Shown here piece by piece: positions 1 through 64,000 of a stretch of DNA of 64,000 nucleotides. The stretch lies in contig NZ_JAQQXS010000010.1 of the NCBI RefSeq assembly GCF_028595305.1, positions 1-64,000 of the forward strand. Reading direction: 5' to 3'. Under the pieces are notes generated by a model. That model saw only the letters and a list, made by a program, of their open reading frames with translations. It was not told the DNA's origin and did no database searches. The first letter of the stretch is position 1. Each line of letters begins with the position of its first letter. The DNA is from Roseateles koreensis (GTDB taxonomy: Bacteria; Pseudomonadota; Gammaproteobacteria; Burkholderiales; Burkholderiaceae_C). Both the position numbers and the translations under genes were made by a program.

Positions 1-431
1 AAAATGGTGAAGACTTTGTCGATGTCGGCCGCAATCTGTGCTTTGTCGTTGCGGATGTAGGCGCCCATTTGCAGGTTTTCGGTGATGGTCATGCGGGTGA
101 AGGTGCCCCGCCCTTCGGGCACCATCACCAGGCCTTGTTTGACCAGGTCCCAGGGGCCTTGGCCTTGGATGGTTTGGCCCAGGTATTCGATCTGGCCCTC
201 GGCCACGGGCTGCAGGCCGGTGATGGCTTTGAGGGTGGTGGTCTTGCCCGCTCCGTTGGCCCCGATGAGGCTGACGAGTTCGCCCTGGCGCACTTCAAAG
301 TTCACGCCTTTGACGGCCTGGATGCCGCCGTAGGCCACTTTGAGTCCGCTGACTTTGAGCAGGATGTTGCTGCTGTTGCTGTTGCTGCTGCTGCTGCTGC
401 TATTGCTGCTGTTCTTGCCGTTGCTGGTCAT
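1..431 (-). CDS. livF: Branched-chain amino acid ABC transporter ATP-binding protein LivF (partial)
   Basis: This is the second ATPase of a high-affinity Leu/Ile/Val-type importer and would sit at the cytoplasmic face of the LivHM permease. Only the first 143 codons are in the window; the C-terminal part, with the ABC signature and Walker B, lies beyond base 1. Walker A (GANGAGKTT) and the family segment VPEGRGTF are visible. The start at 431 is the only ATG before the conserved ABC fold and has a weak ribosome-binding site. Residues 2-22 are an unusual run of Ser and Asn, not part of the family fold, encoded by a CAG/AAC triplet repeat. It follows livG after 13 bases as the last visible gene of livHMGF. 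Confidence 0.93.
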   Translation of the reverse strand, partial: MTSNGKNSSNSSSSSSNSNSSNILLKVSGLKVAYGGIQAVKGVNFEVRQGELVSLIGANGAGKTTTLKAITGLQPVAEGQIEYLGQTIQGQGPWDLVKQGLVMVPEGRGTFTRMTITENLQMGAYIRNDKAQIAADIDKVFTI

Positions 432-444
432 GGTCGCTTGCTCT

Positions 445-1221
445 TTAGTGGTTCTTGTGCCCGGCGCCCAGATAGGCTTCGATGACTTTGTCGTTGCGCT
501 GCACGTCGTAAGGCGTGCCTTCGGCGATTTGCTTGCCGTAGTCGAGCACGGTGACGCGGTCGCACAGGCCCATCACGAGTTTGACGTCGTGTTCGATCAG
601 CAAGATGGTGCGGCCGTCTTTGCGGATGCGGTCGATGAGTTCGCGCAGCACGACTTTCTCGGTGGCGTTCATGCCGGCGGCAGGCTCGTCCAGGGCGATG
701 AGTTTGGGGTCGGTGGCCAGGGCGCGCGCGATCTCAAGGCGGCGCTGGTCCCCGTAGCTCAGGGTGCGGGCCTTGAAGTCGGCGTATTTGCCAATGCCCA
801 CGTAGTCGAGCAGTTCTTGCGCGCGCTGGCGGATGGCGGCTTCTTCGGCCTTGAAGCCGGGGGTGCGCAGCACGGCGCCGATCAGGCCCGAGGCGCTGCG
901 CACGTGGCGGCCGACCATGACGTTTTCCAGGGCGGTCATTTCGGCGAAGAGCCGGATGTTCTGGAAGGTGCGCGCTATGCCGGCCTTGGCCACTTGGTGC
1001 ACGGCTTGCGGGGTGTAGGGCGCCCCGCCCAGCTCAAAGCAGCCCGCATCGGGCGTGTACAGCCCGGTGATGACGTTGAAGAAGGTGGTCTTGCCCGCGC
1101 CGTTGGGGCCGATCAGACCATACACCTGGCCTTGCTGGATCTGGATGCCAACGTCGGACAGGGCTTGCAGGCCGCCGAAGCGTTTGGACACGCCGCTGAC
1201 ATGGAGAACGGTGGAAGTCAT
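445..1221 (-). CDS. livG: Branched-chain amino acid ABC transporter ATP-binding protein LivG
   Basis: This is the first ATPase of the Liv-type importer, 258 residues, the usual family length. Walker A is GPNGAGKTTFFN, the signature region LSYGDQRRLEIARAL and Walker B LIALDEPAAGMN; the C-terminal segment (AEGTPYDVQ) is also typical of LivG. The frame stays open to 1329, but that extension is Arg-rich and overlaps livM, so the ATG at 1221 (MTSTVLHV) is preferred. It lies 13 bases after the livM stop and 13 before the livF start, so the genes are almost certainly cotranscribed. Confidence 0.95.
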   Translation of the reverse strand: MTSTVLHVSGVSKRFGGLQALSDVGIQIQQGQVYGLIGPNGAGKTTFFNVITGLYTPDAGCFELGGAPYTPQAVHQVAKAGIARTFQNIRLFAEMTALENVMVGRHVRSASGLIGAVLRTPGFKAEEAAIRQRAQELLDYVGIGKYADFKARTLSYGDQRRLEIARALATDPKLIALDEPAAGMNATEKVVLRELIDRIRKDGRTILLIEHDVKLVMGLCDRVTVLDYGKQIAEGTPYDVQRNDKVIEAYLGAGHKNH

Positions 1222-1234
1222 GGCTGGGCCTCGC

Positions 1235-2362
1235 TCAGTGGGTCGCGGTTTGCGTTTTGGTTGTTGGCATCGGCTGCGGCTGCGGTTTAGGCGCCGCCTT
1301 GCCATGCTCCGGCGAGGGCCACAGCCCACGCGGGCGGATCAGCATGATGCTGATCATGGCCAGCGCCACCAGCAGTTGGCGCAGGATGGCGGCGTCCAGC
1401 CGCCCGCCGGTCATGGCTTGCAGGGGGCCGGCGACGTAGCGCAAGACTTCAGGCAGGGCCGACAGCAGCAAGGCGCCCAGAATCACGCCGGGGATGTGCC
1501 CGATGCCGCCTAGCACGACCATGGCGACGATCATCACGGACTCTTGCAGGCTGAAGGATTCCGGGCTCACAAAGCCTTGGAAGGCGCCGAACATGGAGCC
1601 CGACACGCCCCCGAAGGTGGCGCCCATGCCGAAGGCCAGCAGTTTGAGGTTGCGGGTGTTGATGCCCATGGCCTTGGCGGCAATCTCGTCTTCACGGATG
1701 GCCATCCACGCACGCCCGATGCGGGAGTTCTCCAAGCGGTAGCAGATGATGACGCTGAACACCACCAACGCCAGGAAGAGGTAGTAGTACAGGGTCACCG
1801 AGGGCAAGGTGAAGCCGAACACATCCAGCCCTTTGCCCAGGTCGATGCCAAAGAAGTGGATGGCGTCGATCTGCCCGATGCCGCGCGGGCCGTTGGTGAT
1901 GTTGAGGGGGTATTCCAGGTTGTTCAAGAAGACGCGAATGATCTCCCCGAAGCCCAGGGTGACGATGGCCAGGTAGTCACCTCGCAGCTTGAGGGTGGGC
2001 GCGCCCAGCAGCACCCCAAAGAGTGCGGCCACGCCGGCCCCCAGCAGCACGACCAGCCACAGCGGGGTGTGCAGCCCTGCGGGGAAGGCGGCCTGGATGG
2101 CCTCGAAGTTCTCGCTCAGGTGCGGGCTGGACAGCAGCGCGAACATGTAGGCGCCCACCGCGTAGAAGGCCACGTAGCCCAGGTCGAGCAGACCGGCGTA
2201 GCCCACCACAATGTTCAGCCCCAGCGCGAGCATGACGTAGAGCAGCGCCAAGTCGATGATGCGCACCGGGCCGTTGCCCAGTTGCTGGCCCAGCAAGGGC
2301 AGCACCAGCAGCCCCAGGGCAGCCAGCACGAAGACGAAGAGTTTGTTCTTTTGTGATTGCAT
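1235..2362 (-). CDS. livM: Branched-chain amino acid ABC transporter permease LivM
   Basis: This inner-membrane permease is 375 residues with about eight to ten hydrophobic segments. The family blocks LGLNIVVGYAGLLDLG and LGFGEIIRVFLNN are present, the latter in the cytoplasmic loop that contacts the ATPases. The start at 2362 (MQSQKNK) is supported by GGAG eight bases upstream; an in-frame start 27 bases earlier lacks a site and would nearly touch livH. The C-terminus (HGKAAPKPQ onward) is a Pro/Gln/Thr-rich tail beyond the usual permease end. It pairs with livH to form the membrane channel. Confidence 0.95.
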   Translation of the reverse strand: MQSQKNKLFVFVLAALGLLVLPLLGQQLGNGPVRIIDLALLYVMLALGLNIVVGYAGLLDLGYVAFYAVGAYMFALLSSPHLSENFEAIQAAFPAGLHTPLWLVVLLGAGVAALFGVLLGAPTLKLRGDYLAIVTLGFGEIIRVFLNNLEYPLNITNGPRGIGQIDAIHFFGIDLGKGLDVFGFTLPSVTLYYYLFLALVVFSVIICYRLENSRIGRAWMAIREDEIAAKAMGINTRNLKLLAFGMGATFGGVSGSMFGAFQGFVSPESFSLQESVMIVAMVVLGGIGHIPGVILGALLLSALPEVLRYVAGPLQAMTGGRLDAAILRQLLVALAMISIMLIRPRGLWPSPEHGKAAPKPQPQPMPTTKTQTATH

Positions 2363-2389
2363 GAGGTGTTCTCCTTCAGGCACGGTCAT

Positions 2390-3313
2390 TCAGGCACGAT
2401 CGGCCACGCGCTCGCCCAGCAGGCCCGAGGGTCGCAGGGTCAGCACCAGGATCAGGGCCAAAAAGGCAAAGATGTCGGCATATTGGCTGCCCAGCACGCC
2501 CCCGGTGAGGTCTCCCAGGTAGCCCGCGCCGATGGCTTCGATCAGACCCAGCAACACCCCGCCCACCATGGCGCCCGCCAGGTTGCCAATACCGCCCAGC
2601 ACAGCCGCGGTGAAGGCTTTGAGGCCGGGCATGAAGCCCATGGTGTGTTGCACGGTGCCGTAGTTGGCCGCCCACATCAGGCCGGCCACTGCGGCCAGCG
2701 CCGCGCCGATCACAAAAGTGGTGGAGATGATGAAGTCGGGCTTGACGCCCATCAAGCCCGCCACCCGCGGGTTCTCAGCGGTGGCGCGCATCGCCCGGCC
2801 CAGCTTGGTGTGATTGACCAGCCACATCAGCGCCGCCAGGATCACCACGGTCAAGCCCAGGATCACGCACTGGGTCACCGAAATCACCGGCCCGCCCAAA
2901 TCAATCGGCGTCGTCGGCAACAGCAGCGGAAACGGCTTGGGGCTGGGCTTCCAGATGATCATGGCCAGCGTCTGCAGCAGCAACGACATGCCCATCGCCG
3001 TGATCAGCGGCGCCAGTCGCGGCGCATTGCGCAGCGGCCGGTATGCCACCTTCTCCACCACGAAGTTCAGCACCACGCACACCACCACCGCGCACACCAG
3101 CGCGATCAGCATCAGCACCCACCCCGGCAACCCCGACCCCGCCAAGGCACTCACCACGCTCCAGCTCACCAGCCCTCCCACCATCAAGATCTCGCCATGC
3201 GCGAAATTGATCAGGTTGATGATCCCGTACACCATCGTGTACCCCAGCGCCACCAGCGCGTACATGCTGCCAAGCACCAGACCATTGATCATTTGCTGGA
3301 AAAACGTTTCCAT
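2390..3313 (-). CDS. livH: Branched-chain amino acid ABC transporter permease LivH
   Basis: This inner-membrane permease is 307 residues and is the first gene of the visible liv operon. It begins with the typical METFFQQMINGLVLGSMYAL and contains the block YTMVYGIINLINFAHGE, both hallmarks of LivH. The ATG at 3313 has GGAG seven bases upstream, so the nine-residue upstream extension is rejected. No periplasmic binding protein (LivK/LivJ) gene is present on the visible side; it may lie beyond livF or elsewhere. An intrinsic terminator lies 60 bases before the start, described separately. Confidence 0.95.
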   Translation of the reverse strand: METFFQQMINGLVLGSMYALVALGYTMVYGIINLINFAHGEILMVGGLVSWSVVSALAGSGLPGWVLMLIALVCAVVVCVVLNFVVEKVAYRPLRNAPRLAPLITAMGMSLLLQTLAMIIWKPSPKPFPLLLPTTPIDLGGPVISVTQCVILGLTVVILAALMWLVNHTKLGRAMRATAENPRVAGLMGVKPDFIISTTFVIGAALAAVAGLMWAANYGTVQHTMGFMPGLKAFTAAVLGGIGNLAGAMVGGVLLGLIEAIGAGYLGDLTGGVLGSQYADIFAFLALILVLTLRPSGLLGERVADRA

Positions 3314-3372
3314 GAAGCTTCTCCGGTTTGGCATGGGCACCTGGCCTCATGCCCAGTCATCTAGCGATGAGC

Positions 3373-3401
3373 AAAAAAAAACCCGCCGCAAAGTCGGCGG
3401 G
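3373..3401 (-). terminator. Intrinsic terminator in the liv operon leader
   Basis: Read on the minus strand, a perfect 7-bp GC stem (CCCGCCG/CGGCGGG) with a six-base loop is followed by nine U. It lies 60 bases upstream of livH and no minus-strand gene ends before it, since 3708-5762 is coded on the other strand. It is therefore either an attenuator of livHMGF or the end of a short RNA. A 17-codon frame (3414 to 3361, MANKARRLCGG...) with a weak AGGA site runs through the hairpin, but it is not rich in Leu/Ile/Val codons. Confidence 0.75.
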
Positions 3402-3459
3402 CCTTGTTGGCCATCAAATCCTGCAGGCTCGCCGGAATTGTAGGAGGGCACTCAGCGTC

Positions 3460-3496
3460 GAATTCGATAGTAAATACCCGTACACAGAAAGCACAA
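3460..3496 (-). promoter_or_regulatory. Candidate sigma-70 promoter for the liv leader or a short RNA
   Basis: On the minus strand TTGTGC (3496-3491) is followed after 18 bases by TACTAT (3472-3467), which would start RNA near 3460 and give a transcript of about 88 bases ending at the terminator at 3373. The -35 box is imperfect. The 3314-3707 gap otherwise holds only the livH ribosome-binding site and nothing further that I recognise. Confidence 0.35.
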
Positions 3497-3707
3497 AACA
3501 GGGCAATGATCTCGCCGCCGCCTCGATTCACTGGCAAGATAACGCCTCAACAGCGCGGCATCATGCGTGCCAAAACCGTCCCGCCCAAAGCGCCTGTTAC
3601 GACCTGCTTTCCTGCGGCTTTTTGACCCAATCCAACATGACATCGCAGTCACTCTTTAAGTGCACCGTTAAGGTGGCGCGTACCCTGTCGAGCACAGGAC
3701 ACTGACA

Positions 3708-5762
3708 ATGGCATGGCGCCGCATCACTCGCTCATTTGTCTCGCTCAAAGCGAGGGCCACGGTCAGCATGATTGCGCTGCTGTTTGCAGGAGTCGGTTCA
3801 ATCACTTTGCTGCTGATGAATCGGGTTGAACACGATGCACTGAAAGATCTTCGCAACCGAGAGCTGACTGAAGCCGTACGCACCGCGATGCTGCTGTCAC
3901 GCGCCATGGTCGACCTGCAGCAGGCACTGAGCCTTGCGGAGCCGCAAATCACCATCGATACCTTGTGGAACTTCAATGAACTTCGACAGTTCATCGAAAC
4001 CAAGACGCTTTTGCGCAGCCTGTTCTCGAGCGTATTCATTGCACGTTCTGATGGCCAAGTGTTGATCATCACCGACACAAAAGGAACGCGCAGACCCACC
4101 GCATTCTTAGGTGACAGAGAGTATTTTCAAGCCACGATCCATGAAGCGCGCCCACTGTTTTCCCCGCCCATTTCGGGACGCTTGACCGGGGAACCCGTCA
4201 TCGTCCTCACCCAGCCGCTTCGCAATGCACAAGGGGTTTACGGCGTACTTGGCGGCGGCCTCAGTTTGACTCGGCGTGATTTGCTGGCCAATGTTGTCGA
4301 TCAACAAGACAGTGACGACAATACTTTGCGCGTGGTCACTGACAAGTTCGGAATCGTAATTGCGCATCCCAATCAATCGCGCCTATTGAAGTCTTTGAGC
4401 GAGGAGCCTCGGCTTGCACAAGCCTTTGCCGCGTGGCTGGCCGCGGGCCAACCCGTGGAACCGTCGGGCATTCAACTTCCGCAAGCAAATGAATTGGTCA
4501 GCGCTGCGGGCGTACCTGGTCCCGATTGGATGGTTTGGCGCGTTCGACCGGAGAGCGAGTTGCTAACGCCGCTGCATGCCGCCAGACGTGAGGCCCTGGT
4601 GCGGGCATTGGTGCTGATCGCCATCATGTCTCTGCTGACCCTGACTTTCCTGTACTGGCTTTTGCGCCCGCTCGGCCTGTTGGAGCAGCGGGCAAAACAC
4701 ATGTTTGACAGACGCTACCCCGCTGCCGAAGGTTGGCCTGACGCGGTGGGCGAGATTGGCGAGTTGAAAGAAGTTTTGAAACAAGTCGGCATGCAGCGCC
4801 TTCAATTGGAGGCAAAACATGACGAATTGCTGAAGCGGCTCGAATCCGTTCTGTCAGCCTCACCCGTGGGCTTTGCATTCACGCGGCACCGAACATTTGT
4901 GCTTGTCAGCCAGGAGTTGTGCCGCCTTCTTTCGAAAAGTGAAGCCGAGTTGCTCAGCGCCTCCACGCAGTCCATTTACGCCAACCCCGATGATCAGGCC
5001 CGCATTGAACAACAGGCGTTGAGTGCTTTCAGGGCCGGGCAAAGCTATGTCGGTGACTGGGAACTGCGGCGGGGCACTCGTGACAGCTCTGACAAGGGCA
5101 GTACGTTTTGGGCGCAAATGCGCGCCAGCCCGGTTGACGCGAACAATGCGGCCGCTGGTACGATCTGGACCGTCACCGACATCAGCGATCAACGCAAAAA
5201 GCATCAGGCGTTGGAGTGGTCAGCAGGCCATGACTCACTGACCAAACTCGCCAATCGGCGAACGTTCGAACAAGAAGCCGCAGCGCTTGTGCACCCACTG
5301 TCCGGTCGTCATGATGCCGCCATCATCTACATCGACTTGGACCATTTCAAACCCGTTAACGACTTGGGTGGTCATGCCGCCGGGGATGCCATGTTGATCG
5401 CCGTGGCGCACGCGATCCATACCGCTGTTCGTGCCAGCGATTTGGTTGCGCGATGGGGTGGCGATGAATTCGCGGTGCTGCTCAACCACTGCGATGCCAC
5501 TGCCGCCCTGCGAATTGCCAGAAACATCTTGGCCGCTATCTCAGGCGTATCCATTGAGCGGGAGCAGCAGCACTTCAGCGTCGGCGCCAGTTTGGGTGTG
5601 GCCAACCTATACCCCGACCTGCAAACCTTGAGCGCGTGGCTGGCAGAGGCCGATCTAGCCTGCTACGAAGCCAAAGCAGCAGGTCGCGGGACGATAAGAA
5701 GTTCACCGCAACGCACACCGGCCGCAACGGGTGGCGCCGCCCACAGAGACTCAAGGTACTGA
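3708..5762 (+). CDS. Membrane diguanylate cyclase (Cache-like sensor, PAS, GGDEF)
   Basis: This 684-residue protein probably makes c-di-GMP in response to an extracytoplasmic signal. A transmembrane segment at about 17-37 and another at about 298-320 flank a Cache-like periplasmic domain; a PAS-like region follows at about 380-495 and a GGDEF domain at 505-665. The active-site loop is canonical GGDEF (584-588), and the inhibitory I-site RxxD (R575-D578) lies exactly five residues before it, so an active, product-inhibited enzyme is expected. There is no EAL or HD-GYP domain. It stands alone, divergent from livH and convergent with rarA; the HD-GYP phosphodiesterase at 36.6-37.9 kb is a possible opposing enzyme. 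Confidence 0.9.
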   Translation: MAWRRITRSFVSLKARATVSMIALLFAGVGSITLLLMNRVEHDALKDLRNRELTEAVRTAMLLSRAMVDLQQALSLAEPQITIDTLWNFNELRQFIETKTLLRSLFSSVFIARSDGQVLIITDTKGTRRPTAFLGDREYFQATIHEARPLFSPPISGRLTGEPVIVLTQPLRNAQGVYGVLGGGLSLTRRDLLANVVDQQDSDDNTLRVVTDKFGIVIAHPNQSRLLKSLSEEPRLAQAFAAWLAAGQPVEPSGIQLPQANELVSAAGVPGPDWMVWRVRPESELLTPLHAARREALVRALVLIAIMSLLTLTFLYWLLRPLGLLEQRAKHMFDRRYPAAEGWPDAVGEIGELKEVLKQVGMQRLQLEAKHDELLKRLESVLSASPVGFAFTRHRTFVLVSQELCRLLSKSEAELLSASTQSIYANPDDQARIEQQALSAFRAGQSYVGDWELRRGTRDSSDKGSTFWAQMRASPVDANNAAAGTIWTVTDISDQRKKHQALEWSAGHDSLTKLANRRTFEQEAAALVHPLSGRHDAAIIYIDLDHFKPVNDLGGHAAGDAMLIAVAHAIHTAVRASDLVARWGGDEFAVLLNHCDATAALRIARNILAAISGVSIEREQQHFSVGASLGVANLYPDLQTLSAWLAEADLACYEAKAAGRGTIRSSPQRTPAATGGAAHRDSRY

Positions 5763-5780
5763 GTTGCGAGGCGGTGAAAA

Positions 5781-7076
5781 CTAACCTGCCTCTTCGTCCA
5801 GTTTTTTCAAGAAAGCCATTTTTTCGGAAATCTTGAGCTCCAACCCGCGCGGCACGGGTCGATACCACCCTGGTTCTTCTATGCCGTCAGGAAGATAGGT
5901 TTCACCCGCAGCATAGGCATTGGGTTCGTCATGAGCATATCGGTACGCATGCCCGTAACCCAGCTCCTTCATGAGCTTTGTTGGCGCATTGCGAAGATGT
6001 ACAGGAACCTCCCGGCTCTTGTCCTGCTTCACGAAGGCACGAGCAGCGTTGTAGGCGTTGTAGCCCGCGTTGCTTTTGGCTGCTACAGCCAGATAGATGA
6101 CAGCCTGCCCCAAGGCCAACTCACCTTCAGGACTGCCCAGCCGTTCATAGGTCAAGGCAGCGTCGTTGGCGATCTGCATGGCCCGTGGATCGGCCAAGCC
6201 GATGTCTTCCCAAGCCATGCGAACAATGCGCCGCGCCAGATAGCGAGCATCGGCACCACCGTCCAACATGCGAGTCAACCAGTAAAGGGCCGCATCGGGA
6301 TGGGAGCCGCGTACCGACTTGTGCAAGGCTGATATCTGGTCATAGAAGTTGTCCCCGCCTTTATCAAAACGCCGACTGTTCAGGGTCAGGGCGTTCTGCA
6401 AAAAGTCAGCGGTGATCGCCGTGATGCCAGAAGCATTGGCTGCTGTGCTCGCCTGCTCCAGCAGGTTCAAGAACCTTCTGGCGTCCCCGTCTGCATAGCC
6501 AATGATGGTATCCCTTGCCAGATCGTCAAACTGAAGATGGCCAAGGGCAATTTCTTGGGCGCGACCGAGCAGCAGTTTCAGTTCGTCATCTGTCAGCGAC
6601 TTCAGCACATAGACCTGAGCCCGGGACAACAAGGCTGAGTTCACTTCAAAAGAAGGGTTCTCGGTGGTGGCGCCAATGAATGTGACAAGGCCACTCTCCG
6701 CATACGGAAGAAGAGCATCTTGCTGGGATTTATTGAACCTGTGAATTTCGTCAACGAACAAGAGCGTGTGCTTGCCCATCGAGAGATTTTGCTGCGCCTG
6801 CTCCATCGCCGCACGAATGTCTTTGACACCCGAAAACACCGCGGACAAGGCGATGAACTCGCACTTGAATGCACTGGCGGTGAGCCGTGCCAGCGTCGTT
6901 TTTCCAACGCCCGGCGGCCCCCAAAGAATCATGGAATGCGGCTTACCCGACTCGAACGCAAGCCGCAGCGGCTTGCCAGGCCCGAGCAGGTGCGACTGCC
7001 CGACCACGTCGTCCAACGTGCGCGGACGCAGCGCCTCTGCCAAGGGCGGCGTGGGCTGAGAGCTGAACAGATCCAT
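5781..7076 (-). CDS. rarA: Replication-associated recombination protein A (RarA/MgsA AAA ATPase)
   Basis: This clamp-loader-like AAA+ ATPase acts at stalled replication forks. At 431 residues it matches the family. Visible motifs are the N-terminal [16 protein letters not shown], Walker [10 protein letters not shown], Walker [21 protein letters not shown] and sensor-1 [12 protein letters not shown]; the C-terminal tetramerisation region includes [21 protein letters not shown]. Its start has only a weak ribosome-binding site. It lies 32 bases after lolA, so ftsK-lolA-rarA probably form one operon, an arrangement seen in many beta- and gammaproteobacteria. Confidence 0.96.
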
Positions 7077-7108
7077 GGATTGGCTTGGGGCTGGAAATGG
7101 GGCTTGAA

Positions 7109-7729
7109 TTACTGCTCGATCAAGTCGGCGCCCGCTGGCGGCACGAAGCGAAAACGTTCTGCCGCAATAGCTTGATTGGACACAAAGCCCGCAAAATCGA
7201 GCCGGGATCGCTGACCAAATCCGTCAACCACCTCCAGCGCCGCCAAGCTTGCACCTTTGAATCCGACCTTCAAGGATTGAACACTGCCATCAGCTTGCCG
7301 GGGCGTGGCCAGCACCCATTCCAAGCCCCCTTCAGGCGCCAAGGGCTTGAGCGTGAAGTCGCGCTCCAAGCTCGCCCCCGCCAACAGCGCCGCCGGCGTT
7401 GCACCCAAGACCTGGCTCATGCGCCGCGAACTGGCCTGTTTCAGATCGGGGTCATAGATCCAGACCTTCTGGCCGTCGCCCACGATCAGTTGCTCAAAGG
7501 GTTTGGTGTACGCAAACCGAAACTGATTGGGGCGCTGAAACTCGAAGGTGCCGAACGAGATTTTTTTACGCAAACCGTCCGGCGAACTCACTGTCTGGGT
7601 GAAGTCAGTGCGGCCACTTTTCACGTCACGCACAAAGTCCTTCAACGCTACCAAAGCGTCAGCCTGAGCCAGCGCAGCCAGGCCCAGCAAGCCGAGTACA
7701 AAGACGGCAGATTTAATTCGATGTTTCAC
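7109..7729 (-). CDS. lolA: Outer-membrane lipoprotein carrier protein LolA
   Basis: LolA is the periplasmic chaperone that carries lipoproteins from the LolCDE transporter to LolB at the outer membrane. The product is 206 residues with a signal peptide (KSAVFVLGLLGLAALAQA) and typical motifs such as FTQTV, FQRPNQFRFAYTKPFEQLIVGDG and VWIYDPDLKQ. It starts with GTG at 7729, four bases after the ftsK stop; no ATG is available there, and this start gives a complete signal peptide. It is probably translated in coupling with ftsK. Confidence 0.95.
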   Translation of the reverse strand: MKHRIKSAVFVLGLLGLAALAQADALVALKDFVRDVKSGRTDFTQTVSSPDGLRKKISFGTFEFQRPNQFRFAYTKPFEQLIVGDGQKVWIYDPDLKQASSRRMSQVLGATPAALLAGASLERDFTLKPLAPEGGLEWVLATPRQADGSVQSLKVGFKGASLAALEVVDGFGQRSRLDFAGFVSNQAIAAERFRFVPPAGADLIEQ

Positions 7730-7733
7730 GGAT

Positions 7734-10094
7734 TTATTCGTCCCGCTTGGGAATGATCAGATCACGGTTGCCGTTGGTCCCCATGCTGGAGACAAGCCCT
7801 GATTTCTCCATCTGCTCAAGCAGACGCGCCGCACGGTTGTAGCCAATTCGCAAGTGTCGTTGAACCAGCGAGATGGAGGCGCGCCGATGCTGAAGCACGA
7901 TGCCCACGGCCTGGTCGTACATGGGGTCCGACTCGCCGTCACCCGAAGCGCCACCGCCCGCCTCGCCGCCCTCGCCCTCCAGGACGCCGCCTTCGAGGAT
8001 GCCTTCAATGTAGTTGGGCTCGCCCTGAGACTTCAGGTACTGAACCACCCGATGCACTTCGTCGTCACTGACAAACGCACCGTGGACACGGATCGGCAGG
8101 CCAGTGCCCGAAGGCATGTACAGCATATCGCCCATGCCCAACAAGGCTTCAGCACCCATCTGGTCAAGAATGGTGCGGCTGTCGATTTTAGAGCTGACCT
8201 GGAACGACAAGCGGGTCGGGATATTGGCCTTGATGAGGCCCGTGATCACGTCCACGCTGGGGCGTTGGGTGGCCAGAATCAAGTGAATGCCCGCAGCCCG
8301 GGCCTTCTGGGCCAAGCGCGCAATGAGCTCTTCAATTTTTTTGCCCACCACCATCATCAAGTCGGCCAATTCGTCGATCACGACGACGATGAAGGGCAAA
8401 CGCTCCAAGGGCTCGGGCGCTTCCGGCGTCAGGCTGAACGGATTGGGGATAAGTTCGCCACGCTCGGTCGCGTCGTCAATTTTCTTGTTGTAGCCTGCCA
8501 GATTGCGCACGCCCATTTTGCTCATGAGCTTGTAGCGCCGCTCCATCTCACCGACACACCAATTGAGCGCATTGGAGGCCTGCTTCATGTCCGTGACCAC
8601 CGGCGCAAGTAGATGGGGAATGCCTTCGTAGACGCTCATTTCAAGCATCTTGGGGTCGATCAGGATCAGACGAACATCACGCGCTTCCGCCTTGTAGAGC
8701 AGGCTCAGGATCATGGCATTGATGCCCACTGATTTACCCGAGCCGGTCGTGCCGGCCACCAGGCAATGCGGCATCTTCGCCAAGTCGGCGACCACTGGCA
8801 GGCCCACAATGTCTTTGCCCAGGCCCATGGTCAGCTGAGACGAGGCGTCAGCATAAACCTGCGAGCCCAAAATTTCAGACAAACGAATGGTCTGGCGCCG
8901 TGCATTGGGCAACTCAAGCGCCATGAAATTCTTGCCCGGAATGGTCTCCACCACGCGAATCGACACCAGGCTCAAACTGCGCGCCAGGTCTTTGGCCAAG
9001 CCGACGATCTGCGAACCCTTCACCCCCGTTGCGGGCTCAATCTCATAGCGGGTGATCACCGGGCCGGGCGAAGCCGCCACCACGCGTACTTCGACCCCAA
9101 AGTCGCGCAGTTTCTTCTCGATCATGCGCGAGGTCATTTCAAGCGACTCTGGCGTCACGGATTCGACCCGCACCGGCGCGGTATCCAACAGATCAACCTG
9201 CGGCAATTTCGTATCGCTGGCGTCAACAAACAAGGTTTTTTGCCGCTCTTTGGCAACCCGGGTGGACTTGGGCACTTCAACCACCGGTGCCTCGATCACG
9301 ATCGGCACATGATGTTCTTCAACCACCTGCCGCTCGACCTCCACCACCAACTCGCGCTCCTGGGCGGCTTGTTCGCCTACGCGTTGATCTTCAGCCTGCT
9401 CGCGGCGCTCTTGCCGCTTTTCGCGCAACTCATCCAGGCGCTCGCCCAAAGACTCCGCCACGCGGAGCCACGAAAACCGAAGCGCCAAGCCGGAGCCCAC
9501 CAGCAACGCCGCGATCCACACAACACCTGAGCCAGCAAAACCCAGTGCCCGCATGCTCCAAGGCCCGAGCACATAACCCAGTACCCCGCCTGCATGCCCG
9601 GGCAAGCGTGCCTCCCAGGAATAAAGCCGCGTCCATTCCAGCGCACAACTGGCGCACATCAACAGCACCAAGCCTACAGCCCAAAGGGCCGCGCTACGTA
9701 ACGCAGGTTGGTTGGTGTGGGGTGTTTCAGCCCGCAAAAGACCCGCCAAACCGCTCAGCCACACACGCAGCCCCGCCAACAGCAGCCACCAGGTGGAGTA
9801 GCCGAAGCAAAACAGCAAAATGTCAGACAGCCATGCACCGAGCGCACCCACCCTGTTGCCATACAAAGCGTGCGTGCCCGAGCTGGAAAAAGCAGCATCG
9901 GCAGGATCGTGGCTGAGCATTGCCAGCACGATCAAACACCAAAGCAAGGCACCCACCAGCAACCAAGCCGGCGTGCGCAAAGGGCTGGGCCGCACCAGAG
10001 GCGTTGCAGTGCCCTTTTTGCCTTGGCGTTGATAACTTTTGTCTTTGGCGCCGACCTCGTCGTCACGCAACAGGGAACCCAGGGGAAAACTCAT
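7734..10094 (-). CDS. ftsK: DNA translocase FtsK
   Basis: FtsK is the septum-anchored hexameric DNA pump that clears the chromosome terminus and activates XerCD. The 786 residues hold four or five N-terminal membrane segments (about 40-205), a short charged linker rich in Glu/Arg/Gln, and the motor domain with Walker [13 protein letters not shown] and Walker [17 protein letters not shown]. The C-terminal winged-helix gamma domain ([24 protein letters not shown]), which reads KOPS sites, is complete. The linker is far shorter than that of E. coli FtsK, as is common in Burkholderiales. The start at 10094 has a weak ribosome-binding site. Confidence 0.96.
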
Positions 10095-10155
10095 ACCGCC
10101 ATTGTGGCGCAGGTTTCAGGCCCCACAGACCCAAGACATGTCCAAGCGCCCCGCA

Positions 10156-10821
10156 TCAATCAGGAAAACGCTCCTTGATCACCACGGAGCCATTTTCCAA
10201 GGTCTCAATCACGCCGCGCTCCTCCAGGTCCTTCATTACCCGGCTCACCATTTCACGAGAGGCGCCGACCACCTTGGCCATGTCCTGGCGGGACACCTTG
10301 CCGCGGATGATCTTTAGCCCCTTCTCTTCTTCAGACATATCCAGCAAGGTACGAGCCACGCGGCCGTACACGTCCAGCAAGGCCAGCGACTCAATCTGGC
10401 GGTCGGCATTGCGCAGGCGCGCGACCAAGCCGCGCAAGATGGCGTAAGACAAGCTACTGGTGTCTGGCAGGCAACGCGCAAACTCCAGGCGCCCCAGCAC
10501 CAGCATGTCGGTCTGCACTTCGGCACGCACGGTGGCGGAGTGCGGCTCATGGTCGATCAAGCTCATCTCGCCCACGTAGTCACCCGGTTGCAGTACAGCC
10601 AAAATGACCTCCCGGCCCCGCGTGTCGGCAGTCAAAACACGAGCGCGGCCATTCAACAAAATGAACAACGCGTTCGATTTAGTCCCCTGCTCGACAATCA
10701 ATTCGCCCCGCTTGAAGCGCCGCTTGACCACGCTGTCAGCAATCGACTGAGCCTGATCGGTAGTGAGCAGCGAAAACAAGGGAACTCTGCGGATCAGGTC
10801 CAGATTGGACAACATGGCCAT
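10156..10821 (-). CDS. Crp/Fnr-family transcriptional regulator
   Basis: This 221-residue protein has an N-terminal cyclic-nucleotide-binding-type beta barrel (about 8-125, with PGDYVGEMSLID) and a C-terminal Crp-type helix-turn-helix (about 150-215, with VSRQDMAKVVGASREMVSRVMKDLEERG). It has no N-terminal Cys cluster, so it is not an Fe-S Fnr; whether it binds cAMP cannot be told from sequence. The ATG at 10821 is chosen because a strong AAGGAGG lies six bases upstream, ruling out the TTG two codons earlier. It is divergent from trxB, and the targets are unknown. Confidence 0.9.
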   Translation of the reverse strand: MAMLSNLDLIRRVPLFSLLTTDQAQSIADSVVKRRFKRGELIVEQGTKSNALFILLNGRARVLTADTRGREVILAVLQPGDYVGEMSLIDHEPHSATVRAEVQTDMLVLGRLEFARCLPDTSSLSYAILRGLVARLRNADRQIESLALLDVYGRVARTLLDMSEEEKGLKIIRGKVSRQDMAKVVGASREMVSRVMKDLEERGVIETLENGSVVIKERFPD

Positions 10822-10885
10822 AAACAACCTCCTTCGAATATTGGTTTGACACCGGCGTCAGCGCCAGTGCGGGAAGCATACCTAG

Positions 10886-11956
<1,071 letters not shown>

Positions 11957-12034
11957 AGCGCGCAAATCCCCAGGCCAACTGCGGGCTGTGCTGAACGGGC
12001 TCCGGGGCGTGCTAGGCGCATCGGCGTCTACGCG

Positions 12035-12064
12035 CTGGACCGCAGCATAAATTCAGGCTATACT
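12035..12064 (+). promoter_or_regulatory. Candidate sigma-70 promoter of rpmBG
   Basis: CTGGAC (12035-12040) and TATACT (12059-12064) are separated by 18 bases. RNA would begin near 12071, exactly at the first arm of the structured leader, which supports the assignment. The 11957-12034 stretch after trxB shows no clear terminator. Confidence 0.5.
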
Positions 12065-12070
12065 CGCAGG

Positions 12071-12268
12071 CTTGCTCGCTGGATGGACCGCACTCACAGC
12101 ATTGAGCCCCTCTCTTTGAGGCGGGTCAATGGGACGGGTTGGCGAGCATGAAGCGGTCATGAGGCCGTCGAGATTTCTTCTTGCATACAAACGTATCGCG
12201 CCAAAAACGCGCCACAAAGAAGAAATAGCTCGAACGGCTGGTCATCAAATCAAACCGGAGTAGTGTCA
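12071..12268 (+). ncRNA. Structured 5' leader of rpmB-rpmG (candidate cis-regulatory RNA)
   Basis: About 200 untranslated bases precede rpmB and fold by eye into three helices. A closing stem TGCTCGC (12073-12079) pairs with GCGAGCA (12142-12148). Inside it a hairpin of about 11 bp runs from ATTGA (12101-12105) to TCAAT (12126-12130) around CCTC/GAGG. A long third helix pairs 12163-12182 with 12217-12239, about 20 bp with small bulges including a perfect ATTTCTTCTT/AAGAAGAAAT block, and its apical part can form two smaller hairpins. No open frame explains it. The position suggests ribosomal-protein autoregulation, but that is inference. Confidence 0.6.
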
Positions 12269-12502
12269 ATGGCACGCGTCTGTCAAGTCACGGGCAAAAA
12301 GCCCATGGTGGGAAACAATGTCTCCCACGCCAACAACAAAACGAAGCGTCGCTTCCTGCCGAATCTGCAGTACCGTCGTTTCTTCTTGGAGACGGAGAAC
12401 CGTTGGATTCGTCTGCGTATCAGCAATGCTGCTCTGCGTTTGATTGACAAGGTCGGCATCGACCAAGTCGTCGCGGATCTGCGCGCAAAGGGCGAGCTGT
12501 AA
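12269..12502 (+). CDS. rpmB: 50S ribosomal protein L28
   Basis: L28 is a 77-residue protein of the large ribosomal subunit. The sequence opens [21 protein letters not shown] and continues with the family segment [13 protein letters not shown]. The ATG at 12269 has GGAG eight bases upstream; a GTG two codons earlier is rejected on family length. It is followed 41 bases later by rpmG, the usual bacterial pairing, and preceded by a long structured leader. Confidence 0.98.
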
Positions 12503-12543
12503 AGCGAGCTCTGATCACGAACCGAGACTGAAGGAGCACAATC

Positions 12544-12711
12544 ATGGCCAAAGGCGCACGCGAAAAAATCAAGTTGGAATCGACCGCAGGTACGGGTCAT
12601 TTCTACACCACCGACAAGAACAAGAAGACTACGACTGGCAAGCTCGAATTCATGAAATTCGACCCCAAAGCTCGTAAGCATGTTCTGTACAAGGAAATCA
12701 AGCTGAAGTAA
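12544..12711 (+). CDS. rpmG: 50S ribosomal protein L33
   Basis: L33 is a 55-residue large-subunit protein. It begins [20 protein letters not shown] and ends [17 protein letters not shown], as in other proteobacteria. AAGGAG lies seven bases before the ATG. It lacks the paired CxxC zinc motifs, so it is the zinc-independent type. A strong bidirectional terminator begins 40 bases after the stop and closes the rpmBG operon. Confidence 0.97.
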
Positions 12712-12751
12712 TTCAGCGATTTCCGGCCTCTGCTTCGGCAGAAGCCTCTAC

Positions 12752-12786
12752 AAAAAGCCCCGCAGCGCAAGCTGGCGGGGCTTTTT
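12752..12786. terminator. Bidirectional intrinsic terminator
   Basis: AAAAAGCCCCGC pairs with GCGGGGCTTTTT around an 11-base loop. The A tract and T tract make it work on both strands, serving rpmG on the plus strand and the DUF3016 gene on the minus strand. Confidence 0.9.
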
Positions 12787-12840
12787 GCTGCCCATTCTTG
12801 TCGCGCTGTGCGCAGGCTCAGGCCGCTCTTTGGACGCTTT

Positions 12841-13374
12841 TTACTTACCGGTCAGCTTATCGCTTTGCGCAGAATCTTGTGAGTGCGCCTTGACTTCAGA
12901 AATCTCCGACTTGAATTCACGGGCAAACCAATCGTCCAGCATCTTCTTCTCATAGCGGAGTGATTCACTCGAATCGATGCGACCGATGCCGTCCATGTAA
13001 TTCATATCCCGAAGGTTGGCCTGACCCGAACGCAGCACTTTGCCGCCAGCGCTCAAGACATAGCTCAAGTCGATGGCTGGGCTCGTCACATTACTCATCA
13101 CGCGCACCATGTCCATATTGCGCCCCACGGGTCGCACTTCACCCGCCAGATCGACATTGTTCACATCAATCACCAAGTCGTACCCAGGCAAATGGTGCTC
13201 ACCCAATTCACGAATAATGGATTGCAAGCCCCGCAATGCCTGCTCGCGATCGCCCGCTGAAAAATTGATGTCTGAAAACTTCTCAGGCGATACGAAACGC
13301 ACCTCCACAGCCGCGCACACAGGAAATGCCCCACACAAGGCCAGCATGGACGCGATCAAGAACCTTGTTTTCAT
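12841..13374 (-). CDS. DUF3016 family exported protein
   Basis: This protein of 177 residues has a signal peptide (FLIASMLALCGAFPVCA) and a mature domain whose ending RYEKKMLDDWFAREF matches DUF3016 as I remember it. The function is unknown and the location is probably periplasmic. The start is uncertain: the ATG at 13374 sits 12 bases after AGGAG, whereas a GTG at 13380 sits at the ideal six bases, so VRMKTRF may be the real N-terminus. It is monocistronic between two terminators. Confidence 0.75.
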   Translation of the reverse strand: MKTRFLIASMLALCGAFPVCAAVEVRFVSPEKFSDINFSAGDREQALRGLQSIIRELGEHHLPGYDLVIDVNNVDLAGEVRPVGRNMDMVRVMSNVTSPAIDLSYVLSAGGKVLRSGQANLRDMNYMDGIGRIDSSESLRYEKKMLDDWFAREFKSEISEVKAHSQDSAQSDKLTGK

Positions 13375-13431
13375 TCTCACAATGAACTCCTGTTTTTTAC
13401 GATCAACAGCTTGAAGTCTAGATTGCAAACG

Positions 13432-13456
13432 AAAAAAAGGCACCCCGCAGGGTGCC
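13432..13456 (-). terminator. Intrinsic terminator of the desaturase gene
   Basis: On the minus strand a perfect 7-bp stem GGCACCC/GGGTGCC with a four-base loop is followed by seven U. It lies about 95 bases after the desaturase stop and ahead of the DUF3016 start, isolating the two genes. Confidence 0.88.
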
Positions 13457-13549
13457 CTTGTCGCTCGATCTTTACGTTCAATCTTTGTTTGATTTTATTG
13501 CCAGGCCGGGCTCGCTTATTCAGCAGAAATCCCAGCGTCAAACAGAGCT

Positions 13550-14776
13550 TCAGGCGGCAATACGAGCCGTGCGCAGCGACATGGAAAAGGCGCGCAATTC
13601 GGCAATACCGCTTTCCTCGGCGCGGCGGCACCAAGCTTGCAGGTCGCTCACCAATTGCTCGGCAGAGACGTTAGTACGTGTCCACAACTGGCGCAACTCT
13701 TCACGCATGGTCACCAATTTATCCAGCACCGGGCTGGCTGCACGTGCGTCGGCAATTTGCGGCAGAACGTCGCTGGGGATGAAGTCAGCATCCCGCGGCA
13801 ACCAACGTTTGGCCATCTTGAATTGCGCCCATTGCGCGCTGTGCTGCTGGCCTTGCGCCTTCAGCTTTTCAAGCTCGGCAGCACAGGCAGCTTTCAGGCC
13901 ACGACGATAGCTGGCCATAACCTCGTAGCGGTTGGCGATGATGGCCTCCAGCGTCTGCTTGTCAGCAGGCTTGATCGAGCCCGTCAGCAACTTGGGTGCC
14001 GTTTTACGAACCTTGGCCCAGCCCAGCATCTCGAAAGCGCGGATATAGCCCCAACCGATATCAAACTCAAACGGCTTGACCGAAAACTTGGCCGAAGTCG
14101 GATACGTGTGGTGGTTGTTGTGCAACTCTTCGCCACCGATCAAGATGCCCCAGGGAGACACATTGGTCGACGCATCGGGTGCTTCGAAATTGCGGTAGCC
14201 CCAGTAGTGGCCAATGCCATTGATCACGCCTGTAGCCCACACCGGAATCCAGGCCATCTGGATCGCCCAAATGGTTGCACCAATGGCACCAAACAAGGCC
14301 AAATTGATCGCCAGCATCACGCCCACACCCTGCCATGAGTAGCGGGTGTAGAGATTGCGCTCAATCCAATCGTTCGGCGTGCCGGTCCCGTATTTGGCGC
14401 TTGTTTCGGGGTTCTTGGCCTCCGCCCGGTACAACTCGACCCCGGTCAGCAACAAAGCCTTCAGACCGCGAGTTTGCGGGCTGTGGGGGTCTTCTTCGGT
14501 TTCGCACTTGGCGTGGTGCTTGCGGTGCACGGCCACGAACTCCTTGGTCACCATGCCCGTGGTCAGCCACAACCAGAAGCGGAAGAAGTGCGACGGGATC
14601 GGGCCCAGGTCGAGGGCACGGTGCGCCTGTGCACGGTGCAGGAAGATCGTCACACCCAAAATCGTGAAATGTGTCACGATCAGCGTGTAGATCACGATTT
14701 GCCAAGCGCTGGCGTCCAGCAAACCGTTGCTGAGCCAGGCCACCAGGCCGTCATGTATCGTCGTCAAGAAGTTCAT
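13550..14776 (-). CDS. Acyl-CoA/fatty-acid desaturase, membrane di-iron type
   Basis: This is a 408-residue integral membrane desaturase that would introduce a double bond, probably delta-9, into saturated acyl chains. All three histidine clusters are present: HRAQAH (residues about 47-52), HRKHH (about 84-88) and HNNHH after GGEEL. The hydrophobic segments around 30-45, 65-80 and 155-190 suit the family. About 130 residues after the catalytic core form a helical, charged C-terminal extension not needed for catalysis. The ATG at 14776 has AAGGA four to five bases upstream. Interlocking inverted repeats upstream may control expression. Confidence 0.92.
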   Translation of the reverse strand: MNFLTTIHDGLVAWLSNGLLDASAWQIVIYTLIVTHFTILGVTIFLHRAQAHRALDLGPIPSHFFRFWLWLTTGMVTKEFVAVHRKHHAKCETEEDPHSPQTRGLKALLLTGVELYRAEAKNPETSAKYGTGTPNDWIERNLYTRYSWQGVGVMLAINLALFGAIGATIWAIQMAWIPVWATGVINGIGHYWGYRNFEAPDASTNVSPWGILIGGEELHNNHHTYPTSAKFSVKPFEFDIGWGYIRAFEMLGWAKVRKTAPKLLTGSIKPADKQTLEAIIANRYEVMASYRRGLKAACAAELEKLKAQGQQHSAQWAQFKMAKRWLPRDADFIPSDVLPQIADARAASPVLDKLVTMREELRQLWTRTNVSAEQLVSDLQAWCRRAEESGIAELRAFSMSLRTARIAA

Positions 14777-14822
14777 TCGGTCCTTCAACTTGTGCCCGGC
14801 ACCTCAGGTCAGCCGGCGTTCC

Positions 14823-14893
14823 CTTCGTGGGTAGGATCAATTTTCCAAAACAGCCACGAAGTCCGAGTTTGGAAAAATCAGCTGTCGATTGTA
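14823..14893 (-). promoter_or_regulatory. Desaturase upstream region: candidate -10 box and interlocking inverted repeats
   Basis: On the minus strand a TACAAT box (14893-14888) would start RNA near 14881; no convincing -35 box is seen. The leader then holds four arms in order: TTTTCCAAA (14876-14868), CTTCGTGG (14861-14854), TTTGGAAAA (14849-14841) and CCACGAAG (14830-14823). Arm 1 pairs perfectly with arm 3 (9 bp) and arm 2 with arm 4 (8 bp), so the helices interlock as an H-type pseudoknot or as mutually exclusive hairpins. They could instead be operators for a DNA-binding regulator. Confidence 0.5.
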
Positions 14894-15020
14894 GGCGAGT
14901 CGGTCTAATTCACCCAGCCTATTCCGCAGCAATACGGCCGATTAATGACCAAAGTCTGGATCTGCAGCTATTTTTCAAGGTCTTGCGGCGATCTGACCGC
15001 AAAAGTTCTTCAAACTGAAC

Positions 15021-16280
15021 TCAGCGCTTTTCCCAGACCGCAGCAAAAAAACCATCGGTGTGATGGCGGTGCGGCCAGAGTCGCAGGTAGCCGTTCTCAA
15101 CCAATTCGTCCGCCCGGGCCACATGGGCCTTGGCCAGCACCTCCGCGGCGTCCAGCTTGGCAAACTGCGGATGTGCCGCTTCAAACTGCTGGGCGATCTC
15201 TTCGTTTTCGGCATTCAGCAAACTGCAGGTGGCATAAACCAAGCGACCGCCCGGCTTCAGCATACGTGCGGCGCTGGCCAGGATCGCGGCTTGTTTGACC
15301 TGCAATTCGGCAATAGCCTGAGGCGACTGGCGCCATTTCAGGTCAGGGTTGCGGCGCAAGGTTCCGAGCCCTGAACACGGGGCATCGACCAACACACGGT
15401 CGATCTTGCCGGTCAGCCGTTTGATGCGCTCATCCCGCTCGTGGGCAATTTGAGTCGGATACACATTGGACAAGCCACTCCGAGCCAAGCGAGGCTTCAA
15501 GGCCGCTAGACGGTGCCCGGAAACATCAAAGGCATACAAGCGCCCCGTGTTGCGCATGGAGTCACCCAGAGCCAGCGTCTTGCCGCCGGCGCCGGCGCAA
15601 AAGTCGACCACCATTTCGCTGCGCTTGGCATCCAGCATCAAGGCGAGCAGTTGGCTGCCTTCGTCTTGCACCTCGACACCGCCGCCCGTGAACAGCTCCA
15701 ACTTATTCAACGCCGGCTTGCCGGGGATGCGAATCCCCAGCGGCGAATACGGCGTCGCTTCTGCGGAAATATTGGCCGTAGCCAAAACGGCAAGCGCTTC
15801 TTCGCGTTTGTTTTTCAGCGAATTGACACGCAAATCAAGCGGCGCAGGTTCATTCATCGCCGCCGCCAGTGCCCAGAACTGATCCTCACCCAAGCGTTCA
15901 AGCAAAGGGGCAGCCAACCAATCTGGCAGGTTGTGGCGCAGCTTGGGAGGAAGCCCGGACTGATCAAGTGCCTGGACCTGGGCCAACCATTCCTGCTCCT
16001 GCGGGGTCAAGGCGCCGCGCAAGAAGGTGTCGTTGCCTTGCCAGGCCAAAATCGCAAGGCGACGTTCGGTGGGCCCACGACCGGACTGAGCCAGATGCTG
16101 CCACAAGGGGCGGCGCCGCAAAACGGCATAGGTTGTTTCAGCCAACGCATGACGTTCGCGTTGGCCCAGCCCTTTGTGCTGGCGGAAGAAAGCGGACACC
16201 ACGCTATCGGCGGGTGCGTCGAGTTTGAGCACTGCGCGCAACAGCTCGCAGCTCATTTCAAGGAGGGCATTTGGGTGCAT
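15021..16280 (-). CDS. RsmB/NOL1-type rRNA (cytosine-C5) methyltransferase
   Basis: This is a 419-residue SAM-dependent RNA m5C methyltransferase. An N-terminal NusB-like helical region (about 1-140) is followed by a Rossmann core with SAM motif DFCAGAGGKTLAL, motif IV VDAPCSGLGTLRRNPD and motif VI YATCSLLNAENEE. The Cys in DAPCSG and the Cys in YATCSL are the two cysteines of the RsmB mechanism. The order of domains fits RsmB (16S rRNA C967), but a close RsmF-like paralogue cannot be excluded, so no symbol is given. The gene begins at 16280 and stands alone. Confidence 0.88.
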   Translation of the reverse strand: MHPNALLEMSCELLRAVLKLDAPADSVVSAFFRQHKGLGQRERHALAETTYAVLRRRPLWQHLAQSGRGPTERRLAILAWQGNDTFLRGALTPQEQEWLAQVQALDQSGLPPKLRHNLPDWLAAPLLERLGEDQFWALAAAMNEPAPLDLRVNSLKNKREEALAVLATANISAEATPYSPLGIRIPGKPALNKLELFTGGGVEVQDEGSQLLALMLDAKRSEMVVDFCAGAGGKTLALGDSMRNTGRLYAFDVSGHRLAALKPRLARSGLSNVYPTQIAHERDERIKRLTGKIDRVLVDAPCSGLGTLRRNPDLKWRQSPQAIAELQVKQAAILASAARMLKPGGRLVYATCSLLNAENEEIAQQFEAAHPQFAKLDAAEVLAKAHVARADELVENGYLRLWPHRHHTDGFFAAVWEKR

Positions 16281-16468
16281 AGCGGGCGATTATCCCAGCA
16301 GCCCGCCCTTTTCCGCCAACACTGAGCGATGAAGCAAGGTTTGCGCCCCGCACGGCACCCCGGCGAGGTCGCGCAAGGTCTGTTGCTCAGCCAACGTTGC
16401 ACGATGCGAAGATGCGCACCACCCCCCAACCCCAGGCCCTCCAGGCCCCGTCAAACAAACATCACACC

Positions 16469-16732
16469 ATGATCACAAACACTGAAAACAGTGGGACCGA
16501 CTTGACGCCCCTACCCGCCACCCGATTAGGTCGCTATCGCCATTACAAAGGCGGGACCTACGAAGTCATTGGGGTGGCGCGCCACAGCGAAACGCAGGAG
16601 CCGCTGGTGATCTATCGCCCGCTCTACAACGACAGCGGCCTGTGGGCGCGCCCACACGCCATGTTCTTTGGCAACCTGGAAATTGCGGGGGAGACCGTCG
16701 CCCGATTCACCCCCACGGACGAAATCAGCTGA
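16469..16732 (+). CDS. DUF1653 domain protein
   Basis: This small soluble protein of about 87 residues contains the DUF1653 pattern RYRHYKGGTYEVIGVARHSE...LVIYRPLY...WARP. The function is unknown. Three in-frame ATGs (16397, 16412, 16469) are possible; 16469 gives a length closest to the roughly 70-residue family, but no start has a good ribosome-binding site. Its stop overlaps the purN stop by eight bases in a tail-to-tail arrangement. Confidence 0.75.
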   Translation: MITNTENSGTDLTPLPATRLGRYRHYKGGTYEVIGVARHSETQEPLVIYRPLYNDSGLWARPHAMFFGNLEIAGETVARFTPTDEIS

Positions 16733-17360
16733 ACGACTGACTGACGCCGTCAAGTTGGCGCACCCGGCCGCCCTCCTGAGCCAGCCGCCCTCCAACAAAC
16801 CAGCGCACGGCAGCGGGGTACATCTGGTGCTCCAACTTGAGCACGCGAGCCGACACGCTCGCTTCATCATCATCGGCCAGCACCGGGGCAACGGCCTGAG
16901 CCACGATGGCCCCATGATCCAGCTCTGCCGTGACAAAGTGCACCGTGGCGCCAACGAATTTGCAGCCCATCTCCAGGGCGCGGGCATGGGTATGCAGCCC
17001 TGTGAACGCCGGCAACAAAGAGGGGTGAATATTGAGCATGCGCCCAACGTAATGCGCGGTGAATGCCGGGGTGAGAATCCGCATGAAGCCGGCCAGCACC
17101 ACCAGATCGGGTGCAAAACCGTCGATCACGCCCCGTAGCGCCGCGTCGAATTCTTCACGCCGGCGTTCCCCCGAAAAAACCTTGTGGTCGACCACCGCTG
17201 TTGCGATGCCATGCTGTGCAGCAAATTCCAGGCCAGCAGCATCCGGCCGGTTGCTGATCACCGCAGCAATGCGGGCGGGCCACTCCTCCGCGGCGCACGC
17301 ACGCACGATAGCCTCCATATTCGAGCCACGGCCTGAGATCAAGATGACGATGCTTTTCAT
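16725..17360 (-). CDS. purN: Phosphoribosylglycinamide formyltransferase
   Basis: PurN transfers a formyl group from 10-formyl-THF to GAR, the third step of purine synthesis. The 211 residues begin MKSIVILISGRGSNMEAI and include the catalytic block MLNIHPSLLPAFTGLHTHARAL with the conserved Asn-His pair, then GATVHFVTAELDHGAIVAQ. The start at 17360 replaces a longer frame that would run into trpS. The divergent spacing to trpS is only 34 bases, so the two promoters must overlap. Confidence 0.95.
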   Translation of the reverse strand: MKSIVILISGRGSNMEAIVRACAAEEWPARIAAVISNRPDAAGLEFAAQHGIATAVVDHKVFSGERRREEFDAALRGVIDGFAPDLVVLAGFMRILTPAFTAHYVGRMLNIHPSLLPAFTGLHTHARALEMGCKFVGATVHFVTAELDHGAIVAQAVAPVLADDDEASVSARVLKLEHQMYPAAVRWFVGGRLAQEGGRVRQLDGVSQSFS

Positions 17361-17394
17361 GGGGCGGCAGTGTAGCTCCCTACAATGATGCACC

Positions 17395-18450
17395 ATGCCA
17401 GACATCTCCGCAGCCTCCGCCCCCCAGCCGCCCAACAGCCCTCAGCCCCCAGCCCGCCAACGCGTGCTGTCGGGCATGCGCCCCACCGGGGCTTTGCATT
17501 TGGGGCATTACCACGGTGCGTTGAAAAACTGGGTTCAATTGCAATCCACGCACGACTGCTTCTTCTTCGTGGCTGACTGGCACGCACTGACCACCCATGG
17601 GCAAGGCAAGCAAGACCGAGGCTGGATCGAGCGCAATGTGTACGACATGGTGGTCGACTGGCTGGCCGCAGGCATTGATCCGGAGCAAGCCACCCTCTTC
17701 ATCCAAAGCCGCATGCCCGAGCATGCCGAGCTGTTCACGCTGCTGGCGATGAGCACCCCCACCTCGTGGCTGGAGCGCATCCCGAGCTACAAAGATCAGG
17801 TCGAAAGGAATCGCGAACTCGCCACCTATGGCTTCTTGGGCTACCCCTTGCTTCAGGCAGCTGACATCCTGATTTACAAGGCCGCCTGCGTCCCCGTTGG
17901 AGAAGATCAAAGCGCTCATGTTGAAGTGACGCGGGAGGTGGCGCGCCGCTTCAACCGCCTGTATGCCCCCGATCAGCCCATCCTGCCTGAGCCACTGGAA
18001 ATGCTGACGGCTACGCCCCGCTTGCCTGGTCTGGACGGCCAGAAAATGAGCAAGAGCGCCGGCAACGCCATCGCCATGCGCGACGCGCCGGGGGTTGTTG
18101 ACGAGAAGGTTCGCACGATGCCCACTGACCCGCAGCGCGTGCGCCTGGGCGACCCCGGCGACCCTGAGCGCTGCCCGGTCTGGCCGCTGCATGAGCTCTA
18201 CTCCGATGAAAGCACGCAGTCCTGGGTGCAGCAAGGTTGCCAATCCGCCAGCATGGGTTGCCTGGACTGCAAGCGCCCCCTGATCGAAGCCATCCAAAAA
18301 GAACAAAAACCTTGGCATGAACGGGCCGAAAGCTATTTGGCCAACCCCAAGCAAGTGCACTGGATTGTCGAAGTCGGCGCGGAACGTGCACGCGCCGTCG
18401 CCCGCAAGACCCTGCGGGAAGTGCGCGCCGCCATGGGTTTGGCCTACTGA
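17395..18450 (+). CDS. trpS: Tryptophanyl-tRNA synthetase
   Basis: This class I aminoacyl-tRNA synthetase charges tRNA-Trp. It has 351 residues, with the HIGH-like motif TGALHLGHY at about 31-39 and KMSKS at about 216-220; the segment PLLQAADILIYKA is typical of TrpS. The first 22 residues are a Pro/Ala/Ser-rich stretch outside the usual fold, so translation may begin at a later codon, though no internal ATG with a site is evident before SGMRPTG. It is followed after 13 bases by the DUF3717-DUF1289 gene and probably cotranscribed. Confidence 0.95.
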   Translation: MPDISAASAPQPPNSPQPPARQRVLSGMRPTGALHLGHYHGALKNWVQLQSTHDCFFFVADWHALTTHGQGKQDRGWIERNVYDMVVDWLAAGIDPEQATLFIQSRMPEHAELFTLLAMSTPTSWLERIPSYKDQVERNRELATYGFLGYPLLQAADILIYKAACVPVGEDQSAHVEVTREVARRFNRLYAPDQPILPEPLEMLTATPRLPGLDGQKMSKSAGNAIAMRDAPGVVDEKVRTMPTDPQRVRLGDPGDPERCPVWPLHELYSDESTQSWVQQGCQSASMGCLDCKRPLIEAIQKEQKPWHERAESYLANPKQVHWIVEVGAERARAVARKTLREVRAAMGLAY

Positions 18451-18463
18451 AAGGCATCGCCCC

Positions 18464-18922
18464 ATGGCAGGCATCCACATCACCGACATTGAAACCGCCA
18501 TCAACTGGTGGCGCGAGCGAAGCCCCAGTCGCGATGGCCTGAGCGCCTGTGCCGAAGTGCGCGCCTTGGCCGAGGTGTATGGCCTGATGGTGTATTACCG
18601 CGAAACCGAGTGCGACGAGTCCAGCATGCCCGCTGCCGCGCAGGAAGCCTGGCTGACCTGGTACGCCAGCACGCCAGACGCGCCGTGCATCGCAATTTGC
18701 TCTACCAGCCAGGGCGATGCACTTTGCAAGGGTTGCGGCCGCACTTTCGACGAAGTTCAAAATTGGCCCGTGATGTCACCGGGCGAAAAACGCGTCACCT
18801 GGCGCCGGATCTCGCTGGAAGCCACCGCATGGCGATTCAACCGCTATGCCGAACGCGCACGGGAATTTGTGGGTGTCGATCACCCCCAGCCGCAGCCCGT
18901 CAATCCGCCAATGGCAGACTGA
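18464..18922 (+). CDS. DUF3717-DUF1289 two-domain protein
   Basis: This is a 152-residue cytoplasmic protein. The N-terminal half (IHITDIETAINWWR...CAEVRALAEVYG) matches DUF3717 and the C-terminal half (PCIAICSTSQGDALCKGCGR...WRRI) matches DUF1289, which carries four Cys (C-x3-C and C-x2-C) that may bind a metal or Fe-S cluster. The function is unknown. The start at 18464 follows trpS by 13 bases. Its 3' end overlaps the histidine kinase gene on the other strand by 23 bases. Confidence 0.82.
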   Translation: MAGIHITDIETAINWWRERSPSRDGLSACAEVRALAEVYGLMVYYRETECDESSMPAAAQEAWLTWYASTPDAPCIAICSTSQGDALCKGCGRTFDEVQNWPVMSPGEKRVTWRRISLEATAWRFNRYAERAREFVGVDHPQPQPVNPPMAD

Positions 18923-20549
18923 GGACGAAACAGCTGCCACCGCCCGCACGGCCCTCACAGCGCACTTGACCACGATGGCGGTTTGCAATCTGCTTGACCA
19001 GACTCAAACCCAGCCCCACGCCGCCAGCCTGTTCGGCATGGCCTGGCAATCGAAAAAACGCCTCGAAAATTCGCTCTCGCATCGGCTCAGGCACGCCCGG
19101 ACCGCGATCGCACACACGCACCACCGCTTGGCCCGCCTCGCGGCTCAAGGCCAGTTCCACATCGTCCCCGCCGTAGCGGCGCGCGTTTTCCAGCAAATTG
19201 CGCATGGCCCGGCGCAGTAGTCGGTCTTCACCCATCACCTTCAGTTGGGTCAAACCTTCTGCGGGCTCGAATGCCGCGTTGACGCGTGAGGCCTCTTCAG
19301 CGGCCATGCCCAATACGTCCACCGATTCAGCCTGCGTGGTCGACACCCCAGACTCGAGGCGGCTGGCGAGCAGCACCTCTTCCACCAGCGCGTCCAGTTC
19401 GGCAATATTGGTATGAATTTCGGTGGCCAAACGGGCTCGCTGCGCCGCGTTGGACTCATCCAGCATGGAGAACGCCATCTTCAGGCGCGCCAAGGGCGAG
19501 CGCAGTTCATGGCTGGCATTGGCCAACAAGTTTTGCTGCGCGCGGAGCAAGGCTTCGACTTGCTCCGCCGCTCGATTGAAACTGCCGGCCAGAGCTGCCA
19601 CTTCATCGTTGCCGTCGTCCTGAACCCGGTACGCCAAATTGCCGGACCCAAATCGCTCGACACCCTGCTTGAGTGACTCAAGGCGCCGGGTGAGGCGCCG
19701 CACGACCGGATAAGCACCAGCCGCGACCCCCAGGAACAACAAGACCAGCAAGATCAGCAGCATTTGCCCGTTAGGGCGCGGCCCCAAAAGCGGCAGGCTC
19801 CAAGGTGAATCCGGACGCATTGGCCCACCACGCATATCGTGCAAATCACGTGTTTCACGCGCATCGCGCAACTCGCGCAGTTCATGCATCTCACGCGTTT
19901 CCGCGCCAAGACGCATAGCAGCGGCCTGCAACAGCCGCCTCGGTCGCATCACCAGCAGACTCCGCCCGTCATCCAACTTCACCTGGATGGGCAAGGCCGC
20001 CGCAGCAGCGCTTGTGCTGACAGCGGCGCTTGCGCCTGCATTTGTACCGGCACCCGAACTCGCAGAAACGGCCGCAGCAACCTCTTTGCCCTCCCCCAGG
20101 TCAGGCACATGCCGCGGCGCGCCAGCTCCACCGAATCGGCCTTGGGGACCATCCAACAAGCCGGGCGGACGATCGTCAGGGCCGTCGCCATGCGGCGATC
20201 CGGCCGGGCCGCCCAGGCGAATCCCCCCAAGGCGGGCCTCTTCTTCTCGCCGCAAAAACAACTCTGACGCCGCAACACGCTGGCCGTTCTGGTCAACCAG
20301 CGCAACGGCAAAACGAAGGCGTTGTGCCCACTCTTCAAGCGCCACAGCCTGCAATTCAGCGGGCGCAGTGGCGGGCGGCAAGGCACGCGAGAGCAATTCG
20401 GCCATGGCCGTCACCCGGTCACCGGCCAGCGTCTCGAAATTGCCCCGCTCCTGTTCTAAATGCCGCTGAAACAGCCAAGCCGAACCAAAGGCAAAGGCCA
20501 GCAGCACCACGACCAGCGTCAAATAGATGCGCAGATACAGTGATTTCAT
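18900..20549 (-). CDS. Envelope-stress type sensor histidine kinase (CpxA-like)
   Basis: This 549-residue inner-membrane kinase would phosphorylate the adjacent OmpR-type regulator. TM1 is at about 5-27 and TM2 at about 262-284, followed by HAMP (about 285-340), HisKA with H347 in NASHELRSPL, and a HATPase with the N box LRRAMRNLLENARRYG and a G box ending GVGLGLSLV. The periplasmic part (28-261) is unusually large and low in complexity: Gly/Pro-rich at 105-150, Ala/Ser-rich at 155-187 and a run of charged Glu-Leu-Arg-Asp repeats at about 217-240. The Spy-like gene upstream points to a Cpx-type role. Confidence 0.88.
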   Translation of the reverse strand: MKSLYLRIYLTLVVVLLAFAFGSAWLFQRHLEQERGNFETLAGDRVTAMAELLSRALPPATAPAELQAVALEEWAQRLRFAVALVDQNGQRVAASELFLRREEEARLGGIRLGGPAGSPHGDGPDDRPPGLLDGPQGRFGGAGAPRHVPDLGEGKEVAAAVSASSGAGTNAGASAAVSTSAAAAALPIQVKLDDGRSLLVMRPRRLLQAAAMRLGAETREMHELRELRDARETRDLHDMRGGPMRPDSPWSLPLLGPRPNGQMLLILLVLLFLGVAAGAYPVVRRLTRRLESLKQGVERFGSGNLAYRVQDDGNDEVAALAGSFNRAAEQVEALLRAQQNLLANASHELRSPLARLKMAFSMLDESNAAQRARLATEIHTNIAELDALVEEVLLASRLESGVSTTQAESVDVLGMAAEEASRVNAAFEPAEGLTQLKVMGEDRLLRRAMRNLLENARRYGGDDVELALSREAGQAVVRVCDRGPGVPEPMRERIFEAFFRLPGHAEQAGGVGLGLSLVKQIANRHRGQVRCEGRAGGGSCFVLSLPLAD

Positions 20550-20589
20550 GCGCTGCGCCTCAGGCCCTCTCCCGCTTCACTGGGTTGAC

Positions 20590-21303
20590 TCAACTACTGG
20601 CCTCGGCGTCTTGCTTGCGGGCGAACAGATAACCCGCACCCCGCACGGTCAACACGCGGCGTGGATTTTTGGGGTCGTCCTCGATCAAGGCTCGAATGCG
20701 CGAAATATGCACATCGATCGACCGGTCGAAAGCATCTAACGGATGGCCTTTCAAAGCGTCCATGATTTGGTCGCGAGACAAGACACGGCCCGGGCTTTGC
20801 GCCAACACCACCAACAAATCGAACTGGTGGCTGGTGAAGTCGCACACCTGCCCGTCAACCCGTGCAACCCGCTCGGCCAAATCGATCTCCAGGCGGCCGA
20901 AGCGCAGCACATCGTCGTCCTGCGCCTGTGGCTCCAGGCGGCGCAGCAAGGCCTTGATTCGTGCCTGCAATTCGCGCGGCTCGAAGGGCTTGGCCAGGTA
21001 GTCGTCAGCGCCCAACTCGAGGCCCAGGATGCGGTCCATGGGTTCGCCCCGGGCCGACAACATCAAGACCGGCAAGCGTCGCGTGTGGCCGTGCGCGCGA
21101 AGCTCCCGGCAGAAATCAAGCCCGTCGCCATCCGACAGCATCAAGTCCAGCACCAGTAGATCAAATGCGCCTGATGCCAAAACAGAACGCGCCACCCCTA
21201 ACGACCCCGCCACACTGACTTCAAAACCAGCACCCGTCAGGTAGTCGCTGAGCATGGTGGTCAGCCGCGTGTCGTCATCGATGAGAAGCAAACGTGAAGG
21301 CAT
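20590..21303 (-). CDS. OmpR-family response regulator (CpxR-like)
   Basis: This 237-residue protein has a receiver domain (acidic pair IDDD near residue 9, phosphoacceptor D53 in VLDLMLSDGDG, Lys in LAKPFEPREL) and a winged-helix DNA-binding domain ending VLTVRGAGYLFA. It lies 40 bases before the kinase gene and 147 after the Spy-like gene. An in-frame extension of 34 residues is possible, but the ATG at 21303 (MPSRLLLIDDD) matches the family. It probably controls the spy-like gene and its own operon. Confidence 0.92.
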   Translation of the reverse strand: MPSRLLLIDDDTRLTTMLSDYLTGAGFEVSVAGSLGVARSVLASGAFDLLVLDLMLSDGDGLDFCRELRAHGHTRRLPVLMLSARGEPMDRILGLELGADDYLAKPFEPRELQARIKALLRRLEPQAQDDDVLRFGRLEIDLAERVARVDGQVCDFTSHQFDLLVVLAQSPGRVLSRDQIMDALKGHPLDAFDRSIDVHISRIRALIEDDPKNPRRVLTVRGAGYLFARKQDAEASS

Positions 21304-21450
21304 AGGCGAAGCTACGTTGCGGTTAGAAGAAGTGCGCGAGGCCACGCCGGAGGGACGAGATACAGGCGCCGGAAATGAAGTGGTAAGCATAAGCGAGTCG
21401 CGCAATCAGACAAGGGATGACGGGCAAATTTCAGTCAATTTGCAGCCCAC

Positions 21451-22005
21451 TCAATTCATCGGTTTGGCGGCCTTTTCCGGTGCCTTGGGTGTATCGGGTT
21501 TACCCATCTTGTCCTGCATGCGATCGGCGCGGTGCTCGTGCATTTTCTTCATTTTTTCGGCCAATTTGGCACGCTGTTCAGCGCTCAGAACTTTGGCTGC
21601 GTCAATCATGGCCAGGCTCATGCGCTTGCTGGCCTGGTCGTGATGGGCTAGCAATTGAAGGCGCAATTTTTCGATGGCTGCGGCGTCGATGGTGGGCGCG
21701 GTGAACAAGGCTTGCGCTTGCTCGTGGAGCTTGCGGCCGGCTTCCATCTGGGTCTTCAAGTCGGCACGGGCGGACTCCATGATCTGCTTGATCTGGGCAC
21801 GTTGCGCGTCAGTGGCATCCGCCGCGTCCAGCATATGCGTCATGCGGCCGGCCATCATGCCCGCATGGCCACCGCCCATTTCTTCCATGCCACCAGGGCC
21901 GCCGTGCCCGCCATGGGCTTGGGCCAGGGCAAACGTGCCGCTCACAGCCAGCATGGCGGCAATCAGACTGTGCTTCACAAAGGACTTCGATTTCAGGTTC
22001 AGCAT
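21451..22005 (-). CDS. Spy/CpxP-family periplasmic stress protein
   Basis: This 184-residue exported protein has a signal peptide ending at about FALAQA, then a His/Gly/Met-rich segment (HGGHGGPGGMEEMGGGHAG) and a helical domain with two degenerate LTxxQ-like repeats (ATDAQRAQIKQI and LSAEQRAKLAEKM). Spy proteins are ATP-independent chaperones and CpxP inhibits its cognate kinase. The His/Met-rich start could bind metal. CGGAG lies six bases before the ATG. It is the first gene of the Spy-regulator-kinase unit and could be a feedback inhibitor of the kinase. Confidence 0.85.
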   Translation of the reverse strand: MLNLKSKSFVKHSLIAAMLAVSGTFALAQAHGGHGGPGGMEEMGGGHAGMMAGRMTHMLDAADATDAQRAQIKQIMESARADLKTQMEAGRKLHEQAQALFTAPTIDAAAIEKLRLQLLAHHDQASKRMSLAMIDAAKVLSAEQRAKLAEKMKKMHEHRADRMQDKMGKPDTPKAPEKAAKPMN

Positions 22006-22121
22006 GTTTCGCTCCGCGGTTCAATCGTTCAACAGGATGGAATGACTGAATCATCAGCGCCGGAAGTAACGCGCACATGCGCAAGCCGTAAAGTTCTGTG
22101 AAAGCCCCGAGGCCAGAATGC

Positions 22122-22150
22122 AAAAAGGGAAGCCCAGGGCCTCCCTTTTT
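22122..22150. terminator. Bidirectional intrinsic terminator
   Basis: AAAAAGGGA pairs perfectly with TCCCTTTTT around an inner GCC/GGC stem and a three-base loop. It ends ettA on the minus strand, 40 bases after its stop. Confidence 0.85.
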
Positions 22151-22190
22151 CTTTGCCGCATCAGCCGCTCCAAGGGGCTGCACGGTCGCT

Positions 22191-23855
22191 TTACTTGATG
22201 GGCTTGAAGCGCATGCGCTTGGGGCGTGCGCCCTCTTCGCCCAGGCGCTTTTTCTTGTCGGCCTCGTATTCATGGAAGTTGCCGTCGAAGAAGAACCACT
22301 GCGAATTGCCTTCGCAAGCCAGGATGTGGGTGCAAATGCGGTCGAGGAACCAGCGATCATGGGAGATCACCATGGCGCTACCGGCGAATTCCAGCAGCGC
22401 CTCTTCCAGCGCGCGCAAGGTTTCCACGTCCAGGTCGTTGGAGGGTTCGTCCAGCATCAAGACGTTGCCGCCTTGGGCCAGCGTCTTGGCCAAGTGCAAG
22501 CGGCCGCGCTCACCACCCGACAGGCTGCCCACCAGCTTTTGCTGGTCATTGCCCTTGAAGTTGAAGCGGCCGAGATAGGCACGGCTGGGCATCACGAACT
22601 TGCCCACGGTGATGTTGTCCAAGCCGCCGGAGACGTCTTGCCACACAGTCTTGTCAGACTCCAGGCTGGCGCGACTCTGGTCGACAAAGGCCATCTTGGC
22701 CGTCTTGCCGATCTTGACGGTGCCGCTGTCCGGCTGTTCAACACCTTGCAGCATGCGGAACAGCGTGGACTTACCCGCGCCGTTAGGGCCAATGATGCCC
22801 ACGATGGCGCCAGCCGGCACCTTGAAGCTCAGGTTGTCGATCAGCACACGGTCGCCGAAGCTCTTGCTGACGTTCTCGAACTCGAGCACCTCGTTACCCA
22901 GGCGCTCGGCCACAGGAATGAAGATTTCATTGGTGACATTGCGCTGCTGATACTCAACGTCGCTCAACTCTTCGAAGCGGGCCAGACGCGCCTTGCTCTT
23001 GGCTTGCCGGCCCTTGGCGTTAGAGCGCACCCACTTCAGCTCTTCCTTCATGGCCTTGGTGCGAGCGTCTTCGGTCTTCTGCTCGGTTTCCAGGCGGCGT
23101 TCCTTCTGGTCCAACCAGTCGGAGTAATTACCCTTCCAGGGGATGCCGTGGCCACGGTCCAGCTCCAAAATCCACTCGGCCGCGTTGTCCAGGAAGTAGC
23201 GATCGTGAGTGATGGCCACGACGGTCCCAGGGAAGCGCTGCAGGAACTGCTCCAGCCACTCCACCGACTCGGCGTCCAAGTGGTTGGTGGGCTCATCGAG
23301 CAGCAGCATGTCGGGCTTGCTCAGCAACAAGCGGCACAGGGCCACGCGACGCTTTTCACCGCCCGAAAGCACGCCGATGATGGCGTCCCAGGGTGGCAGG
23401 TTCAAGGCGTCAGCGGCCAGCTCCAGCTGCAAGTCAGTGTTTTCAGAACCAGCGGCGGCGATGATGGACTCCAGCTCACCTTGCTCGGCGGCCAGGGCGT
23501 CAAAGTCGGCGTCTTCTTCGGCATAAGCCGCGTAGACCTCATCCAGGCGCTTCTTGGCGGCCAACACGCCGCCAATGCCCTCTTCCACGGCTTCACGCAC
23601 GGTTTGCGTCGGGTTGAGCTCGGGCTCCTGGGGCAGGTAGCCGATCTTGATGCCAGGCATGGCGATGGCTTCGCCTTCGTACTCTTTGTCCACGCCGGCC
23701 ATGATCTTCAGCACGGTGGACTTGCCCGAGCCGTTGACACCCAGCACGCCGATCTTGGCGCCGGGGAAGAAGGACAGCGAGATGTCCTTGAGGATGTGGC
23801 GTTTCGGGGGGACCGTCTTGTTGAGACGGTTCATCGAATAGACGTATTGCGCCAT
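22191..23855 (-). CDS. ettA: Energy-dependent translational throttle protein EttA (ABC-F)
   Basis: EttA binds the ribosomal E site and gates the first elongation cycle by ATP/ADP ratio. The 554 residues match the family. Two ABC domains are present: Walker [13 protein letters not shown] with signature [12 protein letters not shown], then [12 protein letters not shown] with [13 protein letters not shown]. Between them are the Arm and P-site-tRNA-interacting linker ([23 protein letters not shown]). The start [15 protein letters not shown] at 23855 is diagnostic of EttA; the 91-residue in-frame extension is noncoding. Confidence 0.95.
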
Positions 23856-24331
23856 GGCAGGTGCTTCCTGGAAAATGCAGTGTTGTTCTGGTTGCGGGTG
23901 AACGAGCCCCGCCGCGAGCTTTTTGAATTCGACGAACTCAGAGATTTCGCTGAGCATTTGCCAATGCCGCGAAGGCACAGCCAAAGCTCGAAGAGCGCTA
24001 TTGTCGCAGTTTCGCGGCAGGCCGGGCCCCGCCGCCCATAAGTTCACGAAGATCGCGCCCCCGACAAACCCGCCTCGGCAGCGGGGAAGAGCCAGCAACG
24101 CTATACTGGCGCCTGTTGCCGCAGACACCAGTCATCTGCGGCATTCGTTTTTTCAAACCCCGCAGTACCTTGCAAAGTGCTCTCATCCAGCGCCGCAGCA
24201 AACCACCCATGCAGGCCCGAAGACTGGCGTTGAACAACGCAACGCGGCCCGGCTCAACCGCCTAGTCAGTTGGGGGCAGCGCCGCTCGCACTCCGAGCGC
24301 CCTGTTCCGCAAAGCAAAAAAATAGCAGTCA
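23856..24331. other. Long intergenic region between ettA and rhlE
   Basis: This 476-base region carries the divergent promoters. A TATACT box at 24102-24107 could drive rhlE, though its -35 is poor. A hairpin at 24117-24143 is annotated separately, and a small GCGTTG/CAACGC hairpin lies at 24229-24242. Open frames here have no recognisable protein character. I see no tRNA or small gene. Confidence 0.6.
24117..24153 (+). promoter_or_regulatory. Hairpin with T tract near the 5' end of the rhlE leader
   Basis: TGCCGCAGA (24117-24125) pairs perfectly with TCTGCGGCA (24135-24143); after four bases a run of six T follows (24148-24153). It resembles a weak terminator just after a possible transcription start near 24113, so it may attenuate rhlE or stabilise its mRNA 5' end. 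Confidence 0.4.
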
Positions 24332-25843
24332 ATGACATTTGAATCCCTGGGCCTGGCCGCCCCCCTGTTGAAGGCCATCGCCGACGCCGGCTACACCACC
24401 CCCACCCCCGTTCAAGCCCAAGCCATTCCCGCCGTTCTCAAGGGCGGCGACCTGATGGCTGGCGCGCAGACCGGCACCGGCAAGACCGCCGGTTTCACCC
24501 TGCCGATGCTGCATTTGCTCAGCACCGGCGCCCCAGTCACCAACAAGCGCGGCAAGCCCGCCATTCGGGCGCTCGTGTTGACCCCCACCCGCGAACTCGC
24601 GGCGCAGGTCGAAGAAAGCGTCAAGACCTACGGCAAGTACCTGCCGCTCAAAAGCATGGTGATGTTCGGCGGTGTGGGCATGCAGCCGCAGATCAACCGC
24701 CTGCGCGACGGCGTCGACATTTTGGTGGCCACCCCCGGCCGCTTGCTCGACCATGCACAGCAGGGCACGCTGGACCTGAGCCAGGTGCAAATCCTGGTGC
24801 TGGACGAAGCCGACCGCATGCTGGACATGGGCTTTGTGCACGACATCAAGAAAGTGCTGGCGCTGTTGCCGGCCAAGAAGCAGTCGCTCTTGTTCAGCGC
24901 CACCTTCAGCGATGACATCAAGAACCTGGCCGACCGCCTGCTGAACCAGCCTGCGCTGATCGAAGTGGCTCGCCGCAACCAGACCAATGAATCGATCGCC
25001 CAGAAGGTTCACCCCGTGGGCCGCGACCGCAAGAAAGAACTGCTGTCGCACCTGATCAAAGACGGCAACTGGCACCAAGTGCTGGTTTTCACCCGCATGA
25101 AGCACGGCGCCAACCGGCTGACCGATTACCTGAATGACCAGGGCATCAGCGCCATGGCCATCCACGGCAACAAGAGCCAAGGTGCCCGCACCAAGGCCTT
25201 GGCTGAATTCAAGAGCGGCGACCTGCAAGTGCTGGTGGCCACCGACATCGCGGCCCGCGGTATCGACATCGACCAATTGCCGCACGTCGTCAACTACGAG
25301 TTGCCCAACGTGCCAGAAGACTATGTGCACCGCATCGGCCGTACTGGCCGCGCTGGCGCGCAAGGCGAAGCCGTGTCCCTGGTCTGCGCCGATGAAAACG
25401 GCTTCCTGCGCGAGATCGAAAAGCTCATCAAGCGCGAGATCCCCAAGGAAATCGTGCCCGGCTTTGCCCCCGACCCGAATGAACGCGCCGAACCCATCGT
25501 CTTGGGCCGCATGATTTTGAACGGCAATGGCAGCCGCAGCAGCAGCGGTGGCCGTGGCAATGCACGCAGCGGTGGTGGCGGTGGCAACGGTGGTGGCCGA
25601 CCGGGTGCAGGACGCCCATCCGGCGGCGGACGCCCCGGTGCACACGCGGGTCATGGCGGCCAGGGTGGCGAGCAACGCGCACCTCGGCAGGCTGCCCCTC
25701 AAGGCCAACGCCAATCGGCTCACGCTGAAGGCGGCCAGCGCTCCGGCGCTCCCCGTCCTGCCGGCAATGGCGGACGTGGTCACGGCGGAGGCAACGGCGG
25801 CGGTTTTGGCGGCGGCTCGCGCCTGACCAGCCCTAAGCGCTAA
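24332..25843 (+). CDS. rhlE: DEAD-box ATP-dependent RNA helicase RhlE
   Basis: RhlE remodels RNA in ribosome assembly and mRNA decay. The 503 residues begin with [16 protein letters not shown] and the Q motif [12 protein letters not shown]. Motif I is AQTGTGKT, motif [15 protein letters not shown], motif III SATFS, motif [13 protein letters not shown] and motif [12 protein letters not shown]. From about residue 395 the tail is Gly/Arg/Ser/Asn-rich (RGG-like), a likely RNA-binding extension. There is no clear ribosome-binding site at 24332. The leader is long, as is common for cold-responsive helicases. A strong terminator follows. Confidence 0.93.
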
Positions 25844-25898
25844 ATTGAGCGCAATCGCCTGAACAGGCGGTTCGCCCAAAATCTGTGTCAATCCCCAT

Positions 25899-25934
25899 AA
25901 AAATGCCCAGCCCGCAAGGCCTGGGCATTTTTTT
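25899..25934. terminator. Bidirectional intrinsic terminator
   Basis: AAAAATGCCCAG pairs with CTGGGCATTTTT around a ten-base loop, with seven T in all after the stem. It ends rhlE transcription 56 bases after its stop. Confidence 0.9.
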
Positions 25935-26020
25935 CGACCCCAAAGTCCACTGGCCAATCATTGCCATTGATGGCCGCTGATGGCCGGCCTGGCGCCACAT
26001 TCCGACGATAGAGTCATGCA

Positions 26021-27919
26021 GTGAAGACCCAGCCCATACGCCCAGCCTTGCACCCAACCGCCAACGAAGGCCCCGATGCGGCGGCCGTCGCAACCCGCCA
26101 GCGTGTATTTCTGGCCAGCGCCCACCTGCCCGAGCGCTGGGCAGACGCCTCTCGATTTGTCATTCTCGAAGCTGGCCTGGGCCTCGGTCATCACTTTCTT
26201 GCCGCCTGGCAGGCTTGGCGACAAGACCCCCACCGCTGCCAGCGTTTGGTCTTCATCAGCATCGAGAAGCACCCACCTCGCCAAGCCGATCTGGCGCGCG
26301 CGCTGAAAGACCACCCTTGGCCCGATTTGACTGGCCAACTCCTGGAAGCCTGGCCTCCGCTAACGCCAAATCTGCACAGGCTGAGCTTCGAGTCAAGTCA
26401 GGTGCAACTGCTGCTCTGTCTGGGCGATGTTCATGCGTGGCTGCGCGAATTGGTGGCCGAGGTGGACACCTTTCATCTGAACCCACCTGCGCCCGACGAA
26501 GCCGATACGGTATGGGACGCTCATGCCTTCAAAGCACTGGCTCGGCGAGCCGCGCCCGGCGCCACGCTCACCATCGGCGCCGACGCCAGTCCCGCTGCGC
26601 TGATGCACGCAGGCTTGTCGGCGGGGGGCTTCACGCTTGACGCTGAGCACAATTTGGCAAGTGACAGCGCGCTGTGCACGGCGCGGCATAAGCCCCGGCA
26701 CCACGCCCAAAAGCCCGCCGGGCGACAAGCCTTGGCCCCCGCTGCAAAAACCGCGCTGATCATCGGCGGCGGGCTTGCAGGCAGCGCCTGCGCCTGGGCG
26801 CTGGCCCAGCACGGCATTCAATCGCAGGTCATCGATGCCAAAGCTGGCCCAGCGCAGTCGGCCTCAGGCAACCCGGGGGGCTTGTTTCACGGCACGCTCA
26901 ATCCGGATGACGGCCTGCATGCCCGCTTCAACCGCGCCGCCGCCCTCGAAACACAACGCGTCCTGCGCAGCCTGGCGCCCCTGCCCTGGCTGCAACAAGG
27001 GCTGCTGCGGCTTGAAAGCAATCGCGATCTCGCCCAGATGCAAAGCTTGATCGAGCGACTGGGCCTCCCCCCTGACTACGTGCAGGCGCTGTCGGCAGCG
27101 CAGGCCTCCGCGCAGTGTGGCCTCACCTTGCAGCAGCCCGCCTGGCTCTACCCCGGCGGCGGCGCACTCCCCCCCAGCGGCTACGTTCGCGCCCTGCTTG
27201 AGGCGGCGAAGGCCGACACTTTGTTCAATGCCGACATCGCCCAAATCAGCCGTGACGGCGATCACTGGCAGGCTTGGGACGCGCAGGGAGAACGACTGGG
27301 CCAGGCCCCGCTGCTGGTGCTGGCAGGTGGTTTGGAAGGGCACGCTCTGCTTCAGGCACAAGCCGTCAACCTGAGCCCCATGCTGCTGCGCCTGCGCGGG
27401 CAACTGAGCCACCTGACACCCGCAGCAATTCGGCCGGCCTTGCCGGTTGCCGGCCTGGGCTATGCCATCGCCGATCGTGAACAAGGGCTGTGGTGCGGCG
27501 CGACCAACGATGCCGAACCCCTCTCACAGCCCCTGGACGCAAGCCTGCGCCCCGAAGACCATGCGCACAATCTGGCGCAGTGGTGGGCCTTGTCGGGTCA
27601 GAGGAATGCCGATGCACCGGCAAATCCCCCCATGCATGGACGTGTGGGCTGGAGACTGGCCACACCCGACCGCCTGCCCCTGGTGGGTGGATTGCCGCTG
27701 CCGGCCTACGACGGCCGCCGGGATCAGGCGCGCTTCATCCCGCGCCAAGCAGGCCTGGCGGTTTGCACGGCCCTGGGATCGCGGGGGATTGCCTGGGCCG
27801 CGCTGTGCGGCCAAGTGCTCGCCGCCCAAGTGACCGGGGCACCCTGCCCGATTGAATCATCACTGCTGGATGCCATCGATCCTGCTCGCTTTGCGGTGGT
27901 ACGCAGTGATGCACGTTGA
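26021..27919 (+). CDS. mnmC: MnmC-like bifunctional tRNA wobble-uridine modification protein, with divergent methyltransferase half
   Basis: MnmC completes mnm5s2U34 in tRNA: its FAD domain removes carboxymethyl and its methyltransferase domain adds methyl. The C-terminal oxidoreductase half looks intact (ALIIGGGLAGSACAWALAQ, then ASGNPGGLFHG, and GSRGIAWAALCGQ near the end). The N-terminal half is short and altered: EAGLGLGHHFLAAW replaces the usual ETGFGTGLNFL, and the usual DGFAP catalytic segment reads LNPPAPDEADTVWD. Translation begins at GTG 26021; the nearby ATG at 26017 meets a stop after two codons. The oxidoreductase function is likely, the methyltransferase function doubtful. Confidence 0.82.
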   Translation: MKTQPIRPALHPTANEGPDAAAVATRQRVFLASAHLPERWADASRFVILEAGLGLGHHFLAAWQAWRQDPHRCQRLVFISIEKHPPRQADLARALKDHPWPDLTGQLLEAWPPLTPNLHRLSFESSQVQLLLCLGDVHAWLRELVAEVDTFHLNPPAPDEADTVWDAHAFKALARRAAPGATLTIGADASPAALMHAGLSAGGFTLDAEHNLASDSALCTARHKPRHHAQKPAGRQALAPAAKTALIIGGGLAGSACAWALAQHGIQSQVIDAKAGPAQSASGNPGGLFHGTLNPDDGLHARFNRAAALETQRVLRSLAPLPWLQQGLLRLESNRDLAQMQSLIERLGLPPDYVQALSAAQASAQCGLTLQQPAWLYPGGGALPPSGYVRALLEAAKADTLFNADIAQISRDGDHWQAWDAQGERLGQAPLLVLAGGLEGHALLQAQAVNLSPMLLRLRGQLSHLTPAAIRPALPVAGLGYAIADREQGLWCGATNDAEPLSQPLDASLRPEDHAHNLAQWWALSGQRNADAPANPPMHGRVGWRLATPDRLPLVGGLPLPAYDGRRDQARFIPRQAGLAVCTALGSRGIAWAALCGQVLAAQVTGAPCPIESSLLDAIDPARFAVVRSDAR

Positions 27920-27947
27920 CTCCCGATGAAGCACGCTGAAATAACGC

Positions 27948-27974
27948 TCAACTTCGACTGATAAAAGCCGATAT
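27948..27974 (+). promoter_or_regulatory. Candidate sigma-28 (FliA) promoter
   Basis: TCAACTTC and GCCGATAT are separated by 11 bases, close to the motility consensus TCAAGTTT-N11-GCCGATAA. It lies about 90 bases upstream of the chemoreceptor gene at 28066, the expected class of target. Confidence 0.65.
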
Positions 27975-28065
27975 CTGACGAACGCCTTCGGCTCAGCAAG
28001 CAGGTCACCGACACCCCCGCAGCGAACCCGTTGAAGCGTTTGAATTTCTCAGAAAGCTTTCTCTC

Positions 28066-29619
28066 ATGTCGATTTCGTTGTTGTCTGGTCGCACCATTGG
28101 CCACCGTTTGGGCCTTGTGCTCAGCCTTGTTTTGTTGATATCTCTGGCTGGATCCGGACTTGGTTTTTGGGCACTCAAGCGCGTAGCCGAGGAGACAGAA
28201 CGCACCTATCAAGTCAATTTGAGTGCAGAGCGGCTGGCCAGTGACTGGCACCGAAATGTGTCTGGCGGCGTCACGCGTGCCACTGCCATTGCGGTGGCTG
28301 AAGACAACTCTCTGGCCACCTACTTTGCGCCCATGGCAAAGGCATCAGCCGCGCAAACCTCTGAACTTCAAAAGCAGGTTGAAGCCCTGTTGGACACCCC
28401 CAGAGAGCGTGAACTGCTGAGCCAAATCAACACCGTGCGAACCGACTACATTCGAATGCGCGATGCCATTGCGGCGGCAAAAAAAGCGGGCGAATCCGAC
28501 AAAGGTCGCAAAATTTTCGATGACGAATTTGCCCCCACGGCAAAACGCTATTTGGACGTACTGCGCCAACTGGTGGAAATGGAGCGGGAACAACTCGATA
28601 CCAGCGCCAAGCTCAACAGCGCCACCAACGAGCGGGCCCGCCTGGGTTTACTTGCATTTGCGCTGTGCGCGCTGGTCACCGGTGCGGCCCTTGCCACCTG
28701 GCTCACAAGGTCAATCACCGGCCCTTTGAAAGAAGCCGCAAAAGCGGCACAGGCGATTGCACAATTTGATTTGCGCCAGCGGATCAGCGTGGGCAACAGT
28801 CAGGACGAAACCGGCCAGTTGCTCAACGCTCAACACACCATGCAACAGGAATTGACCCGCTTGGTGCGTGACTTACGCAACGCCACGGACAGCATCGGCA
28901 CAGCCAGCCACGAAATTGCCACCGGCAATTTGGACCTATCCTCGCGTACGGAACAAACAGCCTCCAATCTGCAGGAGGCTGCTGCGTCCATGATTCAGCT
29001 GACAGGCACCGTCAAGCACACCGCCGAGGCAGCAGTCACCGCCAACCAGTTGGCAAGCTCCGCCTCCGAAGTTGCCAGGCGCGGCGGGGCCGTGGTGGCT
29101 CAAGTGGTCAGCACCATGGAAGAAATCAGCACCAGTTCCCGCCGCATCGGGGACATCATCGGCACGATCGACGGCATTGCATTTCAAACCAATATCCTGG
29201 CCCTGAATGCCGCCGTTGAAGCGGCGCGCGCGGGCGAACAAGGCCGCGGCTTTGCGGTGGTCGCTGCCGAAGTCCGCTCCCTGGCACAGCGTTCCGCCGA
29301 GGCAGCCAAAGAAATCAAGACCTTGATCAACGCCAGCGCCGAGCGTGTGGAGTCGGGCACCCATCTGGTTCAAGCGGCGGGCAGCACGATGGACGACATT
29401 GTGGCCAGTGTTCAGCGCGTGACGGACGTCATCGCCGAGATCAGCGCCGCTTCGCGCGAGCAAAGCGACGACATCAATCAGATCAATGCAGCGGTCAGCC
29501 AACTCGACCAAATGACGCAGCAAAATGCCGCGCTGGTCGAAGAATCTGCCGCCGCCGCAGAGAGCCTGCGGGATCAATCAGGCCGGCTGACGCAGGCGAT
29601 CGGCGTGTTCAAGCTTTAA
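28066..29619 (+). CDS. Methyl-accepting chemotaxis protein (4HB sensor)
   Basis: This 517-residue chemoreceptor has TM1 at about 15-37, a four-helix-bundle periplasmic sensor, TM2 at about 190-212, a HAMP domain and a cytoplasmic signalling domain with the hairpin tip [20 protein letters not shown]. The ligand cannot be told. The C-terminus (AIGVFKL) lacks a CheR-tethering pentapeptide. No strong ribosome-binding site is seen. The sigma-28-type promoter upstream suggests coexpression with flagella encoded elsewhere. It is an orphan receptor, about 13 kb from the che cluster. Confidence 0.93.
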
Positions 29620-29652
29620 ATCGAACGCTCAACGTCAAAAGACGCTGCCGAC

Positions 29653-30318
29653 TTATTGCCCGAAAGCCAACGTCTTCACGCCGCTGGCAGTGCCCAGCAG
29701 ACAGACACTGGCACGGTGACGGGCAAACACGCCCACGGTGACCACGCCGGGCCACTGATTCACTTCCGTTTCAAACGCCAGGGGGGCGGTGATCGTCAGG
29801 CCGCGCACGTCCAGAATGTGGCAGCTGTTGTCGGTCACCACGCCGGCGCGCAGCGTGGCCTCGGCACCCATGGCCGCAAAGCGGCGCGCAATTTGCGCAG
29901 CAGCCATGGGAATCACCTCCACGGGCAGCGGAAATTTGCCCAGGGCATCCACCAGCTTGCTCTCATCGGCAATACAAACAAACTGAGTCGCCAAGTCGGC
30001 CACGATCTTCTCGCGCGTCAGCGCGGCGCCGCCGCCCTTGATCATGTTTCCACCGTGATCGATCTCGTCAGCGCCGTCGATATAGACGCCCAAAGCAGTC
30101 ACTTTGTCGGCGTCCAAAACGGCGATGCCCAGCGACTTCATGCGCTCAGTGGAGCGCACCGAGCTGCTCACGGCGCCTGCAATCTGAATTCCGCTGGAGG
30201 CCAGAGCGTCGATGAACTTGTCCACCGTGGAGCCCGTACCCACACCAATAACCGTACCGGGCTGCACATATTGAAGAGCCGCCTGGCCGACCAGGGTCTT
30301 GAGTTCGTCTTGAGTCAT
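29653..30318 (-). CDS. rpiA: Ribose-5-phosphate isomerase A
   Basis: RpiA interconverts ribose-5-phosphate and ribulose-5-phosphate in the pentose phosphate pathway. The 221 residues carry [21 protein letters not shown] and [12 protein letters not shown], with the catalytic Asp and Lys in these blocks. The ATG at 30318 ([11 protein letters not shown]) is chosen; the upstream open part is a low-complexity extension. The leader has no obvious Shine-Dalgarno and contains a tandem nine-base repeat (ATGAAGGGG twice on the plus strand, 30319-30336). It is convergent with the chemoreceptor. Confidence 0.95.
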
Positions 30319-30412
30319 GATGAAGGGGATGAAGGGGATGGGAATGTCACCATTATCCCCAGTCCCAGGGCCCGCCCAAACATCCCGGCGTACCCAGGGG
30401 CTAATGCCTGAA

Positions 30413-31948
30413 TCAAGCGGCATAGAACTTACCGTGGAAGCCGTAAGTGACCCAGTACGGCAACCAGACTTTGGCCAGCGGCCCGGCGCTCAGCGCCTGT
30501 GCGTCGAATACGCTGGCAAAGCTGCGTTGGCGCCGGGTGTCGTAACACAGGCCGAGCAGCCAACCCTCGCCCTCTTGCCGGCGGCCCGGTTTGGGGACCA
30601 GCACATGCTCCTCAACGACCACCTCCTTGCCGAAGCTGAATCGATCGCGCCGGCCGCTCTCAATGTCGACATGCAGCAAGCCATCAAAGCCCCAACGATC
30701 ACCCAGGTCCACCGAACTTGGGTAGTAGACGTGCCGGTAGCGCTGTGCGACAAAGCGGGGGTCGACCGAAGGGAACTCCACCGCCTCGTCGCGGGACTGC
30801 AATTCGATGCGCCCGCTGGCCAGGTCAATGCGCATGAAGCGGGGCGTTGCGGGCACTTCCGAAGCGCCAGGGCGTTCACCGCGCATGATTTGGCGAAACA
30901 CCTGATTGGCAGCTGGCAGGTCGCGATTTTGCACGTAGTCGAGATGCAATTGCTGGCCGTCATCCCAGGCATTGCCGAAGTGGAAGGCCATGCAGGCCGG
31001 AATCTCCAGCACCCGGCGTTGATTGAAGTCCGCCTTGTCGATCAGCAAGATCCGTGTCGCTTCCTGGGCCTGCCATCGCATCGCGCCCACCATGCTTTCG
31101 CCCGCTTTGAGTGCGGCCAGATCCAGTTCAATCGGCGGTAGCAAAAACACCAGACAGCGCTGAGACACCGCAAAGTCATGCACCATGGCGCAGGCGCTGG
31201 GCATCTCAAACACCGTGCTGCGCAAAACCTGACCCGCCGCCGAGAGCTGATACAGCGCCATGTGGTGGCCTGAGGTACCGAAATTCCACACCGTGCCATC
31301 GGCCTCAACCTTGGGGTGTGCGGAAAAAGGCATTCCGGCCAAATTCGGCGACCAAGTCTTCAGCCCGCGAGTGGCCAAAGTCTGCGGGTCCAACTCGTGC
31401 ACGCTACCGCCCTCCCACAAGGCATAGAGTTTGTCGCCCTGCAGCAAGACGCTGGTGTTGGCGGTGTTCAAGCTGTCGGGCCCGCGTACCGGCATTCGAG
31501 CCGGAATGGCCGTGCCATACCCGGGCACCAAAAAGCGGCCCGCAGCACGCTCCGCCCGAAATTTTGCCGTCTGCACAAACCGGGCGCAATGGCTCACCCC
31601 CTGGTCGGTGAATCTCCAGGCCTGCACCAGGCCGTCGCCATCAAACCAATGCTGATAGCGTTCCCCGCCACGGGCCATCAGGCCAGGTCCGTTCTTGTAA
31701 TACACCCCGCGCAAACCGACGGGCAAACGGCCTTCGACGACCAGATCCCGCGCATCCAACTCATCCACCGGCAAGCCAAAGAGAGGGGCCAATTCCGGCG
31801 CTTGGGTGAAGGCGCCTTGAGGACACGCATCGTGCACATCACACACATCACGCCCGTCGCCCTGAGCCCACGCGCCGGGCCATGCCGCCACAGCACCGAG
31901 GCCTGCGACGTGTTGCAGCCCCGCCTTGAGAAGATCACGTCGTTGCAT
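30413..31948 (-). CDS. Exported carotenoid oxygenase (RPE65/CCD family)
   Basis: This non-haem iron dioxygenase family cleaves carotenoids or related double bonds. The 511-residue product has all four iron-binding His: H211 (FSAHPKV), H257 (MVHDFAV), H323 (FHFGNAW) and H505 (GFHGKFY). The N-terminus has a twin-arginine signal (QRRDLLKAG followed by a hydrophobic stretch), so it is probably exported folded to the periplasm. The ATG at 31948 has GGAGG five bases upstream, favouring it over the preceding ATG and GTG codons. It follows the DUF2141 gene by 17 bases in one operon. The substrate is unknown; stilbene-type substrates are also possible. Confidence 0.9.
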
Positions 31949-31965
31949 CATCACCTCCGCCGCGC

Positions 31966-32400
31966 TCAGTTGAGTTGCACCGCGATGCGAGCGCCCTGGG
32001 TCACAGAGAACGCAGCCTTCTCAAAGCTCGGCGGGCCGAACATGCCGACCGCATTGTTGGAGAAGCCGTAGGGCTCGATCGGGAGGCCCATGGCGTTCAT
32101 GTCCAAGCGGCCATTGCCATTTAAATCGTGCGTGACATTCAGCGCGAGAACGCCCTCCGGCAAGTCGTGCAGCTGGATCAATAGCGTGCCGTTTTTTTGT
32201 TCCGCAGCGTCAGCACGGGCCACAAGCACCGGGCGGCGCAGCCAATCTTTCGTCTCGGCAAAAACCGCGACAAGAATCTGTCCCTCGTTCGCAGAGATGC
32301 CTTGCACCTCCAAGGTCATGTCTGCGGCCTGGGCTGCTTGGGCCCCCAGCAGCGCGCCCATCAGGGGCAGCATCAGGGCGAGTCTGTATGTTCGTGTCAT
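31966..32400 (-). CDS. DUF2141 family exported protein
   Basis: This small protein of 144 residues has a signal peptide (LALMLPLMGALLGAQAAQA) and a domain matching DUF2141 (QILVAVFAETKDWLR, VLALNVTHDLNGNGRLDMNAMGLPIEPYGFSNNA). The acidic DLNGNGRLD resembles a calcium-binding loop. GGAG lies seven bases before the ATG at 32400; the long upstream in-frame extension is rejected. It is the first gene of a pair with the exported carotenoid oxygenase, so both probably act in the periplasm. Its function is unknown. Confidence 0.8.
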   Translation of the reverse strand: MTRTYRLALMLPLMGALLGAQAAQAADMTLEVQGISANEGQILVAVFAETKDWLRRPVLVARADAAEQKNGTLLIQLHDLPEGVLALNVTHDLNGNGRLDMNAMGLPIEPYGFSNNAVGMFGPPSFEKAAFSVTQGARIAVQLN

Positions 32401-32501
32401 CGCTTGTCTCCATTTGACGTTGCAATGACTGAACTCTAGGCAGCGCGGCACTCGCGCCCCACCCCGGTGCGACAGACGCGCCGTTGGCGGGCGCCAAACC
32501 A

Positions 32502-32529
32502 GGTTCAGGCGGCGCCAGCAGCCTGAACC
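32502..32529. repeat. Perfect 9-bp inverted repeat between aroG and the DUF2141 gene
   Basis: GGTTCAGGC and GCCTGAACC flank a ten-base GC-rich loop. It lies 44 bases after the aroG stop. No T tract follows on either strand, so it may be a weak terminator of aroG or an operator for the downstream gene pair. Confidence 0.45.
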
Positions 32530-32572
32530 GAAGGGAGCCGGCAATCGATGCGCCGGGGCCCGGTCAGCCTGA

Positions 32573-33697
32573 CTAGCGCTGTCGGCGCGCCCGCACCGCA
32601 GCCGCCAAGCTGCGCAGCAGCGGCTCGGTCTGGCTCCATCCCAGGCAGGCATCGGTAATGGACACCCCCGGCAGCAAATCAGCCTTGGTCTGACCCGCAG
32701 CAAGGTCTTGGCGGCCCGGTTGCAGGTGGCTCTCGATCATCACCCCGGTGATGCGTGAATCGCCACCGGCGATTTGCGTCGCAACGTCTTGGCCAACCTC
32801 AATTTGCCGCTCGAACTTTTTACTGGAATTGGCGTGAGAAAAATCCACCATGACCTGCTCACGCAGGCCCGCGCTGCGCATAGCAGCGCAGGCAGCCTCG
32901 ACGGAGGCCGCATCGTAATTCGGCGCCTTGCCGCCCCGCAAAATGATGTGGCAATCGTCGTTGCCGCGCGTCTCGAAAATCGCGGCAGCCCCCATCTTGG
33001 TCATGCCCATGAAGGCGTGGCTGGCGCTGGCTGCCAAGACAGCGTCGCTGGCCACTTTGATACCGCCGTCGGTGCCATTTTTGAAGCCCACGGGGCAGCT
33101 CATGCCGGAGGCGAGTTGCCGGTGGCTCTGGCTCTCTGTGGTGCGGGCGCCGATGGCCCCCCAAGCGATCAGATCGGAGATGTATTGCGGCGACAGCAAA
33201 TCCAAGAATTCGGTGCCCGCGGGCAAGCCAAGACTGGTCACCTCAAGCAACAATTTGCGCGCCAGACGCAAACCTTCGTTCATGTGGAAACTGCCGTCGA
33301 TTCGCGGATCGTTGATATAGCCTTTCCAACCGACGGTAGTACGGGGCTTCTCGAAATAGACCCGCATCACCAGCAACAAATCTTGCTTGAGTTCATCGTC
33401 CAACGACTTGAGCAGGCGGGCGTAATCCATGGCCTGATCATGATCGTGGATCGAACACGGTCCGACCACCACAAGCAGGCGGTCATCCTGCCCATGCAAG
33501 ACTGCCGAAATGTCGCGGCGTGCACGTTCCACCAACTCCAGGGCGGCATCGGGCGGGGGCAGTTCATCCAGCAGCAATGCGGGCGAAATCAAGGGGCGCA
33601 CAGCGCCAATCCGGGTGTCGTCGGTGCGGGTGGTGTCGCGGGTTTCATCGCGCGAACCGACTTCACGGTCGCGGCGGGGATCATCCAAGGGTTGCAT
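32573..33697 (-). CDS. 3-Deoxy-7-phosphoheptulonate (DAHP) synthase, type I
   Basis: This is the first enzyme of the shikimate pathway, joining phosphoenolpyruvate and erythrose-4-phosphate. The 374 residues carry VVVGPCSIHDHDQAMDYA, the substrate-binding motif EKPRTTVGWKG, GARTTESQSHRQLASG and the C-terminal VSITDACLGW. These match the AroF/AroG/AroH group; which amino acid inhibits it cannot be read, so no symbol is assigned. The first 35 residues are Asp/Arg-rich (DDPRRDREVGSRDETRD) and longer than in E. coli, so the true start could lie further in. It is apparently monocistronic. Confidence 0.93.
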   Translation of the reverse strand: MQPLDDPRRDREVGSRDETRDTTRTDDTRIGAVRPLISPALLLDELPPPDAALELVERARRDISAVLHGQDDRLLVVVGPCSIHDHDQAMDYARLLKSLDDELKQDLLLVMRVYFEKPRTTVGWKGYINDPRIDGSFHMNEGLRLARKLLLEVTSLGLPAGTEFLDLLSPQYISDLIAWGAIGARTTESQSHRQLASGMSCPVGFKNGTDGGIKVASDAVLAASASHAFMGMTKMGAAAIFETRGNDDCHIILRGGKAPNYDAASVEAACAAMRSAGLREQVMVDFSHANSSKKFERQIEVGQDVATQIAGGDSRITGVMIESHLQPGRQDLAAGQTKADLLPGVSITDACLGWSQTEPLLRSLAAAVRARRQR

Positions 33698-33768
33698 GCC
33701 AAGTCTCCTGTTTCCGCGACATTATCAATGCCGACACAAGCAAGGGGCTGACGCCACGCCCTGATACT

Positions 33769-36579
33769 TTACGCCCCACCCTCCGCATCGGCTTGCAAAC
33801 CGCTCAGCGCCTCAGCCAACTGGATGATGTGCCCCACATGGACCTCGATTCGCGGTGCCGCCGCCGCCAGCCACTCTCGCGCACGCAGATCGCTATCGCG
33901 CATCAGGTTTTCGCCGTCCAACGCCAGGGCCGCCAGATCTTTGGCGCCCAGGGTCGCCGCCATGCCTTTGAAGGTATGAATCTGCAAAACCGCGCTCTCC
34001 CAATCGTTGGCCACCAGCAGAGCGCCCAGCGTCGCGGGCAATGTCGCCGCGCTGGCGGCGAAGGAGCGTGCGAATCGCTGATACATATCCGTCCGGCCCA
34101 TGAACCGGTCCATGGCGTCCTGCGCATCAATGCCCTGCGCGGCAACTTCCGTCAACAAGGACGCAGGGACTTTGAGCGTCGGCAATTCGAAGAACTCTTC
34201 CACAGGTGTTTCCTTGGCGGTGAGACGCTGAATCACGCGGGCCAAATGTTCGATCTCAAAGGGCTTGCCAACATGCGAGTCCATGCCAGCGCCCAGGCAT
34301 TCGTCCCGGTCGGCTTCCGTGGCGCTGGCCGACATGGCCAGAATAGGCACACGCAAATTCAACTCTCGGCGAATGATGCGCGTTGCCGTGAGCCCATCCA
34401 TGACGGGCATCTGAACATCCATCAAGATGGCATCAAATCCTGCCGGGTCCCGCTGCAGCAACTCGACCGCCTCCCGACCATCAGACGCCAGCTTCACCCA
34501 AGCGCCCATATCTTCTAACAATTCTTTCGCGACCTGCTGATTGTCAAGGTTATCTTCAACCACCAGCAAGCGCAGCTCTTTCAGCAATTGTTCAGTCGAC
34601 GGCAGCTGCTGGAGGACGGCACCACCGCCCGCCTCGCCCAACACACCCGCAACGGCCTCACGCAACATCAACGCCGTTGCCGGTTTGGACAAATACCCGC
34701 TCACCAGTGACGAGCCGGACTCGTCGCGGTGCGCCAACTCTTCCCGACCATGGGCCGTCACCATCATCAAGATCGGCACATCACCCAAAGCCCGGTTGGC
34801 TCGCAGGGCCCGCGCCGTCTCCAGACCATCCATGCCCGCCATATCCCAATCCAGCAGTACCGCGTCGTAACGGGCGCCTTTTTGCGCGAGCGAACTCAAG
34901 CTCGCACACAAGGCATTGCCACTGGCGAAACTCTCAACCTGCCAGCCCAGGCCGCCACCAAGCTTGCTGATCAGTTCACGGGCAAGCGGCTGATCGTCCA
35001 CCACCAACAGCCTCAGTGGCGCAGCCGCCAAAGCATCTTCCGACTGCGCAGCCTGATGTACATCAGCCCCATTGCTGTCGCTGAGTTGGCTGCTTGCATT
35101 GGCTGTGCCGAGGGTGCCAGGTATGGCGATCGTCAACTCAAACGAAAAAACGCTTCCCTGCCCCGGGCAACTTTCAAGCTGCAACTGGCCGCCCATCAAA
35201 GCCACCAGACTTTGACTGATGACCAAGCCCAAGCCAGTGCCCCCGAAGCGGCGGGTGGTGCCGGCTTCCGCCTGTGTGAATCCGGAAAAAATCTTCTCCT
35301 GATGCGCTTGCGCGATACCGATGCCGGTGTCGCGTACCGCAAATTTCAACTGCACGGCATCCGCGCTCACGGTAAGAACCTTGACGCTCACCACCACCTC
35401 CCCTTGATCGGTGAACTTGATGGCGTTGCCAGCCAGATTGACCAACACTTGCTGCAAGCGCAGGGCGTCCAGCATCAACAAATGAGGCAAGGCGGCATCC
35501 ATGTCAAACAGGAGTTCAACCGGCTTGGCGCCAACGTAGGCTGACAAAATGACGCTCAAATCACCAAACACCTGATCAAGCACAACAGGCTGGAGGTCCA
35601 GTGTCATCTTGCCCGCCTCGATCTTAGAGAAATCGAGAATGTCATTGAGCAAGCCCAACAATGAGCGCGCCGCGCCGCGGGTCTTGGTGACGTAGTCATG
35701 CTGACGTGCCGTCAATTCGGTTCGCTGCAATAACTTGAGCATGCCCAGGATGGCATTCATGGGTGTACGGATTTCATGGCTCATATTGGCCAGGAATTGG
35801 CTCTTGGACTGAGACGCTGCTTCAGCCTCCCGCTTGGCCGACATCAGTTCAGTGATGTCATGGAAACTGGCCACCAGTCCGACCACGTCATCGTGCACCC
35901 GCTGCACGCGGGCACGCCGCTCAAACAACTTGCCCGACTTCAGTTTGACAATGGCAAACCCCTCAACACCCTCGTCTCGCGCGGTTGAATCAACATCCGG
36001 CAACACGGGCTCTTGCCCATCCACCTGCGCTTGCAACCAAGCTTTAATGGCATCGCTGTCGCCCAGCATGACCGACTCGGGAATGCCCCACATGGTGCTG
36101 AACTGACGATTCATATTGGCGATCTGACCGGCCACATCTAGCACCAAAATGCCGTCCCAAATCGACTCCAGCGTAGCTTGTAGCTGGGATGACATCTGTT
36201 CAAGCTTGGTCTCGGCCCGGCGCAGGCTTTCACCATCCCGAACCCTGAGCACCAGCAAATCGCCGTCGTCCGAGCGCAAGCGCCGGATGGTCTTCACCAC
36301 CGAAATGGCCAGTCCGTCCCCCCCCACGTACATACTTTCTGCGTCGTCGATGTCCGCTTCACCGCCCCGCTGAACGTCCTCCCAATAAAAGATATCAGCC
36401 AAACCGCTTTCCACATCGGTGATGGCCCGCCCAATCAACGGCACCGCCTCATAGCCCAACATCACCTCGGCTTGCCGGTTGGCCGCCACAATGCATAGGG
36501 AGGTTGGGTCAACCACCAAAAGCATCTCGGCGGTCTGATCCCGCATGACACGGTCGAGCGTGGCGGCATCCCAACTCAT
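33769..36579 (-). CDS. Hybrid sensor histidine kinase (PAS-PAS-HK-REC-REC-Hpt)
   Basis: This 936-residue protein has no membrane segment and is probably cytoplasmic. In order it has PAS (about 10-115), PAS (about 130-245), HisKA with H268 in NMSHEIRTPMNA, HATPase with a GGTGLGLVIS G box, receiver 1 (D577 in LLDWDMAGMDG), receiver 2 (D721 in LMDVQMPVMDG) and a C-terminal Hpt domain with H868 in HTFKGMAATLG. Every phosphorelay residue is present, but no separate output regulator is next to it. It is last in the minus-strand operon and its ATG overlaps the HD-GYP stop by four bases, implying coupled translation. Confidence 0.93.
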   Translation of the reverse strand: MSWDAATLDRVMRDQTAEMLLVVDPTSLCIVAANRQAEVMLGYEAVPLIGRAITDVESGLADIFYWEDVQRGGEADIDDAESMYVGGDGLAISVVKTIRRLRSDDGDLLVLRVRDGESLRRAETKLEQMSSQLQATLESIWDGILVLDVAGQIANMNRQFSTMWGIPESVMLGDSDAIKAWLQAQVDGQEPVLPDVDSTARDEGVEGFAIVKLKSGKLFERRARVQRVHDDVVGLVASFHDITELMSAKREAEAASQSKSQFLANMSHEIRTPMNAILGMLKLLQRTELTARQHDYVTKTRGAARSLLGLLNDILDFSKIEAGKMTLDLQPVVLDQVFGDLSVILSAYVGAKPVELLFDMDAALPHLLMLDALRLQQVLVNLAGNAIKFTDQGEVVVSVKVLTVSADAVQLKFAVRDTGIGIAQAHQEKIFSGFTQAEAGTTRRFGGTGLGLVISQSLVALMGGQLQLESCPGQGSVFSFELTIAIPGTLGTANASSQLSDSNGADVHQAAQSEDALAAAPLRLLVVDDQPLARELISKLGGGLGWQVESFASGNALCASLSSLAQKGARYDAVLLDWDMAGMDGLETARALRANRALGDVPILMMVTAHGREELAHRDESGSSLVSGYLSKPATALMLREAVAGVLGEAGGGAVLQQLPSTEQLLKELRLLVVEDNLDNQQVAKELLEDMGAWVKLASDGREAVELLQRDPAGFDAILMDVQMPVMDGLTATRIIRRELNLRVPILAMSASATEADRDECLGAGMDSHVGKPFEIEHLARVIQRLTAKETPVEEFFELPTLKVPASLLTEVAAQGIDAQDAMDRFMGRTDMYQRFARSFAASAATLPATLGALLVANDWESAVLQIHTFKGMAATLGAKDLAALALDGENLMRDSDLRAREWLAAAAPRIEVHVGHIIQLAEALSGLQADAEGGA

Positions 36580-37862
36580 GCGCCAGCCCCCGCGTCGAAG
36601 TAGTAATTCACCCGTTTGCGCGGTGCCAGATACTCATAGACCGACTGTGGCAACTGGCTCGGCTTGTAAGCCTTGGTGATGTTGATGTCGGGCTCCTCGT
36701 CCAAGTCGAGCATCATGGCTTCGCTCTTGGGGACACCCGCGTCATAAACAATGACCGTAGGTCGCAAGGGACGCTTTGAATTGACGCGCACCACCAACCC
36801 AATGGCGTCGTTGGAGAGTCCCACCAAGGTTCCCGGTGGATACACGCCCATGAACTTGATGAAGGCTTGCAAGAAACGAACATCGAACTGGCTGCGTTGC
36901 TGGGCAAACATGGATGACAAAGCCATGTGCGGCGTCATTGCATTGGCGACCTGAACCGGATTGCACAAATTGTCATAGGCGTTGATCACACAAACCAGGC
37001 GGGCCAACGGATCAATCGCGTCGCCTTTCAGCCGCTTGGGATAGCCCGAGCCGTCATACAACTCATGATGCTGAGCCACGATATTGGCAACAGACACCGG
37101 CAGGCCAATTTTTCGAGCCAGATCAAACCCATATTGAGTGTGCAGTTCCCGGAATTCACGCTCAGCCTTCGTGAGCGGCCCCGTGGCATGGAGGATGCGG
37201 TCCGGCACATCATTCAGGCCGATGTCATGAAAGATCGAAGCCGATCCCACCAGTTTGATCAACTCGGCTGGCATGTTCATTTCTTTGCCCAACACCATGG
37301 CCAGCACCGACACGTTGAGCGAATGGAGATAGACATCTTCGTTCCCCGGCTTGTCGGCCATGACTTGAATGGCAAGATCAGGCGCTCCCAGCAACTCATC
37401 CACCATGCCCGCAATCAATTGAGCCGTGTCAGCCATGGCTTGCTGAGGCTGCGCGTAAATCGATTTATTGACTCCTTTGATCACAGCGGCGGCGTTGGCA
37501 AACGCACGTTCGACTTTTTCAATCTTCTGCCGATGCTCCGCTTGCTTTCGAATGCGCTCTTCCTTGACCGCCATCAACCGCGCCAATTCCGCCTTGGCCG
37601 CCTCACTTTCTTGTGTAGGCACCTGTGGCACCGCGGCAGCCCCCGAAATTTCAGATTTCGCCAGCGGCTTGATATCACTGCGCGCCGGGTCCCAACGAAC
37701 AAGCCCCAGGCCCAAACCCTGGATCGTGGCCAGTTGCTCTTCGGTGCGGATTTTGAAATTGTTGAAGTTGAAGGGATGGTGCATCCAGCCGACATCGAGA
37801 TAGACATACACGCCTACCCGCAATTGATCGACAGAGATTTGATTGGCAACTTCGTTCGACAT
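36576..37862 (-). CDS. HD-GYP domain c-di-GMP phosphodiesterase (DUF3391 N-terminus)
   Basis: This 428-residue cytoplasmic protein would hydrolyse c-di-GMP. An N-terminal DUF3391 domain (about 1-110) includes VDQLRVGVYVYLDVGWMHHPF. The HD-GYP domain (about 165-370) shows FHDIG (H212, D213) and HHELYDGSGYP (265-275), the metal and signature residues, so activity is expected. There is no GGDEF or receiver domain, so control probably comes through DUF3391 or protein partners. It lies 25 bases after the sensor kinase and overlaps the hybrid kinase by ATGA, the tightest couplings of this operon. Confidence 0.92.
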   Translation of the reverse strand: MSNEVANQISVDQLRVGVYVYLDVGWMHHPFNFNNFKIRTEEQLATIQGLGLGLVRWDPARSDIKPLAKSEISGAAAVPQVPTQESEAAKAELARLMAVKEERIRKQAEHRQKIEKVERAFANAAAVIKGVNKSIYAQPQQAMADTAQLIAGMVDELLGAPDLAIQVMADKPGNEDVYLHSLNVSVLAMVLGKEMNMPAELIKLVGSASIFHDIGLNDVPDRILHATGPLTKAEREFRELHTQYGFDLARKIGLPVSVANIVAQHHELYDGSGYPKRLKGDAIDPLARLVCVINAYDNLCNPVQVANAMTPHMALSSMFAQQRSQFDVRFLQAFIKFMGVYPPGTLVGLSNDAIGLVVRVNSKRPLRPTVIVYDAGVPKSEAMMLDLDEEPDINITKAYKPSQLPQSVYEYLAPRKRVNYYFDAGAGA

Positions 37863-37887
37863 ATTGGTTTGACGTTGCGTGTTGTGC

Positions 37888-40158
37888 TCACATCAAAAGA
37901 GAGGCCGGCGAGGTGATGGCGGGCACCTCTATTGTGGGTAGCAACACGCTCACCGTTGTCCCCTGCCCGACTTGACTTTCAAGCTTCAGCTGCCCCCCAT
38001 GCAACTCGACAATCTCCTTGACGATACTCATGCCCAGGCCGGTGCCCGGAATCGCGCCCGATTTGTCGGCGCGATAAAAGCGTTCGGTCACATGTGAAAG
38101 CTCCTCCGCGCTCATGCCAATTCCATGGTCTTGAATCGACAGGCAAACTTGCCCTGGCTCAGGCCACTCAATGCGCAAGACCACGCTCCCGCCTTCGGGA
38201 GAGTACTTGTAGGCATTTGAGAGAAGATTCCGCAAGGTTTGCTGCATCTTGCCTCGGTCCACACGCACGCAGCAATCGTCGCCATCAAGCTGAAGCTGCG
38301 GTGCAGGCCGACCGTCAGGTGGGCGGAAGTCGCCCACCGTCTGCCGCACGAAGTCGATCAGGTCCACATCAACCAGCACGAAATCAGCGCCGCGACGGGC
38401 TTCAATACGTGACAGATCCAGCAACTCATCAAGGATGGCGTTCATGGCAACGCTTTGCCGATGGATACGCCCCAGCATGTCTTGAAGCCGCCCTGGGCTT
38501 GGCGTGCGCATCATGAGCAACTCGGTGAAGCCATGAATGCTGGTCATCGGCGTGCGCAACTCGTGCGCCGCCGTCGACAAGAACTCGCTCTTCATGCGGT
38601 CCACCTCGAAATGGTGGGTGATATCACGCACATGCAGCACCTGCGAAACCTCGTGGCCCTCGCCTCGGTGAAGTGCCAATTCCAGAATACGCATCGGCGG
38701 CCCGGCCACCGTCACCTGCGCCACCGCCCGCGTCAAATCAACAAAATGGAAGGGCCTGGCGGCGCGCTGCGACTGCTTGCCAGCGATAAGCGCCTCAACC
38801 GTCTTTTCGTCATGCGTCAACAGAGCCTGACCGCCGATGCCCGTCAATTTCTCGAATGCGGGGCTGACAAACTGCACCCGGCGTTGATCGTCAAAAGACA
38901 CAAATCCGTCCGGACTTAGGCTAAAAATCGCGTTAAGTTGGCTCGCCTGCGCCTGCAGGCGATCGACCAGATCAGCAACAAGGCACGATAGGTACTCAAT
39001 CTCAGAGGCCTGATCAGCAGAGTCTCGGTCCGCCTTCAAAAGTATGGCGGCTTCCGCGCCCTCCAACACCTGGCGCATAGACGCCATAGCGTTCGAGCGC
39101 GCAGCTAACTCGCTTCTCAAGCGGTCTTCGAGTTGCTGTTGATCGGTCACATCGCGCAGGGCAAGTACCCACCCGGCTGAATGACCGTCGTCGGACAGCA
39201 CCACGGCCAAACTGGCTTCAAGAACTTGCAACGCCCGCCGGGAGGACGAGGACTGCACGCGCCGACCGCGCCAGGGCCCCATCAGGCGCCCATCGTCCAG
39301 CAATGAAGGCAGCAAGGCGCTGAGGGGCTGCCCCAAAATCTCCGCGCTGGTCTTTTCCAGCATGCGACACAAGATCGGGTTGGCGAGCACCACACAGCCA
39401 TCCAGATTGACGGTGGCCACACCATCCGCAATCGCATCCAGCGTCACGGCAGCCTGTGCACGCTCAACCTGCAAGGACACAGCCGCCTTGTTCAATATCT
39501 CAAAAGTCTGGCGGAATTCAAGCGGCGCGGCCTCATCAATCACATGACTCAGATGCCCGCCAGCTTGCCCAAGCTCTTCGCCGAAGGCCTGAATGCGGCC
39601 CAAATTCCCCAGCCAATGCTTCAACGGAAACCAGACAAGAATCACACCGCTGCACAAACCGACAAAGGCCAGCACCATGGCGAACAAAGTCTCACGCCAG
39701 ATGTCTGCGGCGATCCGTTCAACCCCGAAGGTCAAACGCAGCACGCCGTAATCTTTGCCCCCCACCACCACCGTGGCGTTGGCCTCGTCCAATCGATTCC
39801 GAAAACGCTCAATCAGCCAGGCCGGCGCTTCAACCCCCAACCTCTCGTTGGACTTGACCTCCAACAACGCGCCCTTGATGTCGATGAAACGAGCTCGGTT
39901 GAAAATCGGCACAGTAACCAAACGATTCAAGCTGCGCTGAATGCTGTCGTAATCCCCAATCACAGCGGAGTCTGAAATGGCTGGAGTGACCACCGCGAGA
40001 ATCGCCTCGGCCTCTTCTCCCGCCTGATCCAACGTGGTATTTGCGATGTGCGCGACGAACAGGCCAAACCCCACGCCAACGAACAAAAGCATGGCCGAGG
40101 AATACAGCAAAAAGACACGTGCGACGAGTGTCTTGGGAAGCAGCCTGCTCAAATTCAT
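37888..40158 (-). CDS. Membrane sensor histidine kinase with two PAS domains
   Basis: This 756-residue inner-membrane kinase has TM1 at about 12-36, a periplasmic domain of about 120 residues and TM2 at about 157-177. A linker or HAMP-like part (about 180-230) leads to PAS domains at about 235-340 and 405-515. HisKA has H532 in STAAHELRTPMTS, and the HATPase has LRNLLSNAYKYSPEGG and GTGLGMSIVKEI. There is no receiver domain. It lies 20 bases after the PhnD-like binding protein, which may deliver the ligand to its periplasmic domain. Its phosphotransfer target is not obvious; the CheY at 42837 or the receivers of the hybrid kinase are candidates. Confidence 0.92.
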   Translation of the reverse strand: MNLSRLLPKTLVARVFLLYSSAMLLFVGVGFGLFVAHIANTTLDQAGEEAEAILAVVTPAISDSAVIGDYDSIQRSLNRLVTVPIFNRARFIDIKGALLEVKSNERLGVEAPAWLIERFRNRLDEANATVVVGGKDYGVLRLTFGVERIAADIWRETLFAMVLAFVGLCSGVILVWFPLKHWLGNLGRIQAFGEELGQAGGHLSHVIDEAAPLEFRQTFEILNKAAVSLQVERAQAAVTLDAIADGVATVNLDGCVVLANPILCRMLEKTSAEILGQPLSALLPSLLDDGRLMGPWRGRRVQSSSSRRALQVLEASLAVVLSDDGHSAGWVLALRDVTDQQQLEDRLRSELAARSNAMASMRQVLEGAEAAILLKADRDSADQASEIEYLSCLVADLVDRLQAQASQLNAIFSLSPDGFVSFDDQRRVQFVSPAFEKLTGIGGQALLTHDEKTVEALIAGKQSQRAARPFHFVDLTRAVAQVTVAGPPMRILELALHRGEGHEVSQVLHVRDITHHFEVDRMKSEFLSTAAHELRTPMTSIHGFTELLMMRTPSPGRLQDMLGRIHRQSVAMNAILDELLDLSRIEARRGADFVLVDVDLIDFVRQTVGDFRPPDGRPAPQLQLDGDDCCVRVDRGKMQQTLRNLLSNAYKYSPEGGSVVLRIEWPEPGQVCLSIQDHGIGMSAEELSHVTERFYRADKSGAIPGTGLGMSIVKEIVELHGGQLKLESQVGQGTTVSVLLPTIEVPAITSPASLLM

Positions 40159-40178
40159 GGCGCTGGCCCCCCCAGACT

Positions 40179-41057
40179 TCAGCGCACCTGCACGGGCGCG
40201 GTCTGATAAAACCGGCGATAAGACGCGTAGTCTTTGCTGTCTGCCGCGATGAAGTGGATATCTGGCGCCAAGCCGATCAATTGATTGACCTGCGCCAGAA
40301 TCGCCCGGCCATGGGGGTCTTTTTGCATCCCCAAAAATGCACGTGCCACGGCTTCAACCTCCTTTTCAGGGACTTTGGAAGATGCCATCAATGCCAAGTC
40401 AAACATGGGCTCTGACGACCACAGCACGCGAAAGTACTTGTTCTCCCGCTTGGTGTAGGCCTCAACCAATTGAGAATTTGCCCCCACCGCCGTGACCTTA
40501 CCACTGATCAATTGCGCAAATGCGCCGTCCATATTGCCGCCAAAAACCGGGCGCGCATTGATTTTTTGATTCAATAAATAGCCATAAGGCAGTTTGTAAG
40601 CAAGAAATGCCTCAGGCCCCGGAAAGCCGATATCCTTACCCTCCAACTCGGCAACATTGCTGATAGGCGAGTCAGCCAAAACCACCAACTGACCACGCAC
40701 CGCTGGGGTATTGCGCCGCCCAAACACTTTCCAACCCAAAGCCTCTCTGTCGGGGCTGAATAAGTGGTTGGAAAAAACAAATTCCACCTCCTGAGCGAGC
40801 ACATAACTCGTGGTATCGGCCGAGGTTCTTCCAATTTTTAAACTCAGCTTGACGCCACTTTTTTCAGAGACATAAGCCACTATTGGATTCCAATAGGCCG
40901 CCGCAGTCGATATATTCGACTGGTTGACCGGAGAAAAACGATACTCAGCCGCGGCAACCGCCGTCACCGTGAGCCACCCGCAGAACAAACCCACGACGGC
41001 GCGCAAAAGCACCCAACCTGCGCGGAGTTTCTGCCCCGTTTCACACCGATGATTCAT
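40179..41057 (-). CDS. PhnD-like periplasmic substrate-binding protein
   Basis: This 292-residue exported protein has a long signal peptide (hydrophobic core about 17-34, ending TAVAAAEYRF) and a phosphate/phosphonate-type binding fold: YRFSPVNQSN, AAAYWNPIVAYVSEKSGVKLS, ELEGKDIGFPGPEAFLAYKLP and the dimer-lobe block NARPVFGGNMDGAFAQLISGKV. No phosphonate permease or ATPase is nearby, so a sensing rather than transport role is inferred. The ATG at 41057 has GGGAGG eight bases upstream, which decides against the TTG at 41159. It sits between the chemoreceptor and the kinase. Confidence 0.88.
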   Translation of the reverse strand: MNHRCETGQKLRAGWVLLRAVVGLFCGWLTVTAVAAAEYRFSPVNQSNISTAAAYWNPIVAYVSEKSGVKLSLKIGRTSADTTSYVLAQEVEFVFSNHLFSPDREALGWKVFGRRNTPAVRGQLVVLADSPISNVAELEGKDIGFPGPEAFLAYKLPYGYLLNQKINARPVFGGNMDGAFAQLISGKVTAVGANSQLVEAYTKRENKYFRVLWSSEPMFDLALMASSKVPEKEVEAVARAFLGMQKDPHGRAILAQVNQLIGLAPDIHFIAADSKDYASYRRFYQTAPVQVR

Positions 41058-41155
41058 GGTTGAAGCCTCCCTGTCGATGCGGGCATCTGCGGACATATTT
41101 AGATGAGATTGACGCCAAAATTTTGGGCGCACCGGAGATCCGCAGCCTTGAATTT

Positions 41156-42703
41156 TCAAAAAAAATCGACACTGGCAGCCCCCGCTCCCACTGCCGTTGC
41201 AACAGTCGGGCCAGTGAGGTTCATCGACCGCTGCTCTTGAGCACGCGCCACAGCCTGCTGCGCCTCATCCCGGATTCGCTCAACGGCGTCATCGTCCCCT
41301 AAGCGGAAAGCGCTGAGCACTTCGGCCAATTTGGCGGCCTGGATCTGCAACTCGTAGGCCATTTCTCCAGAACGCTCCGCCACATGGACATTTTGTTGGG
41401 TGACCAAGCCCAGTTCACGAACCGAGGAGGTGATCACGTCAATCCCCTGAGCATGTTCGGACGAGTCCGCAGTCAGATTTTCAAACACCTGGCCCACCTG
41501 CTTCACAGAGGCCACCAACTCGCCCATGGCCTTGCCGGCATCATCAGCCAAACGAGTTCCTCGCTCAACGCTTGCAACGGAGGCACCGATCAGTCCCTTG
41601 ATTTCACGTGCGGCTTCCGATGAGCGCTTGGCCAGTGAACGCACTTCAGAGGCCACCACTGCAAAACCCCGGCCTTGCTCCCCCGCACGTGCCGCTTCAA
41701 CGGCCGCATTGAGCGCCAAAATATTGGTCTGAAACGCGATGCTGTCGATCACGCCGATGATGTCGGTGATGCGGCGAGAGGACCCGTCAATCTCCTGCAT
41801 GGCGCTGACCATCTGGCTCACCACGTCGCCACCACGGTTGGCCAAAACGGAGGCTGAATTCGCGTACTCCCGGGCCTCGCGTGACGCGCGGGCGCTTTCT
41901 TGAACAATCACGTTGATCTGCTCCAGACTCATGGCCGAATCAGCCAGGCCTTGGTGGGTGGTGTCGGTACGCGACTTGAGCTCCGCGCTGCTGCCAGACA
42001 TTTCCTGTGCCGCCGAATGCACGCTGAAAATAACTTCTCGCACCTGTTTCAGCGTGTTTGCCATGCGAATTTGCACATCTTTCAGACGTGTGGCGCCGTT
42101 TGATTGAACACGGATGGCATCCATATGCAAGCGCACAGGCCCATCTTTGCCCATGGCGCGCACCAAAAACTCCATCTCGAAACTATCTTGGGTACGCTTG
42201 GCCTGCCTGACGCAATAGGCCGCCATCAGCGCGGTCAAAAAACTGACCATGACGACATCGCTGAGCGCATTGGACATCAGCACCTTCTGCGATGTCAGCG
42301 CCATACCACCGCCATCCCACCAGCCCTGAAACGCCAATCGGGAGCCGATAAACAACAACCCGGCGAAAACCACCGGCCGCCAATTTTCATAGAGCAGTAG
42401 CACGCACAGGCTGACGAACATTCCTTCGTGCGCCACAAAATTTCCGGGATCCAAGTAGACCTCCAAATTACCGGAAACCCCCAACATGGCAGTCAAGATC
42501 AGCGCATTCCAAGGGCCGGGCAACCGTTTCCAAAGCAAACCTATCGCGATAACCACCAAAATTGCCACGGCCATGAGCGCGGTACTCAAGTGCGCAGTCG
42601 TCCAGCCGAGAACAAGCGCATAGACACACTGCATACCCAGTAAGGCAACAACCAAGCGATCTGCTTCGATGGACGACTGGTCGGACCAAGGCGTTTTGAT
42701 CAT
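41156..42703 (-). CDS. Six-TM methyl-accepting chemotaxis protein without periplasmic sensor domain
   Basis: This 515-residue receptor has about six N-terminal hydrophobic segments (17-36, 39-58, 65-83, 91-108, 109-127, 145-165) and no sizeable periplasmic domain, then a signalling domain with tip [20 protein letters not shown]. It may sense through the membrane or through a partner such as the PhnD-like protein encoded 98 bases downstream. The ATG at 42703 (MIKTPW) has GGAG seven bases upstream and is preferred to 42754 and 42763, which lack a site. The C-terminus is SVDFF, resembling the tail of the CheZ-like protein at 46111. Confidence 0.9.
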   Translation of the reverse strand: MIKTPWSDQSSIEADRLVVALLGMQCVYALVLGWTTAHLSTALMAVAILVVIAIGLLWKRLPGPWNALILTAMLGVSGNLEVYLDPGNFVAHEGMFVSLCVLLLYENWRPVVFAGLLFIGSRLAFQGWWDGGGMALTSQKVLMSNALSDVVMVSFLTALMAAYCVRQAKRTQDSFEMEFLVRAMGKDGPVRLHMDAIRVQSNGATRLKDVQIRMANTLKQVREVIFSVHSAAQEMSGSSAELKSRTDTTHQGLADSAMSLEQINVIVQESARASREAREYANSASVLANRGGDVVSQMVSAMQEIDGSSRRITDIIGVIDSIAFQTNILALNAAVEAARAGEQGRGFAVVASEVRSLAKRSSEAAREIKGLIGASVASVERGTRLADDAGKAMGELVASVKQVGQVFENLTADSSEHAQGIDVITSSVRELGLVTQQNVHVAERSGEMAYELQIQAAKLAEVLSAFRLGDDDAVERIRDEAQQAVARAQEQRSMNLTGPTVATAVGAGAASVDFF

Positions 42704-42836
42704 CAAGGCGCTCCAAAATTTGAACTGAGACTGCGATATTGCGATTTCGGCCATGCCGCCCAAAAATTCAGTATCTTGTAGTTAGGTTTATCCATAGTAC
42801 TATTTCGCATCTGCATCAAAGTAGAACGAAAACACC

Positions 42837-43202
42837 ATGAAAAAGATCTTGATTGTCGAAGATCAGTCCGAAATTCGAGAGCTCATCAAAGTGACGCTGG
42901 AGTTCGAAGACTACGAGATCTACGAAGCCTCCAACGGTCCGGACGCGCTGGCCAGCGCCAAACGCGTCACGCCCGATTTGATTCTGCTCGACGTGATGAT
43001 GCCCGGTGGCATGGATGGCACTGAAGTCTGCAAACAGGTCAAGAGCGATTCGAGGCTGAGCCGCACACGCGTGATCATGTTGTCTGCCAAAAGCCAGGTG
43101 GCCGACAAAGCGGCAGGCGTGTCTGCCGGGGCGGACTCTTACCTGACCAAGCCGTTCAGCCCAATGGAATTGCTGAAATCGATCAAAAAAGTGCTGCGCT
43201 GA
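42837..43202 (+). CDS. CheY-like single-domain response regulator
   Basis: This 121-residue receiver domain begins MKKILIVEDQSEIRELIK and has the phosphoacceptor Asp in LLDVMMPGGMDG, Thr/Ser in IMLSAK and Lys in LTKPFSP. It has no output domain. It is divergent from the six-TM chemoreceptor and convergent with cheB, alone on its strand. It is more like receivers of histidine-kinase systems than the CheY encoded beside cheA, so it may serve the kinases of the left arm. The ribosome-binding site is poor. Confidence 0.9.
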   Translation: MKKILIVEDQSEIRELIKVTLEFEDYEIYEASNGPDALASAKRVTPDLILLDVMMPGGMDGTEVCKQVKSDSRLSRTRVIMLSAKSQVADKAAGVSAGADSYLTKPFSPMELLKSIKKVLR

Positions 43203-43301
43203 TCCATTTGCCACCGTCCGTCCATACAAAAGGCGCCGCCAAAGTATTGGGGAAGCTCCGTCCGGTGATTTTTCTTGGACCATGCGCGCCATCCTGACTT
43301 G

Positions 43302-44459
43302 TCAGACCGACACGGCCGAGAGTTCCATCAACACCTGTGGCATGTTCTGCAATGCCACGCTGCGCTCCGCTGCCCCCATTTCCATGGCGACCCGTGGCAT
43401 GCCGTAGACCACACTGCTGCTTTCGTCCTGAGCCAGCGTTCGGGCTCCGGACTGCCGCATCGCCAACAAGCCGCGTGCGCCATCGTCCCCCATGCCCGTG
43501 AGCACGATGCCGACGGCGTTCTTGCCCGCGCAGTGCGCAACCGAACGGAACAACACATCGACAGACGGACGATGGTGGTTGACCAAGGGGCCGTCACGAA
43601 TTTCAACCACGTACTGCGCACCACTCCGCTTCAGTTGCATATGGCGTCCACCCGGTGCGATCAAAACCCGCCCGTTGATGACCCGGTCGCCATCTTTCGC
43701 CTCCAAGACCTCGAACTCGGTCATCTGGTTCAAGCGCGAGGCGAAGGCGCTGGTGAAACGCTCCGGCATATGCTGTACGAGCACGATACCCGGGGCCGTG
43801 CGAGGCAGATTGGCCAACAAGCTTTCAATCGTCTGCACCCCCCCTGTCGAACTGCCAATCGCGATCACGCGGTCTGTTGTGATCGCCATGGCCCCGGGCG
43901 GCGCGGCCAGCAAGCCAGGCATCGAGGACTGTCGGGGCGCCAAAGCAGAACGCGACAACGCTTGCCCTCCCGCACCCGCACCCGCACCCGCACCTGCACC
44001 TGCACCAGCCCCCAGCTCCGCACCCACCGGGCGGATCAAACGACTGGCGGCCTGAACATTGGCCCGCGCGGCAGAACGCACGGCAGCCACCAGACCGTTG
44101 CCTTCATCTTCAAGAAAATCACGCAAGCCCAACTTGGGCTTCGTGACAAAGCCCACGGCTCCGGCCGACATGGCTTCCATCGTGGTCTGACAACCCGCCT
44201 CGGTAAGCGTGGAGCACATCACCACAGGCAGTGGGTGGCTGCTCATGATTTGGCGCAAAAAACTCAAGCCGTCCATCCGAGGCATTTCAACGTCCAGCAC
44301 CACCACATCTGGCCAATCCGCTTCCAGCTTGGGCCAGGCGAACAGCGGATCACTGGCAGTGATGGTGACCTTCATGCCTGCTTTCTCAAGCAAGGCCGCC
44401 AAGTGTTTACGCACCACCGCCGAATCATCAATCAAGGCAACACGTATGGAATTTGTCAT
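43302..44459 (-). CDS. cheB: Chemotaxis protein-glutamate methylesterase CheB
   Basis: CheB removes methyl groups from receptors and deamidates Gln when phosphorylated. The 385 residues comprise a receiver (D56 in VVLDVEMPRMDG), a linker and a catalytic domain with the Ser in AIGSSTGG, the His in LVQHMPERFT and the Asp in GMGDDGARG. The linker contains a run of alternating Gly-Ala coded by six 6-base units (43971-44006), probably flexible. It is the last gene of cheR-cheD-cheB, 21 bases after cheD. Confidence 0.95.
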   Translation of the reverse strand: MTNSIRVALIDDSAVVRKHLAALLEKAGMKVTITASDPLFAWPKLEADWPDVVVLDVEMPRMDGLSFLRQIMSSHPLPVVMCSTLTEAGCQTTMEAMSAGAVGFVTKPKLGLRDFLEDEGNGLVAAVRSAARANVQAASRLIRPVGAELGAGAGAGAGAGAGAGGQALSRSALAPRQSSMPGLLAAPPGAMAITTDRVIAIGSSTGGVQTIESLLANLPRTAPGIVLVQHMPERFTSAFASRLNQMTEFEVLEAKDGDRVINGRVLIAPGGRHMQLKRSGAQYVVEIRDGPLVNHHRPSVDVLFRSVAHCAGKNAVGIVLTGMGDDGARGLLAMRQSGARTLAQDESSSVVYGMPRVAMEMGAAERSVALQNMPQVLMELSAVSV

Positions 44460-44480
44460 GTCCTCAACATTTTCTGTACG

Positions 44481-45014
44481 TTATTTTTTTCCTGACTGAG
44501 CCGGCTGACCGCGCTTCACCCCAACCAGGCCCGTTCTCAAGTCCATGCTGACGTGCCGGGGAACGTTGTCGCCCACGTCCACCCCGTCCAGTTGAAAACC
44601 ATGCTGATCGATCAGGCGCCAAGCCTGCTCGATATTGCGCTCGCCTACATTGAATTTCACTTTAAGGGCGTCCGGGATCGTGTCTGCTCCCCCATATAGA
44701 TGAGCAATAAAGTCACTCGACTTCGCGCCAGAGTTTTGCAGGGCAGACACCAGCGTTTGCACCGCCTCGTCGCCATAGCGGCCGTCCAGCGGTTCATCGA
44801 AATCACGGCGCAAACGACTGGGCAACAAGTAGTGGCACATGCCACCAACATTCAGTTTGGGGTGCCACAGTGTCAAGGCAACACAAGACCCCAGCAGCGT
44901 CTTCAATTGAACATCTTTGCCAAAGTGCAACTGTCCAGGCAGCAGTTGGATCACGGGGCCGGGACCACTTTTCCAACCCACCGTGGCAGAAGGCAAAGAA
45001 AATTTATCAGGCAT
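44481..45014 (-). CDS. cheD: Chemoreceptor glutamine deamidase CheD
   Basis: CheD deamidates receptor glutamines and in some bacteria interacts with CheC-type phosphatases. The 177 residues show the catalytic Cys in TLLGSCVALTLW and His in GGMCHYLLP, plus the conserved KFNVGERNIEQA. A short Lys-rich tail follows. It overlaps the cheR stop by eight bases, so translation is coupled. No CheC gene is present; the CheZ-like protein may be the phosphatase instead. Confidence 0.93.
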   Translation of the reverse strand: MPDKFSLPSATVGWKSGPGPVIQLLPGQLHFGKDVQLKTLLGSCVALTLWHPKLNVGGMCHYLLPSRLRRDFDEPLDGRYGDEAVQTLVSALQNSGAKSSDFIAHLYGGADTIPDALKVKFNVGERNIEQAWRLIDQHGFQLDGVDVGDNVPRHVSMDLRTGLVGVKRGQPAQSGKK

Positions 45015-45813
45015 GTTGATAAATCGCCGGCGCGGCAGCGCGCAAAGGCAACCCCAACCCAGACAAAGATTCCGCGTGTCCCGTGTACAAGACTCCCTCT
45101 GGCTTAAGCTGAGTCAGTACATTGCGAATGATCTGCACTTTGGCATCGCCTTCAAAGTAGATCAAAACATTGCGCAAAAAAATAACGTCAAACATCGGCA
45201 GCTTCGGCAAGGTGTGCAGCAAATTGGCGCACTGAAACTCGACACGCTGCCGCAAAGACCTTTCGATGAGCAGTTGTCCTTCATAAGCACCCTCCCCGCG
45301 CAGACAGAACTTTTTCAGATAGGGTGCCGGAACATTACGGGCACGCTCCATGGAATATAGACCTTGCCGTGCCGTTTCCACCACGCTGGTGGAAAGGTCG
45401 GTGCCGTAAACCCGCCAGGGAATATTCCCCAATTGATCCGCCAGCAACATGGCAATGCTGTAGGCCTCTTCCCCCGAAGATGAGGCTGCGCTCCAGACCA
45501 CCATCCCTTCTCTGTTCACGGCCTGGGCCTGTGAAATTCGACGGGTCAAATCGTCAAAATGCGCAGGCTCTCGAAAGAAATAGGTTTCGTTGGTTGTGAG
45601 CTTGTCAATCAGCATCACCTCAACATGCTTGGGCAACTGCCCTCTGACGAGAACATCGACGAACCGATCCAGATCCGCAATCCCGCTATCAAGCGCCAAG
45701 CGTTGAAGCCGACTGACCACCAAGGCTCGCTTTGATTCCGTCAGGCGTATGCCAGATACCTTGTAGAAGTGCTCGGTAACGGCCAAAAATGACGGGTCAG
45801 AAAGTCCTGCCAT
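45007..45813 (-). CDS. cheR: Chemotaxis protein methyltransferase CheR
   Basis: CheR uses SAM to methylate receptor glutamates. The 268 residues show the N-terminal helical domain (GIRLTESKRALVVSRLQRLA), TNETYFFRE, the SAM-site region WSAASSSGEEAYSIAM and the later motif FDVIFLRNVLIYF. There is no TPR extension. It would act on all three receptors in the window; only the triple-PAS receptor ends in a tethering-type pentapeptide (HFKPF). It is the first gene of cheR-cheD-cheB and divergent from the CheZ-like gene. Confidence 0.95.
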   Translation of the reverse strand: MAGLSDPSFLAVTEHFYKVSGIRLTESKRALVVSRLQRLALDSGIADLDRFVDVLVRGQLPKHVEVMLIDKLTTNETYFFREPAHFDDLTRRISQAQAVNREGMVVWSAASSSGEEAYSIAMLLADQLGNIPWRVYGTDLSTSVVETARQGLYSMERARNVPAPYLKKFCLRGEGAYEGQLLIERSLRQRVEFQCANLLHTLPKLPMFDVIFLRNVLIYFEGDAKVQIIRNVLTQLKPEGVLYTGHAESLSGLGLPLRAAAPAIYQHA

Positions 45814-45989
45814 GATCGATTTGCCCGCCTATTGCCTGTTGGTTGATCTTTGTTCGCCGAACTGACCCGCACAGGAACGAATCTCACAACAACACCGTCG
45901 CCAAACAATCGCTGGGGACACCTATTGCCGACGACTCAATCTCTGCCAACAAGCTTACATCAGATGCGCTTAAGTAAGGCATTAGATAG

Positions 45990-46019
45990 TTGACACCGAT
46001 GCATATTTGAAAGCTAATC
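45990..46019 (+). promoter_or_regulatory. Candidate sigma-70 promoter of the cheZ-like to cheW unit
   Basis: A perfect TTGACA (45990-45995) is followed after 17-18 bases by GCTAAT or CTAATC. It lies in the 297-base divergent region between cheR and the CheZ-like gene; no sigma-28-type motif was found there and nothing else is recognised. Confidence 0.45.
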
Positions 46020-46110
46020 AGGCACAAGAAAAGCGATAAGCCAAGACTTGGTAAACCGCTTCATCCGCCGTTCGAAGCCGTTTTGGCATTGCTGCCAGGG
46101 GACAAGATTG

Positions 46111-46851
46111 ATGCGTGAGCGCAGGGACAACCGTGAGATTCAAGCACCGCGCCGACGGCGCATGTTGGCGGTCGCCGATTGGCGCCTGCTGACGACTGGT
46201 TTCATGGTCGCCGCGCTGTTACTCATGCTCTGGCGAGGCGAATGGGTGGGCATGTGTAGCCTGGGTGCGATAGTCTGGCTGATGAAGCGGACTGCCGTGC
46301 GCGCCCCCTCTCCACCCGCCATTTACTCGGCCAACAAACCCGTCAACGCCGGCGACTCAACTCCATCCCCAAATGCCGAAACCTGCCGCTCTTCAATCGA
46401 CGGCAGCCTATTGATGCTGGAGAAAATTGCTCCAGTCTGGTTGAACCAGTTCGACGCCATGAATCAGGTGCTGCAGTTCGGCTCGCATGAGTTGCTGAGC
46501 AGCGTTTCCAGCTTGGATGAAGGGGTCACTCAGATCAAACACCGTCTCGTGGCGCCTGCCACCGAAGCGGACAACGAGACCTTGACCGAACTTGCGAACC
46601 AACTCGAACCCCACTGCATGCAGGCGATGCACGCCTTGCAGTTTGGCGATCGTCTGAGCCAAATGCTCCTGGTGCTCAAAAGTGACGTTCAGCGCTATCT
46701 CCAACAAGCCCCTGCAATGACGCACTGCGGCCCAGCCGATGCTGAACAATGGCTTGACGAGTTGTCCGCACGCTACACCACCGAAGAACAACGGCAAGCA
46801 CATGCAGGGGAATTGAAGGCTCCTAACCCCGAGACTGTTGACTTTTTTTAG
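46111..46851 (+). CDS. Membrane-anchored CheZ-like protein
   Basis: This 246-residue protein has two adjacent membrane segments (about 25-41 and 43-59), a Pro/Ser/Asn-rich linker and a helical cytoplasmic domain. LQFGDRLSQML (176-187) places D180 and Q184 in the DxxxQ spacing used by CheZ for CheY-P dephosphorylation. It ends ETVDFF, like the six-TM chemoreceptor. Classical CheZ is soluble, so anchoring is unusual. The ATG at 46111 has AGGGGA at a good distance; an upstream frame is rejected. It heads the plus-strand unit with CheY, STAS, CheA, receptor and CheW. Function is inferred, not certain. Confidence 0.65.
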   Translation: MRERRDNREIQAPRRRRMLAVADWRLLTTGFMVAALLLMLWRGEWVGMCSLGAIVWLMKRTAVRAPSPPAIYSANKPVNAGDSTPSPNAETCRSSIDGSLLMLEKIAPVWLNQFDAMNQVLQFGSHELLSSVSSLDEGVTQIKHRLVAPATEADNETLTELANQLEPHCMQAMHALQFGDRLSQMLLVLKSDVQRYLQQAPAMTHCGPADAEQWLDELSARYTTEEQRQAHAGELKAPNPETVDFF

Positions 46852-46963
46852 CCATCGATAGCACCGCTTAAATAACAAGTTACTTAACCAGTTATAGCAA
46901 CTCGTTGCACAGCAATTTTTTGCTGATCATTTTGAATATTCAAAAACAGGGATAGAGGTAGCC

Positions 46964-47329
46964 ATGAGTAAAACCATTTTGGTCGTCGATGACTCCAGCA
47001 GCTTTCGCATGGTGGTCAAGTTGGCGCTGCAAAAAGCCGGTTACACCGTGATTGAGGCCGCGGACGGTCAAGACGCGCTAACAAAGCTCAATGGGACCAA
47101 GGTCAATCTGATCGTGTGTGACGTCAATATGCCGAACATGGACGGGCTGACCTTCCTAAAGCAGATCAAATCGATGGCGGCCTACAAATTCACACCCGTG
47201 ATCATGCTGACCACCGAGTCACAGGAGGCAAAAAAGGCCGAGGGGCGTGCCGCCGGTGCCAGAGCCTGGGTCACCAAGCCCTTTCAACCCGCGCAACTGG
47301 TGGATGCGGTCAATCGTTTGTGCGTCTGA
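46964..47329 (+). CDS. CheY chemotaxis response regulator
   Basis: This 121-residue receiver begins SKTILVVDDSSSFRMVVKLAL and has the phosphoacceptor Asp in IVCDVNMPNMDG, Thr in IMLTTE and Lys in VTKPFQP. GAGGT lies four bases before the ATG. It is 12 bases upstream of the STAS gene and in one unit with cheA, so it is the likely CheA target and CheZ-like substrate. In the 112 bases before it a CAGCAA/TTGCTG palindrome around four T lies near 46910. Confidence 0.93.
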   Translation: MSKTILVVDDSSSFRMVVKLALQKAGYTVIEAADGQDALTKLNGTKVNLIVCDVNMPNMDGLTFLKQIKSMAAYKFTPVIMLTTESQEAKKAEGRAAGARAWVTKPFQPAQLVDAVNRLCV

Positions 47330-47341
47330 TCGCCACTCATC

Positions 47342-47692
47342 ATGGACACGCAGATGGGCAGCGACACCACCTCCACGGTGTGGAAGCTGGGGGGGGAATT
47401 GACAGTAACTGCCGCAGCTGAAACACAGCTTCGGTGGCTGGAGCAATTGGCAACCCTCAGGGGTCCTCTTGCGCTGGATCTGAGCGCCGTGGAGGACATT
47501 GACAGCGCCGGCCTTCAGTTGCTGGTTGCGCTGCGCCACAGCGTGGGGGCATTGGGGTACGGCCTGACTCTTGAAGCCATCAGCCCTACCGTTCAGTCCG
47601 CATTGGATTGTTATGGCTTGACTGGCGAAATGACCGCACTCCACGCACCGGCTCAAAGCCCCGTCGAAGGGAGCATTCATGTCAATGAGTGA
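47342..47692 (+). CDS. STAS-domain protein (anti-sigma-factor-antagonist-like)
   Basis: This small soluble protein of 116 residues contains a STAS-like core (LALDLSAVEDIDSAGLQLLVALR), with Ser at the position that is phosphorylated in SpoIIAA-type proteins. No partner anti-sigma kinase is encoded nearby. Its 3' end overlaps the cheA start by 14 bases, so the two are translated together. Such STAS proteins accompany CheA in some non-classical chemosensory clusters; the exact role is unknown. Confidence 0.85.
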   Translation: MDTQMGSDTTSTVWKLGGELTVTAAAETQLRWLEQLATLRGPLALDLSAVEDIDSAGLQLLVALRHSVGALGYGLTLEAISPTVQSALDCYGLTGEMTALHAPAQSPVEGSIHVNE

Positions 47693-49895
47693 CGACGATG
47701 CAGAAATACTGGCCACGGCCAGGGCAGGTTTCATTGACGAAGCGCAGGACATGCTTCGCCAGTTCGAAGAAGCCATGCTGGCCCTGGAGGATGCGCCCGA
47801 GGATGCGGAACAGCTCAATGCAGCTTTTCGGGCGGCGCACACGATCAAAGGCACGGCTGGGCTGTTCGGCTTTGATCGGGTCGTCACCTTTACCCATGAG
47901 GCTGAAACGCTGCTGGAAGCCTTGCGATCGGGCCAGCGCCCATTTGATGAGCCCACTGCCGCCGCGTTGCTGGAAAGTCGGGATCAGATTGAGCGCCTGC
48001 TTTCAGAAGTTCATCTCGACGCCTCCGAACCGCAGACCGAAGCTACCGGAGCCGCCTTGGCCGTGCGGCTGCGCGCCCTCTATGGCGGCAGCGCGCCGCC
48101 CGCCGAACCGGCGGCCGATTCAGCGCCGGCCATAACGTCGCAGGATGCCGCCGAGCCGGTGGTGGTCGAGCCCGTTTGGCATCTGTCCATTCGTTTCTTG
48201 AACGACGCTTTGCGCAATGGGTTGGACCCGCTCTCCTTCATGCGCTACCTCAGCAAGCTGGGCGAAGTACGACACATCCGAACGCTCACAACCGCCATTC
48301 CTGCGTTGGAATCCATTGACGCTGAAGCCTGCTATCTTGGATTTGAAGTTCGCTTCAAAACCGAGGTCGGGAAGGAAGAAATCGCCGGAGTCTTTGAATT
48401 TGCAACTGATGACAGTGACGTGCAAATTCTGGCGCCGGATGCCAAGCCCAGCGAGTTCGAAGCGCTGGCGGAGTTGCGTTGCGGCATAGACGCTGTTGCG
48501 CGCGCCGCACTGTATGACTGTTGGCTGGCGCAAGGGCACCACTTCGATCTGCGTGAAGACGTGATTGAGCTGCCGGGAGACTCTGAACCGGTCGCTCTGG
48601 TGATGCCGCGGATCGAGCGGCGCACCGAAGCGCCGGTGGTCGCGGGCGCGAACCGGCGCAGCGGCGAAGGTGATCGCCGGGAAGGTGGCCGAGACCGGCG
48701 GGCCGGCGATGAGACGCGCTTCATTCGGGTGCGGGCGGACAAGCTCGATCACCTTATTGACCTGATCGGCGAGTTGGTGATCGCTGGATCGGGGGCACAG
48801 ATGTTGGCCCATCAAGAGGGCACGGACGTCTTGATGGAAGCCACCCGCCGCGTGGTTGATTTGATGCAAGACACCCGCGATGGCGCACTGGCCTTGCGCA
48901 TGGTGCCCATCGGTGAAACCTTCGGGCGCTTTCAACGCGTGGTGCGCGACATCTCAAAGCAACTGGGCAAAGAGGTGGACTTGGTGGTGTCAGGCGGCGA
49001 TACCGAACTGGACAAGTCGATGGTGGAAAGGCTGGCTGACCCGTTGATGCACCTGGTTCGCAACAGCATGGATCACGGGCTGGAAGCGGCGGCGGATCGC
49101 CTCGCAGCCGGCAAGCCCGTGCAAGGGCGCCTTGCTTTGAATGCATTTCATGAAGCCGGTGCCGTTGTGATCGAGGTCAGTGACGACGGGCGAGGCCTAG
49201 CGCGCGAACGCATCGTGACCAAAGCCATTGAGCGCGAATTGATCAACCCAACGCAGGAGCTCACCGATCACGAGGTGTGGCAACTTATTTTTCTGCCTGG
49301 CTTCTCGACGGCGGAGCAGGTGACCGATCTGTCCGGGCGAGGCGTGGGCATGGACGTGGTGAAACGCAATATCGAATCCTTGCGGGGCACCATCGCACTC
49401 ACCAGCGAGCCGGGTCGGGGCACCCTGACCCAGATCCGCCTGCCCTTGACCCTGGCCATGATCGATGGCTTTCTCACCATGGTCAGCGGCGCGCACTACG
49501 TGTTGCCGCTGTCGGTGGTGGCGGAATGCATTGATGTGCCGGCCGAGCACCGCAAAGACGACCAACGGGTGTCGGGCACCTTCAATTTGCGCGGGGAAGT
49601 ACTGCCTTGGTTGGACCTTGCGCGCTTCTACCAGGTCGAGCCCGATTTCAGCCGCCGGCGCAGCGTGGTGGTGGTGCGTTATGGAGACGAACGTGTGGGG
49701 CTGATCGTGGATCGTCTGATGGGGCAACACCAGACGGTCATCAAACCACTCCCTGAAATATTTGCACATGTGCGCGCCCTAGCGGGCTCGACCATCCTTG
49801 GCTCCGGCGACGTGGCCTTGGTCCTGGATGTACAAGGCTTGATGCGCTCGGCGCAGACGACAAGACACGGCACACGAATGGCGCGACGCGCGTAG
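47679..49895 (+). CDS. cheA: Chemotaxis histidine kinase CheA
   Basis: CheA is the core kinase that phosphorylates CheY and CheB under receptor control. The 738 residues have an Hpt domain with H54 in AAHTIKGTAGLFG, a middle region (about 160-300) for regulator docking, a charged linker (GEGDRREGGRDRRAG), the dimerisation helix region, the HATPase (HLVRNSMDHGLE, GVGMDVVKRNIE) and a CheW-like regulatory domain (about 590-725). All catalytic boxes are present. It starts at 47679 within the STAS gene. A strong GC hairpin lies just after its stop. Confidence 0.95.
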   Translation: MSMSDDDAEILATARAGFIDEAQDMLRQFEEAMLALEDAPEDAEQLNAAFRAAHTIKGTAGLFGFDRVVTFTHEAETLLEALRSGQRPFDEPTAAALLESRDQIERLLSEVHLDASEPQTEATGAALAVRLRALYGGSAPPAEPAADSAPAITSQDAAEPVVVEPVWHLSIRFLNDALRNGLDPLSFMRYLSKLGEVRHIRTLTTAIPALESIDAEACYLGFEVRFKTEVGKEEIAGVFEFATDDSDVQILAPDAKPSEFEALAELRCGIDAVARAALYDCWLAQGHHFDLREDVIELPGDSEPVALVMPRIERRTEAPVVAGANRRSGEGDRREGGRDRRAGDETRFIRVRADKLDHLIDLIGELVIAGSGAQMLAHQEGTDVLMEATRRVVDLMQDTRDGALALRMVPIGETFGRFQRVVRDISKQLGKEVDLVVSGGDTELDKSMVERLADPLMHLVRNSMDHGLEAAADRLAAGKPVQGRLALNAFHEAGAVVIEVSDDGRGLARERIVTKAIERELINPTQELTDHEVWQLIFLPGFSTAEQVTDLSGRGVGMDVVKRNIESLRGTIALTSEPGRGTLTQIRLPLTLAMIDGFLTMVSGAHYVLPLSVVAECIDVPAEHRKDDQRVSGTFNLRGEVLPWLDLARFYQVEPDFSRRRSVVVVRYGDERVGLIVDRLMGQHQTVIKPLPEIFAHVRALAGSTILGSGDVALVLDVQGLMRSAQTTRHGTRMARRA

Positions 49896-49903
49896 CACGT
49901 CAT

Positions 49904-49927
49904 GCGCAGCGCCGCCCGGCGCTGCGC
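49904..49927 (+). repeat. Strong 10-bp hairpin between cheA and the receptor gene
   Basis: GCGCAGCGCC pairs perfectly with GGCGCTGCGC around a four-base loop, nine bases after the cheA stop. No T tract follows, so it is not a standard terminator; it may protect the upstream mRNA 3' end or slow polymerase. Confidence 0.5.
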
Positions 49928-49995
49928 TGCGCTCGGCACGCCACGAGTCGTGATTGATTTTGACGCGAGAAGACAGCACTGCTCAAGGAGAAGAC

Positions 49996-52900
49996 ATGAA
50001 CTGGATCAGCAACATCAAGGTCGGGCAACGCATCATGTTGACCACCCTCATCGGCGCCCTACTGAGCGTGGCGCTGGGCGTTCTGGGCTTGGTCAACATG
50101 CACAAGCTTGGGGGCATGATCAACGGCATGTTCAACGACCAACTCACGCCAGTTGTTGATGTATCCGAGGCGAAGTCGCTGGCTTTGCAAATGAATCGCG
50201 CCGTCTATCGCGCCATCAGCCAGCCTGATGTTCAAACCGAGCAGCAAGTATTCAACGAGAACGGGGAGCGTCTGAAAAAATTGGGCGCCCGGCTGGATAA
50301 ATATCGCAAGACCAACCTGACACCGGACGAGGTCGACGCGTTGAAGCGCTTCGACGCTCTATGGCCAAGCTATTTGGAGGCTGAGAAAGACATCCTGCAA
50401 CTCATCGCCAACAAGAAGGCGAATGAAGCCAGCGACGCCATGCGGGACAAAGGCCGCCCGGCCTTCAACAGGGCCGACGAAATTCTCAGCGAAGTCCTCG
50501 ACATCAATCTGAAGTTGGCTCAGTCCGGCAACGACAACAGCACGAGCGCAGTGGCCAGCATGCGTTTGCTTGCGCTGGGCTTGATCGCCGTGGCCGTTGT
50601 CCTCTCCCTCTCAGCGGGCTGGTGGGTGGCGCGCAGCATTACCCGCCCTGTCCTCGCCGCAGGCAAGTTTGCCAATGCGATTGGTCAAGGCCAGTTGAAC
50701 AACGACATCCAAGTAGAAGGCAAGGACGAATTGTCCGATCTGATTGCGAGCTTGCTGCAAATGCAAACCGCGCTGCGAGAGCGCCAAGAGCGCGACCACA
50801 AAGTCGCAGCCGAAAACGCCCGCATCAAGCAAGCACTGGACAGCTGCTCCACCAACGTGATGATTGCCGACCCCGAAGGGCATATTGCTTACATGAACCA
50901 ATCGGTGCAGTCGATGCTGCAAAAAAATGAAGCCGATCTGCGCCAGGATTTGCCCGCATTCAACGCCAAACAGTTGATGGGCCAGAACATCGACGCTTTC
51001 CACAAGAACCCAGCCCACCAACGTAACTTGCTGAACAAACTGACCGGTGAGTACCGCGCCAACATCAAGGTCGGGTCGCTGCGCTTCTCGCTGATTGCCA
51101 ACCCCATCATGAGCAACTCGGGACAGCGCCTGGGCACCGTGGTTGAGTGGAAGGACATGACCGCCGAGCTGGCTGCCAAGGAAGCCGAGGAGCGCATGGC
51201 CGCCGACAACGCCCGCATCAAGCAGGCCCTGGACATCTGCTCAACCAACGTGATGATGGCCGACCCCGAGGGCCACATCACGTATATGAACCACTCGGTG
51301 CTGACGATGCTTCAGAACAACGAGGCCGATCTGCGCCGTGAGCTGCCAGCCTTCAACGCCAAGCAATTGATCGGCCAGAACATCGACGCCTTCCACAAGA
51401 ACCCGGCACACCAGCGTAACTTGCTGAGCAAATTGACCGGCGAATACCGCGCCAACATCAAGGTCGGGGCGCTGCGCTTCTCCTTGATCGCCAACCCCAT
51501 CATGAACGCCGCTGGCCAACGCCTGGGCACCGTGGTTGAGTGGAGGGACATGACCGCCGAGTTGGCTGCCAAAGAAACCGAAGAGCGCATGGCCGCAGAG
51601 AACGCCCGCATCAAGCAGGCGCTGGACATCTGCTCGACCAATGTGATGATGGCAGACACCGACGGCATCGTGATTTACAACAACCAGTCGGTGGCGAAGA
51701 TGATGCTCCACAACGAGGCGGACTTGCGCAAAGTCTTGCCGCAATTCGACGCACGCCGCATCGTCGGGTCGAACTTCGACCAGTTCCACCGCAACCCCGG
51801 CCACCAACGCAATCTGCTAGCCGGGTTGAAGGGTGAGTACAGCACCAACATCAAGGTCGGCACCCTTCACTTCTCGTTGATCGCGAACCCCATCCACGAC
51901 GCCGCAGGTACGCGCCTGGGCACGGTTGTGGAATGGAAGGACCGCACCGCTGAAGTGGCGGCCGAAGTTGAAGTGAGCGCCATGGTGGACGGCGCCGCGC
52001 AGGGCGACTTCTCACGCCGCATCGAGTTGGAGGGCAAAGAATCCTTCTTCCGCATGTTGGGTGAAAAATTCAATACCCTGGTCGAAACCGTCAGTGGCAC
52101 GATCCGCGAAGTCAGCGCTGCGGCAGATCAACTGACCGCAGCGGCAGATCAGGTTTCGCAGACCTCGCAATCGCTGTCGCATTCCGCCAGCCAGCAAGCC
52201 GCAAATGTCGAGGAAACTACCGCCGCGCTGCAAGAAATGGCCGCCAGCGTCAAGCAAAACGCGGACAACGCCAACGTCACTGACGGCATGGCCAACAAGG
52301 CGGCCAAAGAAGCCATGGATGGCGGACAGGCGGTGGGCATGACTGTTGACGCAATGAAGTCCATTGCGTCGAAGATTTCTATCATCGATGACATCGCCTA
52401 CCAGACCAATTTGCTCGCCCTGAACGCCGCCATTGAGGCCGCCCGCGCGGGCGAACACGGCAAGGGCTTTGCCGTGGTGGCTGCCGAAGTCCGCAAACTC
52501 GCCGAACGCAGCCAGGTCGCCGCCCAGGAAATAGGCGCACTCGCTGGCTCCAGCGTGCAAATGGCTGAGAAAGCCGGCACGCTGCTGACAAATATGGTGC
52601 CGAACATCCAAAAGACCAGTGAACTGGTCCAGGAAATCGCCGCAGCCTCCGGGGAGCAATCAGGCGGTGTCAGCCAAATCACCGGGTCGATGAACCACCT
52701 TTCCAGTGCCACGCAGCAAACAGCATCGGCCTCGGAGGAGCTCTCTGCCACGGCAGAAGAACTCTCGGCCCAGGCCGCTCAGTTGCAGGATTTGATGAAT
52801 TACTTCCAACTGGCTGACAACGGCGACAGCGGTGGTCGCAGCGGTGGCGGCCGAGGCCGCAGCGCGGCGCAAAGCAGTACCGAGACGCGGCCACGCCAAC

Positions 52901-53001
52901 GCGTCGGCAAGACTTCGCCTCCCGCCTGGAGCGCCCCAAAAGCCGGCAGCAAGTCAAGTGGCGGCGATGAGGTGGACGAAAGCCACTTCAAGCCCTTCTG
53001 A
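49996..53001 (+). CDS. Methyl-accepting chemotaxis protein with 4HB sensor and three tandem PAS domains
   Basis: This 1001-residue receptor is about twice the usual size. TM1 (about 13-35) and TM2 (about 190-210) flank a four-helix-bundle periplasmic domain; HAMP follows to about 265. Three PAS repeats of exactly 131 residues (393 bases; repeat starts at 50815, 51208, 51601) come next, each beginning NARIKQALD and including GTVVEW. The signalling domain has tip [20 protein letters not shown]. The C-terminal pentapeptide HFKPF fits a CheR/CheB tether (aromatic at positions 2 and 5). AAGGAG precedes the ATG at 49996 by five bases. PAS domains suggest redox or small-molecule sensing in the cytoplasm. 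Confidence 0.93.
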
Positions 53002-53011
53002 GGGGCCTGCC

Positions 53012-53548
53012 ATGGCACTCAAAGGAGATGCGCACACCCCTGAGTCGGGGCAAGCTAGGCAACTGTTACGCCTGGCCTGTGCTGGAGAAGACATGGTCAT
53101 TCCCGTGGAGGCGGTGCGGGAGATTCTTGAAATGGCACGCCTGACGCCGATTCCGCAGTCGCCAGACTTTGTGATGGGTGTGATGAATTTGCGGGGCGCC
53201 GTGGTGCCCGTGATTGACTTGAGCGCACGGTTCGATCGAGGGCGTTCACCGATAGGTCGTCGCACCGCCATCGTGATTGTTGAAATCATTGCCATGGACG
53301 GCAGCAAAGCGCGCTTCACCGCCGGCCTGTTGGTGGATGCCGTCTACGAGGTGCTGGAGGTGCCCGCGCAAAGCATCGAAGTCGTGCCAAGCATGGGCGT
53401 TTCTGTGGCGCGTGAATTTGTGCAGGGCATGCTCAACGTAAACGGCACCCATGCGCTCCTGCTCAACCTCCAACAGATTTTGGCTACCGACAAATTAACC
53501 GACATGATTCGCGTCCATCACCAAGTCGAAGAACCCAACGTGGCCTGA
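53012..53548 (+). CDS. cheW: Chemotaxis coupling protein CheW
   Basis: CheW links receptors to CheA. The 178 residues contain the fold hallmarks [38 protein letters not shown] and [11 protein letters not shown]. The ATG at 53012 lies ten bases after the receptor stop, so it belongs to the same unit; the long upstream open frame overlaps the receptor and is rejected. It is the last gene of the cluster. A second CheW is not present. Confidence 0.93.
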
Positions 53549-53612
53549 CAAAGTGGGCGCCGGGCAGGCATCCGGTGCCTGCGGCTTAACGCGACGATGC
53601 GACAATCCACGC

Positions 53613-54656
53613 ATGTCATTGATTCCCTACGCCCTGACCCGCCCCTTCCTGTTCGGCATCGACCCCGAGCACGCCCACGAGCTGACCTTGGCCAGCATCG
53701 CCAAGCTGCAAAACACACCGGCGCAATGCCTGTGGTCGCAGCCCCGGGTGAACGATCCCTTGACCTTGGCCGGCTTGAAATTCCCCAACCGCGTCGGCCT
53801 GGCCGCCGGCCTGGACAAAAATGGCCGCTGCATCGATGGTCTCGGTGCCATGGGTTTCGGCTTCATCGAAGTCGGCACGGTCACCCCGAAAGGCCAGCCC
53901 GGCAACGACAAGCCGCGCATGTTCCGCCTACCGCAAGCACAAGCCTTGATCAACCGGCTGGGCTTCAACAATGAAGGCCTGGCCAGCTTTTTGGCCAATG
54001 TGCAGCGCGCCCGCACGTTTCGCGCCGCAGGCGGCTTGGTGGGCCTGAACATCGGCAAGAACGCCGCCACGCCGATTGAAAATGCGGTGGACGACTACCT
54101 GATCTGCCTGGAAGGCGTATTCCCCCACGCCGACTACATCACGGTCAATATTTCAAGCCCTAACACCAAAAATCTACGGGCCTTGCAGAGCGACGCCGCG
54201 CTCGACGCCCTGCTCGCCACGTTACAAGAGCGCAAGCTCAAGCTGGAAGAGCAGCAACAACGCCGCGTGCCCATGTTCGTGAAGATCGCCCCCGACCTCG
54301 ACGAGAGCCAGGTCGGCGTCATTGCCAAAACCTTGAAAGCCAACGGCATCGACGGCGTGATTGCCACCAACACCACCATTGCCCGCGAGGCAGTCAAAGG
54401 CCTGCCGCATGCTGAAGAAACCGGTGGGCTTTCAGGCAAGCCAGTGTTCGAGGCCAGCAATCGGGTTATTCGCCTGCTGCGAGCAACGCTGGGCGCCGGC
54501 TACCCCATCGTCGGCGTGGGCGGCGTGATGAGCAGCGGCGACGCGCTCAAAAAACTCGACGCCGGCGCAGATTTGGTCCAAATCTACACCGGACTGATCT
54601 ACCAAGGCCCGGCCCTGGTCCGCGAATGCGCCACGGCTCTGGCCCATCGCGCCTGA
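53613..54656 (+). CDS. pyrD: Dihydroorotate dehydrogenase (quinone), class 2
   Basis: PyrD oxidises dihydroorotate to orotate at the membrane, passing electrons to quinone. The 347 residues begin [24 protein letters not shown], the amphipathic membrane-binding helices of class 2, and contain [11 protein letters not shown], the catalytic Ser in [18 protein letters not shown] and [12 protein letters not shown] for FMN binding. The start at 53613 replaces a longer frame without family resemblance. It is followed after 13 bases by the CYTH gene. Confidence 0.96.
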
Positions 54657-54669
54657 AGGCACTTGCAAC

Positions 54670-55134
54670 ATGGGCTTTGAGATCGAGCGCAAATTCCTCG
54701 TCACCGCTGACGCCTGGAAGCAAGCCGCCGGGCGCCGCTTCAGCCAGGGCTACCTCAGCCGTGACCCCGCACGTACCGTGCGTGTGCGGGTGGTGGGCGA
54801 GCAAGCCTGGCTCACCATCAAAGGTCGCAACGCTGGGGCCAGCCGGGCGGAGTACGAGTACGAGATTCCCGTGGCGGACGGGCGAGAAATGCTTGCCCTC
54901 TGCGACGGCCCGCTGATCGACAAGATTCGCCACGTGATCCACTTTGCCGGCATGGATTGGGAAGTGGACGAATTCCTAGGCGCCAACGCTGGCCTGATCG
55001 TCGCCGAGATTGAGTTGGCATCGGCCGATCAAGCCTTTGAAGCACCGCCCTGGCTGGGCGCTGAGGTCACTGAAGATACGCGTTACTTCAACTCACAGCT
55101 CGCAACCCACCCCTACGCCAGCTGGACAAAATAA
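54670..55134 (+). CDS. CYTH domain triphosphatase-like protein
   Basis: This 154-residue soluble protein has the ExExK signature EIERKFL at its N-terminus and the basic and acidic strands of the triphosphate tunnel fold (RVRVVGEQAWLTIKGR, EYEYEIPVAD, WEVDEFLG, IVAEIEL). Family members hydrolyse inorganic triphosphate or related substrates with a divalent metal. It lies 13 bases after pyrD and is probably cotranscribed. A REP-like palindrome starts one base after its stop and may terminate the transcript. Confidence 0.88.
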   Translation: MGFEIERKFLVTADAWKQAAGRRFSQGYLSRDPARTVRVRVVGEQAWLTIKGRNAGASRAEYEYEIPVADGREMLALCDGPLIDKIRHVIHFAGMDWEVDEFLGANAGLIVAEIELASADQAFEAPPWLGAEVTEDTRYFNSQLATHPYASWTK

Positions 55135-55207
55135 TGGGGTCAGAGTCGAATTAATCAGCTCAATTAAATCGACTCTGACCCCAGTTTTTCATGACCCCAG
55201 TTTTTCA
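55135..55207. repeat. REP-like palindrome with adjoining 16-bp tandem duplication
   Basis: TGGGGTCAGAGTCGA (55135-55149) is repeated perfectly inverted at 55169-55183; beyond one mismatch the stem continues with TTAAT/ATTAA to a seven-base loop. A T5 tract follows, so it can act as a terminator on the plus strand. TGACCCCAGTTTTTCA occurs twice in tandem (55176-55191, 55192-55207), the first copy overlapping the right arm. From memory, this GGGGTCAGAGTCGA core recurs in many proteobacterial genomes near REP-associated transposase genes. No transposase is present here. Confidence 0.75.
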
Positions 55208-55209
55208 GT

Positions 55210-57636
55210 TCAAGGTACCAGCACCCGCAAGACTTTCTGGAAGGCGTCCACGGCCCGGCCCTTGCGCGCACGTTTGCCGGCATAACTGGCCAAGCCAACG
55301 CCCTTGAGCAGTTCTTCCTTGGGCTTGGCGCCGCGTCCGGTACCCACGACCATCAGGCTTTGGGTGAAGGCGGCCACACTCAGCAAGGCGTCTTTGGGCT
55401 CCAGATCGATCAAGGTCAAGCCGCGACCGCCTTTGGGTTGGTGCTTCAACTCATCGAGCGAATAGGTCAGCAAACGGCCTTGCAGCGACAAGCAGGCCAG
55501 TTGCACGCCCAGCACTTCGGTCGCCGGCACAAGCGCGGGCGGCAACGGTTTCTCATCCCCTTCAACGCTGAGGAAGGTCTTGCCCGCTTTTTGACGGCTG
55601 ATGAGGTCCGCCACCGTGGCAATCAAACCAAAGCCGCCGGTGCCAGCCAGTACCAGGCGCTGGGTTGCCGCACCGGCCAGGTAATGCGCAATTTGAGTGC
55701 CAGATTCAAGCTCAATCAAGGTGGTGATAGGTTGCCCGTCGCCACGCCCGCCAGGCAGCACGGAGACCGGCACTGAATAAACCCGGCCGTTGCTGCCAAA
55801 CACAATCAGCGGATCCACGCTGCGGCACGGGAACACACCGTAAAGCTGATCGCCCGACTTGAAGGCCAAGGCACCCGGGTCGACCTCATGTCCTTTGAGT
55901 GCACGCACCCAGCCCTTCATGCTGACGACCACCGTGACCGGCTCGTCCACGATGCGAACCTCGGCCGTGGCTTTTTTCTCTTCCTGGATCAGGGTGCGGC
56001 GCTCGTCGCCGAATTGCTTGGCGTCGGCCTCGATTTCTTTGATCACGGTGCGCTTCAGCACGCCGGGATTGCCCAGAATGTCTTCTAACTTGCCCTGCTC
56101 TTCACGCAGGGATTTGAGCTCCTGCTCAATCTTGATCGCCTCCAGGCGGGCTAATTGACGCAGGCGGATTTCAAGAATGTCTTCGGCCTGCCGGTCGCTC
56201 AGGCGGAAGCGCTCGATCAGCGCCGGTTTGGGCTCGTCGGCATTGCGGATGATGCGTATGACTTCGTCGATGTTCAGCAGCACAAGCTGCCGGCCTTCGA
56301 GCACATGGATGCGGGCTAATACCTTGTCCAAACGGTGCTGCGTTCGACGCTGCACCGTGGCTTGGCGAAAGCCCAGCCACTCTGTCAGCATCTGCCGCAG
56401 GCTCTTCTGAGTCGGGCGGCCGTCGGCGCCAATCATCGTCAGGTTGACCGAGGCAGAGGTCTCCAGGCTGGTGTGGGCCAGCAAGGTGGTGATCAAGTCT
56501 TGTTGCTCGACGGTGCGGCTCTTGGGCTCGAACACCAGACGAACCGGGGCGTCTTTGCTGGACTCGTCGCGCACGCAGTCCAACACCGCCAACAAACTCG
56601 CCTTGAGTTGCAGCTGCTCTTGGCTCAAGGCCTTCTTACCGGCCTTGACCTTGGGGTTGGAGAGCTCCTCCACCTCCTCCAGCACACGCTGAGAGCTGGT
56701 GCCGTGGGGCAACTCCGTGACCACCAATTGCCACTGCCCCCGGGCCAGGTCTTCGATCTTCCAACGGGCGCGCAGCTTCATGCTGCCACGCCCTGACTGG
56801 TAGGCCGAGCGGATATCTTCGGCCGAGCTGATCAACTGGGCACCGCCCGGGTAGTCCGGCCCCGGCAGCAGGGTGAACAACTCCTCGTCCGGCAGGTGTT
56901 CGTTCTTCAACAAGGCCACGGCAGCGGCGGCCACCTCGCGCAGATTGTGGCTGGGCACCTCGGTGGCCATGCCCACGGCAATGCCGCTGGCACCATTGAG
57001 CAGCACAAAAGGCAGGCGAGCCGGCAACTGACGCGGCTCTTGGGTGGAACCGTCGTAATTGGGCGCGAAGTCCACCGTGCCTTCATCGATTTCATCCAGC
57101 AGCAGGCGCGAGATGGGCGCGAGGCGGGCCTCGGTATATCGCATGGCCGCCGCGCCATCGCCGTCACGGCTGCCGAAATTGCCCTGACCGTCGATCAGCG
57201 GATAGCGCTGCGAGAAGTCTTGCGCCATGCGCACCAAAGCGTCGTAGACCGACTGATCCCCGTGCGGGTGAAAGCGGCCCAGCACATCGCCCACCACCCG
57301 CGCGCCCTTGACCGGCTTGGCCCCGGTGGCACCGCTGAAGCTCAGGCCCATGCGCTCCATCGAGTAGAGGATGCGGCGTTGCACAGGCTTTTGGCCGTCG
57401 CAGACGTCGGGCAAGGCTCGGCCCTTGACGACGGACAGGGCGTACTCAAGGTAGGCGCGCTCGGCATAGTGGCCCAGCGTCAAGGCATCGCTAGGCTCAT
57501 CTGCAGCGCCCCCCGAGGGGATGGGTGGCGCCGGAGGGGCAGGAGGGAGAGGAGGCGTTGGGAGCGCTGAATGCGTAGGCGCGGCCGCTGGTGCCAACGG
57601 CTCCTCGGCATCAAAATCAATGGGGGTTTGGTTCAT
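55210..57636 (-). CDS. parC: DNA topoisomerase IV subunit A
   Basis: ParC cuts and religates DNA in chromosome decatenation. The 808 residues include the GyrA/ParC core ([20 protein letters not shown]), the quinolone region [17 protein letters not shown], the catalytic Tyr in [10 protein letters not shown] and a C-terminal beta-pinwheel. The Gln after HPHGD differs from E. coli Ser80 but is usual for betaproteobacteria as I recall. The first 50 residues are a Pro/Ala-rich extension ahead of [19 protein letters not shown]. The ATG at 57636 is chosen; it lies two bases after the lytic transglycosylase stop. Confidence 0.95.
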
Positions 57637-57638
57637 GG

Positions 57639-58352
57639 TCAGGGAGAGTGAATCTTCAAGTGCTGCGCTTGCAGGGGCAGGCTGTTTTGCAACAGGGCCC
57701 AATACAGCTCAAGCACCAAATGGACATGGGCCTGGGTTTCGGCGATGGGCGGCATATTGCCGCCCGCGCGGCGCACCGCGCCTTCACCCGCATTCCAGGC
57801 GGCCAGGGCCGCATCAATGCGGCCATAACGTCGAATCAGATCGGCCAGCATGCGGGCACCGGTCATGATGTTGGTGCGCGGGTCCAGCAAGCGGGATTCC
57901 AGGCTGGCCGTGCCCGCATCGGCATAACGCAAAGCAGCAGGGGCAGTGATTTGCATGAGCCCGACTGCCCCGCGCGGCGACAAGGCGTCGCGCTTGTAGC
58001 CCGACTCAACGGCGATCATCGCTTTCAGCAATTCCATATCAACGCCGTGGGTGGCGGCGGCCTCGCGCAAAAAGGGCTGCACCGCCTTGACCTCAGGGGC
58101 AATTTCAAGCCAGGCCATCAAGCCCAGGCTGCCATCCGTCTTGCCGGGCACCCGCCTGTCTCCGGGGCTTGCGCCGCTGCCGCCCGCGTCGCCGAGCACC
58201 AGGCTGTATTGGCCGTTCAAGCGCGCATTGGCCAGGTGGGCCACGCCGGTACCGTCCACATAACTCCACAGCTCAGCGTGTGCAGGCGCCTGAGCGGTGA
58301 TGCCCAGCAACAGCGCCACCGTGATGACCGTCGAAAGGCGGCGCACGCTCAT
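57639..58352 (-). CDS. Lytic transglycosylase (SLT domain)
   Basis: This 237-residue exported protein has a signal peptide ([18 protein letters not shown]), a short DUF4124-like segment ([16 protein letters not shown]) and an SLT domain with the catalytic Glu in [21 protein letters not shown] followed by [12 protein letters not shown]. It would cleave peptidoglycan with 1,6-anhydro product formation. It overlaps the GNAT gene by four bases (ATGA) and precedes parC by two, so its expression is tied to topoisomerase IV genes. Confidence 0.9.
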
Positions 58353-58894
58353 CCCTGCTCCTCGCCCAGCGCAACGCGGGCCTGGTACTCACGGTCCAGC
58401 ATGGACATAACGATCAAGCTGTCGTAGCCGTCGGCCCCTTCGATGTTCACGCGCACACTCTCGCGCAAGCGGCCCTCTTCGACAAAGCCTTCGGTTTGGT
58501 AGAGCTTCAAAGCGCGCTGATTGAGGGCCTTCACGTCCAGCCACAACCGGTGTGCATGCAGTTGTGTGAAGGCCAATTTCTTCAACAGACGAACGCAGGC
58601 ACGACCCAGCCCCTGCCCTTTGGGCATCAGCACGATGCGCTTAAGCTCCACCGAACCATGTGGGTTGCGGCAACCCTGAAAAATGACATAACCGGCCCTT
58701 TGCGCGGCTTGGCCCTGCTCACAGGTTTCGATGATGAAATGGCGCGAATCCGGAAAGCGCAAGGCCCCCTCATGCTGCACCCGGTCCCAGGGCGTGATGA
58801 AGGGGCGATTGACGGCGTCCTGCTCGACCGACACCACATAGTCCAGGTCGGACAACATGGTGGGGCGGAGGTGGATGCGCGGCGAATCCGTCAT
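58349..58894 (-). CDS. GNAT-family N-acetyltransferase
   Basis: This cytoplasmic acetyltransferase of 181 residues opens PRIHLRPTMLSDLDYVVSVE. The acetyl-CoA loop region reads RIVLMPKGQGLGRACVRLL and the C-terminal part LWLDVKALNQRALKLYQTEGFVEEG, the classic GNAT ending. The substrate is unknown. The ATG at 58894 lies four bases after the parE stop; an earlier ATG at 58927 overlaps parE and gives 192 residues. It overlaps the next gene by ATGA. Confidence 0.88.
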   Translation of the reverse strand: MTDSPRIHLRPTMLSDLDYVVSVEQDAVNRPFITPWDRVQHEGALRFPDSRHFIIETCEQGQAAQRAGYVIFQGCRNPHGSVELKRIVLMPKGQGLGRACVRLLKKLAFTQLHAHRLWLDVKALNQRALKLYQTEGFVEEGRLRESVRVNIEGADGYDSLIVMSMLDREYQARVALGEEQG

Positions 58895-58898
58895 GGCA

Positions 58899-60905
58899 TC
58901 AAATGTCGATTTCGACGGAGTCGCCATTGATTTCCATCAACTCACGGCGCGAGGCAGCCTCGCCCTTGCCCATCAGCTTGTTGATGGCGACTTCCGTTTC
59001 ACCCAGGCTCAGCTGACCATAAAACACTGGCGAGAGGCGGCGGGTTTCCGGGTTCAGCGTGGTGTCCCACAGCTGGGTGGCGCTCATCTCGCCCAGGCCT
59101 TTGAAGCGGCTGATGCTCCAACTGCCTTCGCGTGCGCCTTCCTTGCGCAGCTTGTCCAGGGTGGCGGTCAGCTCGCCCTCGTCCAGGGCGTAGATCTTGG
59201 CGGCGGGCTTTTTGCCACGGGCTGGGGCGTCCACCCGGTACAGGGGCGGGCGTGCCACGTAGATGTGGCCGGCCTCAACCAGCTTGGGGAAGTGGCGGAA
59301 GAACAGGGTCAAGAGCAGCACTTGAATGTGTGAGCCATCAACGTCGGCGTCTGACAAGATGCAAACCTTGCCGTAGCGCAGGCCGCTCAGGTCGGGCGAG
59401 TCATTCTTGCCGTGCGGGTCGACGCCCAGCGCCACAGAAATATCGTGAATTTCGTTGTTGGCGAACAAGCGATCGCGCTCCACCTCCCAGGTGTTGAGCA
59501 CCTTGCCGCGCAGGGGCAGAATGGCCTGCGTCTCCTTGTTGCGGCCCATCTTGGCGCTGCCACCGGCGGAGTCGCCCTCGACCAGAAACACCTCGTTGTG
59601 CAGCAGATCGCGGCTCTCGCAATCGGTCAGCTTGCCGGGCAGTACGGCCACGCCGGAGCCTTTGCGTTTTTCAACCTTTTGTGCGGCGCGCTGGCGGGTC
59701 TGAGCCTGTTTGATGACCAATTCCGCCAGCTTCTTGCCCTGGTCCACGTGCTGATTGAGCCACAACTCCAAGCCAGGTTTGACATAAGCGGAAACCAGCC
59801 GCAGCGCGTCACGGCTGTTCAGACGCTCTTTGGTCTGGCCCTGGAACTGCGGGTCCAGCACCTTGGCGGACAACACAAAGCTGGCGCGGGAGAACACATC
59901 GTCGGGCATCAGCTTCACGCCCTTGGGCAGCAGACTGTGCAGCTCGATGAAGCCCTTGATGGCGCCAAACAAACCGTCCTTCAAGCCCGACTCGTGCGTA
60001 CCGCCCGCCACGGTGGGGATCAGGTTGACGTAGCTCTCGCGCATCGGCGCACCTTCTTCGGTGAAGGCCACGCACCAGGCGGCGCCTTCACCTTCGGCAA
60101 AGTTTTCGGTCTCGGCCTTGCCGGCGTATTGCTCGCCCTCGTACAACGTGATCAAGGGCTCGGCGTTGAGCGTCTGCATCAGATAGTCGCGCAGACCGGC
60201 CTTGTAAGTCCAGGTCTGCACATCGCCAGTTTTTTCTTGGGTCAACGTGACGATGACACCTGGCATCAGCACGGCCTTGCTGCGCAGCAAATGCACCAAC
60301 TCATGTTTAGGCAGATCGGCGCTTTCAAAATACTTGGCATCGGGCCAAACGCGCACCGTCGTTCCCTGCTTGCGGTCGCTCTTTTCAGCCTTGCGTGCCG
60401 TCACGGGCTCCACCACATCGCCGTTCTCGAAGGCCAGCGTGGCCACCTGCCCTTCACGCCACACCGTCACCTCCAGGCGCTTGGCGAGTGCGTTGGTCAC
60501 GCTCACGCCCACCCCGTGCAGGCCGCCGGAGAAGCTATAGGCGCCGCCTGAGCCTTTGTCGAACTTGCCGCCCGCGTGCAGGCGTGTGAAGACGATCTCC
60601 ACCACGGGCACGCCTTCTTCAGGGTGCAGGCCGAAGGGAATGCCCCGGCCGTCGTCGGCAATGGTCACCGAGCCGTCGCTGTGCTGAATCAGGTCAATGC
60701 GCTTGCCGAAACCCGCCAAAGCTTCGTCGGCCGCGTTGTCGATCACTTCTTGAATCGTGTGCAGCGGGTTGTCCGTGCGGGTGTACATGCCCGGGCGCTG
60801 CTTGACTGGCTCCAGGCCTTTGAGCACGCGGATGGATGCCTCACCGTAGCTGCCGGGAGAGGACGAAGGGGATGAACTGGAAGAATTGCTTGCTTTGGTC
60901 GCCAT
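58899..60905 (-). CDS. parE: DNA topoisomerase IV subunit B
   Basis: ParE is the ATPase subunit of topoisomerase IV. The 668 residues show the GHKL motifs DNAADEALAGF, DDGRGIPFG and GGLHGVGVSVTNALA, the TOPRIM motifs EGDSAGGSAK and DADVDGSHI, and the C-terminal block SRFKGLGEMSATQLW. A short Ser-rich N-terminal segment precedes the fold. It is the first gene of parE-GNAT-transglycosylase-parC and lies 49 bases from the divergent amidohydrolase-like gene. Confidence 0.96.
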   Translation of the reverse strand: MATKASNSSSSSPSSSPGSYGEASIRVLKGLEPVKQRPGMYTRTDNPLHTIQEVIDNAADEALAGFGKRIDLIQHSDGSVTIADDGRGIPFGLHPEEGVPVVEIVFTRLHAGGKFDKGSGGAYSFSGGLHGVGVSVTNALAKRLEVTVWREGQVATLAFENGDVVEPVTARKAEKSDRKQGTTVRVWPDAKYFESADLPKHELVHLLRSKAVLMPGVIVTLTQEKTGDVQTWTYKAGLRDYLMQTLNAEPLITLYEGEQYAGKAETENFAEGEGAAWCVAFTEEGAPMRESYVNLIPTVAGGTHESGLKDGLFGAIKGFIELHSLLPKGVKLMPDDVFSRASFVLSAKVLDPQFQGQTKERLNSRDALRLVSAYVKPGLELWLNQHVDQGKKLAELVIKQAQTRQRAAQKVEKRKGSGVAVLPGKLTDCESRDLLHNEVFLVEGDSAGGSAKMGRNKETQAILPLRGKVLNTWEVERDRLFANNEIHDISVALGVDPHGKNDSPDLSGLRYGKVCILSDADVDGSHIQVLLLTLFFRHFPKLVEAGHIYVARPPLYRVDAPARGKKPAAKIYALDEGELTATLDKLRKEGAREGSWSISRFKGLGEMSATQLWDTTLNPETRRLSPVFYGQLSLGETEVAINKLMGKGEAASRRELMEINGDSVEIDI

Positions 60906-60954
60906 GGGCAGGATTCTAGGGTGCCGGGCCAGGGTGGATTAGCATGCCCACCCC

Positions 60955-62304
60955 ATGAGCTCCCGATTCCTCACCGCAATGCCACTCGCTATTCGCCTGA
61001 GTACCGCTCTGGCCGCCTTGGCCGCCCTGATCGGTTTGACCAGCCTATCGGCCCGGCCCGCCTGCGCAGCCCCGGCAAACCCCGTACCCGCCCCCCTGCC
61101 CGACCCCGAAACGCCCTATTTCAGCGCCACCGCTCCTTTGAGCATGGTGCTGAAAAACGCCCAGTGGTTTGACGGCAAAGGCTTTCAACAAGGCACCTTG
61201 TATGTGCAAGATGGCCGCTTCACCCACAAAAGGCCCAAGGGCAAGCCGCAACGATTGATGGACTTCAAAGGCCTGTTCCTGCTGCCGCCGCTGGCCGATG
61301 CACACAACCACAACCTGCAAACCCTGTGGGGTTTTGCGCGCTTCGCCCCCAGCTATCTGCGCGATGGCGTGTTCTACGCGGCCATGCAATGCGGCGAGCC
61401 CAAAGCCATTGCGGAGATACGCCCCATTGCCACACAGGCGGCTTCGCCCGAGGTGATTTTCAGCACGGTTTGCATCACCTCGTCCGACGGCCAACCGCTG
61501 GCGCAGCTGGTTGGGGATGAAGGCAAAGCCAAGGCGGACGAATTCATCGACAAAGCAGTGCTAGTGATGGACAGCGCCGCGGACGTGGACAAAAAATGGC
61601 CACAAGTGACACCGCGCAAGACCGACTGGGTCAAGCTGATCATCAGCCGCAGCGAAAGCCCGGAGTTGCGCAACGACCCCAAACTATGGGGGCGCCTGGG
61701 CTTGCGGCCCGAGGTCGTGCCGGCCATCGTGAAACGCGCCCACCAAGACGGGCTCAAGGTAGTGGCGCAGGCGGATACCGCGGCCGACTTCAACCTGGCC
61801 GTGCAAGCCGGGGTGGACATGCTGGCGCGTCTGCCTGGCTTGGTTTTCTTTGACGGCAGCCATGCCGAGCGCTACCGCATTTCCGCTGAAGCGAGTGCCG
61901 AGGCCGCGCGCCGCCGCGTCAGCGTCATCACCGCCATTGCCGCCTCCCGTTACTTCGACATGCCCGAGGCCACGCTGGCCGCCGTGCGGCTGCTGCAAGC
62001 GGACAATCTGCAGCGCCTGCAGGAGGCCAAGGTGCCGCTGCTGCTGGGCTCCGACCTCTACAGTGGCACGGCGCTGGCAGAACTGCGCCAACTTGATGCG
62101 CTGGGTGTCATTGAGCGCGCCAACTTGCTGCGCATCGCCACGATCGACACGCCCAAGGCGCTCTTCCCGAAGCGGCGAATTGGCTGTTTCGACGAGGGCT
62201 GCGAGGCCAGCTTCCTCCTGCTCAAAAACAATCCGCTGAAAGAGCTGGAAACCCTGGACCACATCCAGATGCGTGTCAAACAGGGGCGGATCCTCAGCCA
62301 ATGA
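60955..62304 (+). CDS. Exported amidohydrolase-like protein with altered metal site
   Basis: This 449-residue protein has an N-terminal signal or anchor (hydrophobic 11-38, ending ARPACA) and an amidohydrolase fold. The first metal pair H117/H119 (ADAHNHN), a Lys at 227 (WVKLII) and D367 (LLLGSD) are present. The two later His of the family are missing: Q272 stands in VVAQAD and R292 in LARLPG, where His is usual. It may be a one-metal enzyme or an inactive relative. It is divergent from parE. A tandem ATGAGCCA repeat covers its stop codon. Confidence 0.82.
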   Translation: MSSRFLTAMPLAIRLSTALAALAALIGLTSLSARPACAAPANPVPAPLPDPETPYFSATAPLSMVLKNAQWFDGKGFQQGTLYVQDGRFTHKRPKGKPQRLMDFKGLFLLPPLADAHNHNLQTLWGFARFAPSYLRDGVFYAAMQCGEPKAIAEIRPIATQAASPEVIFSTVCITSSDGQPLAQLVGDEGKAKADEFIDKAVLVMDSAADVDKKWPQVTPRKTDWVKLIISRSESPELRNDPKLWGRLGLRPEVVPAIVKRAHQDGLKVVAQADTAADFNLAVQAGVDMLARLPGLVFFDGSHAERYRISAEASAEAARRRVSVITAIAASRYFDMPEATLAAVRLLQADNLQRLQEAKVPLLLGSDLYSGTALAELRQLDALGVIERANLLRIATIDTPKALFPKRRIGCFDEGCEASFLLLKNNPLKELETLDHIQMRVKQGRILSQ

Positions 62305-62425
62305 GCCAATGAGCCAGCGCACTGGTGAGCTGGCGGCTGATGGTGACGTGGCCACAGCCGCAGCCTTTCACCCCGCTTTTGTCCGCTGGCCGGCCGGGCT
62401 TTTCAAACCCGGCTAGAGTCGCGGC

Positions 62426-63658
62426 ATGACACGCACCGCCCCACCCAACGCCCAGCCCTCGGCCCAACTCTCCATGAATCAAGTGCTGCTGTGCGGCGCC
62501 TTGATCGTGACCCTGTCCATGGGCATCCGACACGGCTTCGGCCTGTGGTTGCAACCCATCACCATGGATCGCGGCTGGACGCGCGAGACCTTCTCCTTCG
62601 CCCTGGCGGTACAGAACCTGGCCTGGGGCATTACCGGCCCGGTCACCGGCATGCTGGCCGACCGATTTGGCCCCTTCCGGGTCTTGGTGATGGGCGGCCT
62701 GCTCTATGCGCTGGGCCTGGTGCTGATGGGTGTATCCAGTTCGGGGCTGGCCTTCATGGCAAGCGCCGGCTTGCTGGTGGGCATCGCACAATCGGGTACC
62801 ACGTATGCGGTGATCTACGGGGTGATTGGCCGCAATGTCGCCCCTGATAAACGCTCCTGGGCGATGGGCGTGGCCGCAGCGGCAGGCAGCTTTGGCCAGT
62901 TCTTGATGGTGCCCACCTCCAACTGGCTGATCGGGCACACTGGCTGGCAAAACGCTTTGTTCGTTCTGGGCGGTGCGGCCTTGTTCATCATCCCCCTGGC
63001 ACTGGGCCTGCGCGAGCCCAAGGGCGCGACCACGCTGCACCCCCACCACCAAAGCATTGGCCAGGCGCTGCGCGAGGCCTTCGGGTACCGCAGCTTCCAA
63101 CTGCTGATGCTGGGCTACTTTGTCTGCGGCTTTCAGGTGGTGTTCATTGGCGTGCACATGCCCAGTTACTTGAAGGACCACGGTTTGAGCCCGCAAGTGG
63201 CCACCTACGCGCTGGCCCTGATTGGCCTGTTCAATGTCGTCGGCACCTATGCGGCGGGCTCGCTGGGCCAGCACATGCCCAAGCGCTACATCCTGTCCAG
63301 CATCTACGCCTTGCGCGCCGTGGCCATCGTCACCTTTTTGAACGTGCCGCTCACGCCCAACTCCGTGTACATCTTTTCGGCGGTGATGGGGGTGCTGTGG
63401 CTGTCGACGGTGCCGCCCACCAATGCGGTGCTGGCGCAGATCTTCGGTGTGCAGCACATGTCTATGCTCGGCGGTTTTGTGTTCTTGAGCCATCAGATCG
63501 GCAGCTTCCTGGGCGTCTGGTTGGGCGGGCGGCTGTACGACCTCTCGGGCAGTTACGACATTGTCTGGTGGCTGGCGGTGGCCTTGGGGGTGATGGCCGC
63601 ACTGGTCAATCTGCCGGTGCGTGAAACCGCCATTCCCCGCCAAGCCGTGCCGGCATGA
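62426..63658 (+). CDS. Major facilitator superfamily transporter
   Basis: This 410-residue inner-membrane protein has about 12 hydrophobic segments and the MFS loop motif GMLADRFGPFRVLVMGG between TM2 and TM3. The N-terminal region (GIRHGFGLWLQPITMDRGWTRETFSFALA) resembles monocarboxylate or oxalate/formate type carriers. The substrate is unknown. The stop overlaps the next small gene by ATGA. A GCCGGG/CCCGGC hairpin without a T tract lies upstream at about 62391-62411. Confidence 0.9.
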   Translation: MTRTAPPNAQPSAQLSMNQVLLCGALIVTLSMGIRHGFGLWLQPITMDRGWTRETFSFALAVQNLAWGITGPVTGMLADRFGPFRVLVMGGLLYALGLVLMGVSSSGLAFMASAGLLVGIAQSGTTYAVIYGVIGRNVAPDKRSWAMGVAAAAGSFGQFLMVPTSNWLIGHTGWQNALFVLGGAALFIIPLALGLREPKGATTLHPHHQSIGQALREAFGYRSFQLLMLGYFVCGFQVVFIGVHMPSYLKDHGLSPQVATYALALIGLFNVVGTYAAGSLGQHMPKRYILSSIYALRAVAIVTFLNVPLTPNSVYIFSAVMGVLWLSTVPPTNAVLAQIFGVQHMSMLGGFVFLSHQIGSFLGVWLGGRLYDLSGSYDIVWWLAVALGVMAALVNLPVRETAIPRQAVPA

Positions 63659-63780
63659 AAGCGCGGTGGCGGCTTGGACTGTGGCTCTTGTGCGCCACCG
63701 CGCTGGGCCTGGTGTTTTTCGCTTATGTGCGGCCTGAACTGATGGTCACGCTTTCTGAACAACTTTGGGCCTGCTTTTGA
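63655..63780 (+). CDS. Small membrane protein (41 residues)
   Basis: MKARWRLGLWLLCATALGLV begins a 41-residue product with one hydrophobic segment (about 7-24), a short polar part (RPELMVTLSEQ) and the C-terminus LWACF. Its ATG overlaps the MFS stop and its TGA overlaps the TTG start of the methyltransferase gene, so the three are probably translated in coupling. Codon use matches its neighbours. Function is unknown and I do not recognise a family. Confidence 0.6.
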   Translation: MKARWRLGLWLLCATALGLVFFAYVRPELMVTLSEQLWACF

Positions 63781-64000
63781 CAACGCATCCCTTGCACCCA
63801 ACGCCCGCTGCATCGCTGCCCCCTGCGGTATCGCCGTGGTTGTTGCGCTGGCCTCAGACCTTGATGCCCGGTGCGCGGGCGCTTGACGTGGCCTGCGGTT
63901 CGGGCCGCCATGTGCGCTGGCTCGCCCAGGCTGGCCTGCGGGTCACGGGTGTTGACCGTGACGCAGCGGCCACGGCACCGCTTCAGCCATTGGCCGAAAT
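63777..64000 (+). CDS. Class I SAM-dependent methyltransferase (partial)
   Basis: The visible 74 residues contain SAM motif I, LDVACGSGRHVRWLAQAG, and the following GVDRD, typical of small-molecule methyltransferases of the UbiE/TehB type. The start is a TTG at 63777 (MTTHPLHPTP) overlapping the preceding stop; no ATG lies before the motif except one at about residue 30. The gene continues beyond the window, so the target cannot be inferred. Confidence 0.75.
   Translation, partial: MTTHPLHPTPAASLPPAVSPWLLRWPQTLMPGARALDVACGSGRHVRWLAQAGLRVTGVDRDAAATAPLQPLAE

What the first reader, a model, noticed from the sequence alone, without database searches (positions are those of the whole stretch)
33769..42703. 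Five-gene sensory operon joining a chemoreceptor, a solute-binding protein, two histidine kinases and an HD-GYP phosphodiesterase
The sequence shows, on one strand with gaps of 98, 20 and 25 bases and one 4-base overlap, a six-TM receptor lacking a periplasmic domain, a PhnD-like binding protein without any permease or ATPase, a membrane PAS kinase, an HD-GYP protein with intact catalytic motifs and a hybrid kinase ending in two receivers and Hpt. The inference is that one periplasmic ligand feeds both chemosensory and phosphorelay outputs and lowers c-di-GMP. I know of no described system with this exact gene set.
Basis: partly seen in the sequence, partly recalled or inferred. Interest (0 to 1): 0.75.

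Follow-up and report, generated by a model that had tools for sequence, protein, structure and literature searches.

The report
Composite sensory operon beside chemotaxis cluster
Five sensory genes that look like one integrated signalling operon are three separately travelling gene modules that came together beside a chemotaxis cluster in one bacterium, and looking at them exposed a short protein tail that may act as a plug shared by a chemoreceptor, a phosphatase-like protein and a c-di-GMP enzyme.

Summary
The five genes, their strand and gaps are as described. Missed: they abut a chemosensory cluster (CheR, CheD, CheB on the same strand; CheY, STAS, CheA, a receptor and CheW divergent). The five-gene set occurs in 1 of 18 genomes of the window's genus (Paucibacter, inferred). 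It is a juxtaposition of three modules: (1) a six-TM chemoreceptor of the che cluster, with no PhnD-like gene beside it in nine other genomes; (2) a PhnD-like protein plus membrane PAS kinase, an AioX/AioS- or ArrX/ArrS-like sensing pair whose oxyanion pocket residues are replaced; (3) an HD-GYP/hybrid-kinase pair that stands alone in three relatives. 'One ligand feeds both outputs' is unsupported. The HD-GYP's catalytic residues are not intact (Lys225 to Leu, metal ligand Asp305 to Asn, PmGH numbering), so 'lowers c-di-GMP' is doubtful. The most novel lead is the receptor's tail: [VI][DE][FY]F ends 14 of 14 che-linked receptors read and 12 of 12 CheZ-like proteins read beside CheY (one with an extra residue), and a variant ends a diguanylate cyclase in 16 of 16 genomes searched. 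A shared docking motif, perhaps for CheY-type receivers, is proposed, untested.

The parts
41156..42703 (-). Six-TM chemoreceptor (MCP6) ending in SVDFF; module 1, belongs to the che cluster
   Evidence: Pfam MCPsignal E 2.7e-47; 13-sequence alignment with invariant final FF; hydropathy
40179..41057 (-). PhnD-like periplasmic binding protein; module 2
   Evidence: Pfam Phosphonate-bd E 1.7e-34; profile hits ArrX 8.3e-14, PhnD 2.3e-7, AioX 6.9e-7
37888..40158 (-). Membrane PAS histidine kinase, two hydrophobic segments (residues 15-33, 157-175); module 2, partner of the binding protein
   Evidence: Pfam; hydropathy; adjacent to the binding protein in relatives
36576..37862 (-). DUF3391-HD-GYP protein with altered active-site residues; module 3
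   Evidence: Pfam; alignment to PmGH
33769..36579 (-). Hybrid kinase PAS-PAS-HisKA-HATPase-REC-REC-Hpt without hydrophobic segment; module 3, overlaps the HD-GYP gene by 4 bases
   Evidence: Pfam; hydropathy; HD-GYP plus this kinase stand alone in L163, L273, L274
42837..43202 (+). Lone receiver-domain response regulator, divergent from the receptor; candidate partner of the kinase
   Evidence: Pfam Response_reg; homologues (49% and 46%) directly after the kinase in L033 and L069
43302..44459 (-). CheB
   Evidence: Pfam CheB_methylest E 3.3e-64
44481..45014 (-). CheD
   Evidence: Pfam CheD E 6.6e-21
45007..45813 (-). CheR
   Evidence: Pfam CheR E 1.5e-50
46048..46851 (+). CheZ-like helical protein (X) with a DRxxQ motif, ending in TVDFF; true start may lie downstream
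   Evidence: No Pfam hit; 11-sequence alignment A1 with invariant D154, R155, Q158, F220
46964..47329 (+). CheY
   Evidence: Pfam Response_reg; 82-87% identical in relatives
47342..47692 (+). STAS-domain protein
   Evidence: Pfam STAS_2
47679..49895 (+). CheA
   Evidence: Pfam
49954..53001 (+). Chemoreceptor with four-helix bundle and PAS domains, ending in HFKPF
   Evidence: Pfam; ORF
52832..53548 (+). CheW (true start probably downstream of the ORF start)
   Evidence: Pfam CheW

Best explanation
The five genes are a lineage-specific tandem of three independently conserved modules at the end of a chemosensory cluster. Module 1 is the cluster's own six-TM receptor, which signals to CheA/CheW with no input from the binding protein. 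Module 2 is an AioXS/ArrXS-like pair: the PhnD-like protein binds an unknown ligand in the periplasm, docks on the roughly 120-residue periplasmic domain of the PAS kinase and changes its autophosphorylation; the phosphoryl group most likely goes to a separate receiver, the best candidate being the lone regulator at 42837-43202. Module 3 is an overlapping HD-GYP and cytoplasmic hybrid kinase with its own PAS inputs; the HD-GYP is a weak, conditional or non-catalytic c-di-GMP protein rather than a plain phosphodiesterase. Co-transcription in this species may co-express the three, but nothing shows a shared ligand. Shown: gene order, domains, separate occurrence of the modules, residue changes. 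Inferred: docking, phosphotransfer route, loss or weakening of catalysis.
For: Genus matrix, 18 genomes: PhnD-like orthologue in 10, che-linked receptor in 8, both in 4, receptor alone in 4, PhnD-like alone in 6, HD-GYP orthologue in 4, all five genes together in 1. In G303 (one contig) HD-GYP-hybrid kinase lie at 0.60 Mb and the receptor at 3.41 Mb, with no PhnD-like match; in G309 they lie on another contig than receptor-PhnD-kinase. Receptor directly after CheB and the lone receiver with no PhnD-like gene beside it in G302, G303, G305, G313, G335, G541, G665, G456, G538. Binding protein followed by a transducer in 82 of 83 readable loci. ArrX, PhnD and AioX as nearest solved relatives. Lone receiver homologue directly after the kinase in L033 and L069; in the MAG contig L132 (same record as L065) the che cluster is missing while receiver-PhnD-kinase remain.
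Against: Spacing of 98, 20, 25 and -4 bases fits one transcript, and receptor-PhnD-kinase recurs in order in four other loci (L063, L125, L129, L131), which could mean a selected link. Genome-wide absence of a PhnD-like orthologue was tested only for the four genus genomes of the nine, and two of those (G302, G305) hold a distant relative at 24-27% identity. HD-GYP genes occur within the fetched flanks of 13 of 79 PhnD loci, and in L099 PhnD, kinase, hybrid kinase and an HD-GYP lie in series, so a c-di-GMP link of the PhnD module is plausible; eight more distant PhnD-like proteins sit directly before proteins with GGDEF or GGDEF-EAL motifs (by motif only). No expression or binding data.
Confidence: 0.8

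Rival explanations
1. One reading: one periplasmic ligand, bound by the PhnD-like protein, feeds the receptor, the phosphorelay and the HD-GYP as one system.
For: Tight spacing; receptor-PhnD-kinase order in four other loci; a receptor gene next to aioXSR is described in Agrobacterium (PMC5335332), though there the receptor binds arsenite itself.
Against: Receptor with no PhnD-like gene beside it in nine genomes, PhnD-like gene without the receptor directly upstream in 80 of 84 readable loci, HD-GYP pair unlinked in three relatives; the receptor shows no periplasmic domain.
Confidence: 0.1
2. The HD-GYP is an active phosphodiesterase that the hybrid kinase controls, so the operon does lower c-di-GMP.
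For: HD, HHE and GYP motifs present; PmGH D305A and E185A keep some activity (PMC4159591 passages).
Against: Lys225 is Leu here and K225A abolished PmGH activity (PMC4159591 passages); Asp305 is Asn in all 35 rows aligned; the DUF3391 protein VC2497 was inactive in all assays used (PMC4212101 passages).
Confidence: 0.3
3. The [VI][DE]FF tail is not a docking motif for receivers but a CheR/CheB-type tether or a localisation or degradation tag.
For: C-terminal pentapeptides that bind CheR and CheB are known in receptors (PMC7390727 passages).
Against: It lacks the predominant Trp (or another aromatic residue) at position 2 of the pentapeptide; the receptor encoded just before CheW ends in F-K-[RP]-F, which has an aromatic there; the tail also sits on a non-receptor protein and on a diguanylate cyclase.
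Confidence: 0.35

Closest known systems
AioXSR / ArxXSR / ArrXSR three-component systems (PhnD-like sensor, kinase, regulator)
   Same: PhnD-family binding protein used for sensing and encoded with a kinase (PMC5908839: outline, first part of Results and passages)
   Different: No AtoC- or CitB-type regulator and no arsenic enzyme among the genes annotated here; the two pocket serines and the histidine of ArrX align to Ala, Leu/Val and Met
mcp next to aioXSR in Agrobacterium tumefaciens GW4
   Same: A chemoreceptor gene beside a PhnD-like sensor and kinase operon (PMC5335332: abstract and passages)
   Different: There the receptor is controlled by AioR and binds arsenite itself; here the receptor belongs to a che cluster and is a six-TM type
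DUF3391 HD-GYP proteins such as VC2497 of Vibrio cholerae
   Same: Same domain pair (PMC4212101 passages)
   Different: Encoded with a hybrid kinase; activity untested here
CheZ phosphatase (C-terminal CheY-binding region)
   Same: DxxxQ motif and a variable stretch ending in a conserved hydrophobic-acidic peptide (CheZ layout from PMC7750401 passages)
   Different: No Pfam CheZ hit, no profile-profile match, different tail sequence, hydrophobic N-terminal stretch in some members

Membership tests
AioX/ArrX sensing binding proteins | PhnD-type family | tested here: met
   ArrX E 8.3e-14, AioX E 6.9e-7 with profile A3
AioX/ArrX sensing binding proteins | Kinase next door | tested here: met
AioX/ArrX sensing binding proteins | Pocket residues Ser161, Ser163, His192 (AioX numbering) | tested here: not met
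   Ala, Leu/Val and Met in the alignment to ArrX; residues from PMC5908839; the mapping of ArrX to AioX numbers is mine
AioX/ArrX sensing binding proteins | Adjacent DNA-binding regulator and arsenic enzyme | tested here: not met
   None among the genes annotated at 33769-53548; only a lone receiver at 42837-43202. Genes further out were not all annotated
HD-GYP c-di-GMP phosphodiesterase | HD, HHE and GYP motifs | tested here: met
HD-GYP c-di-GMP phosphodiesterase | All metal ligands and Lys225 of PmGH | tested here: not met
   Lys225 to Leu, Asp305 to Asn, Glu185 to Asp; the other six ligands are kept
HD-GYP c-di-GMP phosphodiesterase | Hydrolysis of c-di-GMP | not testable with these tools
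   Needs purified protein
Chemoreceptor (MCP) | MCP signalling domain | tested here: met
   MCPsignal E 2.7e-47
Receptors with a CheR/CheB pentapeptide | Trp predominant at position 2 and Phe at position 5 of the last five residues | tested here: not met
   Val or Ile at position 2 in 13 of 13 orthologues; consensus from PMC7390727 passages
CheZ (protein X, 46048-46851) | Similarity to Pfam CheZ | tested here: not met
   CheZ not among the hits of 11 members scanned nor of the window ORF; hhalign to CheZ E 0.83, probability 0.05%
CheZ (protein X, 46048-46851) | DxxxQ catalytic motif | tested here: met
   Asp154 and Gln158 invariant in 11 of 11; a likely relative in L225 has AxxFQDxxxQ in register with CheZ
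CheZ (protein X, 46048-46851) | Helical hairpin dimer | tested here: inconclusive
   Two long helices in a single-sequence model of mean pLDDT 57; no fold match at E 0.001 or better

The most novel reading that the evidence does not exclude
A C-terminal peptide [VIM][DE][FLY]F is a shared docking plug, probably for CheY-type receivers, worn by three unrelated partners of one signalling network in Burkholderiales: a CheZ-like protein encoded beside cheY, a six-TM chemoreceptor encoded beside a lone receiver, and a diguanylate cyclase. It would let one receiver be captured at a receptor, dephosphorylated by the CheZ-like protein, or used to steer c-di-GMP synthesis.
Probability: 0.4. Interest if true: 0.75.

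Novelty: new variant of a known kind. Interest (0 to 1): 0.45.

Why it matters
It warns against reading a tight five-gene operon as one pathway: close relatives show the modules living apart. It adds a family of sensory PhnD-like proteins whose pocket differs from the known arsenic sensors, so their ligand is open. The shared tail, if it docks a receiver, gives a simple and testable way by which chemotaxis, dephosphorylation and c-di-GMP synthesis are tied together.

Tried and rejected
Phosphonate uptake as the role of the PhnD-like protein: held unlikely because transducers are its next genes in 82 of 83 readable loci. A crude ABC-signature regex hit some ORF within six genes in 18 of 87 loci; these were not annotated and no PhnC or PhnE model was searched. 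Decay of the HD-GYP in this strain only: rejected, Asn305 is shared by all 35 rows aligned. Protein X as a plain CheZ: not supported by Pfam, PDB profile search or profile-profile comparison; the fold search used a poor model and says little. The tail as exclusive to two gene families: true of the window's own genome for the strict pattern (three sites, one of them TGG and so no stop; reversed control one) but not elsewhere. In 10 relatives a slightly wider pattern gave 53 sites against 37 for the reversed control. Of 34 sites read, 15 had a called ORF ending in it: 6 protein X, 4 receptor orthologues, 3 diguanylate cyclases, 1 other receptor, 1 unrelated 155-aa protein; 19 sites were not read one by one. 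In G304 (L227) no X-like motif or tail was found in the 15 kb read that include cheY and cheA. A paper search with four terms of the gene set found no paper, and a wider one gave 14 papers of which I saw only the listing; both cover the held library alone. sought CheZ and pentapeptide papers; no search was made for the tail sequence itself. Promoter and terminator scans of the operon found no more sites than shuffles.
Full report
What is there. They end a larger group: CheR, CheD and CheB precede them on the same strand, a lone receiver gene runs the other way between CheB and the receptor, and a helical protein X, CheY, STAS, CheA, a PAS-bearing receptor and CheW run divergently.

Conservation of the set. 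Of the 18 genomes of the genus searched, 10 hold the PhnD-like orthologue at 64% identity or more (12 had a match, two of them only distant ones). Eight hold the receptor beside the che cluster (G000, G302, G303, G305, G307, G309, G312, G313), 4 hold the HD-GYP orthologue (the three others at 74%), and one, the window's own, holds all five together. Receptor and PhnD-like gene occur together in four, the receptor alone in four, the PhnD-like gene alone in six, neither in four. Two of the 10 genomes with a match (G306, G315) have six-TM receptors away from the che cluster (L277, L276) and are not counted. Two genomes, G310 and G315, are under 80% complete.

Module 1, the receptor. Its orthologue follows CheB and the lone receiver in five genomes of two other genera with no PhnD-like gene beside it (L180, L211, L214, L215, L221), and in L063 with one. 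Whether those five genomes hold a PhnD-like gene elsewhere was not searched. Looser six-TM relatives were found in 88 of 399 family genomes. A2 aligns 13 orthologues.

Module 2, the PhnD-like protein and kinase. I read the neighbours in 88 loci (20 from unnamed order genomes, 59, 9 from the genus; several are the same genome twice). One was not called and four ended at the gene; in 82 of the remaining 83 the next gene is similar to the kinases or has GGDEF/EAL motifs; the exception is L040, where a 109-aa ORF precedes a kinase. The upstream gene could be read in 84 loci and is the receptor in 4. ORFs and motifs come from a simple codon-score and regex script, which also gave false GGDEF flags (a PilB, for one), so single calls may err. 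The nearest solved proteins are ArrX, PhnD and AioX. In the ArrX alignment the two serines and the histidine of the oxyanion site are replaced, so a ligand other than a phosphate-like oxyanion is likely (inference). AioX feeds AioS (PMC5908839; outline, first part of Results and passages), and a receptor gene beside aioXSR drives arsenite taxis in Agrobacterium (PMC5335332; abstract and passages). In L033 and L069 a lone receiver similar to the window's follows the kinase.

Module 3, HD-GYP and hybrid kinase. In L163, L273 and L274, all genus genomes, the pair stands alone with 73% and 53-55% identity. More distant HD-GYP relatives are in eight of the loci followed by another kinase (L164-L167, L170, L171, L174, L178). 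Against PmGH, Lys225 is Leu, Asp305 is Asn and Glu185 is Asp; Asn305 is present in all 35 rows (window plus 34, one gene twice), while Lys225 and Glu185 vary among them. In PmGH, K225A abolished activity while D305A and E185A reduced it (PMC4159591, passages). VC2497, a DUF3391 protein, was inactive in all assays used (PMC4212101, passages). PA4108, an active enzyme, has Asp where Bd1817 has Asn265 (PMC3774798, passages); that this is the 305 position is my inference. Activity here is therefore open and rather doubtful.

The tail. The receptor ends SVDFF and protein X at 46048-46851 ends TVDFF. In the own genome a DNA pattern for [VIM][DE]FF plus TRR hits these two genes and one site that reads TGG (reversed control 1). 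All 14 che-linked receptors read (13 and L275) and all 12 X proteins read (11, L311) carry [VI][DE][FY]F; L231 has one extra Asp. X was absent in one of 13 clusters whose region before cheY was read (G304, L227), a genome that also lacks the receptor. Ten of ten other six-TM receptors read lack the tail. Among 1881 called ORFs in the fetched loci, 23 have the tail, 13 receptors and 10 X proteins; the loci were chosen around these genes, so this is no random sample. Genome scans of ten relatives brought up a GGDEF protein ending GSVDFF in three genomes of one genus, and one more receptor, in G541. An orthologue of that GGDEF protein exists in 16 of 16 genomes that I chose to search; of 19 ORFs read, 16 end in [VIM]ELF, the window genome's in SAVELF, and 3 in VDFF. 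With the wider motif, 43 of 1830 distinct ORFs match: 13 receptor orthologues, 1 other receptor, 9 X, 19 GGDEF proteins and one X-like protein; 18 of the GGDEF proteins come from loci fetched for that protein and one receptor (L315) from a locus fetched for the tail. Two were not sought: a GGDEF protein ending SVDLF directly after PhnD-kinase-receiver in L069, and a 153-aa protein in L225, next to a 120-aa receiver-like gene and cheA, that ends SVELF and carries AxxFQDxxxQ, the CheZ signature (motif from PMC7750401, passages). That protein matches the X profile weakly (hhalign E 0.0012 for one comparison, probability 19%) and lies in register with CheZ at the motif (E 0.08, probability 0.7%).

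Reading. The tail sits at the end of an otherwise variable linker on unrelated proteins, two of which are encoded next to CheY-type receivers; a receiver-binding plug like the C-terminal region of CheZ is the likeliest single explanation, but no binding was tested. Results against it: X is not recognisably CheZ by Pfam, profile or fold search; X keeps the tail in genomes without the receptor (G300, G301), so the partner is not specific to the receptor; the pattern also turns up on one unrelated protein, and the excess of pattern sites over the reversed control is modest (53 to 37); the [VIM]ELF and [VI][DE]FF forms may be different motifs, although paralogous cyclases carry one or the other at the same place.

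Verdict. The five-gene operon is a new arrangement of known kinds of module and not a conserved system; the shared tail is the lead worth following.

Noticed in passing
window 41156-42703 (-) and 46048-46851 (+): Receptor and CheZ-like protein share the C-terminal VDFF; a diguanylate cyclase elsewhere in the genome (G000:C12:291799-292824) ends in SAVELF.
   Followed up: partly
L124 15690-19588 and similar ORFs in other Paucibacter loci: In L124 the che and PhnD-kinase genes sit upstream of pilB, pilC and prepilin peptidase genes (Pfam); ORFs of about the same size and ends follow in L125, L126, L128-L131, L212, L213, L216 and L275. The window has other genes there.
   Followed up: no
L132 (same record as L065): The che cluster is missing between its usual flanks while the lone receiver, PhnD-like gene and kinase remain; a MAG contig, so misassembly is possible.
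   Followed up: no
L037, L041, L044, L045, L046, L048, L100, L103: PhnD-like proteins directly upstream of proteins with GGDEF or GGDEF-EAL motifs (by regex), as if the sensor could be wired straight to c-di-GMP turnover.
   Followed up: no
L180, L214, L228: Very long hybrid kinases (1621 to 1957 aa) lie beside the che cluster in other genera.
   Followed up: no
window 26021-27919 (+): Fused Methyltransf_30 and FAD-dependent oxidoreductase domains, MnmC-like by recall.
   Followed up: no
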